Shown piece after piece: positions 1 to 64,000 of a DNA stretch of 64,000 bases; position 1 is the first letter of the stretch, and each line of letters opens with the position of its first letter. This DNA is from Streptomyces asiaticus (GTDB taxonomy: Bacteria; Actinomycetota; Actinomycetes; Streptomycetales; Streptomycetaceae). The stretch covers positions 558,001 through 622,000 of the forward strand of contig NZ_JAGSHX010000006.1 of the NCBI RefSeq assembly GCF_018138715.1. Direction: 5' to 3'. The notes below the pieces were generated by a model. The model was not told where the DNA came from, did no database searches, and saw nothing but the letters and a program-made list of their open reading frames with translations. Both the position numbers and the translations under genes were made by a program.

Positions 1-1
1 G

Positions 2-382
2 GCGGTGGCCGCCCTCAGCGGGCTGGCCCTGCGCGGCTGCCTGGCCGAGGGGGGCCTGCGGCCCGGTTTCGCGGCCGCGGCGCAGCGCGCCGTGGCCCGG
101 GCGAGCGACACCGCCTGGCTGACCGCCGTCGGCGCGGACCGCCCTTACGCCACGGACGGGGACACCACACCACCGGGGGCGGCCGAGCGGCTGCGGAGCT
201 GGTATTTCGGGCGGCTGGCGGCCCGGGCGGCGATCGACCGGGTGGTCGGCGCGGCGTTCCGCGATGTCACCTATCTGGCGGCGGGCCCGTCCCGGCTGAT
301 GTCCCCTTCGGTCGCCCTGCGGACGGTGCTGCTGCCGAGGGCCCGGGGCCTGGCCGACCCGCCGCTGCGCGTGGAGAGCTGA
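2..382 (+). CDS. C-terminal part of a probable FAD-dependent monooxygenase (5' truncated)
   Basis: The frame is open from the window edge to a TGA at 380-382, so only the last ~126 residues are visible. The segment has an Ala/Arg-rich helix, then WLTAVGADRPY, a helical block (LRSWYFGRLAARAAIDRVV) and a short tail reading LMSPSVALRTVLLPR. This resembles the C-terminal lid of actinobacterial FAD-dependent monooxygenases of the PHBH/squalene-epoxidase type. The FAD-binding GxGxxG and GD motifs would lie upstream and cannot be checked. The assignment rests on recalled similarity of the tail only. The GTG at 5 is probably an internal codon, not the start. Confidence 0.5.
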   Translation, partial: AVAALSGLALRGCLAEGGLRPGFAAAAQRAVARASDTAWLTAVGADRPYATDGDTTPPGAAERLRSWYFGRLAARAAIDRVVGAAFRDVTYLAAGPSRLMSPSVALRTVLLPRARGLADPPLRVES

Positions 383-482
383 CCGGGGACGGCGCCCGGG
401 AGGGTGTGCTCAGCCGGTCATCACGACGCAGGCCACGTGCCGGTTGGCATTTCCCCGGAGTCTGCGACGAAACGGCACGAAA

Positions 483-530
483 TGCGCAGACTGATAAGGT
501 TGCTCAGGGCTGCGCAGAGTCGCGCAGAGT
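483..530 (+). promoter_or_regulatory. Direct repeats upstream of the DeoR-family gene, candidate operator
   Basis: Three near-identical 10-mers occur: TGCGCAGACT at 483-492, TGCGCAGAGT at 511-520 and CGCGCAGAGT at 521-530. They surround a possible -10 hexamer TAAGGT at 495-500. DeoR-family proteins often bind direct repeats in their own promoters, so autoregulation is a reasonable inference. Confidence 0.35.
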
Positions 531-551
531 TACGGAAGGACGGGGGCCGCG

Positions 552-1349
552 ATGCGTCAGGGGGCCGGGGCGGAGGAGCGCGGACGGCTGCGCGCCGGAG
601 ACCGCAGGGAACGGATCGCCCGGATGATCCAGACCGACGGCACGGTCGTCGTGGAGGAGCTGGCCCGCTCGCTGGAGGTGACGCCCTCCACCATCCGCCG
701 GGATCTCGCGCTCCTCACCGAACAGGGCACCATCGCCCGCACCTACGGCGGCGCGATGAGCGCCGGTCACACCGCCGAGCCCACCCTGGGGCAGCGCAGC
801 GGGCTCGCGGTCGCCGAGAAGGACCGCATAGGGCGCTGGGCGGCCGCGCGGATCGGGCCGGGCGACACCGTCATCCTCGACGCCGGCACCACCACCGGGC
901 GGGTCGCCCACCATCTGCGCGCCCGCGGCGAGCTGACCGTGATCACCTGCGGCCTCACCGCGCTGGGCGAGCTGGCGGAGGCGGACGGCATCGAGCTGAT
1001 CACCCTCGCCGGAACCCTGCGCCATGTCAGCCAGGGCTTCGTCGGACCGCTCGCCGAGCTGACCCTGTCCCGGCTGACCGCGGACAAGGTGTTCCTGGGC
1101 GCCGACGGGCTGGACGCGCGGCTGGGGATCTGCGAGGCGAGCCTCCAGCAGACCTCGCTCAAGGAGATGATGGCCGACCGCGGCAAGGAGGTGTACGTCC
1201 TGGCCGACAGCAGCAAGCTGGGCCAGTCCCCGTTCACCGCCTGGGCGCCGCTGGACCGGCCGTGGACGCTGGTCACCGACAGCGGCGCCACCGATGACCA
1301 GCTCGGCCCGTTCCGGGCGCTGCCCGACACCGAAGTGATCACCGTCTGA
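552..1349 (+). CDS. DeoR/GlpR-family transcriptional regulator
   Basis: The 265-residue length is usual for DeoR repressors. Residues ~18-70 form the N-terminal winged helix-turn-helix (RRERIARMIQTDG...VTPSTIRRDLALL), followed by the linker motif RTYGGA. The rest is the DeoRC sensor domain with the sugar-phosphate-binding signature ILDAGTTTGRVA near residue 110 and a second loop GADGLDARLGI. Family members sense phosphorylated sugars or polyols and repress nearby catabolic genes. No sugar kinase or transporter is adjacent: the downstream neighbour is convergent snapalysin. The regulon may therefore be distant or upstream of the window. The ATG start follows a weak AAGGA; the direct repeats upstream suggest autoregulation. 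Confidence 0.9.
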   Translation: MRQGAGAEERGRLRAGDRRERIARMIQTDGTVVVEELARSLEVTPSTIRRDLALLTEQGTIARTYGGAMSAGHTAEPTLGQRSGLAVAEKDRIGRWAAARIGPGDTVILDAGTTTGRVAHHLRARGELTVITCGLTALGELAEADGIELITLAGTLRHVSQGFVGPLAELTLSRLTADKVFLGADGLDARLGICEASLQQTSLKEMMADRGKEVYVLADSSKLGQSPFTAWAPLDRPWTLVTDSGATDDQLGPFRALPDTEVITV

Positions 1350-1384
1350 CGACGTGCCGACAGCGGCGCGGTGACGGTGATGGG

Positions 1385-1419
1385 TGAGCGGGCCGGGAGC
1401 CTGGCTCCCGGCCCGCTCA
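1385..1419. terminator. Strong bidirectional hairpin between convergent genes
   Basis: A perfect inverted repeat, TGAGCGGGCCGGGAGCC paired with GGCTCCCGGCCCGCTCA, surrounds a single T. It lies between the stop of the DeoR gene and the stop of the convergent snapalysin gene, so it can serve both strands. There is no U-tract, as is common in Streptomyces. Confidence 0.75.
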
Positions 1420-1435
1420 GTCCCGGTGCATCGGG

Positions 1436-2002
1436 TCAGTCCCGGTACATCCGCGGCGTCGCGGCGGCCGTCGCGCCCGCGCCCACGAGGCCGAAGCTGT
1501 CCTCGACCTCGGCCTTCTCGGCGGCATTCGGGTTGGGGTTGGTGCAGGAGACCCCGGCGGTGGAGCCGGACATCAGGCTCGAGCACGGCCCCGGCTTCAT
1601 GTCCGGCAGGCCGAGGATGTGGCCGAGCTCGTGCGAGGAGATCCGCACCGTGTTGTAGCCCTCGTCGACGGCCTCGCGGCCGAAGTAGATCGTGCCACTG
1701 CCCAGACCGGTCGACAGGGTGCGGGGCCAGCCGTTGTCCGCGATGATGCGGACGTTGGCCCGCTGCCCGGACGCGGCCGGCTTCAGCTGGACGTTGACCA
1801 CGCTCGCGTTCCAGATCGCCGCGCCCTTGGCCACGGCGTCCTTGAACTCGGCGGCCCCGCTGGCGTCGTACGTCACCGTCCGCGCGGCGGCGGTGTGCTC
1901 CGCCGGGGCGGAGGCGGGGGCGGCCACGGCCTGTCCGGCCGTCAGGGCGAGCACCGCCGTCACCGCGGCGGGTAAGGCACGTAGGAACGTGCTGGATCTC
2001 AC
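1436..2002 (-). CDS. snpA: Snapalysin, secreted small neutral zinc protease (M7)
   Basis: The 188-residue protein has a Sec-type signal peptide (LRALPAAVTAVLALTAGQAVA, cut near residue 28) and a short propeptide. The snapalysin zinc motif HELGHILGLPD is at residues 124-134, with His124, His128 and Asp134 as ligands and Glu125 catalytic. A C-terminal cysteine pair (Cys140, Cys153) fits the family disulfide. The GTG start at 2002 was chosen because AGGAGG lies 7 bases upstream; a longer open frame to 2146 has no signal peptide at its front. Snapalysins usually sit beside a LysR activator gene; none is seen here, and recQ is divergent. Confidence 0.9.
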   Translation of the reverse strand: MRSSTFLRALPAAVTAVLALTAGQAVAAPASAPAEHTAAARTVTYDASGAAEFKDAVAKGAAIWNASVVNVQLKPAASGQRANVRIIADNGWPRTLSTGLGSGTIYFGREAVDEGYNTVRISSHELGHILGLPDMKPGPCSSLMSGSTAGVSCTNPNPNAAEKAEVEDSFGLVGAGATAAATPRMYRD

Positions 2003-2160
2003 GATCGGCCTCCTCGTGGGGGAAGGATGGACGGAGCAAGTGGGCATGAGCATGGCATGTCGCCGTCTCATCGGCCACTGTGCCCACCCACCTTGCCTCA
2101 TCCGGCCGGTTGTCCACAGGCGGTCACCGCGAGTACCTCCCGGCACCCTAGAATCGCGGG

Positions 2161-4032
2161 ATGGCTCTCCCCGACACCGGCCCCGACATGAGCGACGCGC
2201 CCGGCCCCGAGACGAGCGAGGCGCTCGGCGTTCTGCACCGCGTCTTCGGTTACGACTCGTTCCGGGGAGGGCAGCAGGAGATCATCGACCATGTGGTGGC
2301 CGGTGGTGACGCGCTCGTCCTCATGCCGACCGGCGGTGGCAAATCGCTGTGCTACCAGATCCCGGCGCTGGTGCGGAAGGGCGTCGGTGTCGTCGTCTCG
2401 CCCCTGATCGCACTGATGCAGGACCAGGTCGACGCGCTGCGGAACCTCGGGGTGCGGGCCGGGTTCCTCAACTCCACCCAGGACCTGGACGAGCGGCGGA
2501 TGGTCGAGGCCGAGTTCCTCGCGGGCGAGCTGGATCTGCTCTATCTCGCGCCGGAGCGGCTGCGGGTCGAGTCCACGCTGCGGCTGCTGGACCGGGGCCA
2601 GATCTCGCTGTTCGCCATCGACGAGGCGCACTGTGTGGCCCAGTGGGGGCACGACTTCCGGCCCGACTATCTGGCCCTGTCCGAGCTGCACGAGCGGTGG
2701 CCCACCGTGCCCCGGATCGCGCTGACCGCGACCGCCACCGAGGCCACCCACGCCGAGATCGCGTCCCGGCTGAAGCTCCAGGACGCGCTGCACTTCGTGG
2801 CCAGTTTCGACCGCCCGAACATCCAGTACCGGATCGCTCCCAAGAACGAGCCGAAGAAGCAGCTGCTGGAGCTGTTGCGCACCGAGCACCCGGGCGAGGC
2901 GGGGATCGTCTACTGCCTGTCCCGCTCCTCGGTGGAGAAGACGGCCGAGTTCCTGGTGGCCGAGGGTATCGACGCGGTGCCGTACCACGCGGGGCTGGAC
3001 GCGCCGACCCGCGCCGAGCATCAGGCGCGCTTCCTGCGCGAGGACGGTCTGGTCGTGGTGGCCACGATCGCGTTCGGCATGGGGATCGACAAGCCCGATG
3101 TGCGGTTCGTGGCCCATCTGGACCTGCCCAAGTCCGTGGAGGGCTACTACCAGGAGACCGGCCGGGCCGGGCGGGATGGACAGCCCTCCACCGCATGGCT
3201 GGCGTACGGGCTCCAGGACGTGGTCCAGCAGCGGAAGATGATCGACACCTCCGAGGGCGACGACACCCATCGGCGCCGCCTCGGCGCCCATCTCGACGCG
3301 ATGCTGGCGCTGTGCGAGACGGTGGAGTGCCGCCGGGTGGGGCTGCTGGCGTACTTCGGCCAGGAGTCCACCCCCTGTGGCAACTGCGACACCTGCCTCA
3401 CTCCCCCGGAGTCCTGGGACGGCACCATCCCCGCGCAGAAGCTGCTGTCCACGGTGGTGCGGCTCAAGCGGGAGCGCAACCAGAAGTTCGGCGCGGGGCA
3501 GATCATCGACATCCTGCTCGGGAAGAAGACGGCCAAGGTCATCCAGTTCGACCATGACGCGCTGTCGGTGTTCGGTATCGGTACCGAGCTGCGCGAGGCC
3601 GAATGGCGCGGTGTGGTACGGCAGTTGCTGGCCCAGGGGGTGCTCGGCGTCGAGGGGGACTACGGCACGCTGGTGCTCACCGACGCGAGCGCTGAGGTGC
3701 TGAACCGGCAGCGCGAGATCAGGCTGCGGCGCGAGCCGGAGAAGGCGTCGCGCACCGCGAAGGGAAAGACGGGGGCCTCGGGGAAGGCCAAGAAGGCCCC
3801 GGTGGATCTGCCCGAGGAGGCCGTGCCGGTCTTCGAGCGGCTGCGCGCCTGGCGGGCGGCGACCGCGAAGGAGCAGGGCGTCCCCGCGTATGTGGTCTTC
3901 CACGACGCCACCCTGCGCGAGATCGCGACCCTTGCCCCGGCCACGCTCGAGGAGCTCGGCACGGTGAGCGGGGTCGGCGAGAACAAGCTGGTGAAGTACG
4001 GGCAGGGGATTCTGGACACCCTGGCGTCCTGA
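2161..4032 (+). CDS. recQ: ATP-dependent DNA helicase RecQ
   Basis: The 623-residue protein is a full-length RecQ: a 3'-5' superfamily 2 helicase acting in recombination and fork repair. Seen in order: Q-motif GQQEII near residue 40, Walker A MPTGGGKS with Lys61, DEAH box at 154-157, the aromatic-rich RecQ loop [10 protein letters not shown] (161-170), the SAT-like motif LTATAT, and helicase motif VI ([10 protein letters not shown]). Next come the RQC zinc cluster (ETVEC...PCGNCDTC), a Lys-rich linker (~525-545) and a C-terminal HRDC domain. The gene appears monocistronic, with snapalysin divergent and a terminator 26 bases after its stop. Confidence 0.95.
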
Positions 4033-4057
4033 CCGCCCCAGCCTTCTGACGTTACGT

Positions 4058-4094
4058 CAAACCCCCGCTTCCGCAACCCGGGAGCGGGGGTTTG
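4058..4094. terminator. Rho-independent-type hairpin after recQ
   Basis: A 15-bp stem (CAAACCCCCGCTTCC with GGGAGCGGGGGTTTG, one G:T pair) closes a 7-nt loop. It is just downstream of recQ and can act on both strands. Confidence 0.8.
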
Positions 4095-4126
4095 GCAGGT
4101 CCGGAGCACAGGGGTTACCGATGAGT

Positions 4127-4147
4127 GTTACCTGAGGTAACCTCAGG
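4127..4147. repeat. Two overlapping perfect palindromes
   Basis: GTTACCT-G-AGGTAAC (4127-4141) overlaps CCTGAGG-TAA-CCTCAGG (4131-4147), and another GTTACC lies at 4114-4119. The two forms are mutually exclusive hairpins or could be a protein site. The site is in a convergent gap, so a promoter operator would be unusual. Confidence 0.5.
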
Positions 4148-4239
4148 GCCCGTGATCCATGGTCCGTGGCCGCCGGGGACTGGGGTGCTCCGGCGGCCAC
4201 TCACCCTCGCGCCGTTCCTCATACCGTACGAGGCGGTTC

Positions 4240-6459
4240 CTACAGCTCCTTGATGCGGATGTCGCGGTACGAGATCACATCATCGGTGCTGTGGACCTGG
4301 AGACCGATGTACCCGGAGGAGTACCGACGGCCGTCCGTGCCGGGGTCGTCCGAGCGCGGCGGGGTGAACTCCTGACCACCGGTGTTGTCGAACTCATTGA
4401 GCAGCACACCGTTGCGGTAGATCGAGAAGTGCTGACCGACCACCCGGATCTCGTAGTCGTTCCAGCTGCCCTTGGGGGTGACCCCCGCCCCGGCCAGCCC
4501 GACCCGGTCGAAACCGTAGATCGATCCGGTCTTGTACATATCGCCGTCCGGGCGGTCGAGGATCTGCACCTCGTGCCCGTACTTGATGGCGACCCACTCC
4601 GGGCGGGACTCCTCGGGGTGGTCATGGACGTACGGGAAGCGCACGAAGACACCTCCGTTGGCATTGCCCGTCCCGGGTGCGTCATCGCGGAACTGGAGCT
4701 TCAGGGAGAAGTCGTCGTAGGTCCGCTGCGGGAACCACAGCATGCCCATGCCCTGGACCGAGGTGCTGCTGGTGATGCTGCCGTCGTCATTGAGGCCGAA
4801 GGCCCCGCCGCCCACGTGCTGCCACCTGTCGAGCGACTTCTGGGTGCCGTCGAACAGCGGGCGGTAGCCCTCGTCCTGACCGGGCTTGCCGATCCCGGAC
4901 TGCTTGGCCGCCTTGTTGATGGCCCGGTACTCGCGCTGGTCGATGACGCCGTCGGTGAGCAGCTTGTCGGTGACGGAGGTGACGTGCTTGAGGAAGAGGG
5001 CGTGGGAGGACCAGTCCTTCTCGTCCTCGATCAGCTCATTGATGGTGCAGCGGCTGCGGGTGATGCGGTTGGGTACGCCGGTGTCCACCGTGCCGACGAT
5101 CACCGTGAGGCGCTCGTCCCACTCCGGACACGCGGGTGCGGGCACCCCGCCGCCTTCGGCCACGGTGAAGGCGATCTGGCGGGCCTCGGAGGTGTTGCCC
5201 GCCTTGTCGGTGGCGCGGTACGCCACGGTGTGACGGCCCACCCGGTCCACCACCACGGGGGTGGCGTACGCGAGATAGGGACCGCTGTCCAGGGAGTACT
5301 CGACCTTCTCCACCCCGGAGTCGTCGTCCGCGGCGGTGAGTGTGACCTTGGCGCTGCCCACATAGGCGCCGTCGGAGTTCTTGGTCCCATCGACCTGCGC
5401 GGAGGTCGACGGCGGAATGGTGTCCTCGGCCGGCGGCACCACCACCGTGAAGTCCACCGACTTCACCTGCGACACGTTCCCCGCCTTGTCCGCCGCCCGG
5501 AAGCGCACCGTGTGCGCGCCCGCGTCATGGACCATCACCGGACCGGTGTAGGGCTGGAACTCCCCCTGGCCCAGGGCGTAGTCGATCCGGTTGACCCCGG
5601 AGCCGGTGTCCGAGGCGGTGACGGTCACGGTGGCCATGCCGATGTACGCACCGGACGGGTCCTTCTCACCGGAGACGGTGGCGGAGGTCTCCGGCGGTGT
5701 GGTGTCGTCCGTCGGCGGCGCCACCACGGTGAAGTCCACCGACTTCACCTCCGACACGTTCCCCGCCTTGTCGACCGCCCGGTAGCGGATGGTGTGCTGC
5801 CCGACCTGGTGGACCATCACCGGGGCGGTGTAGGGCTGGAACGCCCCGTCGCCTTCGGCGAACTCGATCCGGTCCACACCGGAGCCCTCGTCGGTGGCGG
5901 ACACCGAGACGGTGGCCATCCCGATGTACGCGCCGTCGGCGTTCTTCTCGCCCTCGACCTTCGCCGTGGCCTCGGGCGCGGTGGTGTCCCCGCCCCCGCC
6001 GCCGTCGGTGACCACCAGGATGCCCTGCATCTGGCCGTGGCCGGGGATGGTGCAGTGGTAGCGGTAGCGGCCGGGGCTGAGGGTGACCTCGGCGGTGTGC
6101 TTGCCGCCGCTGTCGTCCGAGGGGTTGGCGAGGATGTTCAGCGGGACGTCGTTGTTGTACTCCGGGTCGGAGACATCGAACGTCAGGGTGTGCGGCATCC
6201 CCATGGTGTTGCCGGTGGCCGTGCTGTTCTCGAAGACGATGGTGGTCTTCCCGGCGACCGCGGTAGTGGGCGCCGAGGTGTACTTGGTGATGTCGTCACC
6301 CGCGGTCCAGGTGAGGGTCTGCTGGGCGGCCTGCCGGGTGTCGTCCTGTCCATAGGCCACCGTCGCCGTCGCCGAGCTCAGCCCGAGGACCATGAGCAGC
6401 GCGGCGAGCAGCGGCAGCCAGGGTCTGATGGGGTGGGGGCGCCTTCGCTTCACGGTCAC
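4240..6459 (-). CDS. Secreted cupredoxin - OmpL47-like repeats - DUF1080 (3-keto-disaccharide hydrolase-like) protein
   Basis: The 739-residue protein has a signal peptide (residues ~1-37, RRR then a hydrophobic stretch). Residues ~45-150 form a blue-copper cupredoxin domain with ligands His90 (MPHTLTF), Cys136, His141 and Met144 (HCTIPGHGQM). Three ~95-residue OmpL47/Ig-like repeats follow (~160-445), each with VDRIEF/VNRIDY/VEKVEY and RAxDKAGNxSE-type cores. A poorly recognised segment lies at ~455-540. A C-terminal DUF1080 (laminin-G fold) domain has LFDGT and GGVFVRFP motifs; some members of that family hydrolyse 3-keto-disaccharides. The GTG start at 6459 overlaps the upstream stop as GTGA, indicating coupling to the ThuA/sugar dehydrogenase gene. 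Confidence 0.85.
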   Translation of the reverse strand: MTVKRRRPHPIRPWLPLLAALLMVLGLSSATATVAYGQDDTRQAAQQTLTWTAGDDITKYTSAPTTAVAGKTTIVFENSTATGNTMGMPHTLTFDVSDPEYNNDVPLNILANPSDDSGGKHTAEVTLSPGRYRYHCTIPGHGQMQGILVVTDGGGGGDTTAPEATAKVEGEKNADGAYIGMATVSVSATDEGSGVDRIEFAEGDGAFQPYTAPVMVHQVGQHTIRYRAVDKAGNVSEVKSVDFTVVAPPTDDTTPPETSATVSGEKDPSGAYIGMATVTVTASDTGSGVNRIDYALGQGEFQPYTGPVMVHDAGAHTVRFRAADKAGNVSQVKSVDFTVVVPPAEDTIPPSTSAQVDGTKNSDGAYVGSAKVTLTAADDDSGVEKVEYSLDSGPYLAYATPVVVDRVGRHTVAYRATDKAGNTSEARQIAFTVAEGGGVPAPACPEWDERLTVIVGTVDTGVPNRITRSRCTINELIEDEKDWSSHALFLKHVTSVTDKLLTDGVIDQREYRAINKAAKQSGIGKPGQDEGYRPLFDGTQKSLDRWQHVGGGAFGLNDDGSITSSTSVQGMGMLWFPQRTYDDFSLKLQFRDDAPGTGNANGGVFVRFPYVHDHPEESRPEWVAIKYGHEVQILDRPDGDMYKTGSIYGFDRVGLAGAGVTPKGSWNDYEIRVVGQHFSIYRNGVLLNEFDNTGGQEFTPPRSDDPGTDGRRYSSGYIGLQVHSTDDVISYRDIRIKEL

Positions 6460-8954
6460 TCCGCCTTCCTGGCCAGATCCTGGGCGAGCGGAGTGGGCTC
6501 GCCGCCGTTGTACGTGATGTGCCACAGCGCCGACTTGGAGTCGGAGGTGAAGAAGCCGCGCCCGTAGTCGAGGACGTAGAGCGAGCCGTCCGGGGCGAAC
6601 TTCCAGTCCATGAGGTTGCGGATGCCGTCGGCGCCCACCGGGATGATCTTCTTGAGGGAGTCGGCGTGCACCGGCAGCCCGCCCTTGCCGACGGTCTTGG
6701 GGTCGGTCAGCACCGCGTGGCGCGGCTGGTCGGCGTCGTAGAAGTCGCCGACGAACCACTTGCCGTCCCAGTACTGGGGCCATTTGGTGGTGCTGTCACT
6801 GGTGGCGTCGTACCGGTAGACCGGGCCGTTCATGGTGGCCTGGCCGCCGCCCTTGAGCCACGGCAGCAGGTACTTGGCCTCGGACGTCTTGTAGCTGGGG
6901 ATGCCATTGGCGTCCCGCGGGTAGTCGGGGGCGCCGCCCTGGGGCGAGTACCAGATGGTGTTCGCGGTGACGGGCGGCAGGTTCACCAGACCGTCGTTGT
7001 TGGGCGACTCGTTCTTGGGGTGGTCGCAGTCGTACCAGCCCAGCGGCTTGCTGGGGTCGGGCAGATTGCGGTCCCGGTAGGGCTGCTTGTTGCCCATGCA
7101 GAACGGCCAGCCGTGGTTGCCCGCCTTGGTGATGGCCGCGAAGGTGTCGTACTTGGCCGGGCCCCAGGTGGTGCTGGGCTCGCCCGCGTCCGGGCCGACC
7201 CACCCCGCGTAGAGGATGTCGGTCTTCTGGTCCACGAAGATCCGGGCCGGGTTGCGCACCCCCATCACATAGATCTCGCCACGGGTCTTGGCCCCGCCCT
7301 CGTCGGGCTCCTTGCCGGTGAAGAGATTGCCCTCGGGGAGGGTGTAGGTGCCGTCGTCCTCGGGGTGGATCCGCAGGATCTTGCCGTTGAGGTTGTGGGT
7401 GTTGCCCGCGGTGCGGCGGGCGTCGGCGAAGGAGACGCCCTTGTAGTTCGGCTGCGGGTTGTTGCCGGAGTACCCGTCGCTGAACTGGGAGGAGTTGTTG
7501 TCGCCGGTGGCGATGTAGAGGTTGCCCTTGGAGTCCCAGCTCATCCCGCCGCCCGCGTGGCAGCAGCTGTGGATCTGGACCGGCCAGGAGAGCAGGACCT
7601 TCTCCGAGCCCAGGTCCAGCTTGTTGGTCTTCAGGTCCAGGGTGAACCGGGAGACGCGGCGCTCGGCCATCTGGGTGTCCCGGTTGATCCGGGAGTGCGG
7701 GGTGTAGTGCAGATACACCCAGCCGTTGGTGAGGAAGTCCGGGTCCAGCTCGATGCCGAGCAGCCCCTCCTCGACCTTGATCAGCTCATCGCCGCCGCCC
7801 TTGTTGCCGAAGACGGTCAGGGCGCCCGCGAGCGTCACCTTGCCGGTGGCCGGGTCATAGACATGGATCTGGCCCTGCCCCTTGCCGATGTCCGGGTCGT
7901 TCCAGTCGGTGACCACGGGCGCGCTGTTGTCGCCGCCGCCCCGGCCGATGTACAGCACCCGGCCGTCCTTGGCGACGACGAGGCCGTGCGGCTCGCCGAT
8001 CTGGTCGGACTGGCCCGGCTGATTGGGCTTGGTGACGCGCTCGGCCTTGTAGTTCGCGTTGATGGTGGCCTTGCAGTCGGCGCGGGAGAGCCGGGTGGTC
8101 CACAGCAGCGCGCCGCGCAGATGGGCGCGGAAGTCGGTCTCCTGGAAGGTGGACACCGTGCCGCCCATGCCGGTGTAGAAGGAGCGGCCGCCGTCGTAGT
8201 CACGGCACCAGGAGATCGGGTGGTCCGCGCCGTTGGCGCCGGCGCCCGGCTGGTAGCTGGACTCGCGGACCCGGGCCACGGTGTGCACCGTGCCGGAGGG
8301 GTTGTCCTTCCAGTTGGTCCAGGTGTCGGTGCGCTTCCACTCCAGCGGCAGCTCCTTGGTGGCCGGGTGGACGCGGTCGCCGACCTCCACCACGGCGCGC
8401 TGGGCGGTGGCCGGGCTGGTGGCCGCCGGGCGGGCGCCGATCAGCCCGCTGTACCAGTCGGAGTACGGCTCGTTGCGGGCCGCGTCATGGATGCCGAGGA
8501 AGCCGCCGCCCGCCTCCATGTACGCCTCGAGCCCCGCCTCCTGCTCGGGGTCGAGCACATCGCCGGAGCCGGTCAGGAAGACCACGGCGTTGTACTTGCC
8601 GAGCCGGGGCTTGGTGAAGACCGAGGCGTCGGCGGTGGCGTCGACGGTGAACCGGGTCGCCGCGGGGCCCTGGTTGCCGATCCGCTCGATGGCCTCGATG
8701 CCCGCGTTCACCGTGGCCGGCTCGTCCCCCGCCGAGCCGTGGAACACCAGGACCCGGACGTTGTCACCGCCGGGCGGCGACGGCAGCGTGAGTGGCGCAC
8801 GATCCTCGGGCCGGGCGCTGGCGGGGGTTCCGCCCAGCAGGGTCGCGGTGAGGGCGCCGAAGAGCAGTGCCGCCACCCCCGCGCGTCTCCTTCGCAGCCG
8901 ACCGACTGTCAGCCCTCTCCTCTTCGAGGGCATTTGGTACGGTATGTCCCGCAT
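6456..8954 (-). CDS. Secreted ThuA domain - PQQ-type sugar dehydrogenase fusion
   Basis: The 832-residue protein has an Arg-rich signal peptide (RRRRAGVAALLFGALTATLL, cleaved near residue 48). Residues ~65-290 are a ThuA-like domain (VLVFHGSAGDEPATV, GGGFLGIHDA). ThuA is a class-I-amidotransferase-like fold linked to trehalose/3-keto-sugar metabolism. Residues ~315-815 are a beta-propeller of the soluble glucose/sorbosone dehydrogenase type (PHGLVVAKDGRVLYIGRGGG, LGIELDPDF, HAGGGMSWDSKGNLYIATGD, LNGKILRI, GVRNPARI), a family that binds PQQ and calcium. It is the first gene of a two-gene operon, coupled by GTGA to the cupredoxin-DUF1080 gene. An alternative start is ATG at 8933. Confidence 0.88.
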   Translation of the reverse strand: MRDIPYQMPSKRRGLTVGRLRRRRAGVAALLFGALTATLLGGTPASARPEDRAPLTLPSPPGGDNVRVLVFHGSAGDEPATVNAGIEAIERIGNQGPAATRFTVDATADASVFTKPRLGKYNAVVFLTGSGDVLDPEQEAGLEAYMEAGGGFLGIHDAARNEPYSDWYSGLIGARPAATSPATAQRAVVEVGDRVHPATKELPLEWKRTDTWTNWKDNPSGTVHTVARVRESSYQPGAGANGADHPISWCRDYDGGRSFYTGMGGTVSTFQETDFRAHLRGALLWTTRLSRADCKATINANYKAERVTKPNQPGQSDQIGEPHGLVVAKDGRVLYIGRGGGDNSAPVVTDWNDPDIGKGQGQIHVYDPATGKVTLAGALTVFGNKGGGDELIKVEEGLLGIELDPDFLTNGWVYLHYTPHSRINRDTQMAERRVSRFTLDLKTNKLDLGSEKVLLSWPVQIHSCCHAGGGMSWDSKGNLYIATGDNNSSQFSDGYSGNNPQPNYKGVSFADARRTAGNTHNLNGKILRIHPEDDGTYTLPEGNLFTGKEPDEGGAKTRGEIYVMGVRNPARIFVDQKTDILYAGWVGPDAGEPSTTWGPAKYDTFAAITKAGNHGWPFCMGNKQPYRDRNLPDPSKPLGWYDCDHPKNESPNNDGLVNLPPVTANTIWYSPQGGAPDYPRDANGIPSYKTSEAKYLLPWLKGGGQATMNGPVYRYDATSDSTTKWPQYWDGKWFVGDFYDADQPRHAVLTDPKTVGKGGLPVHADSLKKIIPVGADGIRNLMDWKFAPDGSLYVLDYGRGFFTSDSKSALWHITYNGGEPTPLAQDLARKAE

Positions 8955-9156
8955 TGGTCACCCATCCCTCTCACGTACCTATAACACCGCTGAAGGAAGC
9001 TAGACGGCTTTTCGCAAGTCGCCAATAGCTATGACCGCAACTCAACGAACTTTGTCCTGAGTGTGGATGAACGAGCATCCCCCGGCTACCGTGAAAGCAC
9101 CCCGGGGCATCTGCGCATCGTCAACGGCAGGGGATCCACAGCGATTTGGGAGAACG

Positions 9157-10161
9157 ATGAGCGACGCACCCGGCTTCACCTCCAGACGCGGTCTCAGCAG
9201 ACGGCTCTTCACCGGCGGCGCGGCCGCCGCGGCCGTCGGACCGCTGGCCCTCACCTCCCCCGCCGCCGCGAAGGCGCCGAAGACCCCGCCCGGCGGGGTC
9301 GAAACGGCGGCCGCGGGCGGCACGGTCCGCCATCTCAAGCTCTACGCGGAGAAGCTGCCGGACGGATCGATGGGGTACGGACTCGAGAAGGGCAAGGCCA
9401 GCATCCCCGGTCCGCTGATCGAGCTGACCGAGGGCGACACCCTGCACATCGAGTTCGAGAACACCATGGACGTCACGGCCAGCCTCCATGTGCACGGCCT
9501 GGACTACGACGTCGCCAGCGACGGCACCCAGCTCAACCGCAGCGCCGTGGAGCCGGGCGGCACCCGCACCTACACCTGGCGCACCCACACCCCGGGCAAG
9601 CGCGCCGACGGCACCTGGCGGCCGGGCAGCGCGGGCTACTGGCACTACCACGACCACGCGGTGGGCACCCCGCACGGCACCGGCGGCCTCCGGAAGGGGC
9701 TGTACGGACCGGTGGTGGTACGGCGGGCGGGCGACATCCTGCCGGACAAGCAGTTCACGATCGTCTTCAACGACATGACGATCAACAACAAGGCGGGGCA
9801 TGACGCCCCCGAGTTCCGGGCCACGGTGGGCGACCGCGTCGAGATCATCATGATCACCCACGGCGAGTACTACCACACCTTCCATATGCACGGGCACCGG
9901 TGGGCGGACAACCGCACCGGGCTGCTGGAGGGCCCGGACGATGTGAGCCGGGTCATCGACAACAAGATCACCGGGCCCGCGGACTCCTTCGGCTTCCAGG
10001 TGATCGCCGGGGAGAACGTCGGCGCGGGCGCCTGGATGTACCACTGCCATGTCCAGAGCCACTCGGACATGGGCATGGCCGGGCTGTTCCTGGTCGCCAA
10101 GGCCGATGGCACCATCCCCGGCTACGACCCGCACCGGCTGTCGGCGCACCGCCCGGGGTAG
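9157..10161 (+). CDS. Small (two-domain) laccase, Tat-exported multicopper oxidase
   Basis: The 334-residue protein fits Streptomyces small laccases, which form trimers and oxidise phenols with reduction of O2 to water. A Tat signal (SRRLFTGG plus an Ala-rich core) ends near residue 38. Copper motifs are all present: HVH (111-113), WHYHDH (162-167), HTFHMHGH (240-247) and [12 protein letters not shown] (296-307) with type-1 Cys297, His302 and Met307. The ATG at 9157 was chosen for GGGAGA 5 bases upstream; an open frame reaching back to 9061 lacks an SD. The gene is divergent from the sugar dehydrogenase/cupredoxin operon and shares an A/T-richer control region (8985-9060). Confidence 0.93.
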
Positions 10162-10175
10162 CCGCCGGAGCGACA

Positions 10176-10207
10176 CGACGGGGCGGGCCGCCGGGCCCGC
10201 CCCGTCG
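10176..10207. terminator. Hairpin between convergent laccase and protease genes
   Basis: A perfect 14-bp stem, CGACGGGGCGGGCC with GGCCCGCCCCGTCG, closes a GCCG loop. It sits between two stops, so it is probably bidirectional. Confidence 0.8.
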
Positions 10208-10219
10208 CCGTATCGCCCG

Positions 10220-11413
10220 TCAGGCGGTGTGCAGCCGCAGGCCGTACACCGACAGGATCTCGTTGACCGGCTGGTACCAGGTCTCGCCGCCGCTGGAGCA
10301 GTTGCCCCAGCCGCCCGAGGTCACGCCCTGGGCCTGGTCGCCGCTGATGAACGAGCCGCCGGAGTCGCCGCCCTCGGCGCACACGCTGGTCTTGGTCATC
10401 TCGTACACGGCGCCCTGGCTGTAGTTCACGGTCTCGTTCTTGGCCAGGACCGTGCCGCAGTGCCAGTGGGTGGTGGAGCCGGAGCGGCAGATGGAGGCGC
10501 CGATCGGGGCCTCGGCGGAGCCGCGGACCAGCTGGTCGGGGACGGTGCCCCAGCCGAGCACCACCGGCACGGTCCACCAGCCGCTGCCGACGCTGACGTA
10601 GGCGTAGTCATTGCCGGGGAAGGAGGAGCCCTGGAAGTTGCCGATGTACGAGCCGTCCCAGCCGCTGACGGAGCCCCCCGCCTGACCGCAGTGCCCGGCC
10701 GTGACGAAGCCGCCCTGGACCGAGAAGCCTATGGAGCAGCGGACGTTGCCGGTGTAGTACGGGTCGCCGCCGACCGTGCCGGCGGCGAAGGTCGTCGGCG
10801 CCTGGGCGGGGGCCTTCTCGACGGTGACCGGGACGGAGGCCGAGCGCTTCGCCTCGCGGAGGAACGCGCGGACGGCGGCGTCGCCCTCGCTCCCCTGCCG
10901 GACCCGGACCACGACGGCGCCCGCGCGGGGGTCGGTGCTCCAGCTGCTCACCCCGGCCGGGGCGGCCTGCTTCCGGGCCTTCGCGTCGAGGCGCGCCTTG
11001 GCCGCGTCGAGCGCGTCGGCGCTGTGCTCGACGATCCTGGTGGTGGCGCCCGTGGCCCGTACCGACGCGGCCCGTTCGGCGCTGGTGACGCCGACGACCA
11101 GCTTCCCGCTGCCCGTGTCGAACCACGAGCCTCCGTAGGAGGTGCCCGCGGCGCGCTTGGCCTTGGGCTCCAGCCTCATGGCGGCGGCCTCCTGGCCCAG
11201 CCGTTCCCGCGCCTGGTCCGCGGTCAGGCCGAGGTCCCGGCCGAGCGCGCGGACGAGGGTGGCGGACGGCGCCGACGCGGCGGCGGGCTTCGCCGCGGGG
11301 GCGGCGGCGCCGGATGCCGCGGCGGCGGTCGAGAAGGCCCCGCCGGCGCCCGAGAGGGCGCCGAGGACGAGGAGTGCGGACAGTCCGGCACGGACAACGG
11401 GCTTCCGTCTCAT
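10220..11413 (-). CDS. Streptogrisin-type secreted serine protease (S1E) with pro-domain
   Basis: The 397-residue preproenzyme has a signal peptide (~1-33), then an alpha-lytic-protease-type pro-domain (~50-205), which acts as a folding chaperone. The mature chymotrypsin-fold protease starts near Thr213. The catalytic triad is visible: His241 (VTAGHC), Asp269 (GNDYAYV) and Ser351 (EGGDSGGSF). Disulfide cysteines are at 226/242, 309/319 and 345/372. SD AGAAGGGG precedes the ATG. Secreted proteolysis in Streptomyces is usually tied to development or nutrient limitation. A LacI-like palindrome just upstream suggests local repression. Specificity (A, B, C or D type) was not assigned. Confidence 0.93.
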   Translation of the reverse strand: MRRKPVVRAGLSALLVLGALSGAGGAFSTAAAASGAAAPAAKPAAASAPSATLVRALGRDLGLTADQARERLGQEAAAMRLEPKAKRAAGTSYGGSWFDTGSGKLVVGVTSAERAASVRATGATTRIVEHSADALDAAKARLDAKARKQAAPAGVSSWSTDPRAGAVVVRVRQGSEGDAAVRAFLREAKRSASVPVTVEKAPAQAPTTFAAGTVGGDPYYTGNVRCSIGFSVQGGFVTAGHCGQAGGSVSGWDGSYIGNFQGSSFPGNDYAYVSVGSGWWTVPVVLGWGTVPDQLVRGSAEAPIGASICRSGSTTHWHCGTVLAKNETVNYSQGAVYEMTKTSVCAEGGDSGGSFISGDQAQGVTSGGWGNCSSGGETWYQPVNEILSVYGLRLHTA

Positions 11414-11437
11414 GGAAGTTCCCCTTCTGCTCAGCGG

Positions 11438-11453
11438 GTGAGAGCGCTTTCAC
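11438..11453. promoter_or_regulatory. LacI-type palindrome upstream of the streptogrisin gene
   Basis: GTGAGAGCGCTTTCAC is a 16-bp palindrome with one mismatch and a central GC. It resembles sites of LacI-family regulators such as CebR/BxlR-type proteins, and ends 25 bases before the protease start. Confidence 0.4.
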
Positions 11454-11555
11454 GCGTCGATCGCGCAGAGCCTAGCGAGCCACCGGGGAAAGTCCAGACC
11501 AAAGCCGTGATCGGTCACGGTCGGGCAGGAGGCCGGAGAGGATGCCGCCGCGGGC

Positions 11556-12266
11556 TCAAGGGGCTTCGTCCGGATTCCAGTTGAGCAGCCGCACCTGGGC
11601 GACCGTGCGGACATGGCGGCGCATGGCCGCGGCGGCGGCCTTGGGGCGGCGCTCGGCGATGGCGTCCAGGATGCGCTGGTGCTGGGCGAGCGAGCGCCTG
11701 GGACGACCGGGCTGGCGCAGCGACTCCTCGCGGCTCTCGGCGATCTGGTCGGCGATCGAGCGCATGAACTCGGCGAGCAGCGGGCTGTGCGCGGCCGCGG
11801 TGACGGCGGCGTGGAAGCGGCGGTCACCCTCGACGCCGTGGCGGTCGGACTCGATCTCGTCCTCCATCCAGTGCAGGGCCTGCTGGAGGGCGATGAGGTC
11901 GTCGTCGGTGCGGCGCTCGGCGGCGAGTTCGGCCAGCTTGGTCTCCAACGCCTCGCGGGCGTCGAGCACATCGGGCAGCCGGCGGCGGCGCTCCACCAGC
12001 CGCTCGACGGGCTCGGTGTCGAGGCTGTCGCGCAGCAGGCACATCCCGCCGCCCTGGCGCACCTCGACGAGCCCCTGCACCTCGAGGACGACGATGGCCT
12101 GCTTGACGGAGGCGCGGCTGATGCCGAGGCGCTGGGCCAGCTCGCGCTCGGTGGGCAGCCGGTCGCCCGCCTTCAGGCCGCCCTCCTCGACGTAGGCGCG
12201 CAGCCTCTCCAGCACCTGCTCATACAGGCGCTGACGGTTCATCGGGCGCAGCGCGTCCTCGACCAT
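11556..12266 (-). CDS. GntR-family regulator, FadR subfamily (FCD domain)
   Basis: The 236-residue protein has an N-terminal winged helix (residues ~9-75: LYEQVLERLRAYVEEGGLKAGDRLPTERELA in part, then ISRASVKQAI and a GGG wing). An all-helical FCD ligand domain follows, with the metal-site pattern Asp...His...His (VEGDRRFHAAV, HQRILDAI, RRHVRTV). The ATG at 12266 follows GGGGGAG; the open frame to 12389 was rejected for lack of a family N-terminus. It is divergent from a MatC-type dicarboxylate carrier, an arrangement in which FCD regulators often control uptake of organic acids that they bind. Overlapping palindromes in the gap are candidate operators. Confidence 0.9.
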   Translation of the reverse strand: MVEDALRPMNRQRLYEQVLERLRAYVEEGGLKAGDRLPTERELAQRLGISRASVKQAIVVLEVQGLVEVRQGGGMCLLRDSLDTEPVERLVERRRRLPDVLDAREALETKLAELAAERRTDDDLIALQQALHWMEDEIESDRHGVEGDRRFHAAVTAAAHSPLLAEFMRSIADQIAESREESLRQPGRPRRSLAQHQRILDAIAERRPKAAAAAMRRHVRTVAQVRLLNWNPDEAP

Positions 12267-12363
12267 ACGGGCTCCCCCCATCGCGGTTTGTGATGGCCCC
12301 GATTCGCAGCGTAGCACCGGGTGGCCGGGCGGTGTGGTGGTTGTGCCGCCCTGTGGATAACTG

Positions 12364-12381
12364 GCCAATTGGCTGAGCCAA
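12364..12381. promoter_or_regulatory. Overlapping palindromes in the GntR/MatC divergent gap
   Basis: GCCAATTGGC (12364-12373) overlaps TTGGCT-G-AGCCAA (12369-12381). Both are perfect. They lie between the two divergent starts, about 100 bp from each, and are the best candidates for the FCD regulator's operator. Confidence 0.5.
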
Positions 12382-12498
12382 TCTGCCACCGATGTCTTGA
12401 CGGCCGAACCGCCCGGCCCTCAACGTGAGTCAGCCAGCAGGCCACTTGGCCCGACCGTCCCCGGTCCGCCGACCGGGTCCCCGTGACGGGAGCGCTCG

Positions 12499-13773
12499 AT
12501 GTCCGACGAATTGATCTCGATACTCGTGCTGGTGGTGGTCTTCGTCATCGCCACCACCCGGTCGATCAATATGGGCGCCCTGTCCTTCGCTGCCGCCTTC
12601 GGCGTGGGCGAGCTGGTCGCCGACTTCAGCGCGGACCACATCTTCGCCGGGTTCCCGGGCGATCTGTTCGTGGTGCTGGTGGGGGTGACGTATCTGTTCG
12701 CCCTCGCCCGGGCCAATGGCACCACGGACTGGCTGGTGCACGCATCGATCCGGCTGGTGGGCGGGCGGGTCGCGCTGATCCCGTGGGTGATGTTCGCGAT
12801 CAGCGGGGCGCTGACCGCGATCGGGGCGGTGAGCCCGGCGGCGGTGGCGATCGTCGCCCCGCTCGCGCTCTCCTTCGCCGCGCGGTACCAGATCAGCCCG
12901 CTGCTGATGGGCGCCATGGTGGTGCACGGCTCCCAGGGCGGTGGCTTCTCCCCCATCAGCATCTACGGATCGATCGTCAACGGCATCGTGGACCGGGAGA
13001 AGCTCCCCGGCAACGAGATCACGCTGTTCCTCACGAGCCTGGTGGTCAACCTGATCATCGCCGCCATCGTCTTCGTCGTCTGCGGCGGGCTGAAGCTCCC
13101 CAGGACCGCCGTCGCCACCGCCGGGGAGGAGCGGGAGGACGGGGCGGCGGAGGCACCGGCCGACGCGGAGGGCCGTCTCACCCCCGCCCGTATCGCCACG
13201 CTGGCCGCCCTGGTGGCGCTGGTGGTCGCGGTGCTCGCCTTCGACCTGGACGCCGGGCTCACCTCGATCAGCCTCGCCGTGGCCCTGAGCGTCTTCTGGC
13301 CGGACCACGGCAAGAAGGCGGTGAACGAGGTCACCTGGCCCACTGTGCTGCTGATCTGCGGTGTGCTCACCTATGTCGGGGTGCTGGACGAGATGGGCAC
13401 CATCGACTACGCGGGCAAGGCGGTCAGCGACATCGGGATTCCGCTGCTCGCCGCCCTGCTGCTGTGCTACATCGGCGCGATCGTCTCCGCCTTCGCCTCC
13501 TCGGTGGGCATCATGGGCGCGCTGATCCCGCTCGCCGTTCCCTTCCTCGCCCAGGGCGACATCGGCGCGGTGGGGATGATCGCGGCCCTCGCGGTGTCGG
13601 CGACCGTCGTCGACGTCAGCCCCTTCTCGACCAACGGGGCGCTGGTGCTGGCCAACGCGCCGGATGTGGACCGGGACCGGTTCTTCCGGCAGCTGATGGT
13701 CTACGGCGGGATCATGGTGGTCGCGGTGCCCCCGGTCGTCTGGCTGGCGATGGTGGTCCCCGGCCTCGGCTGA
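12499..13773 (+). CDS. MatC-type dicarboxylate/malonate carrier (SLC13/IT superfamily)
   Basis: The 424-residue integral membrane protein has about 11-12 predicted membrane spans. The N-terminal half matches the MatC_N pattern (hydrophobic span, then INMGALSFAAAFGVG and FPGDLFVVLVGVTYLF). There are repeated hairpin-like SPAAVA/QGGGFSPIS segments typical of ion-transporter-superfamily re-entrant loops, and a C-terminal counterpart VDVSPFSTNGALVL. MatC imports malonate or related dicarboxylates in rhizobia; the substrate here is inferred only. An acidic cytoplasmic loop (EEREDGAAEAPADAEG) splits the halves. The gene is divergent from the FCD regulator and appears monocistronic. Confidence 0.85.
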   Translation: MSDELISILVLVVVFVIATTRSINMGALSFAAAFGVGELVADFSADHIFAGFPGDLFVVLVGVTYLFALARANGTTDWLVHASIRLVGGRVALIPWVMFAISGALTAIGAVSPAAVAIVAPLALSFAARYQISPLLMGAMVVHGSQGGGFSPISIYGSIVNGIVDREKLPGNEITLFLTSLVVNLIIAAIVFVVCGGLKLPRTAVATAGEEREDGAAEAPADAEGRLTPARIATLAALVALVVAVLAFDLDAGLTSISLAVALSVFWPDHGKKAVNEVTWPTVLLICGVLTYVGVLDEMGTIDYAGKAVSDIGIPLLAALLLCYIGAIVSAFASSVGIMGALIPLAVPFLAQGDIGAVGMIAALAVSATVVDVSPFSTNGALVLANAPDVDRDRFFRQLMVYGGIMVVAVPPVVWLAMVVPGLG

Positions 13774-13808
13774 AGCGGGCGGGCAATCGGCTGAACGGGC
13801 AGGCGGGT

Positions 13809-16226
13809 TCAGCCCGGTGGCAGCGGAACCCAGTGGGACTCGCCCGGGGCCACGGTCAGCGAACGGTCGGCGAGCCGCACCTCGATCGGGCGCTCCTCGG
13901 AGTCCGGCACGCTGATCCACAGCCGCTCGGCCCGCACCCGCAGCGCGACGCCCCAGTGGCCGCGATAGCGCATCGAGAACCGGTACTCGGAGAGACCGGA
14001 CGGCTCGGGCAGCGGCACCGGGTCCAGCCACAGGGCGTCCTCGCGGGTCTCGAGGCCGGTCAGCCCGCGCTGCACCAGATCGAGGGTGCCGCCCATGGCG
14101 CCGAGGTGGATGCCCTCGCCGGTGGTGCCGCCCTGGACGTCCGCCACATCGCCGAGCAGCGCCTCCTGGCAGTGCCGCCATGCCTCGGCCCGGCGCGCCC
14201 GCGCCAGCACCCAGCCGTGCACCAGCTCGCTGAGGGTCGAGCCGTGGCTGGTCCGGGACAGGTAGTACGCCACCGTGTCCCGCCAGATGTCGTCGTCCAG
14301 GGCGTAGCCGAGCCGCCGGAAGAGGCCGGACAGCTCGGCGGGGCCGAAGAGATAGCCGAGCATCAGCGCGTCGGCCTGCTTGGAGACCTGGTAGCGGTTG
14401 ACGGAGTCGCCCTCGGACTCCAGGATCCGGTCCATCCGGCGGATGTCGTCGTAGCGGGCCCGGTAGCCGTCCCAGTCGAGCTCGGCCAGCTCCCCGTAGC
14501 CGTCGAACTGGCTGATGACGCCCTGGTGGAAGGGGACCAGCAGCCGCCGGGAGACGTCCTCCCAGCGCTCCGGCTCCGCGCGGTCCAGGCCCACCCGCTC
14601 GAACAGCGCCCGGCGGCGCGGCTCGGGCAGGGTGCGGGCCAGCTCCAGGGCCCGGTCGAGCACCCAGGCGGCGGTCACGTTGGTGTACGCGTTGTCGTCG
14701 ATCCCGGGGCGGGCGGCGCCGGGGTACCCGTCGTGGTACTCATCGGGCCCGACCACCCCGCGGATCCGGTACCGCCCCCGCTCCGGGTCGAGAACCGCCG
14801 TGTCCGCCCAGAAGCGGGCGATCTGCAACAGCATCTCCGCGCCCTTGGTGTGCAGGAACTCGGTGTCGCCGCTGGCCTCGCAGTACTGCCACACGTTGTA
14901 CGCCACCGCCGAGCCCACATGGTGCTGGAGCCGTGAGTTGTCCGGCAGCCAGCGGCCGGAGCGCGGGTTCAGATGCAGGGTCTGGGTCTCCTCGCGCCCG
15001 TCGCTGCCGCTCTGCCAGGGGTACATCGCCCCGGCCCGCCCGGCGTCCGCGGCGGCGCGGCACGCCTGGGGCAGCCGCCGGTGGCGGTAGTGCAGCAGGG
15101 CCCGGGACACCTCGGGGAAGTGGAGGTTCAGATACGGCAGTACGAACAGCTCGTCCCAGAAGACATGTCCGCGGTACGCCTCGCCGTGCAGGCCCCGGGC
15201 GGGGACGCCCACGTCCAGCTCCGCGGTGTGCGGCGAGAGCGTCTGGAGGATGTGGAACAGGTGCAGCCGCAGGATGTGGCCCGGCTCGCCGGAGACCTCC
15301 AACGCCGCGTCGCGCCACAGGTGTTCCCATGCGGTGCGGTGGGAGGCGAGCAGCTTCCCGAACCCCGGCGCCCGGGCCACCCCGTCGAGGGCTGCCTGGA
15401 CCGGATCGCTGATCGCGGGGTCCCTCGAGGTGTAGAACGCCACGGTCTTCTCGACGGTGACCGGGGCGTCCGGCGCGAGCGGCACGGCCAGGGTGCGCAG
15501 CGCGGCGCTGTGGGTGAGCCGCTGCCCGGTGCCGGTGGGCGTCCCGCCGCGCACGGCCAGGGTGCGCGCGGCCATGGCCACCCGCACCTCGGAGCTGGTG
15601 GTGCGGCAGCTCAGCCATACGGTGTCGGGGCCCGCGGCGCCGGTGCGGTGGTCGACGAGATGGCGGCCGGCCAGCGCGCCGTAGCGGGCCACGCCGGTGT
15701 TGGCCACGGCACCGTCGAGCCCCGACTCCAGCTCGACGGTGCCGGACCAGCCCTCGGCCCGAAAGGTGGTGCGCAGGGCCGCCAGATGCGGATCCCCCAT
15801 GTGGACGAGGCGCCGCTGCTCGACGTGGAGCACCCGGCCGTGGCGGTCGGTGAACCGCAGCCGCCGCATGAGGGTGCCGTGCCGGAGGTCGAGGGTCTGC
15901 CGGTAACCGGTGAGCTCGTCCCCGTCGGGGGTGAGCCAGCCGCCGGGGCCCGCGGACCGGCCCGGGTCGCGGACGCGGTAGCGCAGCGGCAGCCAGTTCG
16001 GCAGGTTGACCATGTCCTCGTTCTCGACCTGGCGCCCGCCGACCACCGAGGTCAGCCGGTTGTAGCAGCCCGCCACATAGGTGCCGGGGTAGTGGGTGTC
16101 ATCGGCGGCCGTCTCGGGGGCCGCGCCCCGGGTGGCGGCATAGCCGTTGCCGAGCGTGCACAGCGACTCCCGCAGCCGCTCCTCGCCGGGCTCGTAGCCC
16201 TCGTACTCCCACACCCAGTCCGACAC
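13809..16226 (-). CDS. Glycoside hydrolase family 65 (maltose/trehalose/kojibiose phosphorylase or hydrolase)
   Basis: The 805-residue protein has the GH65 layout: N-terminal beta-sandwich (GNGYAATRGAAPE, YPGTYVAGCYN), helical linker, (alpha/alpha)6 barrel with FWDELFVLPY, and a C-terminal beta domain. The general acid is Glu496 in VVGPDEYHDG. The sugar-contact segment ISKQADAL-like appears as VSKQADALML. Family members are phosphorylases of alpha-glucobioses or trehalose hydrolases. No beta-phosphoglucomutase gene, the usual partner of the phosphorylases, is adjacent. No signal peptide is present, so it acts in the cytoplasm. The GTG start is preceded by GGAGGAG at somewhat long spacing. Confidence 0.9.
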   Translation of the reverse strand: MSDWVWEYEGYEPGEERLRESLCTLGNGYAATRGAAPETAADDTHYPGTYVAGCYNRLTSVVGGRQVENEDMVNLPNWLPLRYRVRDPGRSAGPGGWLTPDGDELTGYRQTLDLRHGTLMRRLRFTDRHGRVLHVEQRRLVHMGDPHLAALRTTFRAEGWSGTVELESGLDGAVANTGVARYGALAGRHLVDHRTGAAGPDTVWLSCRTTSSEVRVAMAARTLAVRGGTPTGTGQRLTHSAALRTLAVPLAPDAPVTVEKTVAFYTSRDPAISDPVQAALDGVARAPGFGKLLASHRTAWEHLWRDAALEVSGEPGHILRLHLFHILQTLSPHTAELDVGVPARGLHGEAYRGHVFWDELFVLPYLNLHFPEVSRALLHYRHRRLPQACRAAADAGRAGAMYPWQSGSDGREETQTLHLNPRSGRWLPDNSRLQHHVGSAVAYNVWQYCEASGDTEFLHTKGAEMLLQIARFWADTAVLDPERGRYRIRGVVGPDEYHDGYPGAARPGIDDNAYTNVTAAWVLDRALELARTLPEPRRRALFERVGLDRAEPERWEDVSRRLLVPFHQGVISQFDGYGELAELDWDGYRARYDDIRRMDRILESEGDSVNRYQVSKQADALMLGYLFGPAELSGLFRRLGYALDDDIWRDTVAYYLSRTSHGSTLSELVHGWVLARARRAEAWRHCQEALLGDVADVQGGTTGEGIHLGAMGGTLDLVQRGLTGLETREDALWLDPVPLPEPSGLSEYRFSMRYRGHWGVALRVRAERLWISVPDSEERPIEVRLADRSLTVAPGESHWVPLPPG

Positions 16227-16317
16227 GGCCGCTCACCGGCTCTCCTCCTCGACACCCCCATTGTGGTCCGGGCCGGAGGACTTCACCGGCTGCGCCGCGC
16301 CCCCGCGCGGCGCGCGC

Positions 16318-16773
16318 TCAGCAGTTGGTGTAGTCGACCCGGCTGTTGTTGTACGAGCAGGTGTCGACCGTGGAGCCGCCGGTCTTGCGGAGGGTGGCCT
16401 TGTCGCGGTCGTTGTTCCAGACGTACGCCCGGCGGTCCTGGTACTTGGTGGCCGAGGTGTCGGAGCCGGAGCCGGTCCGGACGGTCACGGTCTTGCCCGC
16501 GCCGAGGGTGTAGCCGGGGAAGGTGTACTTGTGGTTGCTCGAATCGACGAGCACCCAGCCCTTGAGGCTGACCCCGCGCGAGGTGGAGTTCTTGATCTGG
16601 ACGTACTCGCCGTTGAGGCTGGAGTTGCTCCGGTTGTCCGTACCGGGCGAGTCGTAGTAGATCTTGGAAAGGTGTACGGAGCCCGCGGCCCCGGCGGGTG
16701 TGGCCGGGTACAGCAGGGCGATCGCGCAGCCGGCGGCGAGTGCCGCGCCGATGCGGGCGGTGTGTGCGGACAT
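16318..16773 (-). CDS. Small secreted lamin-tail domain (LTD) protein
   Basis: The 151-residue protein has a signal peptide (residues 1-29, ending TPAGAA). One Ig-fold lamin-tail domain follows: VHLSKIYYDSPGTDNRSNSSLNGEYVQIKN in part, a GVSLKGWVLVD core, and a KYTFPGYTLGAGKTVTVRTGSGSD strand set. A Cys pair at the C-terminus (DTCSYNN, YTNC) could form a disulfide. Secreted bacterial LTD proteins are often cell-envelope or nuclease-associated; this one has no enzyme domain. The ATG at 16773 has AAGGGGGG upstream. Function is unknown beyond the fold. Confidence 0.85.
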   Translation of the reverse strand: MSAHTARIGAALAAGCAIALLYPATPAGAAGSVHLSKIYYDSPGTDNRSNSSLNGEYVQIKNSTSRGVSLKGWVLVDSSNHKYTFPGYTLGAGKTVTVRTGSGSDTSATKYQDRRAYVWNNDRDKATLRKTGGSTVDTCSYNNSRVDYTNC

Positions 16774-16810
16774 GAGTCCCCCCTTGCGTTGGTGCGTGGT
16801 GAATAACGCA

Positions 16811-16884
16811 GGACGGACGGGCGGCCGCGCCCGAAGATGGTTTGGAGTCAGCGAGCTGACTCCTTCGGCGCGGCCGTCCGTCCG
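16811..16884 (-). terminator. Large imperfect stem-loop between the SDR and LTD genes
   Basis: Outer arms GGACGGACGG-GCGGCCGCG (16811-) and CGCGGCCGTCCGTCC (to 16883) enclose a perfect inner hairpin GGAGTCAGC-GA-GCTGACTCC (16844-16863). On the minus strand it lies after the SDR stop and before the LTD start, which fits a terminator or processed leader. A second palindrome, GGGCCGTACGGCCC, is at 16963-16976. Confidence 0.55.
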
Positions 16885-17021
16885 TCTTCCCCCCACCTGT
16901 GTGGAGGACCAGAGTGGACCATGGCCGGAACGCGGCGGCAGGGCTGCGCGGCCCTTGCTCCAGGGCCGTACGGCCCTAGCGCGGATCCGGTTCCCCGCCC
17001 CCTGTCCGGGGTGGGACCGGG

Positions 17022-17774
17022 TCAGCGGCCGTACTGCGCCCCACCGTTGATGTGCAGCACCTGGCCGGTGACATACGCGGCCTCCGGGGAGGCCAGATAG
17101 CGGATGGCGGCCGCGATCTCGACGGGTGTGCCGGGCTGTCCGGTGAGCGTCTGCCCGATCTGCTGGGCGATGAACTCGGGGGTGCCGCGCTCGCCGAAGA
17201 ACTCGGTGTCCTCGACATAGCCGGGGGCCACCGCGTTGGCGGTGACGCCCTCCGGGCCGAGCCGCTTGGCCAGCTCGAAGGTGTAGGTGTGCAGCGCGGC
17301 CTTGGTGCCGCCGTACGATCCGGGGCCGCGCAGCGCCGCGACCGAGGACAGGTGGACGATCCGGCCGCCGGGCCGGGTGAGGTGGGGCAGCAGCGCCTCG
17401 GTGAGCAGCACGGCGGTCAGCACGTTGGCCTCGAAGTTCCGCTGGTACTGACCGGCGATGCCCTCGAGGGTGCCGTCGTTGGAGGGCGCGACATTGCCGC
17501 CGGCGTTGGTGACGAGGACATCGACGCCACCGCCCCCACCGTCCGCGGTGATGAACTCGGCGGCGCGCCGGGTCTGCTCCGGGTCGCTGAGGTCCGCGCT
17601 GGTCCAGGTGACCAGGTCGGCGCCGTAGGCGGCGTTCAGCTTGTCCGCCGCGGCGCGCAGCACCTCGGCGCGGCGTCCGAGGATGACCACCCGGTCACCC
17701 TCGGCGGCGAAGGTCTCCGCGGTCGCCAGTCCTATGCCGGTACCGCCGCCCGACACCACGATCCGTCGCCCCAT
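17022..17774 (-). CDS. Short-chain dehydrogenase/reductase (classical SDR)
   Basis: The 250-residue length fits classical SDRs. The Rossmann glycine motif is GGGTGIG near residue 8-14, and Arg at GRR (31-33) suggests NADP(H). The NNAG-equivalent is VTNAGG. The catalytic Ser is in HLSSVAALRGPG, and Tyr/Lys are in SYGGTKAALH. The ending VTGQVLHINGGAQYG is typical of FabG-like reductases. The ATG at 17774 has GAGGAGG 7 bases upstream; an upstream open extension to 17825 is unlikely. Substrate is unknown. It is divergent from the PA14-GH2 glycosidase gene. Confidence 0.9.
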   Translation of the reverse strand: MGRRIVVSGGGTGIGLATAETFAAEGDRVVILGRRAEVLRAAADKLNAAYGADLVTWTSADLSDPEQTRRAAEFITADGGGGGVDVLVTNAGGNVAPSNDGTLEGIAGQYQRNFEANVLTAVLLTEALLPHLTRPGGRIVHLSSVAALRGPGSYGGTKAALHTYTFELAKRLGPEGVTANAVAPGYVEDTEFFGERGTPEFIAQQIGQTLTGQPGTPVEIAAAIRYLASPEAAYVTGQVLHINGGAQYGR

Positions 17775-17868
17775 CACGGGCCTCCTCAGTGCAGCTTGTT
17801 GAATATCGATCACATCTATGAACAAGCACGCTAGGAAGAAAGCGCATTCCCGTCAAGGCTCAGTACCC

Positions 17869-17883
17869 AACAGCCAAGCTGTT
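17869..17883. promoter_or_regulatory. Palindrome AACAGC-CAA-GCTGTT in the SDR/GH2 divergent gap
   Basis: A perfect 6-bp inverted repeat with a 3-bp centre sits mid-way between the two divergent starts. A consensus-like TTGACA follows at 17899-17904, but no good -10 is seen at the expected distance. Confidence 0.35.
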
Positions 17884-17984
17884 GCCTTGCGTTCACTATT
17901 GACAGGTTCTGTTGGAGATGGCGCAATGGCGGCGCCCCACTTGTCCCAGCAGCAGCCACAAAGCTGTTCCAGCAAGGAGGACAT

Positions 17985-20588
17985 GTGCGTTTTCGTTCAT
18001 CTTTCGCCAGATCCGTGGTCGCGACCGTGACCCTGGCGCTTGGCGCGCTCGGTCTGCTGACCGCCCCCGGTCCGGCCGCGGCCGACACCCCCTCCGACGA
18101 TCCCTCGGTCGTCCATGGCCTCCGCGGCGACTACTACCTCCAGTCCGCCCCGGGGGCCTTCGACTTCCACGAGCTGAAGGCCACCAGCCTCGACCCCGCC
18201 CTCGACTTCGGCAATCTGGAGCCGCGGCTACAGGCCACCACCGGACGGTCCGACGACGTCAGCGTCCGCTGGACCGGCCAGATCACACCGGAGCGCTCCG
18301 GTGCGCACACCTTCTCGATCACCGCCGACAACGGCTTCCGGCTGTGGATCGACGGCAAACCGGTCATCGACCACTGGGTGGACGACTGGGACAAGGAGCA
18401 GACCTCGCAGCCCGTCGAGCTCACCGCGGGCAAGGCGTATGACATCAAGGTCGAGTACTTCGAGCACTACGGCGGCTCCAACTTCCACCTGTCCTGGACC
18501 CCGCCGGGCGCGGCCAAGGCGCCCGTGCCCGCGTCCGCCTTCCGGCTGCCCGCCGACTTCGACTACGACGGCCCGGTGGCCAGCGCCGTCCAGCCCGACG
18601 GCCGGACGCTGCTGCTGGACTTCGCCCGGCCCCTGACCGCTCCCCCGGCCGATCTGACGTCGCATCTGTCCGCCGTCATCGGCGGCGCGGCCTGGCCGCT
18701 CGGGCGCGCCCGGCTGGACGCGGCCGATCCGTCCCGGCTGCTGCTCTCCCTGAAGGAGCCGGTGGTCGGCCACGGCGGCGAGGCCGTGGTGCGCTACGAC
18801 GGCGAGGGCGGCCTCGAGGACGGCGACGGCGCCATCGACCCGTATGTCTCCTTCGGCGGCAACAAGTCGACGTATCAGCTGAGCACGCCCTGGGCCAAGG
18901 ACGTCGGCCCGGACAACGCCCACCCCGAGTACCCGCGCCCCCAGCTGACCCGCGATCAGTGGCACAACCTCAACGGCAGCTGGGAGTTCGCCGCCGCGAA
19001 GGAGGGGCAGAAGCCCCCGGTCGGGCAGAAGCTCAAGGAGCGCGTCCTGGTGCCGTACCCGGTGGAGTCCAAGCTCTCCGGTGTGGAGCGCCATGAGGAC
19101 CGCATGTGGTACCGGCGGACCTTCACCGTCCCGGCCGACTGGAAGGTCGGCCAGGACAAGCGCTTGCGGCTGAACTTCGACGCCGTCGACTGGCAGGCCG
19201 AGGTGTATGTGAACGGCACCCGGGTGGCCGACCACCGCGGCGGCTACGACCGGTTCAGCGCCGATGTCACCGGCGCCCTGCGTCCGGGCCGCACCCAGGA
19301 GCTGATCGTCGGCGTCTACGACCCGACCGACGCGGCCGACGGCGAGAACCCGCCGATGGGCAAGCAGCGCCTCGACCCCAGCGGCATCTTCTACACCCCC
19401 TCCTCCGGGATCTGGCAGACCGTCTGGATGGAGCCGGTCGCCACCGACCACGTGGACACCCTCAAGCTCACCCCGGACGTCCCCGGTAAGGCCCTCACCA
19501 CCGAGGTCCGCGGGGTGCGGGACGGCGTCCCGGTCACCGCGACCGCCTACGACGGGCGGCGCGTGGTCGGCACCGCCACCGGGCGCACCGGAAAGCCGCT
19601 GACCGTCCCCGTGCCCTCCCCGCATCTGTGGTCCCCCGACGATCCGCATCTGTACCAGCTGAAGGTGACGGTCGGACGGGGCGCCTCGGCGGACCGGGTG
19701 GAGAGCTACTTCGGCATGCGGAGCATCGCCGTCAAGGAGGTGGACGGCAAGCAGCGCACCGTGCTCAACGGAAAGCCGATCTTCTCCATGGCCACCCTCG
19801 ACCAGGGGTTCTGGCCCGACGGGCTGCACACCGCGCCGACCGACGAGGCCCTCGCGTACGACCTGAAGATGCACAAGAGCATGGGCTTCAACTCGGTGCG
19901 CAAGCACATCAAGGTCGAGCCCGACCGCTGGTACTACTGGGCCGACCGGCTGGGCCTGATGGTGTGGCAGGACATGCCCGCCATGAACACGGTCACCCCG
20001 TCCGAGAAGGCGCAGGCGCAGTACGAGCACGAGATGAAGCGGATGATCGACCAGCACATCAGCAGTCCGTCGATCGTCATCTGGGTGACCTTCAACGAGG
20101 GCTGGGGCCAGTACGGCGGCCCGAAGGTGCCGACGCTCGCGAAGGGCTGGGACCCCAGCCGGCTCATCAACGGCGCCAGCGGCTGGAACGACACCGGCAA
20201 CGGCGACCTCGCCGACATCCACGCCTACCCCGGCCCCGGCGATCCACGTCCGGACGCCTCACGGGCGGGGGTCACCGGCGAGTACGGCGGCCTTGGCCTG
20301 GCCGTCCCGGGGCATGCCTGGCCCGTGCAGCACACCTATGTCGGCGTGGACAAGGACAAGTACACCGACGAGTATCTGAAGCTCCTGGACAAGGTGCGCG
20401 GGCTGGTGGCGTGCAACGGCAGCAGCGGGGCCGTCTACACCCAGATCACGGATGTGGAGGGCGAGCTCAACGGGCTGCTCACCTATGACCGCAAGGAGAT
20501 CAAGCCCGATGTGAAGCGGCTGCGCCAGGCCCATCAGGCGCTGATCCGCGACGCGGCGGACCCGGCGTCCATGGAGTGCACCGGCTAA
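17985..20588 (+). CDS. Secreted PA14-containing glycoside hydrolase family 2 protein
   Basis: The 867-residue protein has a signal peptide (1-34, ending AAADTP). A PA14 carbohydrate-binding domain follows (~42-190: GLRGDYYLQ, RWTGQITPERSGAHTFSI, DNGFRLWIDGKPVI). Then come the GH2 sugar-binding domain (~310-490: LNGSWEFA, WYRRTFTVP, VNGTRVADHRGGYDRFS), an Ig-like domain and a TIM barrel. The acid/base is Glu705 (VTFNEGWGQ) and the probable nucleophile Glu766 (VTGEYGG). GH2 includes beta-galactosidases, mannosidases and glucuronidases; the substrate is not determined. AAGGAGG lies 4 bases before the GTG start. It is divergent from the SDR gene. Confidence 0.9.
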   Translation: MRFRSSFARSVVATVTLALGALGLLTAPGPAAADTPSDDPSVVHGLRGDYYLQSAPGAFDFHELKATSLDPALDFGNLEPRLQATTGRSDDVSVRWTGQITPERSGAHTFSITADNGFRLWIDGKPVIDHWVDDWDKEQTSQPVELTAGKAYDIKVEYFEHYGGSNFHLSWTPPGAAKAPVPASAFRLPADFDYDGPVASAVQPDGRTLLLDFARPLTAPPADLTSHLSAVIGGAAWPLGRARLDAADPSRLLLSLKEPVVGHGGEAVVRYDGEGGLEDGDGAIDPYVSFGGNKSTYQLSTPWAKDVGPDNAHPEYPRPQLTRDQWHNLNGSWEFAAAKEGQKPPVGQKLKERVLVPYPVESKLSGVERHEDRMWYRRTFTVPADWKVGQDKRLRLNFDAVDWQAEVYVNGTRVADHRGGYDRFSADVTGALRPGRTQELIVGVYDPTDAADGENPPMGKQRLDPSGIFYTPSSGIWQTVWMEPVATDHVDTLKLTPDVPGKALTTEVRGVRDGVPVTATAYDGRRVVGTATGRTGKPLTVPVPSPHLWSPDDPHLYQLKVTVGRGASADRVESYFGMRSIAVKEVDGKQRTVLNGKPIFSMATLDQGFWPDGLHTAPTDEALAYDLKMHKSMGFNSVRKHIKVEPDRWYYWADRLGLMVWQDMPAMNTVTPSEKAQAQYEHEMKRMIDQHISSPSIVIWVTFNEGWGQYGGPKVPTLAKGWDPSRLINGASGWNDTGNGDLADIHAYPGPGDPRPDASRAGVTGEYGGLGLAVPGHAWPVQHTYVGVDKDKYTDEYLKLLDKVRGLVACNGSSGAVYTQITDVEGELNGLLTYDRKEIKPDVKRLRQAHQALIRDAADPASMECTG

Positions 20589-20636
20589 GCGCTCCGCGGG
20601 ACGTGCCGCGATGGGTCGTCGGCCGACTGCGGCGCC

Positions 20637-20678
20637 GTCGTGGCTGGTCGCGCAGTTCCCCGCGCCCCTTCGGGGCGC
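20637..20678. terminator. Common Streptomyces intergenic repeat with terminal hairpin
   Basis: The block begins GTCGTGGCTGGTCGCGCAGT and ends in the hairpin GCGCCCC-TTC-GGGGCGC (20662-20678). I recognise it as a sequence scattered through many Streptomyces genomes near gene ends. It separates the convergent GH2 and TetR genes and can terminate both. Confidence 0.65.
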
Positions 20679-20772
20679 TGCCCGAACCGTAGCGGACTTC
20701 CTCCGACCTGCCTAGCCGCACGGCTCGGCCCATGGTGGTGACCCGTTCCGGGGCGTGTGTCCCCGGGGCGGG

Positions 20773-21438
20773 TCATTCCGCCGCCAGCGCCTCGACGGCG
20801 GCCACCGTACGGTCCACCACCACGTCGTACAGCCTGCTGTACGCCTGCGGCAGCCGGGCCAGCAGCGGGGCCACCGCCTCCCGCTCGTCCGGAGGGTAGA
20901 GGGCCAGCGCCTCGCTCAGGGCGTCCAGCTTGCGGGCGGAGACCGGGCCGCGGTGGGTCTCGTAGACCGCGTGGCCGATGACGGTGGAGCCGATGAGGGC
21001 CACGGCCAGCGCGAGATCGTCCTCGGTCAGCTTCAGGGGGCGCAGCATCCGGGTCATGGTCACCAGGGAGGAGATCCGGGCGGGCTGCTGGGTGGCGGCC
21101 ATATAGGGGAGCAGCTGGCGGTAGGGCAGCAGATAGTCGCGGCTGTTGTGCATCCAGGCCCGCAGCCGCTCCTGCCAGGTCTCCCCCGGCGGATCCTTGT
21201 GCTGGGCCTCGGCCAGGACGCGGTCGGCCACGGCCTGGAGGAGGTCGTCACGGTCGGGGAAGTAGCGGTAGAGCGCCATGGGGGCGGAGCCGACCGCCTC
21301 GGCGACCCTCTTGACGGTCAGCGCGGTCTCCGGCTCGCGGACCGCGAGCTCCGCGGCGCTGCGGACGATCTGCTCGCGCGACAGACGGGGCGGGCGCCCA
21401 CGTCCTCTGCGGACGGTCCCCTCCACGGTCCCGGCCAT
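20773..21438 (-). CDS. TetR-family transcriptional regulator
   Basis: The 221-residue protein starts at ATG 21438 (AAAGGA 6 bases upstream); a GTG at 21453 would add five residues. The N-terminus carries an AT-hook-like RRGRGRPPR. The TetR helix-turn-helix follows (IVRSAAELAV, TVKRVAEAVGSAPMALYRYF). The C-terminal helical domain (~80-221) is typical of TetR_C regulators that respond to small hydrophobic ligands. It may control the MFS transporter about 2 kb away, on the far side of the mobile element; the tnpB insertion separates them. Confidence 0.88.
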   Translation of the reverse strand: MAGTVEGTVRRGRGRPPRLSREQIVRSAAELAVREPETALTVKRVAEAVGSAPMALYRYFPDRDDLLQAVADRVLAEAQHKDPPGETWQERLRAWMHNSRDYLLPYRQLLPYMAATQQPARISSLVTMTRMLRPLKLTEDDLALAVALIGSTVIGHAVYETHRGPVSARKLDALSEALALYPPDEREAVAPLLARLPQAYSRLYDVVVDRTVAAVEALAAE

Positions 21439-21617
21439 CCGGTGTCCTTTCACTCGCCCCCGTCGTACCAGGCCCCAAGGCTACGCAAGGTCGCTCGGGC
21501 GCCGCTCGTGGCGGTCCGAGGCATTGGACGCCATCCCACGCCGTGCCGGGATGACGACCCGTCCGGCCCATCCGGACCCCCGGGAGATCTGACGATGACC
21601 GCGTCCGATCCGCGCGT

Positions 21618-21715
21618 GTGCCTTCGGGGCGCGAGGTGGAGGAGGTGGGCCACGTCCATCCGTCGGCCGCGGAAGCCGCGGTGTTCGGGGTGCCGCATCC
21701 GTACTGGATCGAGGC
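21618..21715 (+). pseudogene. Acyl-CoA ligase remnant, upstream fragment
   Basis: The frame reads SGREVEEVGHVHPSAAEAAV and then FGVPHPYWIEAL. This is the conserved C-terminal region of AMP-forming fatty acyl-CoA ligases, where SREVEE..LxxHPAV and DPYWIEAVTA are typical. It stops at the right end of the TnpB element. The N-terminal ~400 residues of such an enzyme are absent upstream, so the gene was already badly truncated or rearranged. Confidence 0.7.
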
Positions 21716-21900
21716 GTTGACTGCTCCCCTCCCTGAAGGGCGGGGATTCCAGCCCTCAGGGTCGAGTGGGGATCTACGGCTCAGGCCGCCACCTGGACCA
21801 GCGGTCCAGACGGTCTTACGCCCTCAGCACCGTCCGGGTTCAGACCAGCCCGGACCAGCATCACGCGGGCGGAGTTCTTATCCCGAGGGGATACGGCTCC
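21716..21900 (-). ncRNA. Candidate right-end guide RNA (omegaRNA/reRNA) region of the TnpB element
   Basis: TnpB proteins use an RNA that overlaps the 3' end of tnpB and runs to the right end, with the guide beginning just outside. Here the right end has a hairpin CCCCTCCCT-GA-AGGGCGGGG (21726-21745) next to TCAAC. The guide would begin in ligase-remnant sequence below 21716. The 5' limit is a guess; expression is not shown. Confidence 0.35.
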
Positions 21901-23000
21901 ACACACCGTGCAAGCATAGGTTCGTTCCGAAAGAGGCAGTGCGTGCTTGGTTCTCGCTCCGCACGATGCGCACTCCATGGTCGTTTGCGCGGGGTGCACC
22001 AAGTGCACGATGCGCCCGCGCTCGCGGGCCATCCCCACGAGCGCCTTCTTGGTGGCGCCGATCGCGGCATCGGCGGCCTTCGGCGCCATGGTTGTCCTGG
22101 CCAGGAACTTCGGCCGGAAGTCCTCCACCGCTACCGCGTCATGGTCGCGCACCACACGCTTGGCCCATTTACGGGCGGTGTCCTCACGCTGCCGCGTGAT
22201 CTTCTTGTGCAGCTTCGCCGCCCGCGCCTGGGCGGTCCGGTAGCCCTTGGACTGTGCTTGTCCCTTCCGGCGGCGCCGGGCCATCATCCGCTGGTAGCGG
22301 GCAAGCCGCTGCGCAGCCTTGCGCCCGTGTCCGGGGTGCGGAAGGTCGTGTGCGTCGGAGGTGGTGGTCGCTATCTCCTTCACACCCCAGTCCACCCCGA
22401 GCACACGCCCGGTCGCGGGCAGGGGTTCCCGCTGTGCCGGGACGACGAACGAGGCGTACCAGTGCCCGAGCGTGTCCTGGTACACGCGCACACTCGACGG
22501 CTCGGCCGGAAGGTGCCGCGACCACACCACGGTCAACACGATGTCCCCGGCCAGGTGCAGGCGCCCGCCCTTGAGACGGAAGCCACGACGGGTGTAGTTC
22601 AAACTCAGCCGGGCGTCCCGCTTGGTCTTCCAGCGCGGCATCCCCGCCCGGCGGCGCACCGGCAGCCGGTCCTTGACGTCCTTCAATGCCTTGGCCCGCG
22701 CCGTGGAAAAAGCGCGGATCACCTGCTGCTGCGGAACACTCGCGCCCTCCGCAAGCCAAGGAGTGCTACGCCGGGCCTGCGTCAGCATCCTGTCGAGCTG
22801 GGCCGGACCGCACGTCAGCTTCTCGCCGCTCGCCTTGCTGCGCTGATGCACGCGGCCTTGGACTTGGCGACGCATTCGTTCCAGATCCACCGACACCGGT
22901 CCCACTCCGCCAGCAGTGCCCCACCAGCGGTCGACGACACACGAAGCCGGTACGTGTACCGGGTATGCCCAGACTTACCAGCTTCACTTAGCGTAGTCAT
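21781..23000 (-). pseudogene. tnpB: TnpB (RNA-guided nuclease of IS605 elements), frameshifted
   Basis: The N-terminus lies in one frame from ATG 23000 (RYTYRLRVSSTAGGALLAEW, then DRCRWIWNECVAKSKAA), and the rest continues in another frame (GEKLTCGPAQLDRML onward to 21781). The switch falls between about 22840 and 22870 and equals one missing base. The C-terminal part keeps all RuvC acidic motifs (LGVDWGVKEIAT, VAVEDF, RDKNSARVML) and the zinc finger CASCG...CTVCG. A start at ATG 22905 would give a 374-residue protein lacking the N-terminal wedge segment. The gene is probably inactive, unless -1 frameshifting or a sequencing error explains it. Confidence 0.75.
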
Positions 23001-23194
23001 GTCGCCAACGTAGCGTCATCATTCGCTTGGCACTCCCTAGTCCGGCAGACCTACTCGAACGAGTGACCATCCAAGCCGCTACGGACCGGCGAACACCCCA
23101 ACTCCGTGACCCCGCAGCCCCTGGAGATCGCCCTCAGCTCTCCCCTGGCAGACGCCGGACCGCCCGGCGCCGATCCGGCTTCTCCTGCCCCACT

Positions 23195-23314
23195 ACACGG
23201 CTCACCGAGGCGCTGCCGAAGAATCCCAGCGGCAAGATCCTCAAGCGTGAACTGCGGGAGATCTACCGCGACATGGCCGAGGCGCCGCCGGACGACCGGG
23301 GCGCCCATATTTGA
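23195..23314 (+). pseudogene. Acyl-CoA ligase remnant, C-terminal end
   Basis: The frame reads RLTEALPKNPSGKILKREL and then REIYRDMAEA before a stop at 23312-23314. LPKNPSGKILKRELRE is the diagnostic C-terminal signature of AMP-forming acyl-CoA ligases, with the adenylation lysine in SGK. It matches the end expected for the fragment at 21618-21715. The ~150 bases between the element and this motif show only weak coding traces, so decay continued after insertion. Confidence 0.75.
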
Positions 23315-23326
23315 CGTACCAGTTAC

Positions 23327-23338
23327 ACAAAATTGTGC
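23327..23338. promoter_or_regulatory. Palindrome CACAA-AA-TTGTG upstream of the MFS gene
   Basis: A perfect inverted repeat in a short A/T-rich patch ends 52 bases before the MFS start. It is a plausible operator for a TetR-type repressor, perhaps the one at 20773-21438. Confidence 0.45.
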
Positions 23339-23390
23339 GACACTGCTGCGGCACTGATGTGAATCGGCCATGCCCCGACGAAGGACCACC

Positions 23391-24875
23391 GTGACTTCCT
23401 CACCTCCGACCCCCGATACCCCCGAAGCGGCGATGACCGCCCACCCGCCGCGCTCCGGCCCGGTGGTCGCCGTCCTGGCGTTCGGCGGGATCGTCGTCTC
23501 CCTGATGCAGACCCTGGTGGTGCCGCTGGTCCCGGACCTTCCGGAGCTGCTGCACAGCTCGGCTTCGGACGCCTCCTGGGCGATCACCGCCACCCTGCTC
23601 GCCGGCGCCGTGGCCACCCCGGTGCTCGGCCGGCTCGGCGACATGTACGGCAAGCGGCGGACACTGCTGCTCAGCCTGGCGATGCTGGTGGTCGGCTCGG
23701 TGGTGTGCGCGCTCTCCGACACGCTCGCGCCGATGATCGTCGGCCGTGCGCTCCAGGGCTTCTCCGCGGGCGTGATCCCGCTGGGCATCAGCATCATGCG
23801 CGATGAGCTGCCCGCCGAACGGCTCGGCTCGGCGATGGCCTTGATGAGCTCCTCGCTGGGCGTCGGCGGCGCCCTCGGTCTGCCCGGCGCCGCGGCGCTG
23901 GCCGAACACGCCGACTGGCATGTGCTGTTCTGGGTTTCGGCGAGCCTGGGCGCGGTGGTGGTCGCGCTGGTGCTGGCGGTCGTGCCGGAGTCCCCCGTGC
24001 GCGGCGGCGGGCGGTTCGACCTGGTGGGCGCCCTCGGGCTGTCGGCCGGGCTGCTGTGTCTGCTGCTGGCCATCTCCAAGGGCGCCGACTGGGGCTGGGC
24101 CAGCGGTGTCACCACCGGGCTGTTCGCCGCGGCGGTGGTCGTGCTGCTGCTGTGGAGCCGGTGGGAGCTGCGGGTGAGCGGACCGCTGGTGGATCTGCGC
24201 ACCACCGTGCGCCGTCAGGTGCTGCTGACCAATCTGGCCTCCATCGTCATCGGCTTCGCGATGTTCGGGATGTCGCTGGTGCTGCCGCAGCTGCTCCAGA
24301 TGCCCGAGGCCACGGGGTACGGACTGGGCCAGTCGATGATGACCGCCGGTCTGTGCCTGGGCCCGTCCGGTCTGGTGATGATGGCGATCTCCCCGCTGTC
24401 CGCGCGGATCACGGCCACCCGGGGGCCCAAGACCTCGCTGATGCTCGGCGCCGCGGTGATCGCCGTCGGCTACGGCATGGGCATCTTCCTGATGGACGCC
24501 GTGTGGCAGATCGTGGTCATCTCGTGTGTGATCGGCGCCGGGATCGGCCTCGCGTACTCCGCCATGCCCGCGCTGATCATGTCGGCGGTGCCGGTGTCCG
24601 AGACGGGCGCGGCCAACGGGCTCAACACCCTGATGCGGTCCATCGGCACCTCGACCGCCAGTGCGGTGGTCGGCGTCGTCCTCGCCCATATGACCACCGA
24701 GTTCGGGCCCGTCGAGCTCCCGTCCCTGGACGGCTTCCGCACCGCCTTCGCGATCGGCGGCGGCGCCGCGCTGGTGGCGCTCGCGGTCGCCTCGCTGCTG
24801 CCGGGCCGCGGTCCGGACCGGCGCACGGCCACCTCGGAACGACCGGGCACACCGGAGCCGGTGGCGGGCCGCTGA
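23391..24875 (+). CDS. MFS transporter, DHA2-like drug exporter
   Basis: The 494-residue protein has about 14 hydrophobic spans, as in the DHA2 multidrug exporter family. MFS motif A appears as GRLGDMYGKRR, and motif C-like glycines as LGVGGALGLPGAAAL. Residue use in the spans (TxxLLAGAVATPVL) fits a proton antiporter. The GTG at 23391 was chosen because GAAGGA precedes it at 6 bases; ATG 23370 is the alternative. It probably exports hydrophobic toxic compounds; the substrate is unknown. The upstream gap carries a palindrome, and a TetR gene lies on the far side of the TnpB element, so the two may once have formed a regulator-pump pair. Confidence 0.85.
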   Translation: MTSSPPTPDTPEAAMTAHPPRSGPVVAVLAFGGIVVSLMQTLVVPLVPDLPELLHSSASDASWAITATLLAGAVATPVLGRLGDMYGKRRTLLLSLAMLVVGSVVCALSDTLAPMIVGRALQGFSAGVIPLGISIMRDELPAERLGSAMALMSSSLGVGGALGLPGAAALAEHADWHVLFWVSASLGAVVVALVLAVVPESPVRGGGRFDLVGALGLSAGLLCLLLAISKGADWGWASGVTTGLFAAAVVVLLLWSRWELRVSGPLVDLRTTVRRQVLLTNLASIVIGFAMFGMSLVLPQLLQMPEATGYGLGQSMMTAGLCLGPSGLVMMAISPLSARITATRGPKTSLMLGAAVIAVGYGMGIFLMDAVWQIVVISCVIGAGIGLAYSAMPALIMSAVPVSETGAANGLNTLMRSIGTSTASAVVGVVLAHMTTEFGPVELPSLDGFRTAFAIGGGAALVALAVASLLPGRGPDRRTATSERPGTPEPVAGR

Positions 24876-25043
24876 GCCCGCGGCATCGGTATGCGGCGCC
24901 GCCGCGTGGCGGGGCCACAGCCGTCCGTACCCCCTGCCCGCCCACTCGGCGGCGGAGGAGAATACGGGCGGCTTTGTCGTGACAGGGCGCATACGGGCCA
25001 TCATGTGGACGGCTGTTGACGGAACGGGCCCCTGAGGTGCTGA

Positions 25044-25130
25044 ATGATGCGAGTGAGGACTGAGCTGCCCCTGGTCACCCGCGACCACATCGACTTCGGT
25101 CGGGTGTGGTCCGCCTCCTGTTCCGGCTGA
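25044..25130 (+). CDS. Putative 28-residue Cys-type leader peptide
   Basis: The short ORF MMRVRTELPLVTRDHIDFGR and then VWSASCSG has GAGG 4 bases upstream of its start. Such 20-35 residue peptides with (T/S)R.H(I/V)D(L/F).RV.SA.C are often found in Streptomyces upstream of sulfur-assimilation, LLM-oxidoreductase and cystine-uptake genes. They are thought to act as attenuation leaders. The next 170 bases hold GC-rich inverted repeats (about 25132-25165) that could fold into alternative hairpins before the LLM remnant and the GNAT/ABC genes. Bases 24876-25043 show no gene. Confidence 0.6.
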   Translation: MMRVRTELPLVTRDHIDFGRVWSASCSG

Positions 25131-25302
25131 CCCGCGGCGGGCCGCCCGACCGGCCGCCCTCCTCTCATCCCGGGCCCCTCGCCCTCGCTTCCCGCGCCTG
25201 ACGCGTCATCACCCCCGGTAGGCCAACGCCGCTTCCCGGGTCCGTGGCGCTTCCCGCCGTCCCGCCTTCCTCGGCTTCTTCGCCCTCCGAAAGGTCACCC
25301 CC

Positions 25303-25461
25303 ATGCCCGTGGAGTTCCTCGGCATCGCCGCCACCAACGACGCCTGCGGCTCCGGCTCGCCCGATCCCACGTACATCGCCACTCGCCGCGAAGACGTTCG
25401 CCAAGCGGGACGCCGAGCGCGCGCGGTCCGGGGCCCGCAGACCCTCGCGGCGGTGCGCTGA
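25303..25461 (+). pseudogene. Remnant of an LLM-class flavin-dependent oxidoreductase
   Basis: The 52-residue frame begins MPVEFLGIAATND, the recognisable N-terminus of luciferase-like monooxygenases of the alkanesulfonate/SsuD type. It then jumps to CGSGSPDPTYIATRR, which looks like a distant internal segment of the same family joined by a large deletion. GAAAGG precedes the ATG. Its stop overlaps the next start as TGATG, so the remnant may still be translated and drive coupling to the GNAT gene. Confidence 0.6.
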
Positions 25462-25955
25462 TGACCTCCGTGGCCGAGCCCCCGCCCCAGCCCCAGCTGA
25501 CGGTGGTCCGGGTGACCGTGGACGACCCGCGGGTCGAGCCGTTGCTGCGCGAGCTGGCGCATGAGTACGCCACCCGCTACGGCAGGGCGGCCGACGGTGA
25601 GCTGAACCGCTATCCGGCCGAGGAGTTCGCCGCGCCGCACGGGGAGCTGCTTCTGCTGCTGGAGGGCGGTGAGCCGGTCGCCGGGGGCGCGTACCGGCGG
25701 TACGACGAGCGGACGGCGGAGCTCAAGCGGATCTGGACGCACTCGGGCCACCGGCGGCGCGGGCTGGCCCGCCGGGTGGTGGCGGAGCTGGAGCGGTCGG
25801 CCGCCGAGCGCGGCTACCGCCGGATCCACCTCACCACCGGGCCCCGCCAGCCGGAGGCGCGCGGGCTGTATCTGGCCACCGGCTACACCCCGCTGTTCGA
25901 TGTCTCGGCCGACCCGGAGACCATCGGTCCGCTTCCGTTCGAAAAGGGGCTGTAG
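25461..25955 (+). CDS. GNAT-family N-acetyltransferase
   Basis: The 164-residue protein has the GNAT fold: an N-terminal strand-helix (VRVTVDDPRVEPLLRELAHEY), a beta-strand block (GELLLLLEGGEPVAGGAY), and acetyl-CoA loop motif A as LKRIWTHSGHRRRGLARRVV (HRRRGLA is the R/QxxGxG/A site). The motif B end is EARGLYLATGYTPL. GNAT genes accompany sulfur/amino-acid ABC loci in actinobacteria, where N-acetylated sulfur amino acids may be handled; that link is contextual. Translation starts on the stop of the LLM remnant (TGATG). A hairpin after the gene separates it from the ABC operon. Confidence 0.88.
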   Translation: MTSVAEPPPQPQLTVVRVTVDDPRVEPLLRELAHEYATRYGRAADGELNRYPAEEFAAPHGELLLLLEGGEPVAGGAYRRYDERTAELKRIWTHSGHRRRGLARRVVAELERSAAERGYRRIHLTTGPRQPEARGLYLATGYTPLFDVSADPETIGPLPFEKGL

Positions 25956-25988
25956 GCCCGGCGGAGCGCCCTCCGCCAATGCGCGTCC

Positions 25989-26021
25989 GTCCGTCCGCCC
26001 GGCCGCTCCGGGCGGACGGAC
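25989..26021. terminator. Hairpin terminator after the GNAT gene
   Basis: A perfect 14-bp stem, GTCCGTCCGCCCGG with CCGGGCGGACGGAC, closes a CCGCT loop. It lies 33 bases after the GNAT stop. Confidence 0.75.
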
Positions 26022-26038
26022 GCATTCCCCCGTTTACG

Positions 26039-26092
26039 GTTGACCGTTCTGTGTCAACTGTTGCCGGGCGCCCGTGGGTGCGGTTTTAGGAT
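26039..26092 (+). promoter_or_regulatory. Probable promoter/operator of the amino-acid ABC operon
   Basis: GTTGAC-N8-GTCAAC (26039-26058) is a spaced inverted repeat. A TAGGAT hexamer at 26087-26092 matches the Streptomyces -10 consensus. The -35 spacing is not ideal (TTGCCG at 20 bp), so assignment is tentative. Confidence 0.4.
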
Positions 26093-26132
26093 GCGGTAAT
26101 TCTGCCGCGACCCGACCGTCCGAAGGCACACC

Positions 26133-27041
26133 ATGACCAAAGTCCTGAACGTCGACGCACTACCCGAGCCGTCCGTGCTCAAACGCGCGAAGCGACGGCG
26201 TCCCGGACTTCTGGTGGCCAATGCGATCGTGCTGGTACTGGCCGCGATGGCGGTGACCACGATATTCACCAACCCTCGTTTCGAGTGGGAAACCGTCGGC
26301 AAATACTTCTTCGAGATCCGGGTGATGAAGGGCATCGGGGTCAGTATGGGAATGACCGCGGTGACAATGGTGCTCTCATTGGTGTGCGGCACCGTGGTCG
26401 CACTGATGCGCATGGGCGACTCCCGACTTATGTCCACGGTCGCGGCCGCCTTCATCTGGGTTTTCCGCAGCATTCCGATGCTGGTGCAGCTGCTTTTCTG
26501 GTACAACCTCGCGGCCCTCTTTCCGACGCTGTCCCTCGGAATTCCCTGGGGGCCGCGTTTCGTCACCTTCGATGCGAACAGCGTCATCGGCCCGCTGACC
26601 GCCGCGATCATCGGTCTGACCCTCCACGAGACCGCGTACATCGCGGAGTTGATCCGATCCGGACTGCTTGCCGTGCCCGATGGACAGCGTCAGGCGGCCT
26701 CCGCACTGGGGTTGACGCCGGCTCAGATCTTCTTCCGCATCACCCTCCCCCAGGCGCTGCGGGTGATCGTCCCTCCGATGGGAAATGAGCTGATATCTCT
26801 CCTCAAGGCCACCTCTCTGGTCAGCGTGATCACCCTGGCCGACCTGCTGTACTCGGTCCAGCTGATTTACGCCAAGAACTTCCAGACCGTTCCCCTGTTG
26901 ATCGTTGCCGCCATTTGGTACATGATCATCACTGGCGCCATTACTCTTCTTCAGCAGCGCCTGGAGCGACGTCTGGGACGACACACCCTGATTTCGGCCG
27001 ACAAGGCCGGGAGAGTGAAGAGGATCGAGCACTCGGTATGA
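26133..27041 (+). CDS. Polar amino-acid (cystine-like) ABC transporter permease
   Basis: The 302-residue membrane protein matches the HisM/TcyB permease family. A cytoplasmic N-terminal ~35 residues and first span precede the conserved core [25 protein letters not shown]. The EAA-type loop that docks the ATPase is [20 protein letters not shown], followed by [19 protein letters not shown]. Local codon use has more A/T at third positions than its neighbours in the first ~700 bases. The stop overlaps the ATPase start (ATGA). With the downstream binding protein and dipeptidase it forms an uptake operon for small peptides or amino acids. Confidence 0.9.
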
Positions 27042-27826
27042 CCGCGGCATCGCAAATGGAATCGCAGGCCATCGTCTCCCTGCGCGGGATCCGCAAGTCG
27101 TTCCGCGGAACCGAGGTGCTGCACGGCATCTCCCTGGATATCCACCGAGGTGAGACGGTCTGCCTGATCGGTCCCTCCGGATCCGGAAAGAGCACGCTGC
27201 TGCGCTGTGTCAACCACCTCGAAGTGCCCGACCAGGGCGTGGTGGTGGTCGACGGCAGCGTAATCGGCTATCAGCTGCGCGGGCGCACCCTGCACGACCT
27301 CGGCGCCCGGGAGCTGGCCGCCCAGCGCTCGGCGATGGGCATGGTGTTCCAGAGTTTCAATCTGTTCCCGCACCTCACCGCCCGCGAGAACATCGTGGAG
27401 GCCCCGCGCCGGGTGCTCGGGCTCTCCAAGGCCGCGGCCGACGCACGGGCCGTGGAGCTGATGACCCGGGTGGGGCTCGCCCACAAGCTGGACAGCTATC
27501 CCGACAAGCTCTCCGGCGGCCAGCAGCAGCGAGTGGCCATCGCCCGCGCCCTGGCGATGCGCCCCAAGGTGATGCTCTTCGACGAGCCGACCTCCGCCCT
27601 GGACCCCGAGATGGTGCAGGAGGTGCTCAACGTCATCAAGGACCTGGCCCGCGACGGCATGACGCTGGTCGTCGTCACCCATGAGATGCGCTTCGCCGCC
27701 GATGTGGCCGACCGGATCGTCTTCATGGACGACGGCCGGATCGTCGAGCAGGGCACCCCGGAGGCGCTGCTGCGCGCTCCCGCACACGACCGCACCCGCA
27801 TGTTCCTGTCGAAGGTCAGCCCATGA
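27038..27826 (+). CDS. Polar amino-acid ABC transporter ATPase
   Basis: The 262-residue ATPase has Walker [13 protein letters not shown] (~residues 47-58), Q-loop [12 protein letters not shown], signature [15 protein letters not shown], Walker [15 protein letters not shown] and H-loop VVVTHEM. The LFPHLT and [12 protein letters not shown] wording is diagnostic of the GlnQ/HisP/TcyC polar amino-acid subfamily. The ATG overlaps the permease stop (ATGA), and its own stop overlaps the dipeptidase start in the same way, so the three are translationally coupled. Confidence 0.95.
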
Positions 27827-29076
27827 GCACCGAACTCCCCCTGCCCGCCAAGACCGCCCGGCGCCTGAAGCTGTGGGACTCCTACCGCTCGTACCAGTAC
27901 CTGGCGGCCGGGGAGGACTACCGCGCCTTCGAGCTGGCGCCCGCGCTCGGACGGGTCCCCGGGGCCGCGCTGACGTGGAGCGAGGACGTCGAGGCCCGCG
28001 CGCGGGACTTCGAGGAGCGCCATCTGGTGATCTCCGCCCATGACCATCTCTCGCTGCGCCCCGCCGATCCGGGCGACTTCGCCGCGTACCGCCGCCAGGG
28101 CCGGGAGTCGATCCCCTACGAGGGCATCGCCCACTCGGGGGTGGACCTGTTCTTCGACGGCGGCCCGGCCGCGGTGAGCATGATCCGCTCCCATGCCCCC
28201 TGGGACTGGGACGACGCGGTCAGCGATCTGGCCATGCGCCAGGCGGACCTCGCCCACCAGCGGCTGGTGGCGCCCGTCCGCACCCTCGAGGACGCCGACC
28301 GGGCGCGGGCCGGCCACCAGGTGGGGGTGGTGCTGACCCTGGAGTCCGCCTCCCCCATCGGCAATGACATCGACCGGCTCGATCTGCTCTACGGTCTGGG
28401 CGTACGGCTGCTCGGCCTGGTCTACAGCGAGAGCAACCAGCTGGGTTCGGGGCTCGCCGACGCCGGGGACACCGGTCTGACCCTGCTCGGCCGCCGGGCG
28501 CTGCGCCGGATGAACGACCTCGGGATCATCGTCGATGTCTCGCACAGCGGGGACGCGACGGCCCTGGACGCCGTGCGCCGCTCCACCGCCCCCGTGGTGA
28601 TCACCCACGCCGGGTCCCGGGCGCTGTGGCCGACCCCGCGGATGAAGCCCGACGATGTGATCCGGGCCTGCGCCGGGTCCGGCGGGTTCATCGGCGTCGA
28701 GGCGGCGCCGCACACGACCGTCACCGCCCGGCACCCCCGGCACGATCTGGACTCGGTGATGGAGCACATCGAGCGCTGTATCGATCTGGTCGGCATCGAC
28801 CACGTGGCCTTCGGCCCGGACACCAACTTCGGCGATCACACCGCCTGGCACCGGACGTTCGCCCCGCTCTTCGGCAAGGACGACGCGCACGACGGCAAGG
28901 CCCCCGAACTGCCGCCGCACGAGGAGGTCGAGTACGTACGGGGCTGTGAGAACCCCGCGGAGGCCGTCGGCAATATGATCCGGTGGCTGTTCGACCGCGG
29001 CTACTCCGAAGCGGACGTGGCCAAGCTGGCCGGAGGCAACGTACGGCGCGTCGCCGAGACCGTCTGGGGCCGCTGA
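27823..29076 (+). CDS. Membrane (renal-type) dipeptidase family M19
   Basis: The 417-residue zinc peptidase shows the M19 metal and active-site motifs in order: SAHDHLSL (~67-74), bridging Glu in [16 protein letters not shown] and VITHAGSR (two His ligands), and [10 protein letters not shown] (Asp). There is no signal peptide, so despite the family name it should act in the cytoplasm. Coupled by ATGA to the transporter ATPase, it probably cleaves an imported dipeptide or Cys-Gly-like conjugate. Sulfur-containing substrates are a contextual inference. Confidence 0.9.
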
Positions 29077-29129
29077 CCGGTCCCGTAGCACCGCATCCGC
29101 CACCCCCCACCTCCCGAAATGGAGCACCC

Positions 29130-30074
29130 ATGCGCAACCGTCCCCATGTCGCCGCATGCGCCCTGCTGACCTGTCTGACCCTGGGCCTGTCGGCCTGTTC
29201 GGTGGATGACACCCCCGAGGACGGCAAGGACAGCAAGAGCCGTCCGGCGGTCACGCTCGCCCCCGAGCCCAGGGACAGCGCGCTGGCCGCCGAGGTGCCC
29301 CAGGCCTACGCCAAGAAGACGCTGATCATGGGCGTCAGCGAGTACGCGCCGTATGTCACCTTCGAGTCCGACGGGAAGGTCACCGGGCTGGTCCCCGACC
29401 TGGCCGCGCAGCTCTCCTCGTTGCTCGACATAAAGATCAAGGTGGAGCGGACCAACTTCGACGCGGTCATCCCGGGGCTGAAGTCCGGCCGGATCGACCT
29501 CAGCGCGCCCTCCGGTGACTTCACCGAGCGTCAGAAAGAGGTGGACTTCGCCGACTTCGCGCAGAGCAGTGTGACGATGATGGTGCTCACGGACGGCTCC
29601 TTCCGCCCCAAGAACGGCCTCGAGGTCTGCGGCCACAAGGTCGGCGTCGAGAAGGGCGCCGGAACGCAGAACGTGCTCGCGGCGCAGAACAAGCGGTGTG
29701 CCGCGAAGGGCAAGCCGTCGGTGGACGTGAAGCTCTACACCGATCTGCCCGCCGCCTCGCTGGCGCTCCAGAGCAAGCGCGTGGAGGCGGTGGCCGCGCC
29801 CAGCGCCTCCAACACCTCGGTGAGCCAGAACTCGCACGACCGCTTCGAGACGGTCGAACTGAAGGACATGCTGGACCTGCCCGCCGCGACGGCCGTCTAC
29901 GGCATCCAGGCCAAGAAGGACGCCGGGCTCGCGCCCGTGATCGTCAAGGGGCTGCGGAAGCTGTACGAATCGGGCACCTACGCCAAGCTCTTCGGTCAGT
30001 GGGGGCTGCCGCTGTCCACCGTCACCCGGGACCAGATCGCCCTCAACGGCTCCAAGCAATCCCAGACCCAGTGA
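29130..30074 (+). CDS. Amino-acid ABC transporter substrate-binding lipoprotein
   Basis: The 314-residue protein has a lipoprotein signal with lipobox LSAC and acylated Cys23. A Ser/Asp/Lys linker follows, then a family 3 (SBP_bac_3) periplasmic-binding fold: [55 protein letters not shown] and [12 protein letters not shown]. The start ATG 29130 has GGAG upstream. It completes the permease-ATPase pair and delivers a polar amino acid or small peptide. It follows the dipeptidase gene by 53 bases in the same direction. Confidence 0.93.
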
Positions 30075-30082
30075 GATCTTCC

Positions 30083-31984
30083 ATGGCACGAACCAGTCAG
30101 ACCGAAACGACCGGCGACAGAGGGCGGGCGGCCCGGGAGGAGTCCGCCCGCCCGCTGGACGAGCGGGTGTGGCGACGCACCCTGCGCGTCCCGATGCGGG
30201 ACGGGATCGTCCTGGCCGCCGATCTCTTCACCGACCAGGAGCGGCCGGGGCCCCGCCCGGTCATCCTGGAGCGGACCCCGTACGGCCGCCGACAGATGCG
30301 CGACTCCGACCGCAGCCGCCACGACGAGCCGGTGCCCACGCCCGAGGAGACCTCGGCGTTCTTCGTCCGCGCCGGGTATCACGTGGTGCGGCAGGACTGC
30401 CGGGGCCGCGGGGACTCCGAGGGCACCTTCGTGAAGTACCTCGGCGAGGGGCCGGACGGGGCGGACACCATCGACTGGATCGCCGCCCAGCCCTGGTGCG
30501 ACGGCCGGGTGGCCATGATGGGCGTGTCCTACTCGGCCCACGCCCAGACGGCCGCCGCGGCCGAGTCCCCCGCCGGGCTGTCCGCGATGTTCATGGACTC
30601 CGGCGGCTTCGCCAGCGCCTACGAGGCCGGGATGCGGATGGGCGGCGCCTTCGAGCTCAAGCAGATCACCTGGGCCTTCCGGCACGGTGAGGAGAGCCCG
30701 GAGGCGGAGCGGGACCCGCTGGTGCGCAAGGCGTTCGCGGGCACGGATCTGCGCGACTGGTTCACCGTGCTGCCGTGGCGGACCGGTGTCTCACCGCTGC
30801 GCCAGGTGGGCAGTTACGAGCGCTATCTGCTGGACCAGTGGCGGCATGACGCCTTCGGGGCGTACTGGCGCCAGCCGGCCATCTACGGGCGCGGCCACTA
30901 CGACCGCTTCCCGGATGTGCCGACGCTGCACATGTCGAGCTGGTACGACCCGTATGTCCGCTCCACCATCGAGAACTTCACCGCCATGGGCCGGCTCAAG
31001 CGGTCCCCGGCGTATCTGGTGATGGGACCGTGGAAACACGGGCTGCGCTGTGCCACCTTCGCCGGCGACGTGGACTTCGGGCCCGCCGCCACCCTCAGCG
31101 GCAATGTGGACACCTCGTATCTGTCCTTCCGGCAGCGGTGGTTCGACGCGGTGCTGGGGGGCGGCGACCCGGAGTCGATCCCGCGGGTCCAGTACTTCCT
31201 GATGGGCGGCGGGGACGGCCGGCGGGACGAGGCCGGGCGGATGCGGCACGGCGGCCGGTGGCACACCGACACCCAGTGGCCCCCGGCCGGGGCCCGGGAG
31301 ACCGCGTACTACTGCCACGCCTCGGGCGAGCTGAGCCGGGAGCAGCCGACGGCGACACGGTCCTGGGTGGAGTACGACTTCGACCCGAACGACCCGGTGC
31401 CCACGCTCGGCGGCCAGGTCACCTCGGGCGAGCCGGTGATGGTCGGCGGCGCCTTCGACCAGGTGCCGGACGAGCGGTTCTACGGCGCCCGGCCGCCGTA
31501 TCTGCCGCTGAACTCCCGGCCCGATGTGATCTCGCTCGCCACCCCGCCGCTTGAGGAGCCGCTGGTGGTGGCCGGACCGGTCACCGCGCGGCTGTTCATC
31601 TCCTCGTCCGCGCCGGACACCGACTTCACGGTGAAGCTGGTCGATGTGCACCCGCCGAACGAGGACTATCCGCACGGCTTCGCGATGAACCTCACCGAGG
31701 GCATCTTCCGCTGCCGCTTCCACAAGTCCTTCGAGCGCCCGGAGCCGCTGGAGCCGGGCGAGGTCTACGAGATCGAGATCCCGGCGCCGGACACGGCCAA
31801 CCGCTTCGAGGCCGGACACCGGCTGCGGGTGGACATCTCCTCGAGCGACTTCCCCCGGTTCGACGTCAACTCCAACACGGGGGTGCCGGAGGCGGTGAGC
31901 CGTCGCAAGGTGGTGGCGACCAACCGCGTCCACATGGACGCGGACCACCCCTCGGCGGTGCTGCTGTGGACCCAGCCGGGCTGA
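30083..31984 (+). CDS. CocE/NonD-family alpha/beta hydrolase (X-Pro dipeptidyl-peptidase-like)
   Basis: The 633-residue protein has the S15/CocE layout: an N-terminal alpha/beta-hydrolase with MRDGIVLAADLF and RQDCRGRGDSEGTF, the nucleophile elbow GVSYSAHAQ (Ser is catalytic), and Asp/His in SSWYDPYVRS and MGPWKHGL. A cap domain and a C-terminal jelly-roll follow (~470-630, VAGPVTARLFISSSAPDTDF). The family includes cocaine esterase, glutaryl-7-ACA acylase and Xaa-Pro dipeptidyl peptidases. Being 8 bases after the binding-protein gene, it may act on an imported acylated or prolyl substrate. No signal peptide is seen. Confidence 0.9.
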   Translation: MARTSQTETTGDRGRAAREESARPLDERVWRRTLRVPMRDGIVLAADLFTDQERPGPRPVILERTPYGRRQMRDSDRSRHDEPVPTPEETSAFFVRAGYHVVRQDCRGRGDSEGTFVKYLGEGPDGADTIDWIAAQPWCDGRVAMMGVSYSAHAQTAAAAESPAGLSAMFMDSGGFASAYEAGMRMGGAFELKQITWAFRHGEESPEAERDPLVRKAFAGTDLRDWFTVLPWRTGVSPLRQVGSYERYLLDQWRHDAFGAYWRQPAIYGRGHYDRFPDVPTLHMSSWYDPYVRSTIENFTAMGRLKRSPAYLVMGPWKHGLRCATFAGDVDFGPAATLSGNVDTSYLSFRQRWFDAVLGGGDPESIPRVQYFLMGGGDGRRDEAGRMRHGGRWHTDTQWPPAGARETAYYCHASGELSREQPTATRSWVEYDFDPNDPVPTLGGQVTSGEPVMVGGAFDQVPDERFYGARPPYLPLNSRPDVISLATPPLEEPLVVAGPVTARLFISSSAPDTDFTVKLVDVHPPNEDYPHGFAMNLTEGIFRCRFHKSFERPEPLEPGEVYEIEIPAPDTANRFEAGHRLRVDISSSDFPRFDVNSNTGVPEAVSRRKVVATNRVHMDADHPSAVLLWTQPG

Positions 31985-32017
31985 CGCCGGGCTGACGGAT
32001 CGTCGGCGTAACCGCCG

Positions 32018-33109
32018 TCACCGCATGATGGTCGCCAGCACGTCCTGCCCCAGCCGGAGCAGGGTGCCTGTGGCCAGCCGGTGGTAGACGTACTTGCCCT
32101 CGCGCTCGGACTCGATCAGCCCGGCGTCCCTGAGCTGGCGCAGGGTGCGGGAGACCTGCGTATCGGCGAGCCCCAGCCGCTGGGCCAGCTCGGTGGTGGT
32201 GATGGGCTCGCCCAGCAGATGGCGGCACAGCTCCATCCGGCCCAGGGACGCCAGTGCGGACATCCGGGCCCGCAGCTCGGCCTGGGTCAGCTGATCGGCC
32301 GTGCCGCCCTCCCGGGCGGCGAACTGGAGCACCACGGGGTGGCACTCCTCGTCCTTGACGGTCAGATGCGGCCAGACATGGACGGAGGGGAGCAGGAAGA
32401 GCGGGCGGGGGCCGATCTCGATCTCGGCGACGGCCAGCTTGTCGTAGCGCACCCGCGAGCCGCCCCTGGAGACCACCGCGGTGGGGCTGAGCCCGGCCAG
32501 CACCTCGGCCAGACCGCGCCGCCGGATGTCGGCACGGACCCGGGCGGCGGCCGACTCCAGCCGGTCGCGTACCGAGCGCCACTCGGAGGCGAAGAACGCC
32601 TCGGCGCAGGAGTCCAGGAAGCACAGGAGCCGGTCGCGCAGCCCCTCGGGCGAGGCCACCAGGTCGTGGGCCAGCTCGCCCCGCCGGAAGGAGCGCCGCT
32701 CGCACTGCGCCACATAGCGCTCGGCGGCCTCGGGGTCGGTGAGCAGGCTACTGGCCGGGGGCACGGCCTCACGGAAGCCGAGCACCCCCTGGGAGCACAG
32801 GCCCACGAACTCCTCGAGCGGCAGCCTCTCCAGATGGCGCAGCTCGTCCTCGAAGGGCTGGTCCAGCGGGAGCTCCAGCGGGAACAGCAGCCGGCAGCGG
32901 AGCCGGGCCCACAGCGGGGACAGGGCGCTCATCTCATGGGCGAGGGAGGGGGCGAGCGCCGTCCCGAGCCGCCGCGTCCAGCGCTGGGCCTCGGGGTGGT
33001 GGTCGGGCTCGGCCATGATGTGCAGCGCCGACATGAGCTCGGCCAGCGGTGACCGGCCGACGTGCACGTCGGCCGGCTGGGCGCGCTGGAGGTTGAGCGT
33101 GATCCCCAC
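32018..33109 (-). CDS. ArsR-like winged-helix regulator with N-terminal DUF5937-type domain
   Basis: The 363-residue protein has a long N-terminal region (~1-260) of the type seen in actinobacterial ArsR-like proteins (VHVGRSPLAELMSALHIMAEPDHHP, PLWARLRCRLLFP). A C-terminal winged helix follows at ~280-355: RMELCRHLLGEPITTTELAQ, LGLADTQVSRTLRQLRDAGL and a short wing EGKYVYHRL. No metal-binding Cys motif is present. Ligand and targets are unknown. It is convergent with the CocE gene and lies just downstream of the gas-vesicle operon on the same strand. Confidence 0.85.
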   Translation of the reverse strand: MGITLNLQRAQPADVHVGRSPLAELMSALHIMAEPDHHPEAQRWTRRLGTALAPSLAHEMSALSPLWARLRCRLLFPLELPLDQPFEDELRHLERLPLEEFVGLCSQGVLGFREAVPPASSLLTDPEAAERYVAQCERRSFRRGELAHDLVASPEGLRDRLLCFLDSCAEAFFASEWRSVRDRLESAAARVRADIRRRGLAEVLAGLSPTAVVSRGGSRVRYDKLAVAEIEIGPRPLFLLPSVHVWPHLTVKDEECHPVVLQFAAREGGTADQLTQAELRARMSALASLGRMELCRHLLGEPITTTELAQRLGLADTQVSRTLRQLRDAGLIESEREGKYVYHRLATGTLLRLGQDVLATIMR

Positions 33110-33219
33110 ACCCGCACATTACTCGGCGACCGCGGGGCCCGGCCCATGTGTCGCGCGAATCGGCGCCGGACTGCCTGGTCAGGGGCGGGGCGGGAGGCTC
33201 TCCGAGGGGCTGGGGCCGG

Positions 33220-33525
33220 TCAGCGGTCGCGGGGCAGCAGGGGGCCGAGCGGGCCCAGGTCCAGGTTGAGGTCGTCCTCGGTCAGCCCGAAGTGCTCCCG
33301 CAGCTCGGCCATGTTCCGCTCCAGGGCCATCAGCGTCAGCCCGAGCTCCTCGATCTGCTCATCGCTGATGCCGCCCTGCTCGACGCGGCGCAGCGCCTGC
33401 CGCTCCATGAGCTGCCGCAGCAGCTCGACGATGGTGAGCACCAGTCCGGCCAGGCTCCTGCGGACCGACTCCTCGTCCACCTCGATCCGCCGCCCGGGCC
33501 GCCGGGGAGCGCGGTCGTCCGTCAT
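33220..33525 (-). CDS. gvpK: Gas vesicle protein GvpK
   Basis: This 101-residue protein matches GvpK: RIEVDEESVRRSLAGLVLTI, ELLRQLMERQALRRVE and ALERNMAELREHFGLTEDDLNLDLGPLGPLL in part. GvpK is a minor accessory protein needed for vesicle formation. It is the last gene of the operon, and its ATG overlaps the gvpS stop (ATGA). Confidence 0.93.
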   Translation of the reverse strand: MTDDRAPRRPGRRIEVDEESVRRSLAGLVLTIVELLRQLMERQALRRVEQGGISDEQIEELGLTLMALERNMAELREHFGLTEDDLNLDLGPLGPLLPRDR

Positions 33526-33740
33526 GGCGGTCCCCCTGCACGGCGATCATGGCGATCCCCCTCCCGCCCCTCCTCGTTCTCCACCCGTACGGAGGCGATC
33601 AGGGCGCGCAGCGAGATCCGCACCAGATCGATGTCGGCGATGCTCAGGGTGATCTCCCCCGCGATCACCACGCCTCCGGCGAGCACCCGGTCGAGCAGGT
33701 CGACCAGGGCCACCTCCCGCCGCTCGATCGCCCGGGTCAC
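33522..33740 (-). CDS. gvpS: Gas vesicle protein GvpS (GvpA-fold family)
   Basis: The 72-residue protein carries a GvpA-like core (VALVDLLDRVLAGGVVIAGE, ITLSIADIDLVRISLRALIASV) with a short charged tail (EEGREGDRHDRR). Its small size and position between gvpL and gvpK fit GvpS in Streptomyces. The GTG start overlaps the gvpL stop (GTGA), and its stop overlaps the gvpK start. Further upstream the same frame stays open but is antisense or off-frame to gvpL and was not used. Confidence 0.88.
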   Translation of the reverse strand: MTRAIERREVALVDLLDRVLAGGVVIAGEITLSIADIDLVRISLRALIASVRVENEEGREGDRHDRRAGGPP

Positions 33741-34546
33741 GACGGCGTCTCCTCCTGCTGGGCCTCCTCCGCCCGCTTCGGCGGGGCGGTGAAGGAGTAC
33801 GGCGGCCAGGGGCCGCTGACCTCCAGGGTGATGGCGGGGTACCGCTCCCCCAGGTCGGTCACCAGGGCGGTGAACTCCTCGTCGAGGGCGTCGGGCACCA
33901 GATAGGAGTTGTTCAGCACCATCCACCCCTCGTACGCGGCCAGCGCGGTGTCCTGCGGTGGATGGGCGGCCGTGGCCACCGCCAGCGCGGCGAGCGAGGC
34001 GTGGATCGCCTCCGCCTGCTCGGTCGCGCGCAGATGCGCGGTCTCCTGGTCCTGCCGCTGGGCGCGGCGGCGCAGCAGATAGGCGGTTCCCGGGCTCTCC
34101 TCGCCGCCGGTGGGCTCGTCCGGGTCGGGCAGGAAGGACCTGGGGTCCACGTACGCCTTGACGCCCCACTCGGTGCGGCCCGCCACCCGCCGCAGCGTGG
34201 CCGTGAAGTCGTCCCGGCGCTCCTGGAGCATCGCGCGGACCCGGTCGTCGTCGTGGTAGAGCGTGGCGAAGCGCAGCGGGATGACCTGGCCGTGGCCGGT
34301 CGCGCCGTTGATCACCCGGTGGTGGGCGCGGGCGGTGCGCTCCAGCCACTCCAGGTCCTCCAGATGGTCGCGCAGCGCGTCCTCGCCGAAGTCCTCGAGC
34401 GGTACGGAGCCCACGACGGCGGCCAGCCCCGCGCTCTCCACCAGGCGCACCGGCTCGTCCGCCACACCGGTGAGCCCCCGCGGCGGGGTGCCGTCCTCCG
34501 GGGCGGCCGTCACCGCGTACAGCCAGGTGGCGAGGGAGCCGTTCAC
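33737..34546 (-). CDS. gvpL: Gas vesicle protein GvpL (GvpF/GvpL family)
   Basis: The 269-residue protein fits the GvpF/L family: WLYAVTAAP at the N-terminus, VIPLRFATLYHDDDRVRAML in the middle, GVKAYVDP, and the C-terminal WMVLNNSYLVPD and GPWPPYSF (typical SGPWPPYSF). GvpL is proposed to act as a scaffold binding several Gvp proteins. The GTG at 34546 was chosen from the GTGA overlap with gvpJ; the open frame continues upstream to 34699 but would overlap gvpJ by 157 bases. Confidence 0.92.
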   Translation of the reverse strand: MNGSLATWLYAVTAAPEDGTPPRGLTGVADEPVRLVESAGLAAVVGSVPLEDFGEDALRDHLEDLEWLERTARAHHRVINGATGHGQVIPLRFATLYHDDDRVRAMLQERRDDFTATLRRVAGRTEWGVKAYVDPRSFLPDPDEPTGGEESPGTAYLLRRRAQRQDQETAHLRATEQAEAIHASLAALAVATAAHPPQDTALAAYEGWMVLNNSYLVPDALDEEFTALVTDLGERYPAITLEVSGPWPPYSFTAPPKRAEEAQQEETPS

Positions 34547-34935
34547 CGTTCGTCCTCCCGCTCCGCGCCGTGGGTTTCGTGGTCGTCCTCCCGGTGCGCG
34601 CCGCGGCCGTCCTCCAGCTCGCCGACGCGGCGCCGCAGCCGCTCGTTCTCCTCCAGGACGTCCCGGGCGCCGGAGGAGAGCGAGGGGTCGTGCTCCCACC
34701 AGTCGATGCCCATCTCCTTGGCCCGGTCCACGGAGGCGACCAGCAGCCGGATCTTGATCGTCAGCAGTTCGATGTCCAGCAGATTGATCTGGATGTCGCC
34801 CGCGATGACGATGCCCTTGTCGAGCACCCGCTCCAGGATGTCGGCCAGGCTGGACGGCTCGGCGCCCCGGCGGGCGGGTTCGCGTGCGGCGCCGGTGCGC
34901 CGGACCGGTGGGTTCCAGTCGGAGCTCTGGTTCAT
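34543..34935 (-). CDS. gvpJ: Gas vesicle protein GvpJ (GvpA/GvpJ family)
   Basis: The 130-residue protein has an N-terminal ~28-residue extension and a GvpA-fold core (LADILERVLDKGIVIAGDIQ, INLLDIELLTIKIRLLVASV, DRAKEMGIDWWEHDP). A charged coiled-coil-like tail follows (LEENERLRRRVGELED) that ends in a Glu/Asp/Arg-rich stretch. IDWWEHDP is typical of GvpJ. It is a minor wall or tip protein. ATG overlaps the gvpO stop. Confidence 0.9.
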   Translation of the reverse strand: MNQSSDWNPPVRRTGAAREPARRGAEPSSLADILERVLDKGIVIAGDIQINLLDIELLTIKIRLLVASVDRAKEMGIDWWEHDPSLSSGARDVLEENERLRRRVGELEDGRGAHREDDHETHGAEREDER

Positions 34936-35381
34936 GTCCGGTTCTCCGCCCTGCCCCGGTAGTAGCGCTCGGTGCGGCGGTAGGAGACGAGTTCGCCGCG
35001 GTCGTCCAGCTCGACCCGGTACTCGGCGAGGATGTCGGTGGAGTCGGGGATCCGGTGGGTCTCGACCACCTCGATGCCGATGGTCCAGCCGTCCTCGGTG
35101 CGCTCCAGCGAGGTGACGCCCTCCGGGGCCCGCCCGGTCAGCCCCCGCACATGGCGGGCCGCGCTGCGCGCGGCGTCACGGGCCACGAGCGCGGGACGCC
35201 GGGGGCGGCGCTCCCGCTCGGGCTCGCGCTCGTGCTGCTCCCGCTCGGGCTCGTGCTGCTCCCGCTCGGGCTCGCGCCGCTCCCGCTCCGGCTCGGGCTC
35301 GCGCCGCTCCCGCTCCGCACGGGGCCGGGCGCGTGGCCTCTCCTCGCGGTGGCGTTCCTCGCGGGGCCGTTCGCGGGGCAC
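34932..35381 (-). CDS. gvpO: Gas vesicle protein GvpO with Arg/Glu repeat N-terminus
   Basis: The C-terminal ~85 residues are GvpO: TGRAPEGVTSLERTEDGW, IGIEVVETHRIPDSTDILAE, YRVELDDRGELVSYRRTERY and YRGR. The N-terminal ~65 residues are almost only Arg, Glu and Pro with repeats of REPERE/EREQHE, encoded by an 18-21 bp repetitive DNA tract. The length of this tract probably varies between strains. GTG start; 3-base gap after gvpG. In Streptomyces coelicolor gvpO is at the front of the cluster, whereas here it is internal. Confidence 0.9.
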   Translation of the reverse strand: MPRERPREERHREERPRARPRAERERREPEPERERREPEREQHEPEREQHEREPERERRPRRPALVARDAARSAARHVRGLTGRAPEGVTSLERTEDGWTIGIEVVETHRIPDSTDILAEYRVELDDRGELVSYRRTERYYRGRAENRT

Positions 35382-35384
35382 GGC

Positions 35385-35636
35385 TCACACCTCCAGGCCC
35401 CCGTCGGGCGGCCCCTGGGACATCAGCCTGCGGACCAGCTCGTCCTCCTCCCGGGCCGCCTCCTCCTCGGTGAGCTCCCCGCTCTCCCGGGCCTCCGCGA
35501 CCTCCTCCAGCCGCTGCTTGATCACCTCGGGGTCGTACAGCTGCCGATGGGCCTCGTCATGGATCCGCTCGGCGATCCAGACGACACCTCGCACCGGGGC
35601 CAGCGGCAGCGTGGCCAGGCCGGTGAACAGTCCCAT
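35385..35636 (-). CDS. gvpG: Gas vesicle protein GvpG
   Basis: The 83-residue protein shows GLFTGLATLPLAPVRGVVWI at the N-terminus and then RIHDEAHRQLYDPEVIKQRL, EEVAEARESGELTEEEAARE and ELVRRL, the standard GvpG pattern. It follows gvpF by 2 bases. GvpG is a small accessory protein of vesicle assembly. Confidence 0.93.
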   Translation of the reverse strand: MGLFTGLATLPLAPVRGVVWIAERIHDEAHRQLYDPEVIKQRLEEVAEARESGELTEEEAAREEDELVRRLMSQGPPDGGLEV

Positions 35637-35638
35637 GG

Positions 35639-36445
35639 CTACTCGTCGCCTTCCTTCCCTTCGAGCGTCGCGTCCCCTTCGAGCGTCGCGTCGGCCACGA
35701 AGTCGTACGGCGCCAGCGGGCCGAGCAGACGCATCCGGACCCGGCCGTGCCAGTGCGCGGCGAGCTCCTCGGCCGCCTCCTCGAACGCCTCCCGTTTCGC
35801 GTCCTCCACCAGGAACGAGGCGTTGATCAGCCCCTCGGGGGACGCCGGCTCCTCCGACACCGAGCCCAGCGCGTACGGCGCCAGCCGCCGGTCGAGCTCC
35901 AGCGCGTCCACGCTCCGCTTCGCGGCGATGCTGTCCATGACGAGCTGGCCGAGTTCGAGCCGCTGCTCGTAGCCCGCGTCCTCGGGCAGCCCCCGCAGCT
36001 CGTCGCGGAGCCGTCTGGCCTCCGGCTGTTCGGTCACCACCTCGCGCAGCACCGCGTCCTCGTCATAGCGGGCCCGCACGGTGAGCTGCGTACGGCCGCG
36101 GAGCCGGTCGAGGCCGCGGGCGAAGTCGTCGTGCCCCTCGGCCAGCAGCTCGTCCGCCACCGCCGCGGTGTCGCGCACCACGGTGCCGAAGCGGAACGGC
36201 AGCACCGGTGAACCCTGCGCGGCCAGGTGGTCCAGCACCCTGGCGTGGGTGCGCAGATCCTCGGGGGTGCCCAGCGGCTTGTCGACGGGCACCTCGCTGA
36301 CCACCGCGGCCTGGCCGCCCTGGCGGACCAGGGTCACCGGGGCCTCCGGGTCCCCGACGGCGGGCAGATCCTTGACCGACTCATCGGGCCGGTCGTCCGT
36401 GACGACCCCGTAGACATAGCAGGCACGTCCGTCCTCGGCCATCAC
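35639..36445 (-). CDS. gvpF: Gas vesicle protein GvpF (GvpF/GvpL family)
   Basis: The 268-residue protein has [11 protein letters not shown] at the N-terminus, [10 protein letters not shown] (family PxRFG motif), [34 protein letters not shown] and the terminal GPLAPYDFV. These are the GvpF hallmarks. The last residues are a direct duplication ([12 protein letters not shown]), visible as a 18-bp repeat in DNA at ~35653-35690. GTG overlaps the gvpA stop (GTGA); ATG 36442 is an alternative start. Confidence 0.92.
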
Positions 36446-36894
36446 CGCTCGCGCTCCCTGTGGCTGGGGGAACCCCTGGTGCGCCGGGGCCGCTCGCGCT
36501 CCTCGGCCTCGGGTTCCCGGTCCTCGTCGTCATCGTCCCGCAGCAGATCCGAGACCGACTCCTTGACGCCTTCCAGCGCGCCCTTGGTCTTCTTCTTGCC
36601 GCCGCTCTCCTGGATCTCGTCCATGAGGCCGGGCAGACCATGGGTTTCGGTGCCGCTGCGGGCGAGGTCGAGTCGGTTGGTCGCCTCCGCGAACCGCAGG
36701 TACGTGTCCACGCTGGCGACGACGATACGGGCGTCGATGGTCAGGATCTCGATGCCCACCAGGGACACCCGCACATACACGTCGATGACCAGGCCCTTGT
36801 CCAGGATGAGGTCGACCACGTCGACCAGGGCGCTGGAACTCGCCCGGTCCAGATACTGGCTCTGCTGCTGCCGTGCTACGGTCACCGCGCTCAC
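36442..36894 (-). CDS. gvpA: Gas vesicle structural protein GvpA with acidic C-terminal extension
   Basis: The 150-residue protein has the GvpA core at ~14-75 ([58 protein letters not shown]), which forms the ribbed vesicle wall. Typical cyanobacterial or haloarchaeal GvpA is ~70-75 residues; this one adds ~75 residues of Lys, Asp, Glu and Arg-rich low-complexity tail. Such extended forms are seen in Streptomyces. GTG start with a weak SD (GGAACGG); GTG 36885 is possible. Confidence 0.92.
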
Positions 36895-36915
36895 CCGTTC
36901 CGGGGGCGGGGTCCG

Positions 36916-37938
36916 TCAGCGGCGCGCGCGGCGCCGTGCGGGCTCCTCGTCCTCGTACTCCTCCTCGTATGCCTCCCGGGGCTCTTCGTCCTCGTACCCC
37001 TCGGGCTCCTCGTCCTCGTACTCGCCCTCCGGCTCCTCGCCCTCCTCGGGCTCCTCCTCGGGCTCCTCCTCGCGCTCCCGCCCTCGCTCGTCGTCCTCCA
37101 CGATCTCGCCGTCGCGCACCACGCCGCGCCAGCCCACGACCTCGTCGGGTTCGAGCAGCACCTCGCGCATGAGGTGGCGGCGGAAGTGCTTCATCTCCAG
37201 GCGCACCCGGCGGCCCTGGGCGCGCCAGAGGTTGCCGGTGCGCTCCATGAAGCCCTGCGGGTAGTACTCCAGGACGAACAGGATGCGGGTGAGGTCGGGG
37301 GCCAGCTCGTGGAAGGTGATCGTGCCGTCCACATGCCCCTTGTCGGCCCGCGACGTCCAGATGATGCGCTTGTCCGGCACCTGCTCGACGACCTCGGCCC
37401 GCCACTTGCGGTGCGACCAGAAGACCTGGGCCTTCCACTCGGATTCCGTCCCGCCCCCGTCCTCGTCCCCGTCCTCGTTCCGGACGTCCTCGACCTTCTT
37501 CATGTACGAGGGGAAGTTCTCCCACTCCGTCCAGAGGTTGTAGGTGAGGGAGAGGGGCGCGCCGACGTCCATCTGCTCCACGATGTTGGTGACCTTGAGC
37601 TTCTTGCCGCCCTTGCCCCCATCGCCGTCACCGCCGCCGCCGAGGCCCGGGATGATGTTCTTGGCCGTGTCGACGACCTTCTCCTTGACCTGGTCCTTGA
37701 CCTTCCCCTTGACCTGGTCCTTCATCTGCTCCTTGGCCGTGTCGACGACCTTCTCCTTGACCTGCTCCAGACCGCCCTTCAGCGCGCCCGGCCCGGGGTT
37801 GCCCAGGTGGGTGACCGACGCCAGGGCCCGTTCGCCCAGCGCCGCCAGCAGGCCCTGCGCCTCCTTCAGCAGGCGGTCGGTGGGCAGTTCCCGGGCGAGC
37901 GCGCGCCCGCCGGTCCGCCCCTTGGTTTCCTCAGCCAT
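36916..37938 (-). CDS. SRPBCC-domain protein of the gas-vesicle operon
   Basis: The 340-residue protein has an N-terminal helical part with heptad-like repeats of VKEKVVDTAKE/MKDQVKGKVKDQ (~55-95). A SRPBCC (Bet v1/START-like) domain follows (~125-260: TNIVEQMDVGAPLSLTYNLW, ENFPSYMKKVEDV, ITFHELAPDLTRILFVLEYY). It ends in a long Glu/Tyr/Pro tail (EEEPEEEPEEGEE and similar). Streptomyces gas-vesicle loci carry two extra genes (gvpY, gvpZ) and this is probably one of them; I cannot say which. ATG 37938 has GAGGTG upstream; GTG 37947 overlaps the previous stop. Confidence 0.8.
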   Translation of the reverse strand: MAEETKGRTGGRALARELPTDRLLKEAQGLLAALGERALASVTHLGNPGPGALKGGLEQVKEKVVDTAKEQMKDQVKGKVKDQVKEKVVDTAKNIIPGLGGGGDGDGGKGGKKLKVTNIVEQMDVGAPLSLTYNLWTEWENFPSYMKKVEDVRNEDGDEDGGGTESEWKAQVFWSHRKWRAEVVEQVPDKRIIWTSRADKGHVDGTITFHELAPDLTRILFVLEYYPQGFMERTGNLWRAQGRRVRLEMKHFRRHLMREVLLEPDEVVGWRGVVRDGEIVEDDERGREREEEPEEEPEEGEEPEGEYEDEEPEGYEDEEPREAYEEEYEDEEPARRRARR

Positions 37939-37943
37939 GGCCC

Positions 37944-38474
37944 TCACCTCTGGCTTCGCCGCGCGGGCCCTTCGGAGCCGGTCCGCTTCCTGGCCTGCGC
38001 CGGACGGTCCTCCGCTTTGCGCTGTCCGCCGGCTCGCTCGCGCGACCCGCCCTCGCGGGACCGTGCGGCGCTCCCGCGTTCGCGCTCGCCGCGCTCGCCG
38101 AGCTCCTTGTGCTCCTCGTGCTCCTCCGGCTCCTCGTCCTCCCCGGCCTCCCCGGCCTCCGGCTCCCGGCCCCCCGCGCCACCGGTGCGCAGGGTCTCGG
38201 CGCGCCGCTCCAGCCGGTCGCTCAGCGCGTCCATACGGTTACTGGCGGCCGACATGGCCGCCTCGCGGCCCGCGGAGACCAGCCGGCTGCCGATGTCCTG
38301 GCCGAGCCTGCCGAGCTCGGAGGACTTCAGCTGCTCGGCGCCCGGTGGGTTGATCCCGGAGGTGAGGCGCTTGCCCGCGGCGAGACCGGCGAGGCCGAGG
38401 ACCAAGGTCCCCCTGTGGCCGCGCCCGAAGAGATAGCCACTGACGAAGGCCAGTGCCACCCGGCAGTTCTTCAT
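37944..38474 (-). CDS. First gene of the gas-vesicle operon, unassigned (GvpY/GvpZ-like)
   Basis: The 176-residue protein has a hydrophobic N-terminal segment (VALAFVSGYLFGRGHRGTLV, LGLAGLAAGKRL), a middle helical part (LGRLGQDIGSRLVSAGREAA) and a low-complexity Glu/Arg/Gly tail of ~85 residues. No catalytic motif is seen. It may anchor an assembly factor at a membrane or the vesicle shell. GGAGGAGGAG precedes the ATG, the strongest SD of the operon, which supports it being the first gene. Confidence 0.7.
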   Translation of the reverse strand: MKNCRVALAFVSGYLFGRGHRGTLVLGLAGLAAGKRLTSGINPPGAEQLKSSELGRLGQDIGSRLVSAGREAAMSAASNRMDALSDRLERRAETLRTGGAGGREPEAGEAGEDEEPEEHEEHKELGERGERERGSAARSREGGSRERAGGQRKAEDRPAQARKRTGSEGPARRSQR

Positions 38475-38533
38475 GATCGCTCCTCCTCCCGGAGCCGAAC
38501 GAGACAGCCGTTCGGGTGCACATAACCAAGTAT

Positions 38534-38546
38534 GGTGCATATCACC
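38534..38546. promoter_or_regulatory. A/T-rich control region with palindrome upstream of the gas-vesicle operon
   Basis: GGTG-CATAT-CACC lies in a 55-bp A/T-rich patch (38520-38570), rare in this window. It lies 60-72 bp upstream of the first gene. It is the probable operon promoter region, but no clear -35/-10 pair was fixed. Confidence 0.45.
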
Positions 38547-38614
38547 CTATTCAGTGACCTTTTAGCTCATGGGCGGTCGCGGGGGATCGCAGCGGTCACG
38601 GTGCCGAGGGGCCG

Positions 38615-39760
38615 TCAGGCGGCGAGCGCCGGATGCAGCACCACTTTGGTGTAGCCCTCGACCCGCTTGTCGAACTTCTCGTACGCCTGCGGGGCCTGGT
38701 CCAGCGGCAGTTCATGGGAGACCACGAAGCTGGGCCGGGCGCGCCCGGCGATGATCAGGTCGCGCAGTTGGCGGTTGTAGCGCTTGACGTTGCACTGGCC
38801 CGTGCCCATGCGCTGGCCCTTCTCGAACATCCGGCCGATGGAGACCAGCAGCTGGCCGCGTTTGGCGTGCTCATCGGGGCCGCCGGGGTCGGAGGGGACG
38901 TACAGCCCCGGCACGCCGAGCCGTCCGGTCGGCCGCACCGTGTCGACCAGCGAGTTGAGCACCGACGCGGGCTCCTCATGACTGGCGTCGTGCGCCTGGG
39001 CCTGGTAGCCCACCGCGTCGATGCCCTTGTCGGTGCCCTCGCCGCCGGTGCGGTCCATGATCTGCGGCACCGGGTCGCCCTTGCTGAAGTCGATGGGGAC
39101 GGCGCCGATCTCCCTGGCCTTCTCCAGCCGCTCGGGGACCCGGTCCACCACGAACACCGTGGCGGCCCCGCGCAGCAGCGCGGAGTAGGCGGCCATCAGC
39201 CCCACCGGGCCCGCGCCGTAGACGGCCACGCTCTCGCCCGGGGAGACCTGGGCCAGCTCACAGCCGTGGTAGCCGGTCGGGAAGATGTCGGCGAGCAGGA
39301 TGAAGTCGGTCTCGAGCTCATCGCCCTGGGGCAGCTTCAGGCAGTTGAAGTCGGCGAAGGGCACCCGCAGCCGATCGGCCTGGCCGCCCTTGTACGGGCC
39401 CATCGCCACATAGCCGTAGGCGCCGCCCGCGAAACCGGGGTTGACGGTGAGGCAGAAGCCGGTGTCGCCCGCGAGGCAGTTCTTGCAGAATCCGCAGGCC
39501 ACGTTGAACGGCATGACCACGCGGTCGCCCTTGGACAGCGAGACGACGCCGGAACCGGTCTCCTCGATCACGCCGAGGTTCTCGTGCCCGAAGACGATGC
39601 CGGGCTCGGCCGCCGTCCGGCCCTCGTACATATGCAGATCGGAGCCGCAGATCGCGCTGGAGGTGACGCGCACGATCACATCGTTCGGATGCTCGATCCG
39701 AGGATCGTCGACGTCCCTCACCGCCACCGAGTAGGGCTTTTCGTAGACGACGGCTTTCAC
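38615..39760 (-). CDS. Glutathione-independent formaldehyde dehydrogenase (zinc MDR family)
   Basis: The 381-residue protein matches FdhA-type dehydrogenases: catalytic zinc site SSAICGSDLHMYEGRT and FGHENLGVIEE, structural zinc cysteines CGFCKNCLAGDTGFC, and the Rossmann motif YGAGPVGLMAA. The long insertion and terminal QCNVKRYNRQL segment are typical. It oxidises formaldehyde (and some aldehydes) to acids with tightly bound NAD. GTG 39760 has GGAGGTGATCC upstream. It lies downstream of glpK on the same strand with a 160-base gap. Confidence 0.9.
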   Translation of the reverse strand: MKAVVYEKPYSVAVRDVDDPRIEHPNDVIVRVTSSAICGSDLHMYEGRTAAEPGIVFGHENLGVIEETGSGVVSLSKGDRVVMPFNVACGFCKNCLAGDTGFCLTVNPGFAGGAYGYVAMGPYKGGQADRLRVPFADFNCLKLPQGDELETDFILLADIFPTGYHGCELAQVSPGESVAVYGAGPVGLMAAYSALLRGAATVFVVDRVPERLEKAREIGAVPIDFSKGDPVPQIMDRTGGEGTDKGIDAVGYQAQAHDASHEEPASVLNSLVDTVRPTGRLGVPGLYVPSDPGGPDEHAKRGQLLVSIGRMFEKGQRMGTGQCNVKRYNRQLRDLIIAGRARPSFVVSHELPLDQAPQAYEKFDKRVEGYTKVVLHPALAA

Positions 39761-39922
39761 CTGGATCACCTCCGCGTCGATCGCTGACAAGCGGCGGTGG
39801 TGGCGGACAACGGCACGGTCCCAGGGTGTCTCGGCCACCACCGGGTACTTCCAGCGAACCGCCGCGGGACGCCGGGTGCAACCGCGTCCGCCGCGGTCGT
39901 CCCGCCCCGGGCCCCGCCGGGC

Positions 39923-41440
39923 CTACTCGACCGTGACCCAGTCCAGGGTGCGCTGGACGGCCTTCTTCCAGCCCGTGTACCCCTCCTTCCTGGTCCTCTC
40001 GTCCCACTGGGGCTCCCACCGCCTGGACTCGCTCCAGTGGGAGCGCAGCTCGTCGGTGTCCCGCCAGAACCCCGTGGCCAGCCCCGCGGCGTAGGCGGCG
40101 CCCAGGGCGGTGGTCTCGGCGATCACCGGGCGGCTGACCGGTACGCCCAGCACATCGGCCTGGATCTGCATGCACAGATCGTTGTCGGTGACCCCGCCGT
40201 CCACCCGCAGGACGTCCATGTGGATGTCGGCGTCCCGCTCCATGGCCTCGACCACGTCCCGGCTCTGGTAGCAGATGGCCTCCAGGGTGGCGCGGGCGAT
40301 GTGACCGTTGGTGTTGAAGCGGGTGAGGCCGACGATCGCGCCGCGGGCGTCGGAGCGCCAGTACGGGGCGAAGAGCCCGGAGAAGGCGGGCACGAAGTAC
40401 ACCCCGCCGTTGTCCTCGACGGTGCGGGCGAGCCGTTCGCTGCCCGGGGCGTCGTCGATCATCTTCATCTGGTCGCGCAGCCACTGGACGGCCGAGCCGG
40501 TGACGGCGATCGAGCCCTCCAGGGCGTAGACCGGAGCGCTGTCGCCGAACTGGTACGCCACGGTGGTGAGCAGTCCGCTGGTCGAGCGGATCAGCTCCGT
40601 TCCGGTGTTGAGCAGCAGGAAGTTGCCGGTGCCATAGGTGTTCTTGGCCTCGCCGGGGGCGAAGCAGACCTGGCCGACCGTGGCCGCCTGCTGGTCGCCG
40701 AGGACGCCGGTGATGGGAGTGGCGGTGCGCAGCGGGCGGGAGGTGCGGGCCTGGCCGTACGCCTCGGGATGGGAGGAGGGGCTGATCGTCGGCAGCATCG
40801 CCCGTGGAATGCCGAAGATCTCCAGCAGCTCGTCGTCCCAGTCCAGCGTCTCCAGGTCCATCAGCATGGTGCGGCTGGCGTTGGTGACATCGGTGGCGTG
40901 GATGCCGGCGCCGGGTCCGCCGGTGAGGTTCCACAGCACCCAGGCGTCGGTGTTGCCGAAGAGCGCGTGGCCGGCTTCCGCGGCCTCGCGGACGCCCTCG
41001 ACATGGTCCAGAATCCACTTGATCTTGCCGCCGGAGAAGTAGGTGGCGGGCGGCAGCCCCGCCTTGCGGCGGATGACCTCGCCCTTGCCGTTCCGTTCCA
41101 GCGCGGCCGCGATGGCGTCGGTGCGGGTGTCCTGCCAGACGATGGCGTTGTAGTACGGGCGGCCGTTGCGCGGATCCCAGATCACCGTGGTCTCACGCTG
41201 ATTGGTGATGCCGATCGCGGCCAGGTCGGAGGGGGAGAGCCCGCCCGCGCGGAGGGCGTTCTGCATCACCGAGTTGGTGCGCTCGTAGATCTCCACCGGG
41301 TCGTGCTCGACCCACCCCGCGCGCGGCAGGATCTGGCGGTGCTCCAGCTGGTACCGCGCCACCTCGTCACCGTCGTGGTTGAAGATCATGAAGCGGGTGC
41401 TGGTGGTTCCCTGGTCCACCGCACCGATGAATTCCGGCAT
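39923..41440 (-). CDS. glpK: Glycerol kinase
   Basis: The 505-residue FGGY kinase has [12 protein letters not shown] (ATP phosphate loop), [29 protein letters not shown], the GlpK signature [20 protein letters not shown] and the adenosine motif [20 protein letters not shown]. It phosphorylates glycerol taken in by the GlpF gene just upstream (38-base gap), so glpF-glpK form an operon. No glpD follows; formaldehyde dehydrogenase comes next. Confidence 0.96.
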
Positions 41441-41478
41441 GCTGCCGCCTCTCGTGGGTGGGGTACGGCCCGGATCGG

Positions 41479-42321
41479 CTACTCGGGGGTCGGGGTGCGG
41501 CCCACCTCCGGTTCCGCCGCCGGGAGGAAGCGGCTGATCAGCGCCTTGTAGAGGGCGGCGCCGACGGGCCCGCCGATCAGCGGGCCCACGATCGGCACCC
41601 AGAAGTACAGATCCCCGTACTGGTCCCGCCAGGCGCTGCGATAGCCGGTGATGAAGCTGGCCAGCCGGGGGCCGAAGTCACGGGCCGGGTTGATGGCGTA
41701 CCCCGCGTCGGCGCCCCACGCCATGCCGATCGCGACCACGATCAGCCCGATGACGAAGGGCCCCAGATTGGCCTTCGGGGCCGAGTTCAGCACATCGGTG
41801 ACGGCGAAGATGAGCAGCACCAGGATCGCGGTGCCGATGATCTGGTCGCGCAGCGCGCCCCACTCGCTCACCGGAAGGGCTCCGTTGCCGGGGAGGGTGG
41901 AGAAGACGAACTGGGTCTTGAAGGTGTGGCCCGGGTCGGCGTGGCCCAGGGCCTCGGTGTAGTTCCAGCGCACCAGCAGGGCCCCGACGAACGCGCCGAG
42001 CGTCTGGGCCACGGTGTACGGCAGGACCTTGCTCCAGGGGAAGCCCTTGAAGGCCGCCAGGGAGAGGGTGACCGCCGGGTTGATATGGGCCCCGCTGAGC
42101 CGCGCCGCCACATACACGCCGAAGGTGACGCCCAGCCCCCACGCCCAGGAGATGGAGTCGTGGTCGCCGAGCGCGCCCGTGGGCTTGGTGAGAGCGCCGC
42201 CCGCCACGACCTGCGCCACCACACCGCAGCCGAAGAGGATCAGCACCATGGTGCCCGCGAACTCCGCGCAGAGCTCGCCGACCAGTGCCGACCTCGGACG
42301 CTGTGGCCTCGGGGCGGTCAT
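41479..42321 (-). CDS. glpF: Aquaglyceroporin / glycerol facilitator
   Basis: The 280-residue MIP channel has six spans and two NPA half-helices: GAHINPAVT and [13 protein letters not shown]. The Asp after the second NPAR marks the glycerol-conducting subgroup. It lets glycerol and small polyols diffuse in, where GlpK traps them. It is the first gene of the glpF-glpK operon. The upstream gap to the divergent alditol oxidase carries tandem repeats. Confidence 0.95.
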
Positions 42322-42373
42322 GGGCCCATCGTGGGGGCGCTTCGGCGCGGCGGCCCGTCCTGCTGGGCCGTCC

Positions 42374-42437
42374 GGGTCATGGGCGGGTCAGGACGAGTCA
42401 TGGGCGGGTCAGGACGGGTCATGGACGGGTCATGGAC
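42374..42437. repeat. Tandem repeats in the glpF/aldO gap (21-bp and 11-bp units)
   Basis: Two 21-bp units beginning GGGTCATGGGCGGGTCAGG lie at 42374-42415, followed by two 11-bp units GGGTCATGGAC (42416-42437). They lie ~50-115 bases upstream of glpF on its promoter side. Confidence 0.85.
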
Positions 42438-42520
42438 GGCGAATCCGGGTCTGTACGGATCAGGGTGCGGACCTGTACGAAGGTGCTGACAACATCACCC
42501 ATCGCCCTCCCCTCACCTCT

Positions 42521-42547
42521 CGCCCCTCGCCCCTCGCCCCTCGCCCT
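42521..42547. repeat. 7-bp tandem repeat (CGCCCCT) x4
   Basis: Three perfect CGCCCCT units and a shortened fourth lie directly before the alditol oxidase SD region. Slippage here would change leader length. Confidence 0.8.
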
Positions 42548-42570
42548 CCAGCCGAAACAGGACGACACGG

Positions 42571-43842
42571 ATGCCGACCACCCAAGCCCCGACGAACTGG
42601 GCCGGGAACATCACCTTCTCCGCCGCCCGGCTGCACCATCCGGACAGCGTCGACGAGCTGCGGCGGATCGTCAGCTCCGCCGACCGGGTACGGGTACTGG
42701 GCACGGGCCACTCCTTCAACCGCATCGCCGACACCGAGGGCGATCTGGTGAACCTGGACCGGCTGCCGCACCGGGTGGAGATAGACCCCGGGAAGGGCAC
42801 CGCGACCGTCGCGGCGGGCATGCGCTACGCCCATGTGGCCCAGGCCCTGCACGCGGAGGGGTTCGCGCTGGCCAACCTCGCCTCGCTGCCGCACATCACG
42901 GTCGCGGGGGCCTGCGCCACCGCCACCCATGGCTCGGGGAGCGACCAGCGCTGTCTGGCGGCGGCGGTCGCGGGGCTGGAGATCGTCGGCCCCGACGGGG
43001 AGGTGACCCGATTCGGCCGGGACGAGGACCGGGACCGGCTGAACGGGGCCGTGGTCGGGCTCGGCGGTCTTGGCGTGGTCACCGCCATGGCGCTGGACAT
43101 CGAGCCCACCTTCGACGTGGCCCAGTGGGTGTGGACCGGGCTGCCGCTGGACCGGCTGGACGACAGCTTCGAGGAGATCTTCGGCGCCGCCTACAGCGTC
43201 AGCGTCTTCACCGACTGGCGCTCGGGCGAGGGCGTGGTGTGGCTGAAGTGCCGCACCGACCTGCCCGATCCCCCCGAGCCCGGACAGCCGTGGCTGGGGG
43301 CCCGCCCGGCCAACCGCCACCACCACCCGGTGCCCGCGATGCCGCCGCTGCACTGCACCGAGCAGCTGGGCGCGCCGGGGCCGTGGCATGAGCGGCTGCC
43401 GCACTTCCGCCCGGACTTCACCCCCAGCAACGGCGATGAGCTCCAGTCGGAGCTGCTGCTGCCGCGCGAGTCCGCCTCGGCGGCGTTCGCCGCGCTGCGC
43501 GGCCTCGGCGACCGGATCGCGCCCGTGGTGCAGGTGTCCGAGGTCCGTACGGTCGCGGCGGACGAGCTGTGGCTGAGCCCCGCGTACGGCCGGGACAGCG
43601 TGGCCTTCCACTTCACCTGGGTCCCGGACCACGACGCGGTGATCGAGGTGGTGGCCGCGATGGAGGAGGCGCTGCTGCCGCTGGGGGCGCGGCCGCACTG
43701 GGGCAAGCTGACGACGGCCGCGCCGGAGCGGATCCTCTCCTCGTACGACCGGGCCGGCGACTTCGCGCGGCTGCTGGCCGAGCAGGACCCGGCGGGGAAG
43801 TTCCGCAACGCCTATCTGGAGGGTTACTTCCCCACCGGGTGA
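42571..43842 (+). CDS. aldO: Alditol oxidase (FAD-linked, VAO family)
   Basis: The 423-residue protein has FAD_binding_4 and ALO (lactone oxidase) domains. GTGHSFNRIADT places His47 where Streptomyces AldO binds FAD covalently (His46 in the S. coelicolor enzyme). Further motifs are LANLASLPHITVAGACATAT, HGSGSDQ, and the C-terminal HWGKLTTAAPERILSSYDR. AldO oxidises xylitol, sorbitol and, weakly, glycerol to aldoses with H2O2. It is divergent from glpF-glpK, so polyol use is the shared theme. Confidence 0.9.
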   Translation: MPTTQAPTNWAGNITFSAARLHHPDSVDELRRIVSSADRVRVLGTGHSFNRIADTEGDLVNLDRLPHRVEIDPGKGTATVAAGMRYAHVAQALHAEGFALANLASLPHITVAGACATATHGSGSDQRCLAAAVAGLEIVGPDGEVTRFGRDEDRDRLNGAVVGLGGLGVVTAMALDIEPTFDVAQWVWTGLPLDRLDDSFEEIFGAAYSVSVFTDWRSGEGVVWLKCRTDLPDPPEPGQPWLGARPANRHHHPVPAMPPLHCTEQLGAPGPWHERLPHFRPDFTPSNGDELQSELLLPRESASAAFAALRGLGDRIAPVVQVSEVRTVAADELWLSPAYGRDSVAFHFTWVPDHDAVIEVVAAMEEALLPLGARPHWGKLTTAAPERILSSYDRAGDFARLLAEQDPAGKFRNAYLEGYFPTG

Positions 43843-43861
43843 GAGCGGCACCGGCCGGTGG

Positions 43862-46255
43862 TCAGCCGGTCCAGGACCATTCGGCGACCTCGGGCATATC
43901 GGTGCCGTGCTCGCGGATCCACGCCTGGTGGCGGGTGCGGGCGTCCTGCATCCGCTGCCGTACGGCCGTGGCGCGCACCGCGAGCCCGGGGGTCCGGTCG
44001 ATGACGTCCATCACCAGCCGGTAGCGGTCCAGGTCGTTGCGGACCACCATGTCGAACGGCGTGGTCGTGGTGCCCATCTCCAGGTAGCCGCGCACATGGA
44101 GGTTGGGGTGGACGGCGCGGCGGTAGGACAGCCGGTGCACCAGCCACGGATAGCCGTGGTAGGCGAAGATGACCGGGCGGTCGCGGGTGAAGAGGGCGTC
44201 GAACTCGTGGTCCGTCATCCCGTGCGGATGCTCCTCCTTCGGCAGCAGCCGGGTCATGTCGACCACGTTGACCACCCGCACGGCCACATCGGGCAGATGG
44301 CGGCGGAGGATCCCGGCGGCCGCGATGACCTCCTGGGTGGGCACATCGCCCGCGGCGGCCAGCACCACGTCCGGCTCCCCCGCGCCGTTCTCGGTACCGG
44401 CCCAGTCCCAGGTCCCGGCGCCGCGGGCGCAGTGGGCGCGCGCCTGGTCGAGATCGAGCCAGTCGAAGCAGGGCTGTTTGCCCGCGACGACCACATTGAC
44501 GTAGTCGCGGCTGCGCAGGACGTGGTCGGCCACGCTGAGCAGGGTGTTGGCGTCCGGGGGCAGATAGACGCGCACCACCTCCGGGCTCTTGTTGAGCACA
44601 TGGTCGACGAAGCCGGGGTCCTGGTGCGAGAAGCCGTTGTGGTCCTGGCGCCACACATGGGAGGTCAGCAGGTAGTTGAGGGAGGCCACCGGGCGCCGCC
44701 AGGGCAGTGAGCGGGACACCTTCAGCCATTTGATGTGCTGGTTGACCATGGAGTCCACGATGTGCACGAACGCCTCGTAGCAGGAGAAGAGGCCGTGCCG
44801 CCCGGTCAGCAGATAGCCCTCCAGCCAGCCCTGGCAGAGGTGCTCGGAGAGGATCTCCATGACCCGGCCGCCCCGGCTGAGGTGCTCGTCGGTGGGCGCG
44901 ACGGACTCCTGCCACGCCTTGCCGGTGGCGCGGTAGAGGGCCTCCAGCCGGTTGGAGGCGGTCTCGTCGGGGCCCACCACCCTGAAGTCGCGGCGGTCGG
45001 CGGTGTCCTCCATGACCTCCTCCAGCAGTCCGCCGAGGACCCGGGTCGGCTCGTGCAGGGTCGCGCCGGGCTTGTCCACGGGCACCGCGAACCGCTCCAG
45101 GTCCGGCACGGGCAGCGAGCGCAGCAGCAGTCCGCCGTTGGCGTGCGGATTGGCGCCCAGGCGGCGGTCGCCCTCCGGGACCTCGGCCAGCAGGTGCGGC
45201 CGGGGCCGCCCGTCGGCGTCGAAGAGCTCCTCGGGGCGGTACGAACGCAGCCAGCGCTCCAGCTGCCGCAGATGCTCCGGGTTCTCCCGGACGCCCGGCA
45301 GGGGGACCTGATGGGCGCGCCAGGTGCCCTCCACCGGGAGCCCGTCGACCTCCTCGGGCCCGGTCCAGCCCTTGGGCGTACGGAGCACGATGACGGGCCA
45401 GCGCGGCCGCTCGGCGATGCCCTCCTCGCGGGCGGTGCGCTGGAGCAGGGCGATCCGGTCCAGCGCCTCGTCCAGGGCGTGCGCCATGGACCGGTGCACC
45501 TGAAGCGGTTCGTCTCCGGCGACGTGGATCGGCTCGTGGCCGTACCCCCGCAGCAGGTCGTCGAGTTCGGGCTCGGGCAGCCGGGCGAGCACCGTGGGGT
45601 TGGCGATCTTGTACCCGTTGAGATGGAGGATCGGCAGCACGGCGCCGTCGTGGACCGGATCCAGGAACTTGTTGGCGTGCCAGGAGCCGGCCAGCGGGCC
45701 GGTCTCGGCCTCGCCGTCGCCGATGACGCAGGCGACCAGCAGCCCGGGGTTGTCCAGCGCGGCCCCGTAGGCGTGGGCGAGGGAGTAGCCGAGCTCACCG
45801 CCCTCGTGGATCGAGCCGGGGGTCTCCGGGGCCACATGGCTGGGCACCCCGCCGGGGAAGGAGAACTGCCGGAAGAGCCGGGCCATGCCCGCCGCGTCCC
45901 GGCTGACGTCCGGATAGACCTCGGAGTAGCTGCCGTCCAGCCAGGAGCCCGCGAGCACCGCGGGGCCGCCGTGGCCGGGGCCCCAGACGCAGATGGCGTC
46001 CAGGTCGCGGTCCTTGATGACGCGGTTGAGATGGGTGTGGACGAGGTTGAGCCCGGGTGAGGTGCCCCAGTGGCCCAGCAGCCGGGGCTTGATGTGGTCC
46101 GGGCGCAGCGGTTCGGTCAGCAGCGGGTTGGCCAGCAGATAGATCTGGCCCGCCGCGAGGTAGTTGGCGGCGCGCCAGTGGGCGTCCAGGGCGCGGATCC
46201 GGTCGTCGGCGAGCCCGCCGCCCGGCGAGCCCGTCGTGGTCGGTGCGTCTGGCAT
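43862..46255 (-). CDS. xfp: Phosphoketolase (xylulose-5-P/fructose-6-P)
   Basis: The 797-residue TPP enzyme has [76 protein letters not shown] and the TPP/Mg motif [16 protein letters not shown]-terminal transketolase-like domains are present. It cleaves xylulose-5-P or fructose-6-P with phosphate to acetyl-P plus an aldose-P, giving an ATP-yielding shunt without NAD reduction, useful in low oxygen. It lies downstream of a universal stress protein on the same strand, at the edge of the dormancy-like block. Confidence 0.95.
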
Positions 46256-46311
46256 GGACCTCTCTCTCCCTCGTGGTCTCCTGTGACGTGCTCGTCTCGT
46301 GGTGTGCGGTT

Positions 46312-46392
46312 GTGTACCCGCCGGTCGTACCGCCTGGTGCGTACGGCCGGGTCGTGCCGCCTGTTGTGTACGCGCCGGTCATGCCGCCTGCC
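46312..46392. repeat. 27-bp tandem repeat x3 between usp and xfp
   Basis: Three 27-bp units start at 46312, 46339 and 46366 (pattern GTGTAC.CGCCGGTC.T.CCG). They fill the gap after the usp stop, upstream of xfp. Confidence 0.85.
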
Positions 46393-46394
46393 GT

Positions 46395-47366
46395 TCAGTC
46401 CCGGTCCGGCACGTTTCCGTCCCGGTCCGGCACGTTTCCGTCCCGCTCCGGCACGATGCGGTCCCGCTCCGGCACGATCACCACCGGGCAGGGCGCGTGG
46501 TGCAGGGCCGCGTGGGCGATACGGCCGAGTTGCAGCCCGGCGGTGTGACCGTGGCCGCGGTGAGCGCCGAGGACCAGCAGATCGGCGGTGGCGGCCGCGT
46601 GGAGGAGCGCCTTGCGGGCCGTGCCCTCGACCGTCGCGCGGTGCACGGTGACCTCGGGGTGGTCCCGTACGGGGGTCCGCAGGGCGTCCTCCAGCGTCCG
46701 CTCCGCCCGTGCCCAGTGGGCCCGTACCGGGTCCCCCTCCAGCAGCAGATCATCCGTCACCTCACCGACGGGCGCGCGCCAGGCCCGTACGGCCTCCAGG
46801 GTGCGGCCGCCCGCCTCGGCCTCGTGGAAGGCGAACCGGACCGCAGCCGACGGACCGCCCGCCCCGCCGGGCTCGCCCACGCCGAGCACGATCCGGCCGA
46901 AGGCGCCGCCCCGGTTGGGCTCGCCGCCGCGTACGACGGTCACCGGGCAGCCGGCGCGGGCGGCGACCGCGAGGCTCACCGAACCGAGCAGCAGCCCGGC
47001 GAGTTCGCCGCGGCCGCGGGAGCCGACGACCACGCCCGACGCCTCCCGCCCGGCGCGCAGCAGCGCGTCCACCGGGTCCTCCGGCAGGACCTCGGCGGCG
47101 ACCTTCACATCGGGGCCGCGGCGGCGGGCGCGCTCCGCGGCGGACGCGGCGATCTCCTCGTCCCTGATCTGTTCCCAGGGGCGCCCGGGGGCGGCGGCGG
47201 GCGCGATGCCCTCGTACCGCTCCCACAGCGAGGCGTGGACCAGCCGCAGCGGCACCGCGTGCCGGGCCGCCGCGTCCACCGCCCAGTCCACCGCCTGGAG
47301 GCTGTGGTGCGAGCCGTCGACGCCCACCACGAGGGGGAGCTCCACCGTGTCCACCACCTTCCGCAC
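46395..47366 (-). CDS. Universal stress protein, two UspA domains, with C-terminal repeat tail
   Basis: The 323-residue protein has two tandem Usp domains: the first with VVGVDGSHHSLQAVDWAVDA and the ATP motif GSRGRGELAGLLLGSVS; the second with IVLGVGEPGG and GAHRGHGHTAGLQLGRIAH. The tail IVPERDR-IVPERDG-NVPDRDG-NVPDRD is encoded by a 21-bp unit repeated four times (46398-46481). GTG 47366 has GAAGG 7 bases upstream; GTG 47372 is an alternative. It is divergent from the CBS-BON gene and shares a control region with three OsdR/DosR-like boxes. USPs of this type are induced by hypoxia and stasis. Confidence 0.9.
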   Translation of the reverse strand: MRKVVDTVELPLVVGVDGSHHSLQAVDWAVDAAARHAVPLRLVHASLWERYEGIAPAAAPGRPWEQIRDEEIAASAAERARRRGPDVKVAAEVLPEDPVDALLRAGREASGVVVGSRGRGELAGLLLGSVSLAVAARAGCPVTVVRGGEPNRGGAFGRIVLGVGEPGGAGGPSAAVRFAFHEAEAGGRTLEAVRAWRAPVGEVTDDLLLEGDPVRAHWARAERTLEDALRTPVRDHPEVTVHRATVEGTARKALLHAAATADLLVLGAHRGHGHTAGLQLGRIAHAALHHAPCPVVIVPERDRIVPERDGNVPDRDGNVPDRD

Positions 47367-47429
47367 CCGCACGCCTTCGCCCCCCGTCCCGACGCCTTCA
47401 CCCTCGCGCCCGTCCGGGATCCCGCGCGA

Positions 47430-47492
47430 GGGGCGTTTCGGCCCCGCCGAGGGTCGTTCGGCCCAGGGCACCCGTGCGGGCCGAACGGTCCC
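47430..47492. promoter_or_regulatory. Cluster of three OsdR/DevR-like boxes between usp and CBS genes
   Basis: The reverse complement of 47478-47492 is GGGACCGTTCGGCCC. AGGGTCGTTCGGCCC is at 47450-47464 and GGGGCGTTTCGGCCC at 47430-47444. The GTTCGGCCC half is kept in the first two and TTCGGCCC in all three. DosR/DevR-type regulators bind GGGAC...GNCCC-like palindromes. The cluster lies in a 199-bp divergent gap, so it may control both genes. Confidence 0.6.
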
Positions 47493-47565
47493 GAGCGGAC
47501 CCCGGGCAGCCCAAGAAGAGGGCCGGAGCGCCGTCCCACGCTGGGAGCGGACCGGGGAGGCACGG

Positions 47566-48168
47566 ATGAAGCACCGCAAGATCGGCAATGTGATGACCGA
47601 CGACGTCGTCCGGGTGAGCTCCAGGACCTCGTTCGACGAGGTCGGTGCGCTGCTCTCCCGGCACCGCTTCAACGGGCTGCCCGTGGTGGACGGGGACGAC
47701 AAGGTGGTCGGCATGATCACCGGGACCGATCTCAGCGAGCCCGCCCCGACGGCCGGAGAGCTGATGTCGCGCCCCGCGGTCACCGTGCGCCCCCAGGACA
47801 GCATCGTGGACGCGGCCCGCGCGATGGACCGCCATCGCGTCGAGCGGCTGCCCGTCGTCGACGAGGAGGACCGGTTGATCGGCATCGTCACCCGCCGGGA
47901 CCTGCTGCGGGTCTTCCTCCGACCGGATGACGAGATCCGCGCCGAGGTGATCGACGAGGTGCTGGTCCGCTCGCTGTGGCTCGGCCCGCAGTCCGTGGCG
48001 GTCACCGTGACCGACGGGGTCGTACGGCTGGAGGGGCAGCTGGACCGGCACAGCGAGATCCCCATCGCGGTCCGGATGACCGGGCAGGTGGACGGCGTGG
48101 TCGCCGTGGTCGACCGGCTCAGCTACCGGGTCGACGACTCCGCGGGCCGGGGAGGTGCGCGGCGATGA
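47566..48168 (+). CDS. CBS-domain pair plus BON domain protein
   Basis: The 200-residue protein has two CBS motifs (~1-60: VMTDDVVRVSSRTSFDEVGA; ~65-125: ELMSRPAVTVRPQDSIVDAA, ending LIGIVTRRDLLRVFLRPDDE) and a C-terminal BON domain (~130-185: GVVRLEGQLDRHSEIPIAVR). It resembles hypoxic response protein 1 (Rv2626c) plus a BON module. CBS pairs bind adenosyl nucleotides, BON domains bind phospholipids. GGGGAGG precedes the ATG, and its stop overlaps the next usp start (ATGA). Confidence 0.9.
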   Translation: MKHRKIGNVMTDDVVRVSSRTSFDEVGALLSRHRFNGLPVVDGDDKVVGMITGTDLSEPAPTAGELMSRPAVTVRPQDSIVDAARAMDRHRVERLPVVDEEDRLIGIVTRRDLLRVFLRPDDEIRAEVIDEVLVRSLWLGPQSVAVTVTDGVVRLEGQLDRHSEIPIAVRMTGQVDGVVAVVDRLSYRVDDSAGRGGARR

Positions 48169-49070
48169 CCCGCCCGGCCGGCAAGCCGCTGCGGGACGGC
48201 CGGGTGGTGGTGGGCCTGGACGGCTCCGACAGCGCCTGGGCCGCGCTGGACCGGGCGGTCGCCGAGGCGCGGCGCCGTGACGCCACGCTGGAGATCGTGC
48301 ACGCCTGGCCGTGGGCCCGGACCGACCCGCTCGCCTTCGACCCGGACAGCGAACCGCGGCGGCCCGCGGTGGAGATCGCCAGAACCGTGCTGCGGCTGGC
48401 CATGTCGCGGGCCCAGGAGCAGGATCCGCACCTGCGGATCGTGCCCACCCTGACGGCCCAGGACGCGGTGCCCGAGCTGCTGCGGATCGGCGAGGACGCC
48501 TCGCTGATCGTCATCGGCACCCGGGGGCTGGGCGGTTTCACCGGACTGCTGCTCGGCTCGGTCGGGCTGCGGCTGGCCGCCCACACCCGGCGCCCGCTGC
48601 TGGTGGTGCGCGGCGGGTCCACGAGGGCGTACGGGCCCGAGGGCCACGGCAAGGTGCTGGTCGGGGTGGAGAGCGGCGCGGACGCGGCGGCGGCCCGCTT
48701 CGCCTTCGAGGAGGCGGCCCGGCGCCGGGCCCGGCTGCGGGTGCTCTACGCCTGGCCGAAGCCGCGGGTCTTCGCGGGCGATCACGCCCTGCCCGCGCGC
48801 GAGGTGGTGGCGCTGCGCGCCGAGCGGGAGCAGACGGTGGCGCACGGGATGGTGGCCGGGCTGCGCGAGGAGTTCGGGCACATCCGGGTGCGGGAGCACA
48901 CCACCCACAGCGGCCCCGCACAGGCCCTGGTGGAGGCGTCGCGGGCGGCGGACGTCCTGGTGCTGGCCGTCCACCGGCGGACACCCCGGCTCGGTATGCA
49001 GCTCGGCCCCGTGACCCATGCGGCACTGCACCATGCGCACTGCCCGGTGGTGCTGGTGCCGGTCGAGTAG
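48165..49070 (+). CDS. Universal stress protein, two UspA domains
   Basis: The 301-residue protein has domain 1 with VVVGLDGSDSAWAALDRAV and GTRGLGGFTGLLLGSVG (ATP-binding GxxGx9GS) and domain 2 with VLVGVESGADAAAARFAFEE, ending VLAVHRRTPRLGMQLG and PCPVV-type end (HCPVVLVPVE). The second domain lacks the strict GxxG motif. Coupled to the CBS-BON gene by ATGA, so both follow the boxes at 47430-47492. Confidence 0.92.
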   Translation: MTRPAGKPLRDGRVVVGLDGSDSAWAALDRAVAEARRRDATLEIVHAWPWARTDPLAFDPDSEPRRPAVEIARTVLRLAMSRAQEQDPHLRIVPTLTAQDAVPELLRIGEDASLIVIGTRGLGGFTGLLLGSVGLRLAAHTRRPLLVVRGGSTRAYGPEGHGKVLVGVESGADAAAARFAFEEAARRRARLRVLYAWPKPRVFAGDHALPAREVVALRAEREQTVAHGMVAGLREEFGHIRVREHTTHSGPAQALVEASRAADVLVLAVHRRTPRLGMQLGPVTHAALHHAHCPVVLVPVE

Positions 49071-49079
49071 AGAGCGATC

Positions 49080-49114
49080 GGCTGTTGGCTGATGGCTGTT
49101 GGCTGATGGCTGAT
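49080..49114. repeat. Degenerate GGCTGTTGGCTGAT tandem repeat
   Basis: Two 14-bp units and partial copies directly follow the usp stop and lead into the 211-bp intergenic element. The related copy at 54.9 kb lacks this expansion. Confidence 0.75.
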
Positions 49115-49325
49115 GGGTGCGGGTCTCGTTTCGCGCCTTCGGCGCCATTGAGCAGCGGGGCAGGGGGCGGAGGGCGCGGGACTCGCCGCCGCCCGCCGGG
49201 CCGGTGAGGGCAAGGCCGTGGCGGCTTCCGTGTTCGGTGGCCGGAGCCTCTCCGGACCTCGGGTCGGCGGGGGCCGGTACCCCTTTCCGGAAAATGCTTG
49301 ATCTGGCGCAACTAGTTCATCAAGC
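49115..49325 (+). repeat. Intergenic element, copy A (~210 bp)
   Basis: This copy aligns with 54922-55134 in the same orientation at roughly 85% identity. It opens with GGGTGCGGGT, has a short hairpin CGCCTTCGGCG, and ends with GCTTGAT...ATCAAGC (49296-49325, arms 7 bp). No convincing protein is encoded. Bases 49398-49632 beyond it show no gene. Confidence 0.8.
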
Positions 49326-49382
49326 CAGGGCCGGGGCCGGGCGGCGGAAAGGGCCGTAAGACCTGGTCCCCGGGGCCTCCCC

Positions 49383-49397
49383 GGGACCGGTCGGCCC
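49383..49397. promoter_or_regulatory. OsdR/DevR-like box upstream of usp (49633)
   Basis: GGGACCGGTCGGCCC differs by one base from the box at 47478-47492. It lies 236 bases before the USP start. Bases between hold no ORF, leaving room for a long leader. Confidence 0.5.
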
Positions 49398-49632
49398 TGT
49401 CGGCCGGGGCCCGGTCATGGTCCGCTGGAGATGGCACCGGGGGCAACCGGCAGACGCGGAGAAGCGGACGTCCCACTACCGCGCACCGCGCAATCAGGGC
49501 CCGCGAGAAGTGGGCGCCCCCGGCGCCGCGCCTCGGGCCGGGCACCCTCCCCGCGAGCCCGCGCGGCGCGGCGGCCCGCACGCGCCGGGCCGAACCGAGG
49601 TGCCGAGTGGGCCTGCCGGGAAGGAGGCAGCG

Positions 49633-50487
49633 ATGGCGCGCCCCGTCACCGTCGGACTGGACGGTTCCGACGAGAGTCTGGCCGCCGCCGGCTGGGCGGC
49701 CCATGAGGCCCGTTCGCGCGGAGCGCCCCTGCGGCTGGTGAACGCGTGGCCGGGGCCCGAGCAGACGGATCTGACCCCGGGCCGGGAGGCCGCCTGGCAG
49801 TACTGGTCCGAGCGCGCCCTGCGCTCGGCGCACGCCGAGCTGGACGCCGACCAGCCCGAGACGACGATCGTCACCACCCAGGTCTCCGGCCTGCCCGCGC
49901 CCGTGCTGCTGGCCGAGGCGGAGCGGGCCCAGTTGCTGGTGGTGGGGTCCCGCTCGATCGGCGTGGTCGCGGGTTTCTTCCTCGGCTCCGTCGGTCTGGA
50001 GCTCGCCGCGCGCTCCATGACCCCCGTGGTCCTGGTACGGGCGGACGGGCACGAGGAGCGGCACGGCGATGTGGTGGTCGGGGTGGAGCCGCGCGAGCCG
50101 TGCGACGACATCCTGGAGTTCGCCTTCGACGCCGCGGCCCGGCGCGACGGTGTGCTGCGGGCCGTCCACGCCAGCCGGGTCCCCGCCATCCGGGGCGACG
50201 CCCCCTGGGTGGTGGACGTGGGGCTGAGCGACGCGCGCAAGGAGGCCGAGCACGCGCTGGGCGAGGTGCTGGCGCCGTGGCGGGACAAGTTCTCCGAACT
50301 GCGGGTCTTCGAGGAGGTCGCGTCGGACAGCCCGGCCCGGCGGCTGGTGGCCGCGGCGGCGGGGACGGCGCTGATGGTCGTGGGCCGCGGTCCGCGCCGG
50401 GTGGGGTTCGGCCCCCGGCTGGGACCGGTCACTCAGGCCGTGGCGCACCACGCCGCCTGCCCGGTCGCGGTCGTGCCCCAGCGATGA
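49633..50487 (+). CDS. Universal stress protein, two UspA domains
   Basis: The 284-residue protein has domain 1 VTVGLDGSDESLAAAGWAAH and GSRSIGVVAGFFLGSVGLEL; domain 2 VVVGVEPREPCDDILEFAFD and GPRRVGFGPRLGPVTQAVAH. AAGGAGG precedes the ATG. It starts a run usp-adh-usp-(repeat ORF)-pncB-CBS on the plus strand. It is closest in style to the USP at 51702. Confidence 0.92.
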   Translation: MARPVTVGLDGSDESLAAAGWAAHEARSRGAPLRLVNAWPGPEQTDLTPGREAAWQYWSERALRSAHAELDADQPETTIVTTQVSGLPAPVLLAEAERAQLLVVGSRSIGVVAGFFLGSVGLELAARSMTPVVLVRADGHEERHGDVVVGVEPREPCDDILEFAFDAAARRDGVLRAVHASRVPAIRGDAPWVVDVGLSDARKEAEHALGEVLAPWRDKFSELRVFEEVASDSPARRLVAAAAGTALMVVGRGPRRVGFGPRLGPVTQAVAHHAACPVAVVPQR

Positions 50488-50541
50488 GCGCCCACCCCCG
50501 CTCGTGACGAGGCGGCGTAAGCCGAAGGCAGCCCAAGGCAA

Positions 50542-50597
50542 TCGGAGGACACCGGAGGAGAGGAAACCGTCGGAGGACACCGGAGGAGAGGAAACCG
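50542..50597 (+). repeat. 28-bp direct repeat x2 upstream of the alcohol dehydrogenase gene
   Basis: Two perfect 28-bp units (50542-50569, 50570-50597) begin TCGGAGGACACCGGAGG. Each holds several GGAGG-like sequences, so the dehydrogenase ATG follows an array of SD-like sites. Confidence 0.85.
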
Positions 50598-50615
50598 GAG
50601 GAAAGGGAAACGGCC

Positions 50616-51683
50616 ATGAAAGCACTCGTCTTCCACGGGCCGGAGCGGTCCTCCTGGCAGGAGGTGCCCGACCCCGAACTCGTGGCCGCCACCGACGCGA
50701 TCGTCCGGATCGACACCACGACCATCTGCGGCACCGATCTGCACATTCTCCGCGGCGAGGTGCCGGACATCGAACCCGGCCGGGTGCTCGGCCACGAGGG
50801 GGTCGGCGAGGTCGTCGAGACCGGTGCCGACGTCCGCGGGATCCGTCCCGGCGACCGGGTGCTGATCTCCTGCATCTCGGCCTGCGGCCACTGCCGCTTC
50901 TGCCGGGAGCGCGGCTACGGGCAGTGCCGTGACGGCGGGGGCTGGATCCTGGGCCGTACGGTCGACGGCACCCAGGCCGAGTATGTGCGGGTGCCCTTCG
51001 CCGATCTGTCCACGCATCCGCTGACGGGGTCGGTCGAGGGCCATGACGCCGTGCTGCTGGCGGATGTCTTCCCCACCGCGTACGAGGTGGGCGTGCTCAA
51101 CGGCCGGGTGGGGCCGGGCGACACGGTCGTCGTGGTGGGTGCCGGTCCCGTCGGGCTGGCCTCCATCGCCACGGCGCAGTTCTTCTCCCCCGGCCGGATC
51201 ATCGCCGTCGATCCGGACACGGCCCGGCTGGACGCCGCCAAGCGGGTCGGTGCCGACGCGGTGGCGGACTCCGCCGAGGACCCGGAGCGGCTGGTCGACG
51301 ATCTCACCGAGGGGCTCGGCGCCGATGTGGTGATCGAGGCCGTGGGGAGCCCGCGGTCCTTCGAGACCTGCACCCGGATGGTGCGGCCGGGCGGCCGGAT
51401 CGCCAACGTGGGGGTGCACTCCCAGCCCGCGACGCTGCATCTCGAAGAGCTGTGGATCAAGAACGTGACGATCACCACCGGGCTGGTCGACACCTACTCG
51501 ACCCCCACCCTGCTCTCCCTGCTGTGCGCCGGGCGGCTGCCCACGTCCACGCTGATCACCCATCTGTTCCAGCTGGACCAGATGGAGGAGGCGTACGACG
51601 TCTTCGCCCGCGCCGCCGACACCGGCGCGATCAAGATCGCACTCGGCGAGGCCGCCCGTCCGCTGGTGGCCCGGGAGACATGA
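50616..51683 (+). CDS. Zinc-dependent alcohol dehydrogenase (MDR family)
   Basis: The 355-residue protein has the catalytic zinc site TTICGTDLHILRGEVP and GHEGVGEVVE, a structural zinc loop CGHCRFCRERGYGQC, and the Rossmann motif VVGAGPVGLASIA. It resembles class-III/threonine-like MDR alcohol dehydrogenases. Reoxidation of NADH by aldehyde reduction would fit fermentative survival under hypoxia. Zinc ADHs are in the S. coelicolor OsdR-linked region. Its stop is 18 bases before the next usp start. Confidence 0.92.
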   Translation: MKALVFHGPERSSWQEVPDPELVAATDAIVRIDTTTICGTDLHILRGEVPDIEPGRVLGHEGVGEVVETGADVRGIRPGDRVLISCISACGHCRFCRERGYGQCRDGGGWILGRTVDGTQAEYVRVPFADLSTHPLTGSVEGHDAVLLADVFPTAYEVGVLNGRVGPGDTVVVVGAGPVGLASIATAQFFSPGRIIAVDPDTARLDAAKRVGADAVADSAEDPERLVDDLTEGLGADVVIEAVGSPRSFETCTRMVRPGGRIANVGVHSQPATLHLEELWIKNVTITTGLVDTYSTPTLLSLLCAGRLPTSTLITHLFQLDQMEEAYDVFARAADTGAIKIALGEAARPLVARET

Positions 51684-51701
51684 GTGGGGAGGCCGATGCG
51701 C

Positions 51702-52553
51702 ATGGGAGCACCCATCACCGTCGGGGTCGACGGTTTCGCCGAGAGCCCGCCGGCCGCGCACTGGGCGGCGCGCGAGGCGCTGCTGCGCGATCTGCGGCTG
51801 CGTCTGATCCACGCCTGGAACCCGCCGTCGCCCCCGGCCCCGGCCCTCCCCCACGAGGACGACCAGAGCTACTGGTCGCAGCGGCTGCTGACCGACCTGG
51901 TGGGCGAGTTGCGCGACACCCACCCGGGGCTGCGGGTCTCGGCGGAACTGGCGCCGCGCGAAACCGTGCCCGCCCTGCTGGACGCGGCCCGGGACGCCGA
52001 GATGCTGGTGCTCGGCTCGAGCGGCCGCGACACCCCCGGCGGCTTCCTCCTCGGGTCGACCGGCCGCCAGATCCTCGCGCACGGGGTACATCCGGTGATC
52101 ATGGTGCACGCCGACGACCAGCCGCTGACCGCCGATGTGGCCGTCGGGGTGTCCCTGCGGCAGCCGAACGAGGAGGCGCTGCGGTTCGCCTTCGACGCCG
52201 CCGCCCGGCGCGGCGGTGTGCTGCGCGCCGTGCACGCGGGCACGAGCGGGCCGGGGCACGGGGAGGCAGTGGGGCACGAGGAGGCAGCGGGGGATGAGGA
52301 GGAGCCGGGGGCGGAGGGCGCGCTGGAGGCGGCGCTGCGCCCCTGGCGGGAGCGATACCCCGGGGTGCCGGTGGCGGAGGCCCTCACCGCGGAGCGCCCG
52401 GCGCTCGGCGTGGTGCACACCGCGTCGGGCTCGGGGCTGCTCGTGCTGGGCCGCGACGAGACGGAGCCGGGCCCCGTTCCCCACCTCGGCTCGGTGATCC
52501 ACGCGGCGGTGCACCACGCGCCGTGCCCGGTGGCGGTCGTCCCACGCGGCTGA
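51702..52553 (+). CDS. Universal stress protein, two UspA domains
   Basis: The 283-residue protein has domain 1 ITVGVDGFAESPPAAHWAAR and GSSGRDTPGGFLLGSTGRQI; domain 2 VAVGVSLRQPNEEALRFAFD, with an acidic inserted stretch (HGEAVGHEEAAGDEEEPGAE) at ~185-205. ATG 51702 was chosen for GGGGAGG at 9 bases; ATG 51696 and GTG 51684 are alternatives. The stop overlaps the first ATG of the 21-bp repeat ORF. Confidence 0.9.
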   Translation: MGAPITVGVDGFAESPPAAHWAAREALLRDLRLRLIHAWNPPSPPAPALPHEDDQSYWSQRLLTDLVGELRDTHPGLRVSAELAPRETVPALLDAARDAEMLVLGSSGRDTPGGFLLGSTGRQILAHGVHPVIMVHADDQPLTADVAVGVSLRQPNEEALRFAFDAAARRGGVLRAVHAGTSGPGHGEAVGHEEAAGDEEEPGAEGALEAALRPWRERYPGVPVAEALTAERPALGVVHTASGSGLLVLGRDETEPGPVPHLGSVIHAAVHHAPCPVAVVPRG

Positions 52554-52681
52554 TGTCCGGAGGGAAGCGAGCGATGTCCGGAGGGAAGCGGCTGATGTCC
52601 GGAGGGAAGCGAGCGATGTCCGGAGGGAAGCGGGTGATGCCCGGAGGGAAGCGAGCGTTGTCCGGAGGGAGGCGAGAGTGA
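52553..52681 (+). repeat. 21-bp tandem repeat x6 forming a 42-residue ORF
   Basis: Six in-frame 21-bp units start at 52553, 52574, 52595, 52616, 52637 and 52658. Each encodes MSGGKR plus one residue (A, L, A, V), then MPGGKRA and LSGGRRE before TGA at 52679. Each unit contains ATG(TTG in the last) and GGAGGG, so it is both a start codon and an SD for the next unit. The first ATG overlaps the usp stop (TGATG), and the TGA lies one base before the pncB start. It may couple translation between the flanking genes; a function for the peptide is unknown. Confidence 0.8.
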
Positions 52682-52682
52682 C

Positions 52683-54041
52683 GTGTCGGAGGCGATGACC
52701 ACCGACCTCTACGAGGTGACGATGGCCCTGTCGTATGTGCGCGAGGGCATGACGGCCCCCGCCACCTTCGACCTCTACGTCCGCGATCTGCCGCCCGAGC
52801 GGGGCTTCCTGGTCGCCGCGGGCCTGGAACCGGCGCTGGACTTCCTGTCCGGCCTCCGTGTGGAGCCCGAGGACGTGGCGGCGTTCGCCGCGGCGATGGG
52901 CCGTCCGTACGAGGACCTCGAACCGCTGCTGGGACTCGGCTTCGACGGCGAGGTGCGGGCGGTGCCCGAGGGGCGGATCGTCCTCGCCGGGGAGCCGCTG
53001 CTTGAGCTGACCGCGCCGCTGCCACAGGCCCAGCTGGTCGAGACGTATCTGCTGGGGCAGCTGAGCCACCAGACCACCATCGCCTCCAAGGCGGCCCGGT
53101 GCGTGGTGGCCGCGGAGGGGCGCCCGGTGGTGGACTTCTCGCTGCGCCGCACCCACGGCCCCTGGTCCGGGCTCCAGTCGGCGCGGCTGGGCGCGATGAC
53201 CGGGTTCACGGCGACCAGCAATGTGGCGGCGGCCACGGCCTACGGGATCGAGGCCACCGGGACGATGGCGCACTCGTACATCGAGGCGTTCCCGGACGAG
53301 GGGACCGCGTTCCGCGCGTTCGCCCGTACCCACCCCGGCCCGGTCACCTTCCTGGTGGACACCTACGACACGGCGACCGGTGTGGCCACCGCGGCGCGGG
53401 TGCTGCGCGAGCTGGAGTCCGGGCCCCTCGGCGCGATCCGGCTGGACAGCGGTGACCTGGGCGAAGAGGCGGTGCGGGCCCGGAAGATCCTCGACGCGGC
53501 CGGTCTGCCGGAGGTGCGGATCGTGGCGAGTGGCGGGCTCGACGAGTACGCCATCGAGGAGCTGATCCACTCGGGCGCGCCGATCGATGTCTACGCCGTG
53601 GGTACCCGGATGGGCGTGTCAGCCGACGCCGCCTCCCTCGACACCGCGTACAAGCTGGTCGCCTATGACGGGCGGCCGGTGATGAAACTGTCCTCGGCCA
53701 AGGCCACGGCCCCGGGCAGCAAGCAGGTGTGGCGGCGCCCCGGCTTCGCCGATGTGATCGGCGAGCGCGACGAACTTCCGCCCCACGGCGGCACGCCGCT
53801 GCTGGAGACCGTGATGCGGGAGGGCGCACGGACCGCGGCCCCCGACACCCTCGACCGCGCCCGGCGGCGGTTCGACACCGATTTCGCGGGGCTGCCGCCG
53901 CACGCCCGGCGGATCCGCCGCCCGGCCCCGCCCCGGCCCGCCACCTCCGCCGGGCTGGCCCGGCTCGCGGGGCGGGTGCGCCGCCGGATCGAGGTCCGGC
54001 TGGCGGCCGGGGGCGAGGTGGGCGGAAGACAGGCAGCGTGA
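52683..54041 (+). CDS. pncB: Nicotinate phosphoribosyltransferase
   Basis: The 452-residue protein has TTDLYEVTMALSYVREGM, GFLVAAGLEPALDFL, VDFSLRRTHGPWSG, GTMAHSYIEAFPDEGTAFRA (catalytic His region), IRLDSGDLGEEAVRARKIL and SGGLDEYAIEEL. It makes nicotinate mononucleotide for NAD salvage. In Mycobacterium tuberculosis the second copy, pncB2 (Rv0573c), belongs to the DosR regulon, matching its place here. GTG 52683 gives the family-like N-terminus; ATG 52695 is possible. The stop is inside the first unit of a 25-bp repeat. Confidence 0.93.
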   Translation: MSEAMTTDLYEVTMALSYVREGMTAPATFDLYVRDLPPERGFLVAAGLEPALDFLSGLRVEPEDVAAFAAAMGRPYEDLEPLLGLGFDGEVRAVPEGRIVLAGEPLLELTAPLPQAQLVETYLLGQLSHQTTIASKAARCVVAAEGRPVVDFSLRRTHGPWSGLQSARLGAMTGFTATSNVAAATAYGIEATGTMAHSYIEAFPDEGTAFRAFARTHPGPVTFLVDTYDTATGVATAARVLRELESGPLGAIRLDSGDLGEEAVRARKILDAAGLPEVRIVASGGLDEYAIEELIHSGAPIDVYAVGTRMGVSADAASLDTAYKLVAYDGRPVMKLSSAKATAPGSKQVWRRPGFADVIGERDELPPHGGTPLLETVMREGARTAAPDTLDRARRRFDTDFAGLPPHARRIRRPAPPRPATSAGLARLAGRVRRRIEVRLAAGGEVGGRQAA

Positions 54042-54095
54042 CGAAGGCGGAAGACAGGCAGCCTGACGAAGACGGATGACAGGCAGCGTGACGAA
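54021..54095 (+). repeat. 25-bp tandem repeat x3 at the pncB end
   Basis: Units at 54021, 54046 and 54071 begin GGCGGAAGACAGGCAG (third GACGGATGACAGGCAG). The pncB stop is in unit 1. As 25 is not a multiple of 3, each copy shifts frame. Confidence 0.85.
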
Positions 54096-54105
54096 GGAGG
54101 ATGCC

Positions 54106-54771
54106 GTGCCCCGGAGTGCGCACATCGTGAGCGATGTGATGACCCATACCGTCGTCGCCGTCGGCCGCGAAGCGCCGTTCAAGGAGATCGTCAGAACGCT
54201 GGAGCAGTGGCGGGTGAGCGCCCTGCCGGTGCTGGAGGGCGAGGGCCGGGTCATCGGCGTGGTCTCCGAGGCGGATCTGCTGCCCAAGGAGGAGTTCCGC
54301 GACAGCGATCCCGCGCGGGTGACGCAGCTGCGCGACCTTCCCGGTGTCGCCAAGGCGGGCGCGGTGACGGCCGATGAGCTGATGACGTCCCCCGCCATCA
54401 CCGTGCACGCGGGCGCCACGCTCGCCGAGGCCGCGCGGATCATGACCCACAAGCGGGTCAAGCGGCTCCCGGTGGTGGACGAGGAGGGGAGGCTCGAGGG
54501 CATCGTCAGCCGCGCCGACCTGCTGAAGGTGTTCCTGCGGCCGGACGACGACATCGAGGACGAGGTACGCCGCGAGGTGGTGACCCACCTCTTCCCGGCC
54601 CAGGGCGAAACCGTCCGGGTGAGCGTGAACGAGGGCGTGGTCACCCTGGCCGGACGGGTCAAGGAGGCCGTCCTCATCCCGGCGGCGGCCCGCCTCATCC
54701 GCGCGATCGAGGGCGTGGTCGACTTCGACAATCAGCTCACGGCCGCGCCCCATACGACCCAGCGGCGGTAG
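54106..54771 (+). CDS. CBS-domain pair plus BON domain protein
   Basis: The 221-residue protein has CBS1 (~6-70: DVMTHTVVAVGREAPFKEIV, VIGVVSEADLL), CBS2 (~85-150: ELMTSPAITVHAGATLAEAA, LEGIVSRADLLKVFLRPDDD) and a BON domain (~160-215: VRVSVNEGVVTLAGRVKEAV). It is homologous to the CBS-BON gene at 47566, notably the shared LLKVFLRPDDxI ending. GTG 54106 has AAGGAGG upstream. It closes the plus-strand usp-adh-usp-pncB run. Confidence 0.9.
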   Translation: MPRSAHIVSDVMTHTVVAVGREAPFKEIVRTLEQWRVSALPVLEGEGRVIGVVSEADLLPKEEFRDSDPARVTQLRDLPGVAKAGAVTADELMTSPAITVHAGATLAEAARIMTHKRVKRLPVVDEEGRLEGIVSRADLLKVFLRPDDDIEDEVRREVVTHLFPAQGETVRVSVNEGVVTLAGRVKEAVLIPAAARLIRAIEGVVDFDNQLTAAPHTTQRR

Positions 54772-54921
54772 GCGCGCCGTCCGGCGGCCCCTAGCGGGCC
54801 CTAGCGGGCCATGTGGCTTAGGGCCCGGGCCCTGGGGGTGGCGGGCCCGCTCGATCAGCCGCCGCGGCCCGCTGACACGGCCGCTGACGGGCGGGACGCC
54901 CGAGGGCGCCGATCGGTTGTT

Positions 54922-55134
54922 GGGTGCGGGTTTCGTTTCGCGCCTTCGGCGCCATTGAGCAGCGGGGCAGGGGGCGGGGAGCGCGGGCCTCGCCGCCGGC
55001 CGCCGGGTCGGTGAGGGCAGGGGCGGTGGCGGCTTCCGTGCTCGGTGGCCGGAGCCCCTCCGGGCTGCGGGTCGGCGGGGTCTGCGGACCCCCTTCCGAA
55101 AAATGCTTGATCTGACGCAACTAATTCATCAAGC
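54922..55134 (+). repeat. Intergenic element, copy B (~213 bp)
   Basis: Homologous to copy A (49115-49325), same orientation, with the same terminal GCTTGAT...ATCAAGC arms (55105-55134). It lies between the CBS gene and the convergent membrane-protein gene. No other gene is seen in 54772-55194. Confidence 0.8.
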
Positions 55135-55194
55135 GATGGGGGCCCGCCGGGTCCGCCGGGGCGGGGTCCTGGGCGTCCGGGCACGGCCATCGTG

Positions 55195-55776
55195 TCAGCG
55201 GATGTGGCGGCTCCAGCGGGGGCCGACCTCGGCCCAGGCGCGGCCCCACTCCTGGGTGCGGGCGCGGTCCAGGCGCCAGCGCGCCACGCCGCGTCCGGCC
55301 AGCGACACCGCGCCCACGCCCGCCGCGGCGGAGGTCCCGGCGAGCACCGCGCGGGTGGCGATCTGCTCGGGGGTGGGCGGCCGCTGGACCAGGCGGCCCC
55401 GGCCGTCGGTCCAGATCTCGGTGGCGGTGCCCGCCTTGCTCCCCTCGTGGACCCGTGCCGTACCGGTGTGGACGGCGCCGTCCGGGCCGGTCCACCGGAC
55501 GATCGCGCGCACCAGGCCGGTGGTGGAGCCGTCGGCGGCGGGCTGTGCGACGGGGGCGTCCTCCTTCAGCACTGCGGGCACCCGGTGCCGGTCCGCCCGC
55601 TCCTGCCGCAGTGACGCGTCCACGGCGGTGCCCGCGGCCACCCCGGCCGCCGGGCCGCCGACCGCCATCACCAGGCCGGTCACGAGCACGACCCACGCCT
55701 CGATCACGTCCGAGCGGCGTCTGAGCGGATTGCGCCGCCACCGCCACAACCGCCGCCCCCGCACTTGCGTGCCCAT
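55195..55776 (-). CDS. Rv1733c-family membrane protein
   Basis: The 193-residue protein has an Arg-rich N-terminus ([20 protein letters not shown]), a first span ([21 protein letters not shown]), an extracytoplasmic domain of ~95 residues ([50 protein letters not shown]) and a second span ([18 protein letters not shown]). This layout is that of Rv1733c, a DosR-regulon membrane protein of unknown function. It is divergent from the response regulator gene; a DevR-like box lies in the gap. ATG 55776 has only a weak SD. Confidence 0.85.
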
Positions 55777-55832
55777 GCCGTGACCGTCGCACGCGCGGGG
55801 CGGGCGGGACGAGGGCCGGGCAGCCCCCTTGG

Positions 55833-55847
55833 GGGCCCGTTCGGCCC
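55833..55847. promoter_or_regulatory. OsdR/DevR-like box between Rv1733c-like and response-regulator genes
   Basis: GGGCCCGTTCGGCCC differs by one base from the 47478-47492 box. It lies 57 bases from the membrane-protein start and 77 from the regulator start, so it may serve both and allow autoregulation. Confidence 0.55.
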
Positions 55848-55923
55848 TGGTACCGCGCTGACCTGCTGCGCCACGATTCCCACCGGGGGCCGGGCGGACG
55901 GCGGACGAACGGTGCGAGAGCCC

Positions 55924-56628
55924 ATGACGGAGACCGAAGCGACACGAGCGACACCGGCGACGCCCATCAGGGTGTTCGTCCTCGACGACCATGAGGTCGT
56001 CCGGCGCGGACTGCACGATCTGCTGGACGCCGAACCGGACATCGAGGTGGTCGGCGACGCCGGGACCGTGGACCACGCGATGGCCCGGGGCCCGGCGCTA
56101 CGGCCCGACGTGGCCATCCTGGACGTCCGGCTGCCGGACGGGGACGGCATCACGGTCTGCCGTGAGCTGCGCTCCCGTATGCCGGGTCTGGCCTGTCTGA
56201 TGCTGACGTCGTTCGACGACGACGATGCCCTGCTGGACGCGATCATGGCCGGGGCGGCGGGCTATGTGCTCAAGCAGATCAAGGGGTCGGACCTGGTCTC
56301 GGCGGTGCGCACCGTGGCGTCCGGCCAGTCGATGCTGGACCCGGCCACCACCGCCCGGCTGATGAGCACCCTGCGGGGCGACACCGCCCCGCAGGAGCCC
56401 CGGGACGAGGTGCTGGCCGGGCTGTCCCCGCGCGAGCGGGAGATCCTGGTGCTGATCGGCGACGGGCTCACCAACCGGCAGATCGGCAAGCGGCTCTTCC
56501 TGTCCGAGAAGACGGTCAAGAACCACATCTCCCGGCTGCTGGCCAAGCTGGGCGTGGAGCGCCGCATCCAGGCGGCGGTGCTGGCGACCCACTCGGCCCC
56601 GCGCCCCGACGACGGCCATCCGGGATGA
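55924..56628 (+). CDS. osdR: NarL/LuxR-type response regulator, OsdR/DevR-like
   Basis: The 234-residue protein has a receiver domain with acidic pair Asp21-Asp22, phosphoacceptor Asp67 ([13 protein letters not shown]), Thr95 and Lys117. A LuxR-type helix-turn-helix lies at ~160-215 ([40 protein letters not shown]). The sequence style ([35 protein letters not shown]) matches DevR/DosR. Its likely kinase partner is the two-GAF histidine kinase at 57888-59600. The ATG 55924 has weak SD GAGAG. A DevR-like box precedes it. Confidence 0.85.
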
Positions 56629-56693
56629 CACGGCTCCACCACCCTGATGGACGACCACCACCACTGACGGCGCACCGGCGAGGAGAGGACCCC

Positions 56694-57698
56694 ATGCAGC
56701 CCGCAATGCTCGACGCGGCGATCCTGGAGAAGCTCATCTCCGCGGCCGTGGCCGCTCCCTCGATCCACAACACCCAGCCCTGGCGCTACCGGCTGAACCC
56801 CGACACCGTCACCCTGGAGGTCCGGGCCGCCCCCGAGCGGGCGCTGCGGTACGCCGATCCGATGGGCCGGGCGCTGAGCGTCTCCGCCGGGGCCGCCGTG
56901 TTCAATCTGCGGGTCGCCGTGGCCCACTTCGGCTGGGATCCGGTGGTCCGGCTGCTGCCGTCCCGGTCGCAGCCGGATCTGCTGGCCACGGTGCGCCTGG
57001 CCGCGTCGCCCACTGACCGTGCCGGGCGCCACGACGGCGGACACGACGACCTGTACGACGTGATCTGGCGGCGGCACAGCAGCCGCTCGCCCTATTCCGC
57101 GCGCCGGCTGCCCGCACGGGTGCTGTGCGACCTGACGGAGGCCGCGCGCGCGAACGGGGCCACGCTGTGGCTGGCGGACCCCGAGGAGACCGCATGGCTG
57201 CTGCGGCTGACCGCCGAGGCGGAGCGGCGCGTCTCCGGGGACCCGCGCCGGCTCGCCGAGAGCCGTACCTGGATCCGCGACACCGGGCCGTACGGAATCC
57301 CCTCGACCGCCCTCGGCCCACGGGACGCCACCGGACGGCTGCCGATGCGCGACTACCTCGGGCCGCGGCCCGACGGCCGCTGGGGCGGCGACCGGTCCGC
57401 CGCCGCCCCGTTCGAGTCCCACCCGACCATCGCCGTGCTGACCACGGACCAGGACCGGCGCACCGACTGGCTGCGGGCCGGGCAGGCGCTGGAACACGTC
57501 CTGCTGCTGGCGACCTCGCACGCGGTCCGGGCGTCCCTGCTGCACCAGGCGCTGGAGTGGTCCGATCTGCGGTGGTCGCTGGGCGGCGCCCACCCGGCGC
57601 CCGGCCATGTGCAGATGCTGATCCGGCTGGGTTACGGACCGGTGGGCCCGGCCACGCCGCGCAACGGGGCGGCCGAGGCCCTGGACGGCGGCCGCTGA
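56694..57698 (+). CDS. Acg-family FMN-binding oxidoreductase (nitroreductase fold)
   Basis: The 334-residue protein matches Acg (Rv2032)-type proteins: AAVAAPSIHNTQPWRYRL near the N-terminus (FMN site), VSAGAAVFNLRVAVAHFGWD, RRHSSRSPYSARRLP and LLATSHAVRASLLHQALEWS. It has two half-domains related to nitroreductases; mycobacterial Acg sequesters FMN without known reductase activity and is DosR-regulated. GAGGAGAGG precedes ATG 56694. It follows the response regulator by 65 bases. Confidence 0.9.
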   Translation: MQPAMLDAAILEKLISAAVAAPSIHNTQPWRYRLNPDTVTLEVRAAPERALRYADPMGRALSVSAGAAVFNLRVAVAHFGWDPVVRLLPSRSQPDLLATVRLAASPTDRAGRHDGGHDDLYDVIWRRHSSRSPYSARRLPARVLCDLTEAARANGATLWLADPEETAWLLRLTAEAERRVSGDPRRLAESRTWIRDTGPYGIPSTALGPRDATGRLPMRDYLGPRPDGRWGGDRSAAAPFESHPTIAVLTTDQDRRTDWLRAGQALEHVLLLATSHAVRASLLHQALEWSDLRWSLGGAHPAPGHVQMLIRLGYGPVGPATPRNGAAEALDGGR

Positions 57699-57719
57699 CG
57701 CGGCACAGGCCAGCACCTA

Positions 57720-57885
57720 CAGCGGCGCCACGGTCGGCGCTTGTCGCCGCGCCACGGCCGACGCCGACCGCCGCGCCAGGGCAGGCATCCATCACCACGC
57801 CACGACCAGCGCCGACCGGCTACGCCGCGGGCCACCGCCAATCGCCGCGCCACGGGCCACCGCCGACCGCCGCCGCCCGGCCACC
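57720..57885. repeat. Low-complexity GC tract with imperfect CGCCGCGCCACGG-type repeats
   Basis: This gap between the Acg gene and the convergent kinase consists of imperfect copies of CGCCACGGCCGACCGCCG-like units of ~20-40 bp. No gene or clear terminator is seen. Confidence 0.6.
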
Positions 57886-57887
57886 GC

Positions 57888-59600
57888 CTACCGCTCCGGC
57901 AGCGGTACCGACCACACCAGGCGGGTGCCGCCGCCCGGCGGCTCGCCGAGTTCCAGCTCACCGCCGAGCTTCTCGGCGCGCTCGGCCATGTTCCGCAGTC
58001 CGCTGCGACGGCCGCCCTCGGGGATGCCCACCCCGTCGTCCGTGACCGTGAGGGTCAGCCGCCCGGACGCCACGATCAGCGAGATCTCGGCGGCGGCGGC
58101 CTCCGCGTGCCGGGCGATGTTCGACAGCGCCTCGGCCAGCACGGCGACCATGTCGTCCGCGACCAAGCGCGGCACATCGGTGTCGACCAGGCCCTCGGTG
58201 CGCAGCGAGGGGGTGAAGCCGAGCGCGGGCACGGCCTCCTCGATGGTCTTGGCGGTACGGACCCGCAGCCCCTGGACCGCGGGGCCCGCCTCGTGCGAAC
58301 GCAGCCCGAAGATCGTCGAGCGGATGATCTTGATGGTGTCGTCCAGGTCGTCCACCACCCGCAGCAGCCGCTCCGAGCCCTCCGGATGCTGGACGAACCG
58401 CAGCGTGGACTGGAGCGTCATTCCGGCGGCGAAGAGCCGCTGGATGGCCAGGTCGTGCAGATCGCGGGCGATCCGGTCGCGGTCCTCGAGCAGGGCGAGC
58501 TGCTCGGCGTCGCGCCGTCGCTCGGCCAGTTTCATCGCGATCGCCGCCTGGCCCGCGAAGCCCAGCAGGGTGTCGGTCTCGATCTGGGTGAAGACGGGGC
58601 TGTCCGCCACCCGGGCCAGCGCGAGCACCCCGCCCACCCCGTCCCGCGTCCGCATCGGCACCGCGACGGCCGGGCCGAGCCCCTCCCAGCGCTGCGGACC
58701 GACCGTGATCCGCGGGTCGTTCTGGACGTCGGTGCTGGTGACCGGCTCGGAGGCGGTGAAGGCCGCACCGCCGAAGGTGCCCCGGCGGGGCAGCACCAGA
58801 CCGCGGTGGGCCTCGGCGTCGGTGCCCGCCGCCAGCGCGACCTGGAGCTCGTCGGTACCGGCCATCGGCAGCATCAGCACACCGAGGTCGGCGGAGAGGA
58901 TCCGGCGGGCGTGCTCGACGATCAGCGCCAGGACCCTGGTCTCGTCCACTCCGGACAGCAGGCTGCGGGTGACCTCGGCGTTCGCCTCCAGCCAGCGCTG
59001 GCGGTGCTGGGCCTCCTCGTACAGCCGGGCGTTCTCGATGGCCACCCCGGCGGCCACGGCGAGGGTGGACAGCACCGTCTCGTCCTGGCCGTCGAACTCC
59101 TTACCGCCGCGCTTCTCGGTGAGGTAGAGGTTGCCGAAGACCTCGTCACGCACCCGGATGGGGACTCCGAGGAAGGAGTGCATCGGCGGGTGGTTCGGCG
59201 GAAAGCCGTAGGAGGCCGGGTGCTCCGAGAGCTCGGCCAGCCGCAGCGGCTGGGGGTGGCGGATCAGCTCGCCGAGCAGCCCGTGGCCCGACGGCAGCCG
59301 CCCGATCGCCTCGGCCCGCTCCTTGGCGACGCCCACCGGCAGGAACTCGGCCAGCCGCTCGTCCTCGCCGATCACGCCCAGCGCCCCGTATTCGGCGTCG
59401 ACCAGCACCACCGCGGCCTCGACGATCCTCCGCAGCACATGCGACAGATCCAGCTCCCGGCCGACCGAGAGCACCGCTTCCAGCAGGCTGTGCACCCGGT
59501 CCTGGGTGCCACGCACCCCGTCGATGCGCACCTGGAGCTCTTCCAGCAGCTCGTCCAGCCGCAGCCGGGGCAGGTACTCCGTACTCCTCGTGCTCTCCAT
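57888..59600 (-). CDS. osdK: Two-GAF sensor histidine kinase, OsdK/DevS-like
   Basis: The 570-residue protein has GAF-A (~55-190), GAF-B (~215-355), a HisKA_3 dimerisation helix with phosphoacceptor His382 (RIARDLHDLAIQRLFA) and an HATPase domain (EALSNIARHAEAAAAEI, VTDDGVGIPEGG). In GAF-A, FPPNHPPMHSFLGVP aligns with the DevS segment holding haem ligand His149, so His137 is the candidate haem iron ligand. This predicts an O2/NO/CO or redox sensor. The partner is the adjacent NarL-type regulator. ATG 59600; a GTG at 59606 with GGAGG upstream is an alternative. Confidence 0.88.
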   Translation of the reverse strand: MESTRSTEYLPRLRLDELLEELQVRIDGVRGTQDRVHSLLEAVLSVGRELDLSHVLRRIVEAAVVLVDAEYGALGVIGEDERLAEFLPVGVAKERAEAIGRLPSGHGLLGELIRHPQPLRLAELSEHPASYGFPPNHPPMHSFLGVPIRVRDEVFGNLYLTEKRGGKEFDGQDETVLSTLAVAAGVAIENARLYEEAQHRQRWLEANAEVTRSLLSGVDETRVLALIVEHARRILSADLGVLMLPMAGTDELQVALAAGTDAEAHRGLVLPRRGTFGGAAFTASEPVTSTDVQNDPRITVGPQRWEGLGPAVAVPMRTRDGVGGVLALARVADSPVFTQIETDTLLGFAGQAAIAMKLAERRRDAEQLALLEDRDRIARDLHDLAIQRLFAAGMTLQSTLRFVQHPEGSERLLRVVDDLDDTIKIIRSTIFGLRSHEAGPAVQGLRVRTAKTIEEAVPALGFTPSLRTEGLVDTDVPRLVADDMVAVLAEALSNIARHAEAAAAEISLIVASGRLTLTVTDDGVGIPEGGRRSGLRNMAERAEKLGGELELGEPPGGGTRLVWSVPLPER

Positions 59601-59792
59601 ACCCACGGTGCCTCCGTCGGCCCCACCGTGCTCGGCACGGCATTCCGCACGGCCCTCACTCCTTTCACGGTAGCCGCGCCGGGCCGACGGTGAGTGCTGC
59701 GGGACATCTTGGCGGGAGGGGGTGCGTTGGCTAATGTGCGGGCCTGTTCGTTCTGGAGCGTTTCCACACCCCACAGAAGGGTGGACCACCAG

Positions 59793-62700
59793 ATGCCCCG
59801 ACGCCCCCGACGTCGCTTCCCCCTCCCCCGTTTCCCTTCGCTCTCCCGGTTTCCCCGGCTCGCCGCCGTCGCCCTGGCCCTCGCGCTCGCCGCCCCCACC
59901 GCCCCGGCGGCAGCGGCGGCCACCCCCGAGCCTCCCTCGGATGTCTACAAACTGCTGGAGGATCCCGAGGTCACCGCGGTCGGACAGGAGCCCGCCCACG
60001 CCCGGTTGACCCCGTACGCCGACACCGCCGAGGCCCTCGAAGGCGGCGCCAGGAGCCGCTGGACCGCCTCGCTCGACGGCACCTGGAAGCTCCATATGTC
60101 CGACCGCCCCGAGGAGGTGCCGAAGGACTTCTTCACCGAGGGCTACGACACCTCCAGGGGCGGCTGGCGCAGTGTGAGCGTGCCGCACACCTGGCAGACG
60201 GACGGCCTGGACCATCCGGTGTTCCGGAACATCCCCACCGAGATGTATCCGGACGACCCCCCGAAGGTCCCGCACGACGTCAATCCGACCGGTGCCTACG
60301 TCAAGACCTTCGAGCTGCCGAAGAGCTGGGAGAAGCGGCGGACGTTCCTCCGCTTCGAGGGCGTCACCAGCGGCTATCTGGTCTGGGTGAACGGCTCCTA
60401 CGCGGGCTATGACCAGGGCGGTTACACCCCCGCCGAGTTCGACATCAGCGACCGGCTGCACCCGGGCCGCAACACCATCGCGGTGCAGGTCCACCGCTGG
60501 GGTTCGGGGTCGCATATGGAGGACTACGACCAGTGGCGGTTCTCGGGCATCTTCCGCTCGGTCGGGCTGTACTCCACCCCGGCCGAATATCTGCGGGACA
60601 TCACCGTCAAGACCGATCTGGACGCCCGGTACCGCGACGCCCGGCTGACCGCCGAGGTCGATGTGGCCGCCAAGGGCCCGGAGCGCGCCGCGGACGACCG
60701 CAAGGCACTCGGCGACCGCAAGGTGCTCGGCACCCTCTACGACGAGCACGGACGCAAGGTGACAACGATGTCGGGGACGGTGGGCGGCGGCGGTGGCTCC
60801 ACCACCCTCGCCGCCGATGTGGCCGACCCGGCCAAGTGGACCGATGAGACGCCCCACCTCTACACCCTCGTCGTCCGGCTCACCGGCGCCGACGGCTCGG
60901 TCACCCACACCACCGCCCAGCCCGTGGGGTTCCGCGAGACAGAGATCAAGGACAGACAGCTCCTCGTCAACGGGAAACGCATCCTCGTCAAGGGCGTCAA
61001 CCGCTCCGAGACCGACCCCGACACCGGCCGCCACGCCACCCGTGAGCGCACCGCCTCCGACGTCTCGCTGATGAAGCAGCTCAACATCAACTCCGTGCGC
61101 ACCTCGCACTACCCCTCGGATCCGTACCTCTACGAGCTGGCCGACGCGCGCGGTCTGTGGATCGACGACGAGGTGGACATCGAGACCCATCACCACGACG
61201 GCTGCCCGGACGACTGCCTGGCCGAACGGCCCGAGTGGCAGGCGGCGTTCATGGACCGCCTCACCGCGATGTACGAACGGGACAAGAACCATCCCAGCGT
61301 GCTGATGTGGGACACCGGCAACGAGGCCGGACTGGGCAAGGCCCACTACGCGATGGCCGACTTCCTCGACCGCGAGGACCCGGCCCGGCCGGTCTACCAC
61401 CAGCCCAACGTCCCGGACGGCGACGCCCCGTTCGCCGATGTCTGGGGCCCGCGCTACCCCTCCCCCTCGGGCCTGGAGGAGAAGGCGAAGGCCACCACCA
61501 AGCCGATCATCATGGGTGAGTACGCCCACGCCATGGGCAACTCGCTCGGGAACTTCCGCGAGTTCTGGGATGTGGTGCGGAAGTACCCCCAGGTCCAGGG
61601 CGGCTACATCTGGGACTGGGCGGAGCAGAACATCACCCAGCCGCTGCTGACCACCCCCGACACCTCCGGCAACGACATCCTGTCGTACGTCTCCGGAAAG
61701 CCCGGCCTGGTGGCGGGACACCGGGGCAAGGCGCTGGAGCTGTCCGGTCTTGACGACTTCGTGGAGGTCTACCGCGATCCGAAGCTGGACGCGGTGTCGG
61801 ACGCGCTCACCCTGGACGCCTGGGTGAAACCCGCCGGCTGGACCGGCTCCTTCGCCATGATCGCCAAGGGCGACCACAGCTATGCGCTGAAGATGCGCGA
61901 CAAGGACACCCTGGAGTTCTCTGTCTACGGCGACGGGGACTGGCACACCGTGGCGGCCGATGTCCCCGCCGGCTGGTACGGCTCCTGGCATCGCGTCTCC
62001 GCCACCTTCGACGGCCGGACACTCCGGCTGCTCATCGACGGGAAGCAGACCGCGTCGGCCGACTGGACCGGCTCGGTCGGCTACTCCGCGCAGCCGGTGA
62101 ACATCGGCCGCAACCCGGAGACCGACCAGGAGAACATCCGCACCCGGATGGCACACGGCACCGTCGACCAGGTCCGCGTCTACCACAAGGCGCTGAGCCC
62201 CGATCAGCTCGCCGCCGACCCCAGCGCGGACGCGGTGCTCGCGCTCGACTTCGACCGGCTCGACCGCAAGGGGGACTTCCTGTCCTACGGTGCCGGGACC
62301 GGCGGGGTCGACGGGGTGGTCTCCTCCGACCGCACCGTCCAGCCCGAGGCCCGCACCATGGCGGCCGTCCACGCCCCGATCCGGATCTCGGGCGAGGAGG
62401 CCCGCGCGGGCCGGATCGAAGTGCGCAACGAGCGGTCCTTCACCGGCACCGGCGACCTCCGGCTGCGCTGGCGCGTCACCGAGGGGGCCCGCACCCTGGC
62501 CCGGGGCAGCCGGAACCTCGACCTCGCCGCCGGTGAGCGGAGCACCCTCCAGCTGCCCAAGCCGCCTGCCAACCCTAGGGACGCCGACCGGCAGCTGACC
62601 GTGGAGGCGGTGCAGGCGGCGGACACGGCCTGGGCGAAGGCCGGACACCGGGTGGCGGTCGAGCAGTTCGACATCGGCGGCCACCAGCTCGCGGGCACGA

Positions 62701-64000
62701 CGCCCGCGCGGGCACCGGGGAAGGTGCGGGCCACCACCTCCGGCGACCGCCTCACGGTCACCGGGGACGGCTTCAGTTACGGCTTCGACCGGGCCAGTGG
62801 CGAGCTCGTCTCCATGAAGTCCGGCGGCCGGGAGCTCCTCGGCTCCGGACCCGAGCTGGACGCCTGGCGCGCCCCGGTCAGCAATGAGATCGGCTCCGAA
62901 GAGGGGCCCTGGCGCGAGGCGGGCCTGGACCGGCTGCGCACGAAGCCGGGCAAGGTCACGGTGGACGAGCGGAACGGCGAGGTCGTCGTCACCGTGCCCT
63001 CCTCGGCCGCCGCGCCCGGCGTCAAGGACTCCTCGTTCGCCCAGACCCTGCGGTACACCGTCAGCGGCACCGGGGAGCTGCGCCTCGACCACCGGGTGGA
63101 GGCCCGGGGCGCGGCGCGCAAGGTGCCGTATCTGCCCCGTATCGGGCTCTCACTGCGCATACCCGACCGCTACGACCGGTTCAGCTGGTACGGGCGCGGG
63201 CCGCAGGAGAACTACAACGACCGTACGGACGGCGCCCCCGTGGGGGTCTACTCCACCGACGTGGACGAGCAGTTCGCCGGATACACCAAGCCGCAGGACT
63301 ACGGGAACCACGAGGACGTCCGCTGGGCCTCGCTGTCCGACGGCAGCGGCGGACTCCTGGTGTCCGGGGACTTCTCGGCCGGGGTGACCCCCTACACCGG
63401 GATCGACCGCGCCGCCTACCCGTTCGCCCTCCGCGAGGACCCGGGAGGCAACACCCTGCACCTGGACCACGCGGTGAGCGGGGTGAGCGAGACGTTCCAC
63501 ACCGTGCTGCCCGAGTACCAGGTGCGGCCCGCCAAGGAGTACGCCTACACCCTGCGGCTGCGCCCGCTGACCGGCGCCGAGGCCCGCACCGGCACCCCGC
63601 GCGGCCCGGTGGTCTGCGCCCCCGAGGCGAAGCTCACCGCCGCCGACACCACGGTCCCGGCGGACGGCTCCACTTCGGCCGAGCTGACCGTCACCAACCC
63701 CTGCGACACCCCGCTGCGGGATGTCACGGCCGCCTTCGGCCTGGCCGAGGGGTGGACCGCCGAGCCCGGCACCCTCGACCTCGGCGACCTCGCGGCGGGC
63801 CGGACCGCGACCGTACGGACCACGATCAGCCGTGGTGAGGGCAGCCCGGACGGTCCGCGGCCCGCCGTGGCCGATGTCCGCGCGACCTCGGCCGGTGGCG
63901 CGCGGGTGAGCGGCTCGGCGTCGGCCGAGCTCGACGGCACACCTCCGCCGCCGCGCGGTGAGGCGGCGGTGTCCACGCTCGACTTCATCACCGCGGACAA
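59793..64000 (+). CDS. Secreted LacZ-type GH2 beta-galactosidase with LamG-like insert (3' truncated)
   Basis: The frame is open to the window edge (1402 residues so far). After a signal peptide (~1-42) come the GH2 sugar-binding domain (VSVPHTWQTDGLDHPVFRNI), an Ig-like domain and a TIM barrel with acid/base Glu511 (DTGNEAGLG) and nucleophile Glu576 (GEYAHAMGNS), as in LacZ. A LamG/concanavalin-like domain (~648-800: ALTLDAWVKPAGWTGSFAMI) separates the barrel from the beta-sandwich Bgal_small_N domain (~985-1260: SWYGRGPQENYNDR). A NEW3/NPCBM-associated Ig-like domain begins at ~1275 (ADTTVPADGSTSAELTVTNP). It acts outside the cell on beta-galactosides. Confidence 0.9.
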   Translation, partial: MPRRPRRRFPLPRFPSLSRFPRLAAVALALALAAPTAPAAAAATPEPPSDVYKLLEDPEVTAVGQEPAHARLTPYADTAEALEGGARSRWTASLDGTWKLHMSDRPEEVPKDFFTEGYDTSRGGWRSVSVPHTWQTDGLDHPVFRNIPTEMYPDDPPKVPHDVNPTGAYVKTFELPKSWEKRRTFLRFEGVTSGYLVWVNGSYAGYDQGGYTPAEFDISDRLHPGRNTIAVQVHRWGSGSHMEDYDQWRFSGIFRSVGLYSTPAEYLRDITVKTDLDARYRDARLTAEVDVAAKGPERAADDRKALGDRKVLGTLYDEHGRKVTTMSGTVGGGGGSTTLAADVADPAKWTDETPHLYTLVVRLTGADGSVTHTTAQPVGFRETEIKDRQLLVNGKRILVKGVNRSETDPDTGRHATRERTASDVSLMKQLNINSVRTSHYPSDPYLYELADARGLWIDDEVDIETHHHDGCPDDCLAERPEWQAAFMDRLTAMYERDKNHPSVLMWDTGNEAGLGKAHYAMADFLDREDPARPVYHQPNVPDGDAPFADVWGPRYPSPSGLEEKAKATTKPIIMGEYAHAMGNSLGNFREFWDVVRKYPQVQGGYIWDWAEQNITQPLLTTPDTSGNDILSYVSGKPGLVAGHRGKALELSGLDDFVEVYRDPKLDAVSDALTLDAWVKPAGWTGSFAMIAKGDHSYALKMRDKDTLEFSVYGDGDWHTVAADVPAGWYGSWHRVSATFDGRTLRLLIDGKQTASADWTGSVGYSAQPVNIGRNPETDQENIRTRMAHGTVDQVRVYHKALSPDQLAADPSADAVLALDFDRLDRKGDFLSYGAGTGGVDGVVSSDRTVQPEARTMAAVHAPIRISGEEARAGRIEVRNERSFTGTGDLRLRWRVTEGARTLARGSRNLDLAAGERSTLQLPKPPANPRDADRQLTVEAVQAADTAWAKAGHRVAVEQFDIGGHQLAGTTPARAPGKVRATTSGDRLTVTGDGFSYGFDRASGELVSMKSGGRELLGSGPELDAWRAPVSNEIGSEEGPWREAGLDRLRTKPGKVTVDERNGEVVVTVPSSAAAPGVKDSSFAQTLRYTVSGTGELRLDHRVEARGAARKVPYLPRIGLSLRIPDRYDRFSWYGRGPQENYNDRTDGAPVGVYSTDVDEQFAGYTKPQDYGNHEDVRWASLSDGSGGLLVSGDFSAGVTPYTGIDRAAYPFALREDPGGNTLHLDHAVSGVSETFHTVLPEYQVRPAKEYAYTLRLRPLTGAEARTGTPRGPVVCAPEAKLTAADTTVPADGSTSAELTVTNPCDTPLRDVTAAFGLAEGWTAEPGTLDLGDLAAGRTATVRTTISRGEGSPDGPRPAVADVRATSAGGARVSGSASAELDGTPPPPRGEAAVSTLDFITAD

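Follow-up and report, generated by a model that had tools for sequence, protein, structure and literature searches.

Does a run of stress and redox genes in the soil bacterium Streptomyces asiaticus form a low-oxygen regulon, or does it only bring together genes that are useful under stress? The initial annotation of the window (the whole stretch of 64,000 nucleotides analysed) had described a compact OsdK/OsdR-type dormancy island, and all 12 genes that it named were present where it had placed them within a 13.4-kb block (Table 1). Domain and family matches confirmed the four two-domain universal stress proteins (USPs), which account for 8 of the 23 Usp domain matches in the genome (window positions 46470-52544; genome 604470-610544), as well as the two CBS-BON proteins, the zinc alcohol dehydrogenase (ADH) and the nicotinate phosphoribosyltransferase. 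The Rv1733c-like and Acg-type proteins scored above their family cut-offs, the NarL-type regulator and the DevS-like kinase were likewise upheld, and the phosphoketolase adjoining the block was matched by both Pfam and NCBIfam models. CBS-BON2 resembled Rv2626c (a 133-residue chain) at the level of the CBS domain only (E 1e-7), where many other CBS proteins scored better. The gene order of the block recurs in related species.

Table 1 Genes and OsdR-type boxes of the block and its neighbour (window positions)
Feature	Position	Strand	Basis
XFP phosphoketolase	43862..46255	-	Pfam XFP_N/XFP/XFP_C; NCBIfam phosphoketolase
USP1, two-domain universal stress protein	46395..47357	-	Usp domain matches
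Array of three OsdR-type boxes	47430..47492	.	starts 47430 (10.1 bits), 47450 (12.3), 47477 (12.8)
CBS-BON protein 1	47566..48168	+	CBS E 1e-29, BON E 2e-11 in longer ORF; start refined
USP2, two-domain	48165..49070	+	Usp domain matches
OsdR-type box GGGACCGGTCGGCCCT	49383..49398	+	14.8 bits; 250 bp before USP3
USP3, two-domain	49633..50487	+	Usp domain matches
Zinc alcohol dehydrogenase (Zn-ADH)	50616..51683	+	domain/family matches
USP4, two-domain	51684..52553	+	Usp domain matches
pncB, nicotinate phosphoribosyltransferase	52683..54041	+	NF009131 E 5e-181; assignment at enzyme level
CBS-BON protein 2	54076..54771	+	CBS + BON domains
Rv1733c family protein	55195..55779	-	NF050032 E 2.1e-57, 194 bits vs cut-off 80
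OsdR-type box GGGCCCGTTCGGCCCT	55833..55848	+	16.3 bits; between divergent Rv1733c-like gene and RR1
RR1, DevR/OsdR-type NarL-family response regulator	55924..56628	+	receiver + LuxR/GerE domains; DevR 3c3w E 1e-77
Acg family FMN-binding oxidoreductase	56694..57698	+	NF047509 E 4e-86; structure 2ymv E 1e-17
K1, DevS/DosT-type GAF sensor histidine kinase	57888..59600	-	GAF-GAF-HisKA_3-HATPase domains

At gathering scores, Rfam returned nothing in the window. Two repeats of ~220 bp (49108-49330 and 54915-55145) were considered as a regulatory element of the regulon and set aside, since the genome contains at least 33 matches to their family, a lower bound obtained by scoring 40 of 352 candidates; the fold of one copy was no better than that of shuffles (z -0.10).

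The kinase K1, encoded convergently with the RR1-Acg pair, has the domain order of OsdK/DosT-type kinases, two GAF domains followed by HisKA_3 and HATPase. Its first GAF domain (GAF-A) matched 2vzw (E 4e-51), a 'probable histidine kinase' that we take to be DosT, and DevS structures (2y8h, E 5e-47); for the ATPase part of K1 the match was DosT 3zxq (E 1e-16). GAF-A keeps the histidine of an HPPM motif, a tyrosine 22 residues further on and the glycine of a YGALGV motif. In the GAF-A alignment these residues correspond to DosS His149 and Tyr171 and to DosT Gly85, whose roles in the haem pocket are taken from the passages of PMC4082495 cited here. All three were found in 77 of the 84 kinases examined, and the histidine motif was missing in four (the paralogue K4 of the same genome and three others). 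Haem binding by K1, its signal and its phosphotransfer are predicted from these sequence features. RR1 joins a receiver to a LuxR/GerE domain and has DevR as its nearest solved relative, as befits a regulator of the OsdR/DevR type.

A box model was built from the published OsdR sites (Table 1 of PMC5069765), with 12 bits as the threshold for a site. Five such sites fell in the 13.4-kb block, whereas 280 kb of the S. asiaticus genome yielded five (Poisson 5e-6); none of 500 symmetric column permutations of the model reached five block sites, and the control motif gave none. Four of the five lie in promoter regions and the fifth (46781) within the coding sequence of USP1. The three-box array sits between the divergent USP1 and CBS-BON1 genes. 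An OsdR-type palindrome was found upstream of the regulator and of the target units, with the exception of K1, whose upstream region reached 1.5 bits at best. USP2, ADH, USP4, pncB and CBS-BON2 had no site above 4.1 bits in the 300 bp upstream, which fits their expected positions inside transcription units. Judged by gene spacing, all but one of the 12 genes could be served by the three promoter regions with boxes. Across the genome the strict palindrome showed no enrichment, with 48 places compared with 75 for the reversed control, and a genome-wide pattern scan was rejected as proof of a regulon because its count did not exceed the control. A looser pattern (at most one mismatch) occurred 8 times in the whole window, against 3.8 expected, and 7 of 100 shuffles reached 8. 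The signal of these candidate boxes resides in their location and their conservation.

Upstream of the regulator, a box reaching 12 bits was present in 13 of 13 closest (clade) loci, which are close relatives and hence not independent samples, and in 27 of 31 other Streptomyces loci (36 regulator loci less 5 below 55% identity); the control motif was found upstream of the regulator in 0 of 44 loci. Random windows contained a box in 60 of 1320 cases for those loci and in 1 of 840 for the S. asiaticus genome. The Rv1733c gene had an upstream box in all 13 clade loci and in 2 of 7 others; for USP3, 6 of the 9 clade loci that could be evaluated had one reaching 12 bits. An Acg box was found in 6 of 11 clade loci and was absent from the S. 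asiaticus block (0.6 bits), and a kinase upstream box occurred in none of 13 clade loci and 10 of 67 other loci. The three-box array was also present in locus L136 with identical spacing of 20 and 27 bp (12.0, 10.5 and 11.6 bits), and a site preceded CBS-BON1 in one clade locus, a comparison that rests on few relatives (CBS-BON1 evaluable in two clade loci, USP1 in none, plus L136). Because of the enrichment of the OsdR-type boxes and their conservation, a chance cluster of these genes is unlikely.

The phosphoketolase gene starts 139 bp past USP1 on the same strand, and the two possibly form one transcription unit. A USP1-like gene also lies upstream of XFP in L069, L072, L082, L090 and L136 (gaps of 125-946 bp). 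A widely OsdR-controlled USP1-XFP pair was rejected, since L136 was the only one of these five loci with a site before USP1 (12.0 bits); the other four scored 1.5-8.3, below the 12-bit threshold. A phosphoketolase gene was found in 12 of the 80 OsdK-type loci and in 2 of the further 20. Of 13 cases that could be evaluated (14 less L074, whose value is a locus-edge artefact), 4 had a box reaching 12 bits in the 400 bp upstream, and three of the four share one site. It seems improbable that the enzyme belongs to the switch itself, with an OsdR-type regulator driving phosphoketolase, the resulting acetyl phosphate phosphorylating the regulator without a kinase, and carbon flux thereby latching dormancy. 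Acetyl phosphate is an in vitro phosphodonor for OsdR (PMC5069765). A single acetate kinase gene was found, elsewhere in the genome and away from the block, and in this genome such a loop would have to act via USP1.

S. coelicolor OsdK/OsdR (DevS/DevR; SCO0203/SCO0204) resembles the block in the types of its kinase and NarL regulator, in its palindromic box (PMC5069765) and in the USP, Zn-ADH and nitroreductase-family genes nearby; SCO0200-0198 is a USP-ADH-USP unit with an OsdR site (Table 1, PMC5069765), paralleling that of the block. In contrast to the osdR-osdK operon of S. coelicolor, the kinase of the block is convergent, with Acg in between, and the block holds pncB and two CBS-BON genes. 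The S. coelicolor regulator also has narGHJI as a target, whereas no narG over the cut-off was found in the S. asiaticus genome, where the search gave one match of 55 residues, in island 3, and partial ones that were weaker. K1 and RR1 are possibly paralogues rather than orthologues of SCO0203/SCO0204, because kinase trees show several OsdK groups. The M. tuberculosis DosS/DosT-DosR system shares the kinase and regulator family with the block. We take Rv2032 to be Acg, Rv2623 to be a USP and Rv0573c to be pncB2. According to the passages of PMC4082495 and PMC5309233 cited here, Rv1733c, Rv2032/Rv3131, Rv2623, Rv2626c and Rv0573c belong to the DosR regulon, whose genes, in the cited part of PMC5309233, are spread over nine blocks as opposed to the single block here. 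Unlike that regulon, the block has CBS proteins that carry BON domains, and a phosphoketolase adjoins it.

The genome carries three OsdK-type loci, the block being one. At 72-73% identity the regulators RR2 and RR3 are close to RR1, and a box of the same type precedes each; locus 3 contains a broken kinase (K3) together with a remnant of narG, and in the paralogous island 3 sites occur near a flavohaemoglobin-like gene. At least one OsdK-type kinase (E 1e-105 or better) was found in 130 of 150 genomes, S. asiaticus included, and at least two in 79 of 150 at the threshold used. Where a named locus had a regulator in reach, kinase and regulator were convergent in 37 of 44 cases; the RR>HK tandem of L149 and L153 falls, for both, in a nine-row kinase-tree group beside that of the window. 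Of the loci compared (80 named, 20 further), only the S. violaceusniger-clade loci and L135 and L136 showed most of the block's gene set. A second CBS-BON/Acg/USP cluster (C6:9.683-9.702 Mb) had no site of at least 12 bits; gene content was therefore rejected as proof of OsdR control.

Streptomyces chromosome arms carry many genes that are useful only under certain conditions, and the block could be one more general stress-gene cluster without common control, as the comparable site-free cluster at 9.68-9.70 Mb might suggest; given the box enrichment, the box conservation and the order common to relatives, we regard this as highly improbable. A regulon of OsdR type that answers chiefly to nitric oxide or redox state instead of low oxygen is a weightier alternative, yet still rather unlikely. 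In the cited part of PMC4766573 an NO donor lowers the autophosphorylation of S. coelicolor DevS (OsdK), and the sites near the flavohaemoglobin-like gene of island 3 point the same way. However, K1 carries the DosT-type glycine, linked by one group to stable O2 binding, with disagreement noted in the cited passage of the review (PMC4082495), and the proteins searched from the block included no recognisable nitrate reductase or flavohaemoglobin.

Slightly more doubtful is control of the block promoters by RR2 or RR3 as well, with K1-RR1 as one of several interchangeable inputs. The similarity of these regulators and of their boxes to those of RR1 favours such crosstalk, as do the broken K3 and the phosphorylation by OsdK of a second regulator, SCO3818, reported in the cited part of PMC9739842; the persistence of RR1 and its box with the block in 13 clade loci argues against it.

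Overall, we put a probability of about 0.85 on the block being an OsdKR/DosSR-type gas-responsive stress regulon. The assignment to the OsdK/OsdR type is borne out by directly observed features, namely the genes with their domains, the haem-pocket residues, the OsdR-type boxes and the conservation of these boxes. The further proposal of the initial annotation, that this is the core regulon, is supported by the conserved boxes at three promoter regions, although it is too simple: the kinase has no site, kinase and regulator do not form an operon, and the block is one of three such loci. DNA binding, the transcription units, low-oxygen induction and the energy role that the initial annotation gave to the phosphoketolase are what we infer from the sequence. 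In the proposed mechanism, haem would be bound in the first GAF domain of K1; K1 would be switched on when the bound O2 is lost, an effect that NO or CO may modify, and would then phosphorylate RR1. At the USP1/CBS-BON1 boxes, phosphorylated RR1 would drive USP1 and probably phosphoketolase in one direction and CBS-BON1-USP2 in the other; at the USP3 promoter it would drive USP3-ADH-USP4-pncB-CBS-BON2, and at the Rv1733c/RR1 region Rv1733c one way and RR1-Acg the other. Since RR1-Acg would be driven from RR1's own box, RR1 would be self-regulated and K1 would not. The products would fit a non-growing, low-oxygen state, with stress proteins, NAD salvage, redox balancing and fermentative carbon flow.

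With stress genes adjoining a predicted haem gas-sensor kinase and its regulator, and likely sites of the latter at their promoters, the block looks new yet recognisably related to the low-oxygen dormancy switch of tuberculosis bacteria and other Streptomyces. Promoter-level predictions are now available for a clade of Streptomyces to which S. coelicolor does not belong, and genomes often carry several OsdK-type kinases. The S. asiaticus genome also offers a natural case in which the stress, NAD and fermentation branch is retained but narG has shrunk to a remnant, which bears on what PMC5069765 named the 'anaerobic paradox' of Streptomyces.

All 12 genes that the initial annotation had named in the block were confirmed in the 11.88-Mb genome of Streptomyces asiaticus, within which the window occupies C6:558001-622000. 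The regulator RR1 was identical to the Streptomyces endocoffeicus regulator over 229 aligned columns, and the kinase K1 was 97% identical to the S. violaceusniger kinase. The 13 closest named loci (L055-L067), which we take to be the S. violaceusniger clade, carry kinases 83-97% identical to K1 that form a single tree group with a support of 100. The block order recurs partly or wholly in these clade loci, as far as locus extent allows, with pncB present in 9/13 and Acg in 11/13. The DosR regulon memberships quoted for such genes agree with PMC5309233 and PMC4082495. In sequence comparison, GAF 1 of K1 retains the haem-pocket histidine, tyrosine and DosT-type glycine, residues whose roles are described in PMC4082495. 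All three were found in 77 of the 84 kinases compared; three lacked only the glycine-surrounding pattern, with the other pocket residues present, and four, including the paralogue K4, lacked the histidine motif. Gas vesicle genes, recognised by their GvpL/GvpF and Gas_vesicle domains, lie at window 35639-36894, ~9.5 kb from the island.

Genes of the block in order, predicted OsdR-type boxes and related loci (window positions unless prefixed C6)
Feature	Position	Strand	Remark
Phosphoketolase, USP1		-	first in block order
CBS-BON1, USP2, USP3, ADH, USP4, pncB, CBS-BON2		+	after USP1, in that order
Rv1733c-like		-	after CBS-BON2
Regulator (RR1), Acg		+	after Rv1733c-like
Kinase (K1)		-	after Acg
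Box	46781		within USP1 coding sequence
Boxes	47450, 47477; weaker 47430		between USP1 and CBS-BON1
Box	49383		upstream of USP3
Box	55833		between Rv1733c-like gene and regulator
Lamin-tail-domain protein gene	16318-16773	-	
Perfect OsdR-type palindrome	16962-16977		21.2 bits; ~204 bp upstream of lamin-tail gene
K2	C6:8410539-8412224		59% to K1; RR2 nearby, 72% to RR1
K3	C6:9807498-9808655		55% to K1; RR3 nearby, 73% to RR1

A weight matrix made from the OsdR sites in Table 1 of PMC5069765 yielded five sites of at least 12 bits in the 13.4-kb block versus five in total in fourteen 20-kb stretches of the same genome, and none of 500 symmetric column permutations of the matrix reached five sites in the block. 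Four of the five lie in promoter regions. Judged by gene spacing, from which transcription units were inferred, the three promoter regions with boxes could control 11 of the 12 genes and the phosphoketolase. Counting against this reading, the strict palindrome was not enriched genome-wide (48 places versus 75 for the control) and not clearly enriched in the whole window (8 versus 3.8; 7/100 shuffles), and the matrix scan found no box upstream of the window's own Acg.

Boxes were then compared across loci from a kinase-relative scan of named genomes, which gave 121 stretches, the best 80 of which were kept. Upstream of the regulator, a box scoring 12 bits or more was present in 13/13 clade loci, which are not independent, and in 27 of the 31 other loci whose regulator is 55% or more identical; the remainder (L083, L086 (11.7 bits), L089 and L134) fell below 12 bits. 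A complement-letter control motif was found upstream of the regulator in 0/44 loci, and 60/1320 random 300-bp windows from the same loci, which contain further likely sites, had a box. The Rv1733c gene was preceded by a box in 13/13 of the non-independent clade loci and in 2/7 others, USP3 in 6 of the 9 clade loci evaluated, Acg in 6/11 clade loci, and the kinase in 0/13 clade loci and 10/67 elsewhere. The three USP1/CBS-BON1 boxes recur in L136 with identical 20- and 27-bp spacing.

The phosphoketolase was present in 12/80 named and 2/20 further kinase loci; in 4/13 evaluable loci (L122, L123 and L128, sharing one site, and L146) the 400 bp upstream of it contained a box scoring 12 bits or more. 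Its control in the window would have to run through USP1; USP1 lies upstream of phosphoketolase in five other loci, with a site before USP1 only in L136. The genome has one acetate kinase gene (C6:2699609). No open-access paper was found that mentions phosphoketolase and OsdR together for Streptomyces; PMC6456759 mentions phosphoketolase, acetyl phosphate, hypoxia and a response regulator. The lamin-tail-domain gene is a candidate extra target: its site lies at -204 to -211 in this genome, G149, G055 and G069. The gene occurs in 63 genomes; among its 30 best loci, 0/25 of the others that could be evaluated have the site.

A ~220-bp repeat that has 33 or more genomic matches occurs twice in the block (49108-49330 and 54915-55145); elsewhere it often forms paired inverted arms, and in the window single arms. 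Among relatives it occupies two places in L055-L058 (partly split) or L066, and one in L059. Short tandem repeats lie at gene junctions (46394-46477, 50542-50612, 52531-52697 and 54023-54101), three of the four with a Shine-Dalgarno-like sequence by eye; the latter three vary among species in length and copy number.

The genome encodes three K1-type systems. Gene contents were read from translations by eye, and Usp by domain match. Island 2, around K2, contains a USP together with one Rv1733c-like and one Crp-like gene; in L061 and L062 a Crp-like gene (by eye) that resembles the one of island 2 lies between pncB and CBS-BON2. Island 3 (C6:9799926-9809531) contains a USP, a flavohaemoglobin-like gene and a partial NarK-like gene. 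Boxes precede both RR2 and RR3, and others lie close to the flavohaemoglobin-like gene. K3 is probably dead, because the stretch equivalent to residues 412-523 of the intact L109 kinase is missing. The best narG match in the genome, 55 residues in island 3, was below the cut-off, with five weaker partial matches elsewhere. Island 3 is an eroding OsdKR-type island, with an intact regulator, a flavohaemoglobin-like gene that has boxes nearby, a broken kinase, and narG and NarK-like remnants. In a further cluster (L185, C6:9683000-9702500), genes of the CBS-BON, Acg and USP types neighbour hydrogenase-maturation-like genes (all but Acg and Usp recognised by eye); it has no OsdR-type site of at least 12 bits, which counts against the reading.

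Quick kinase trees, with SH-aLRT support only, separated the window group (42 rows, support 97, in one; 61 rows, support 93, in the other) from that of K3 (40 rows with a support of 100); K2 grouped with two relatives (support 100). When nine candidates were scored per genome, 130 of 150 Streptomyces genomes, this one included, had a K1-type kinase at E 1e-105 or better (one in 51, two in 51, three in 24 and four in 4). PMC8139620 mentions OsdK together with a paralog and Streptomyces. Within reach of the kinase, 44 of the 80 named loci have a regulator that is 55% or more identical; the pair is convergent in 37, regulator-then-kinase in 4 and divergent in 3. Among 20 further loci, which can overlap with the 80 because L137 and L060 may be one contig, 15 kinases had a regulator (10 convergent, 2 divergent, 2 regulator-then-kinase and 1 kinase-then-regulator). 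In S. coelicolor, according to PMC5069765 and PMC9739842, OsdKR forms a regulator-then-kinase operon, whereas kinase and regulator converge in the window. The island is therefore OsdKR-type, yet is not filed as an orthologue of SCO0203/SCO0204. Its membership of the OsdKR/DosSR kind is well supported, with an arrangement that differs from the S. coelicolor operon.
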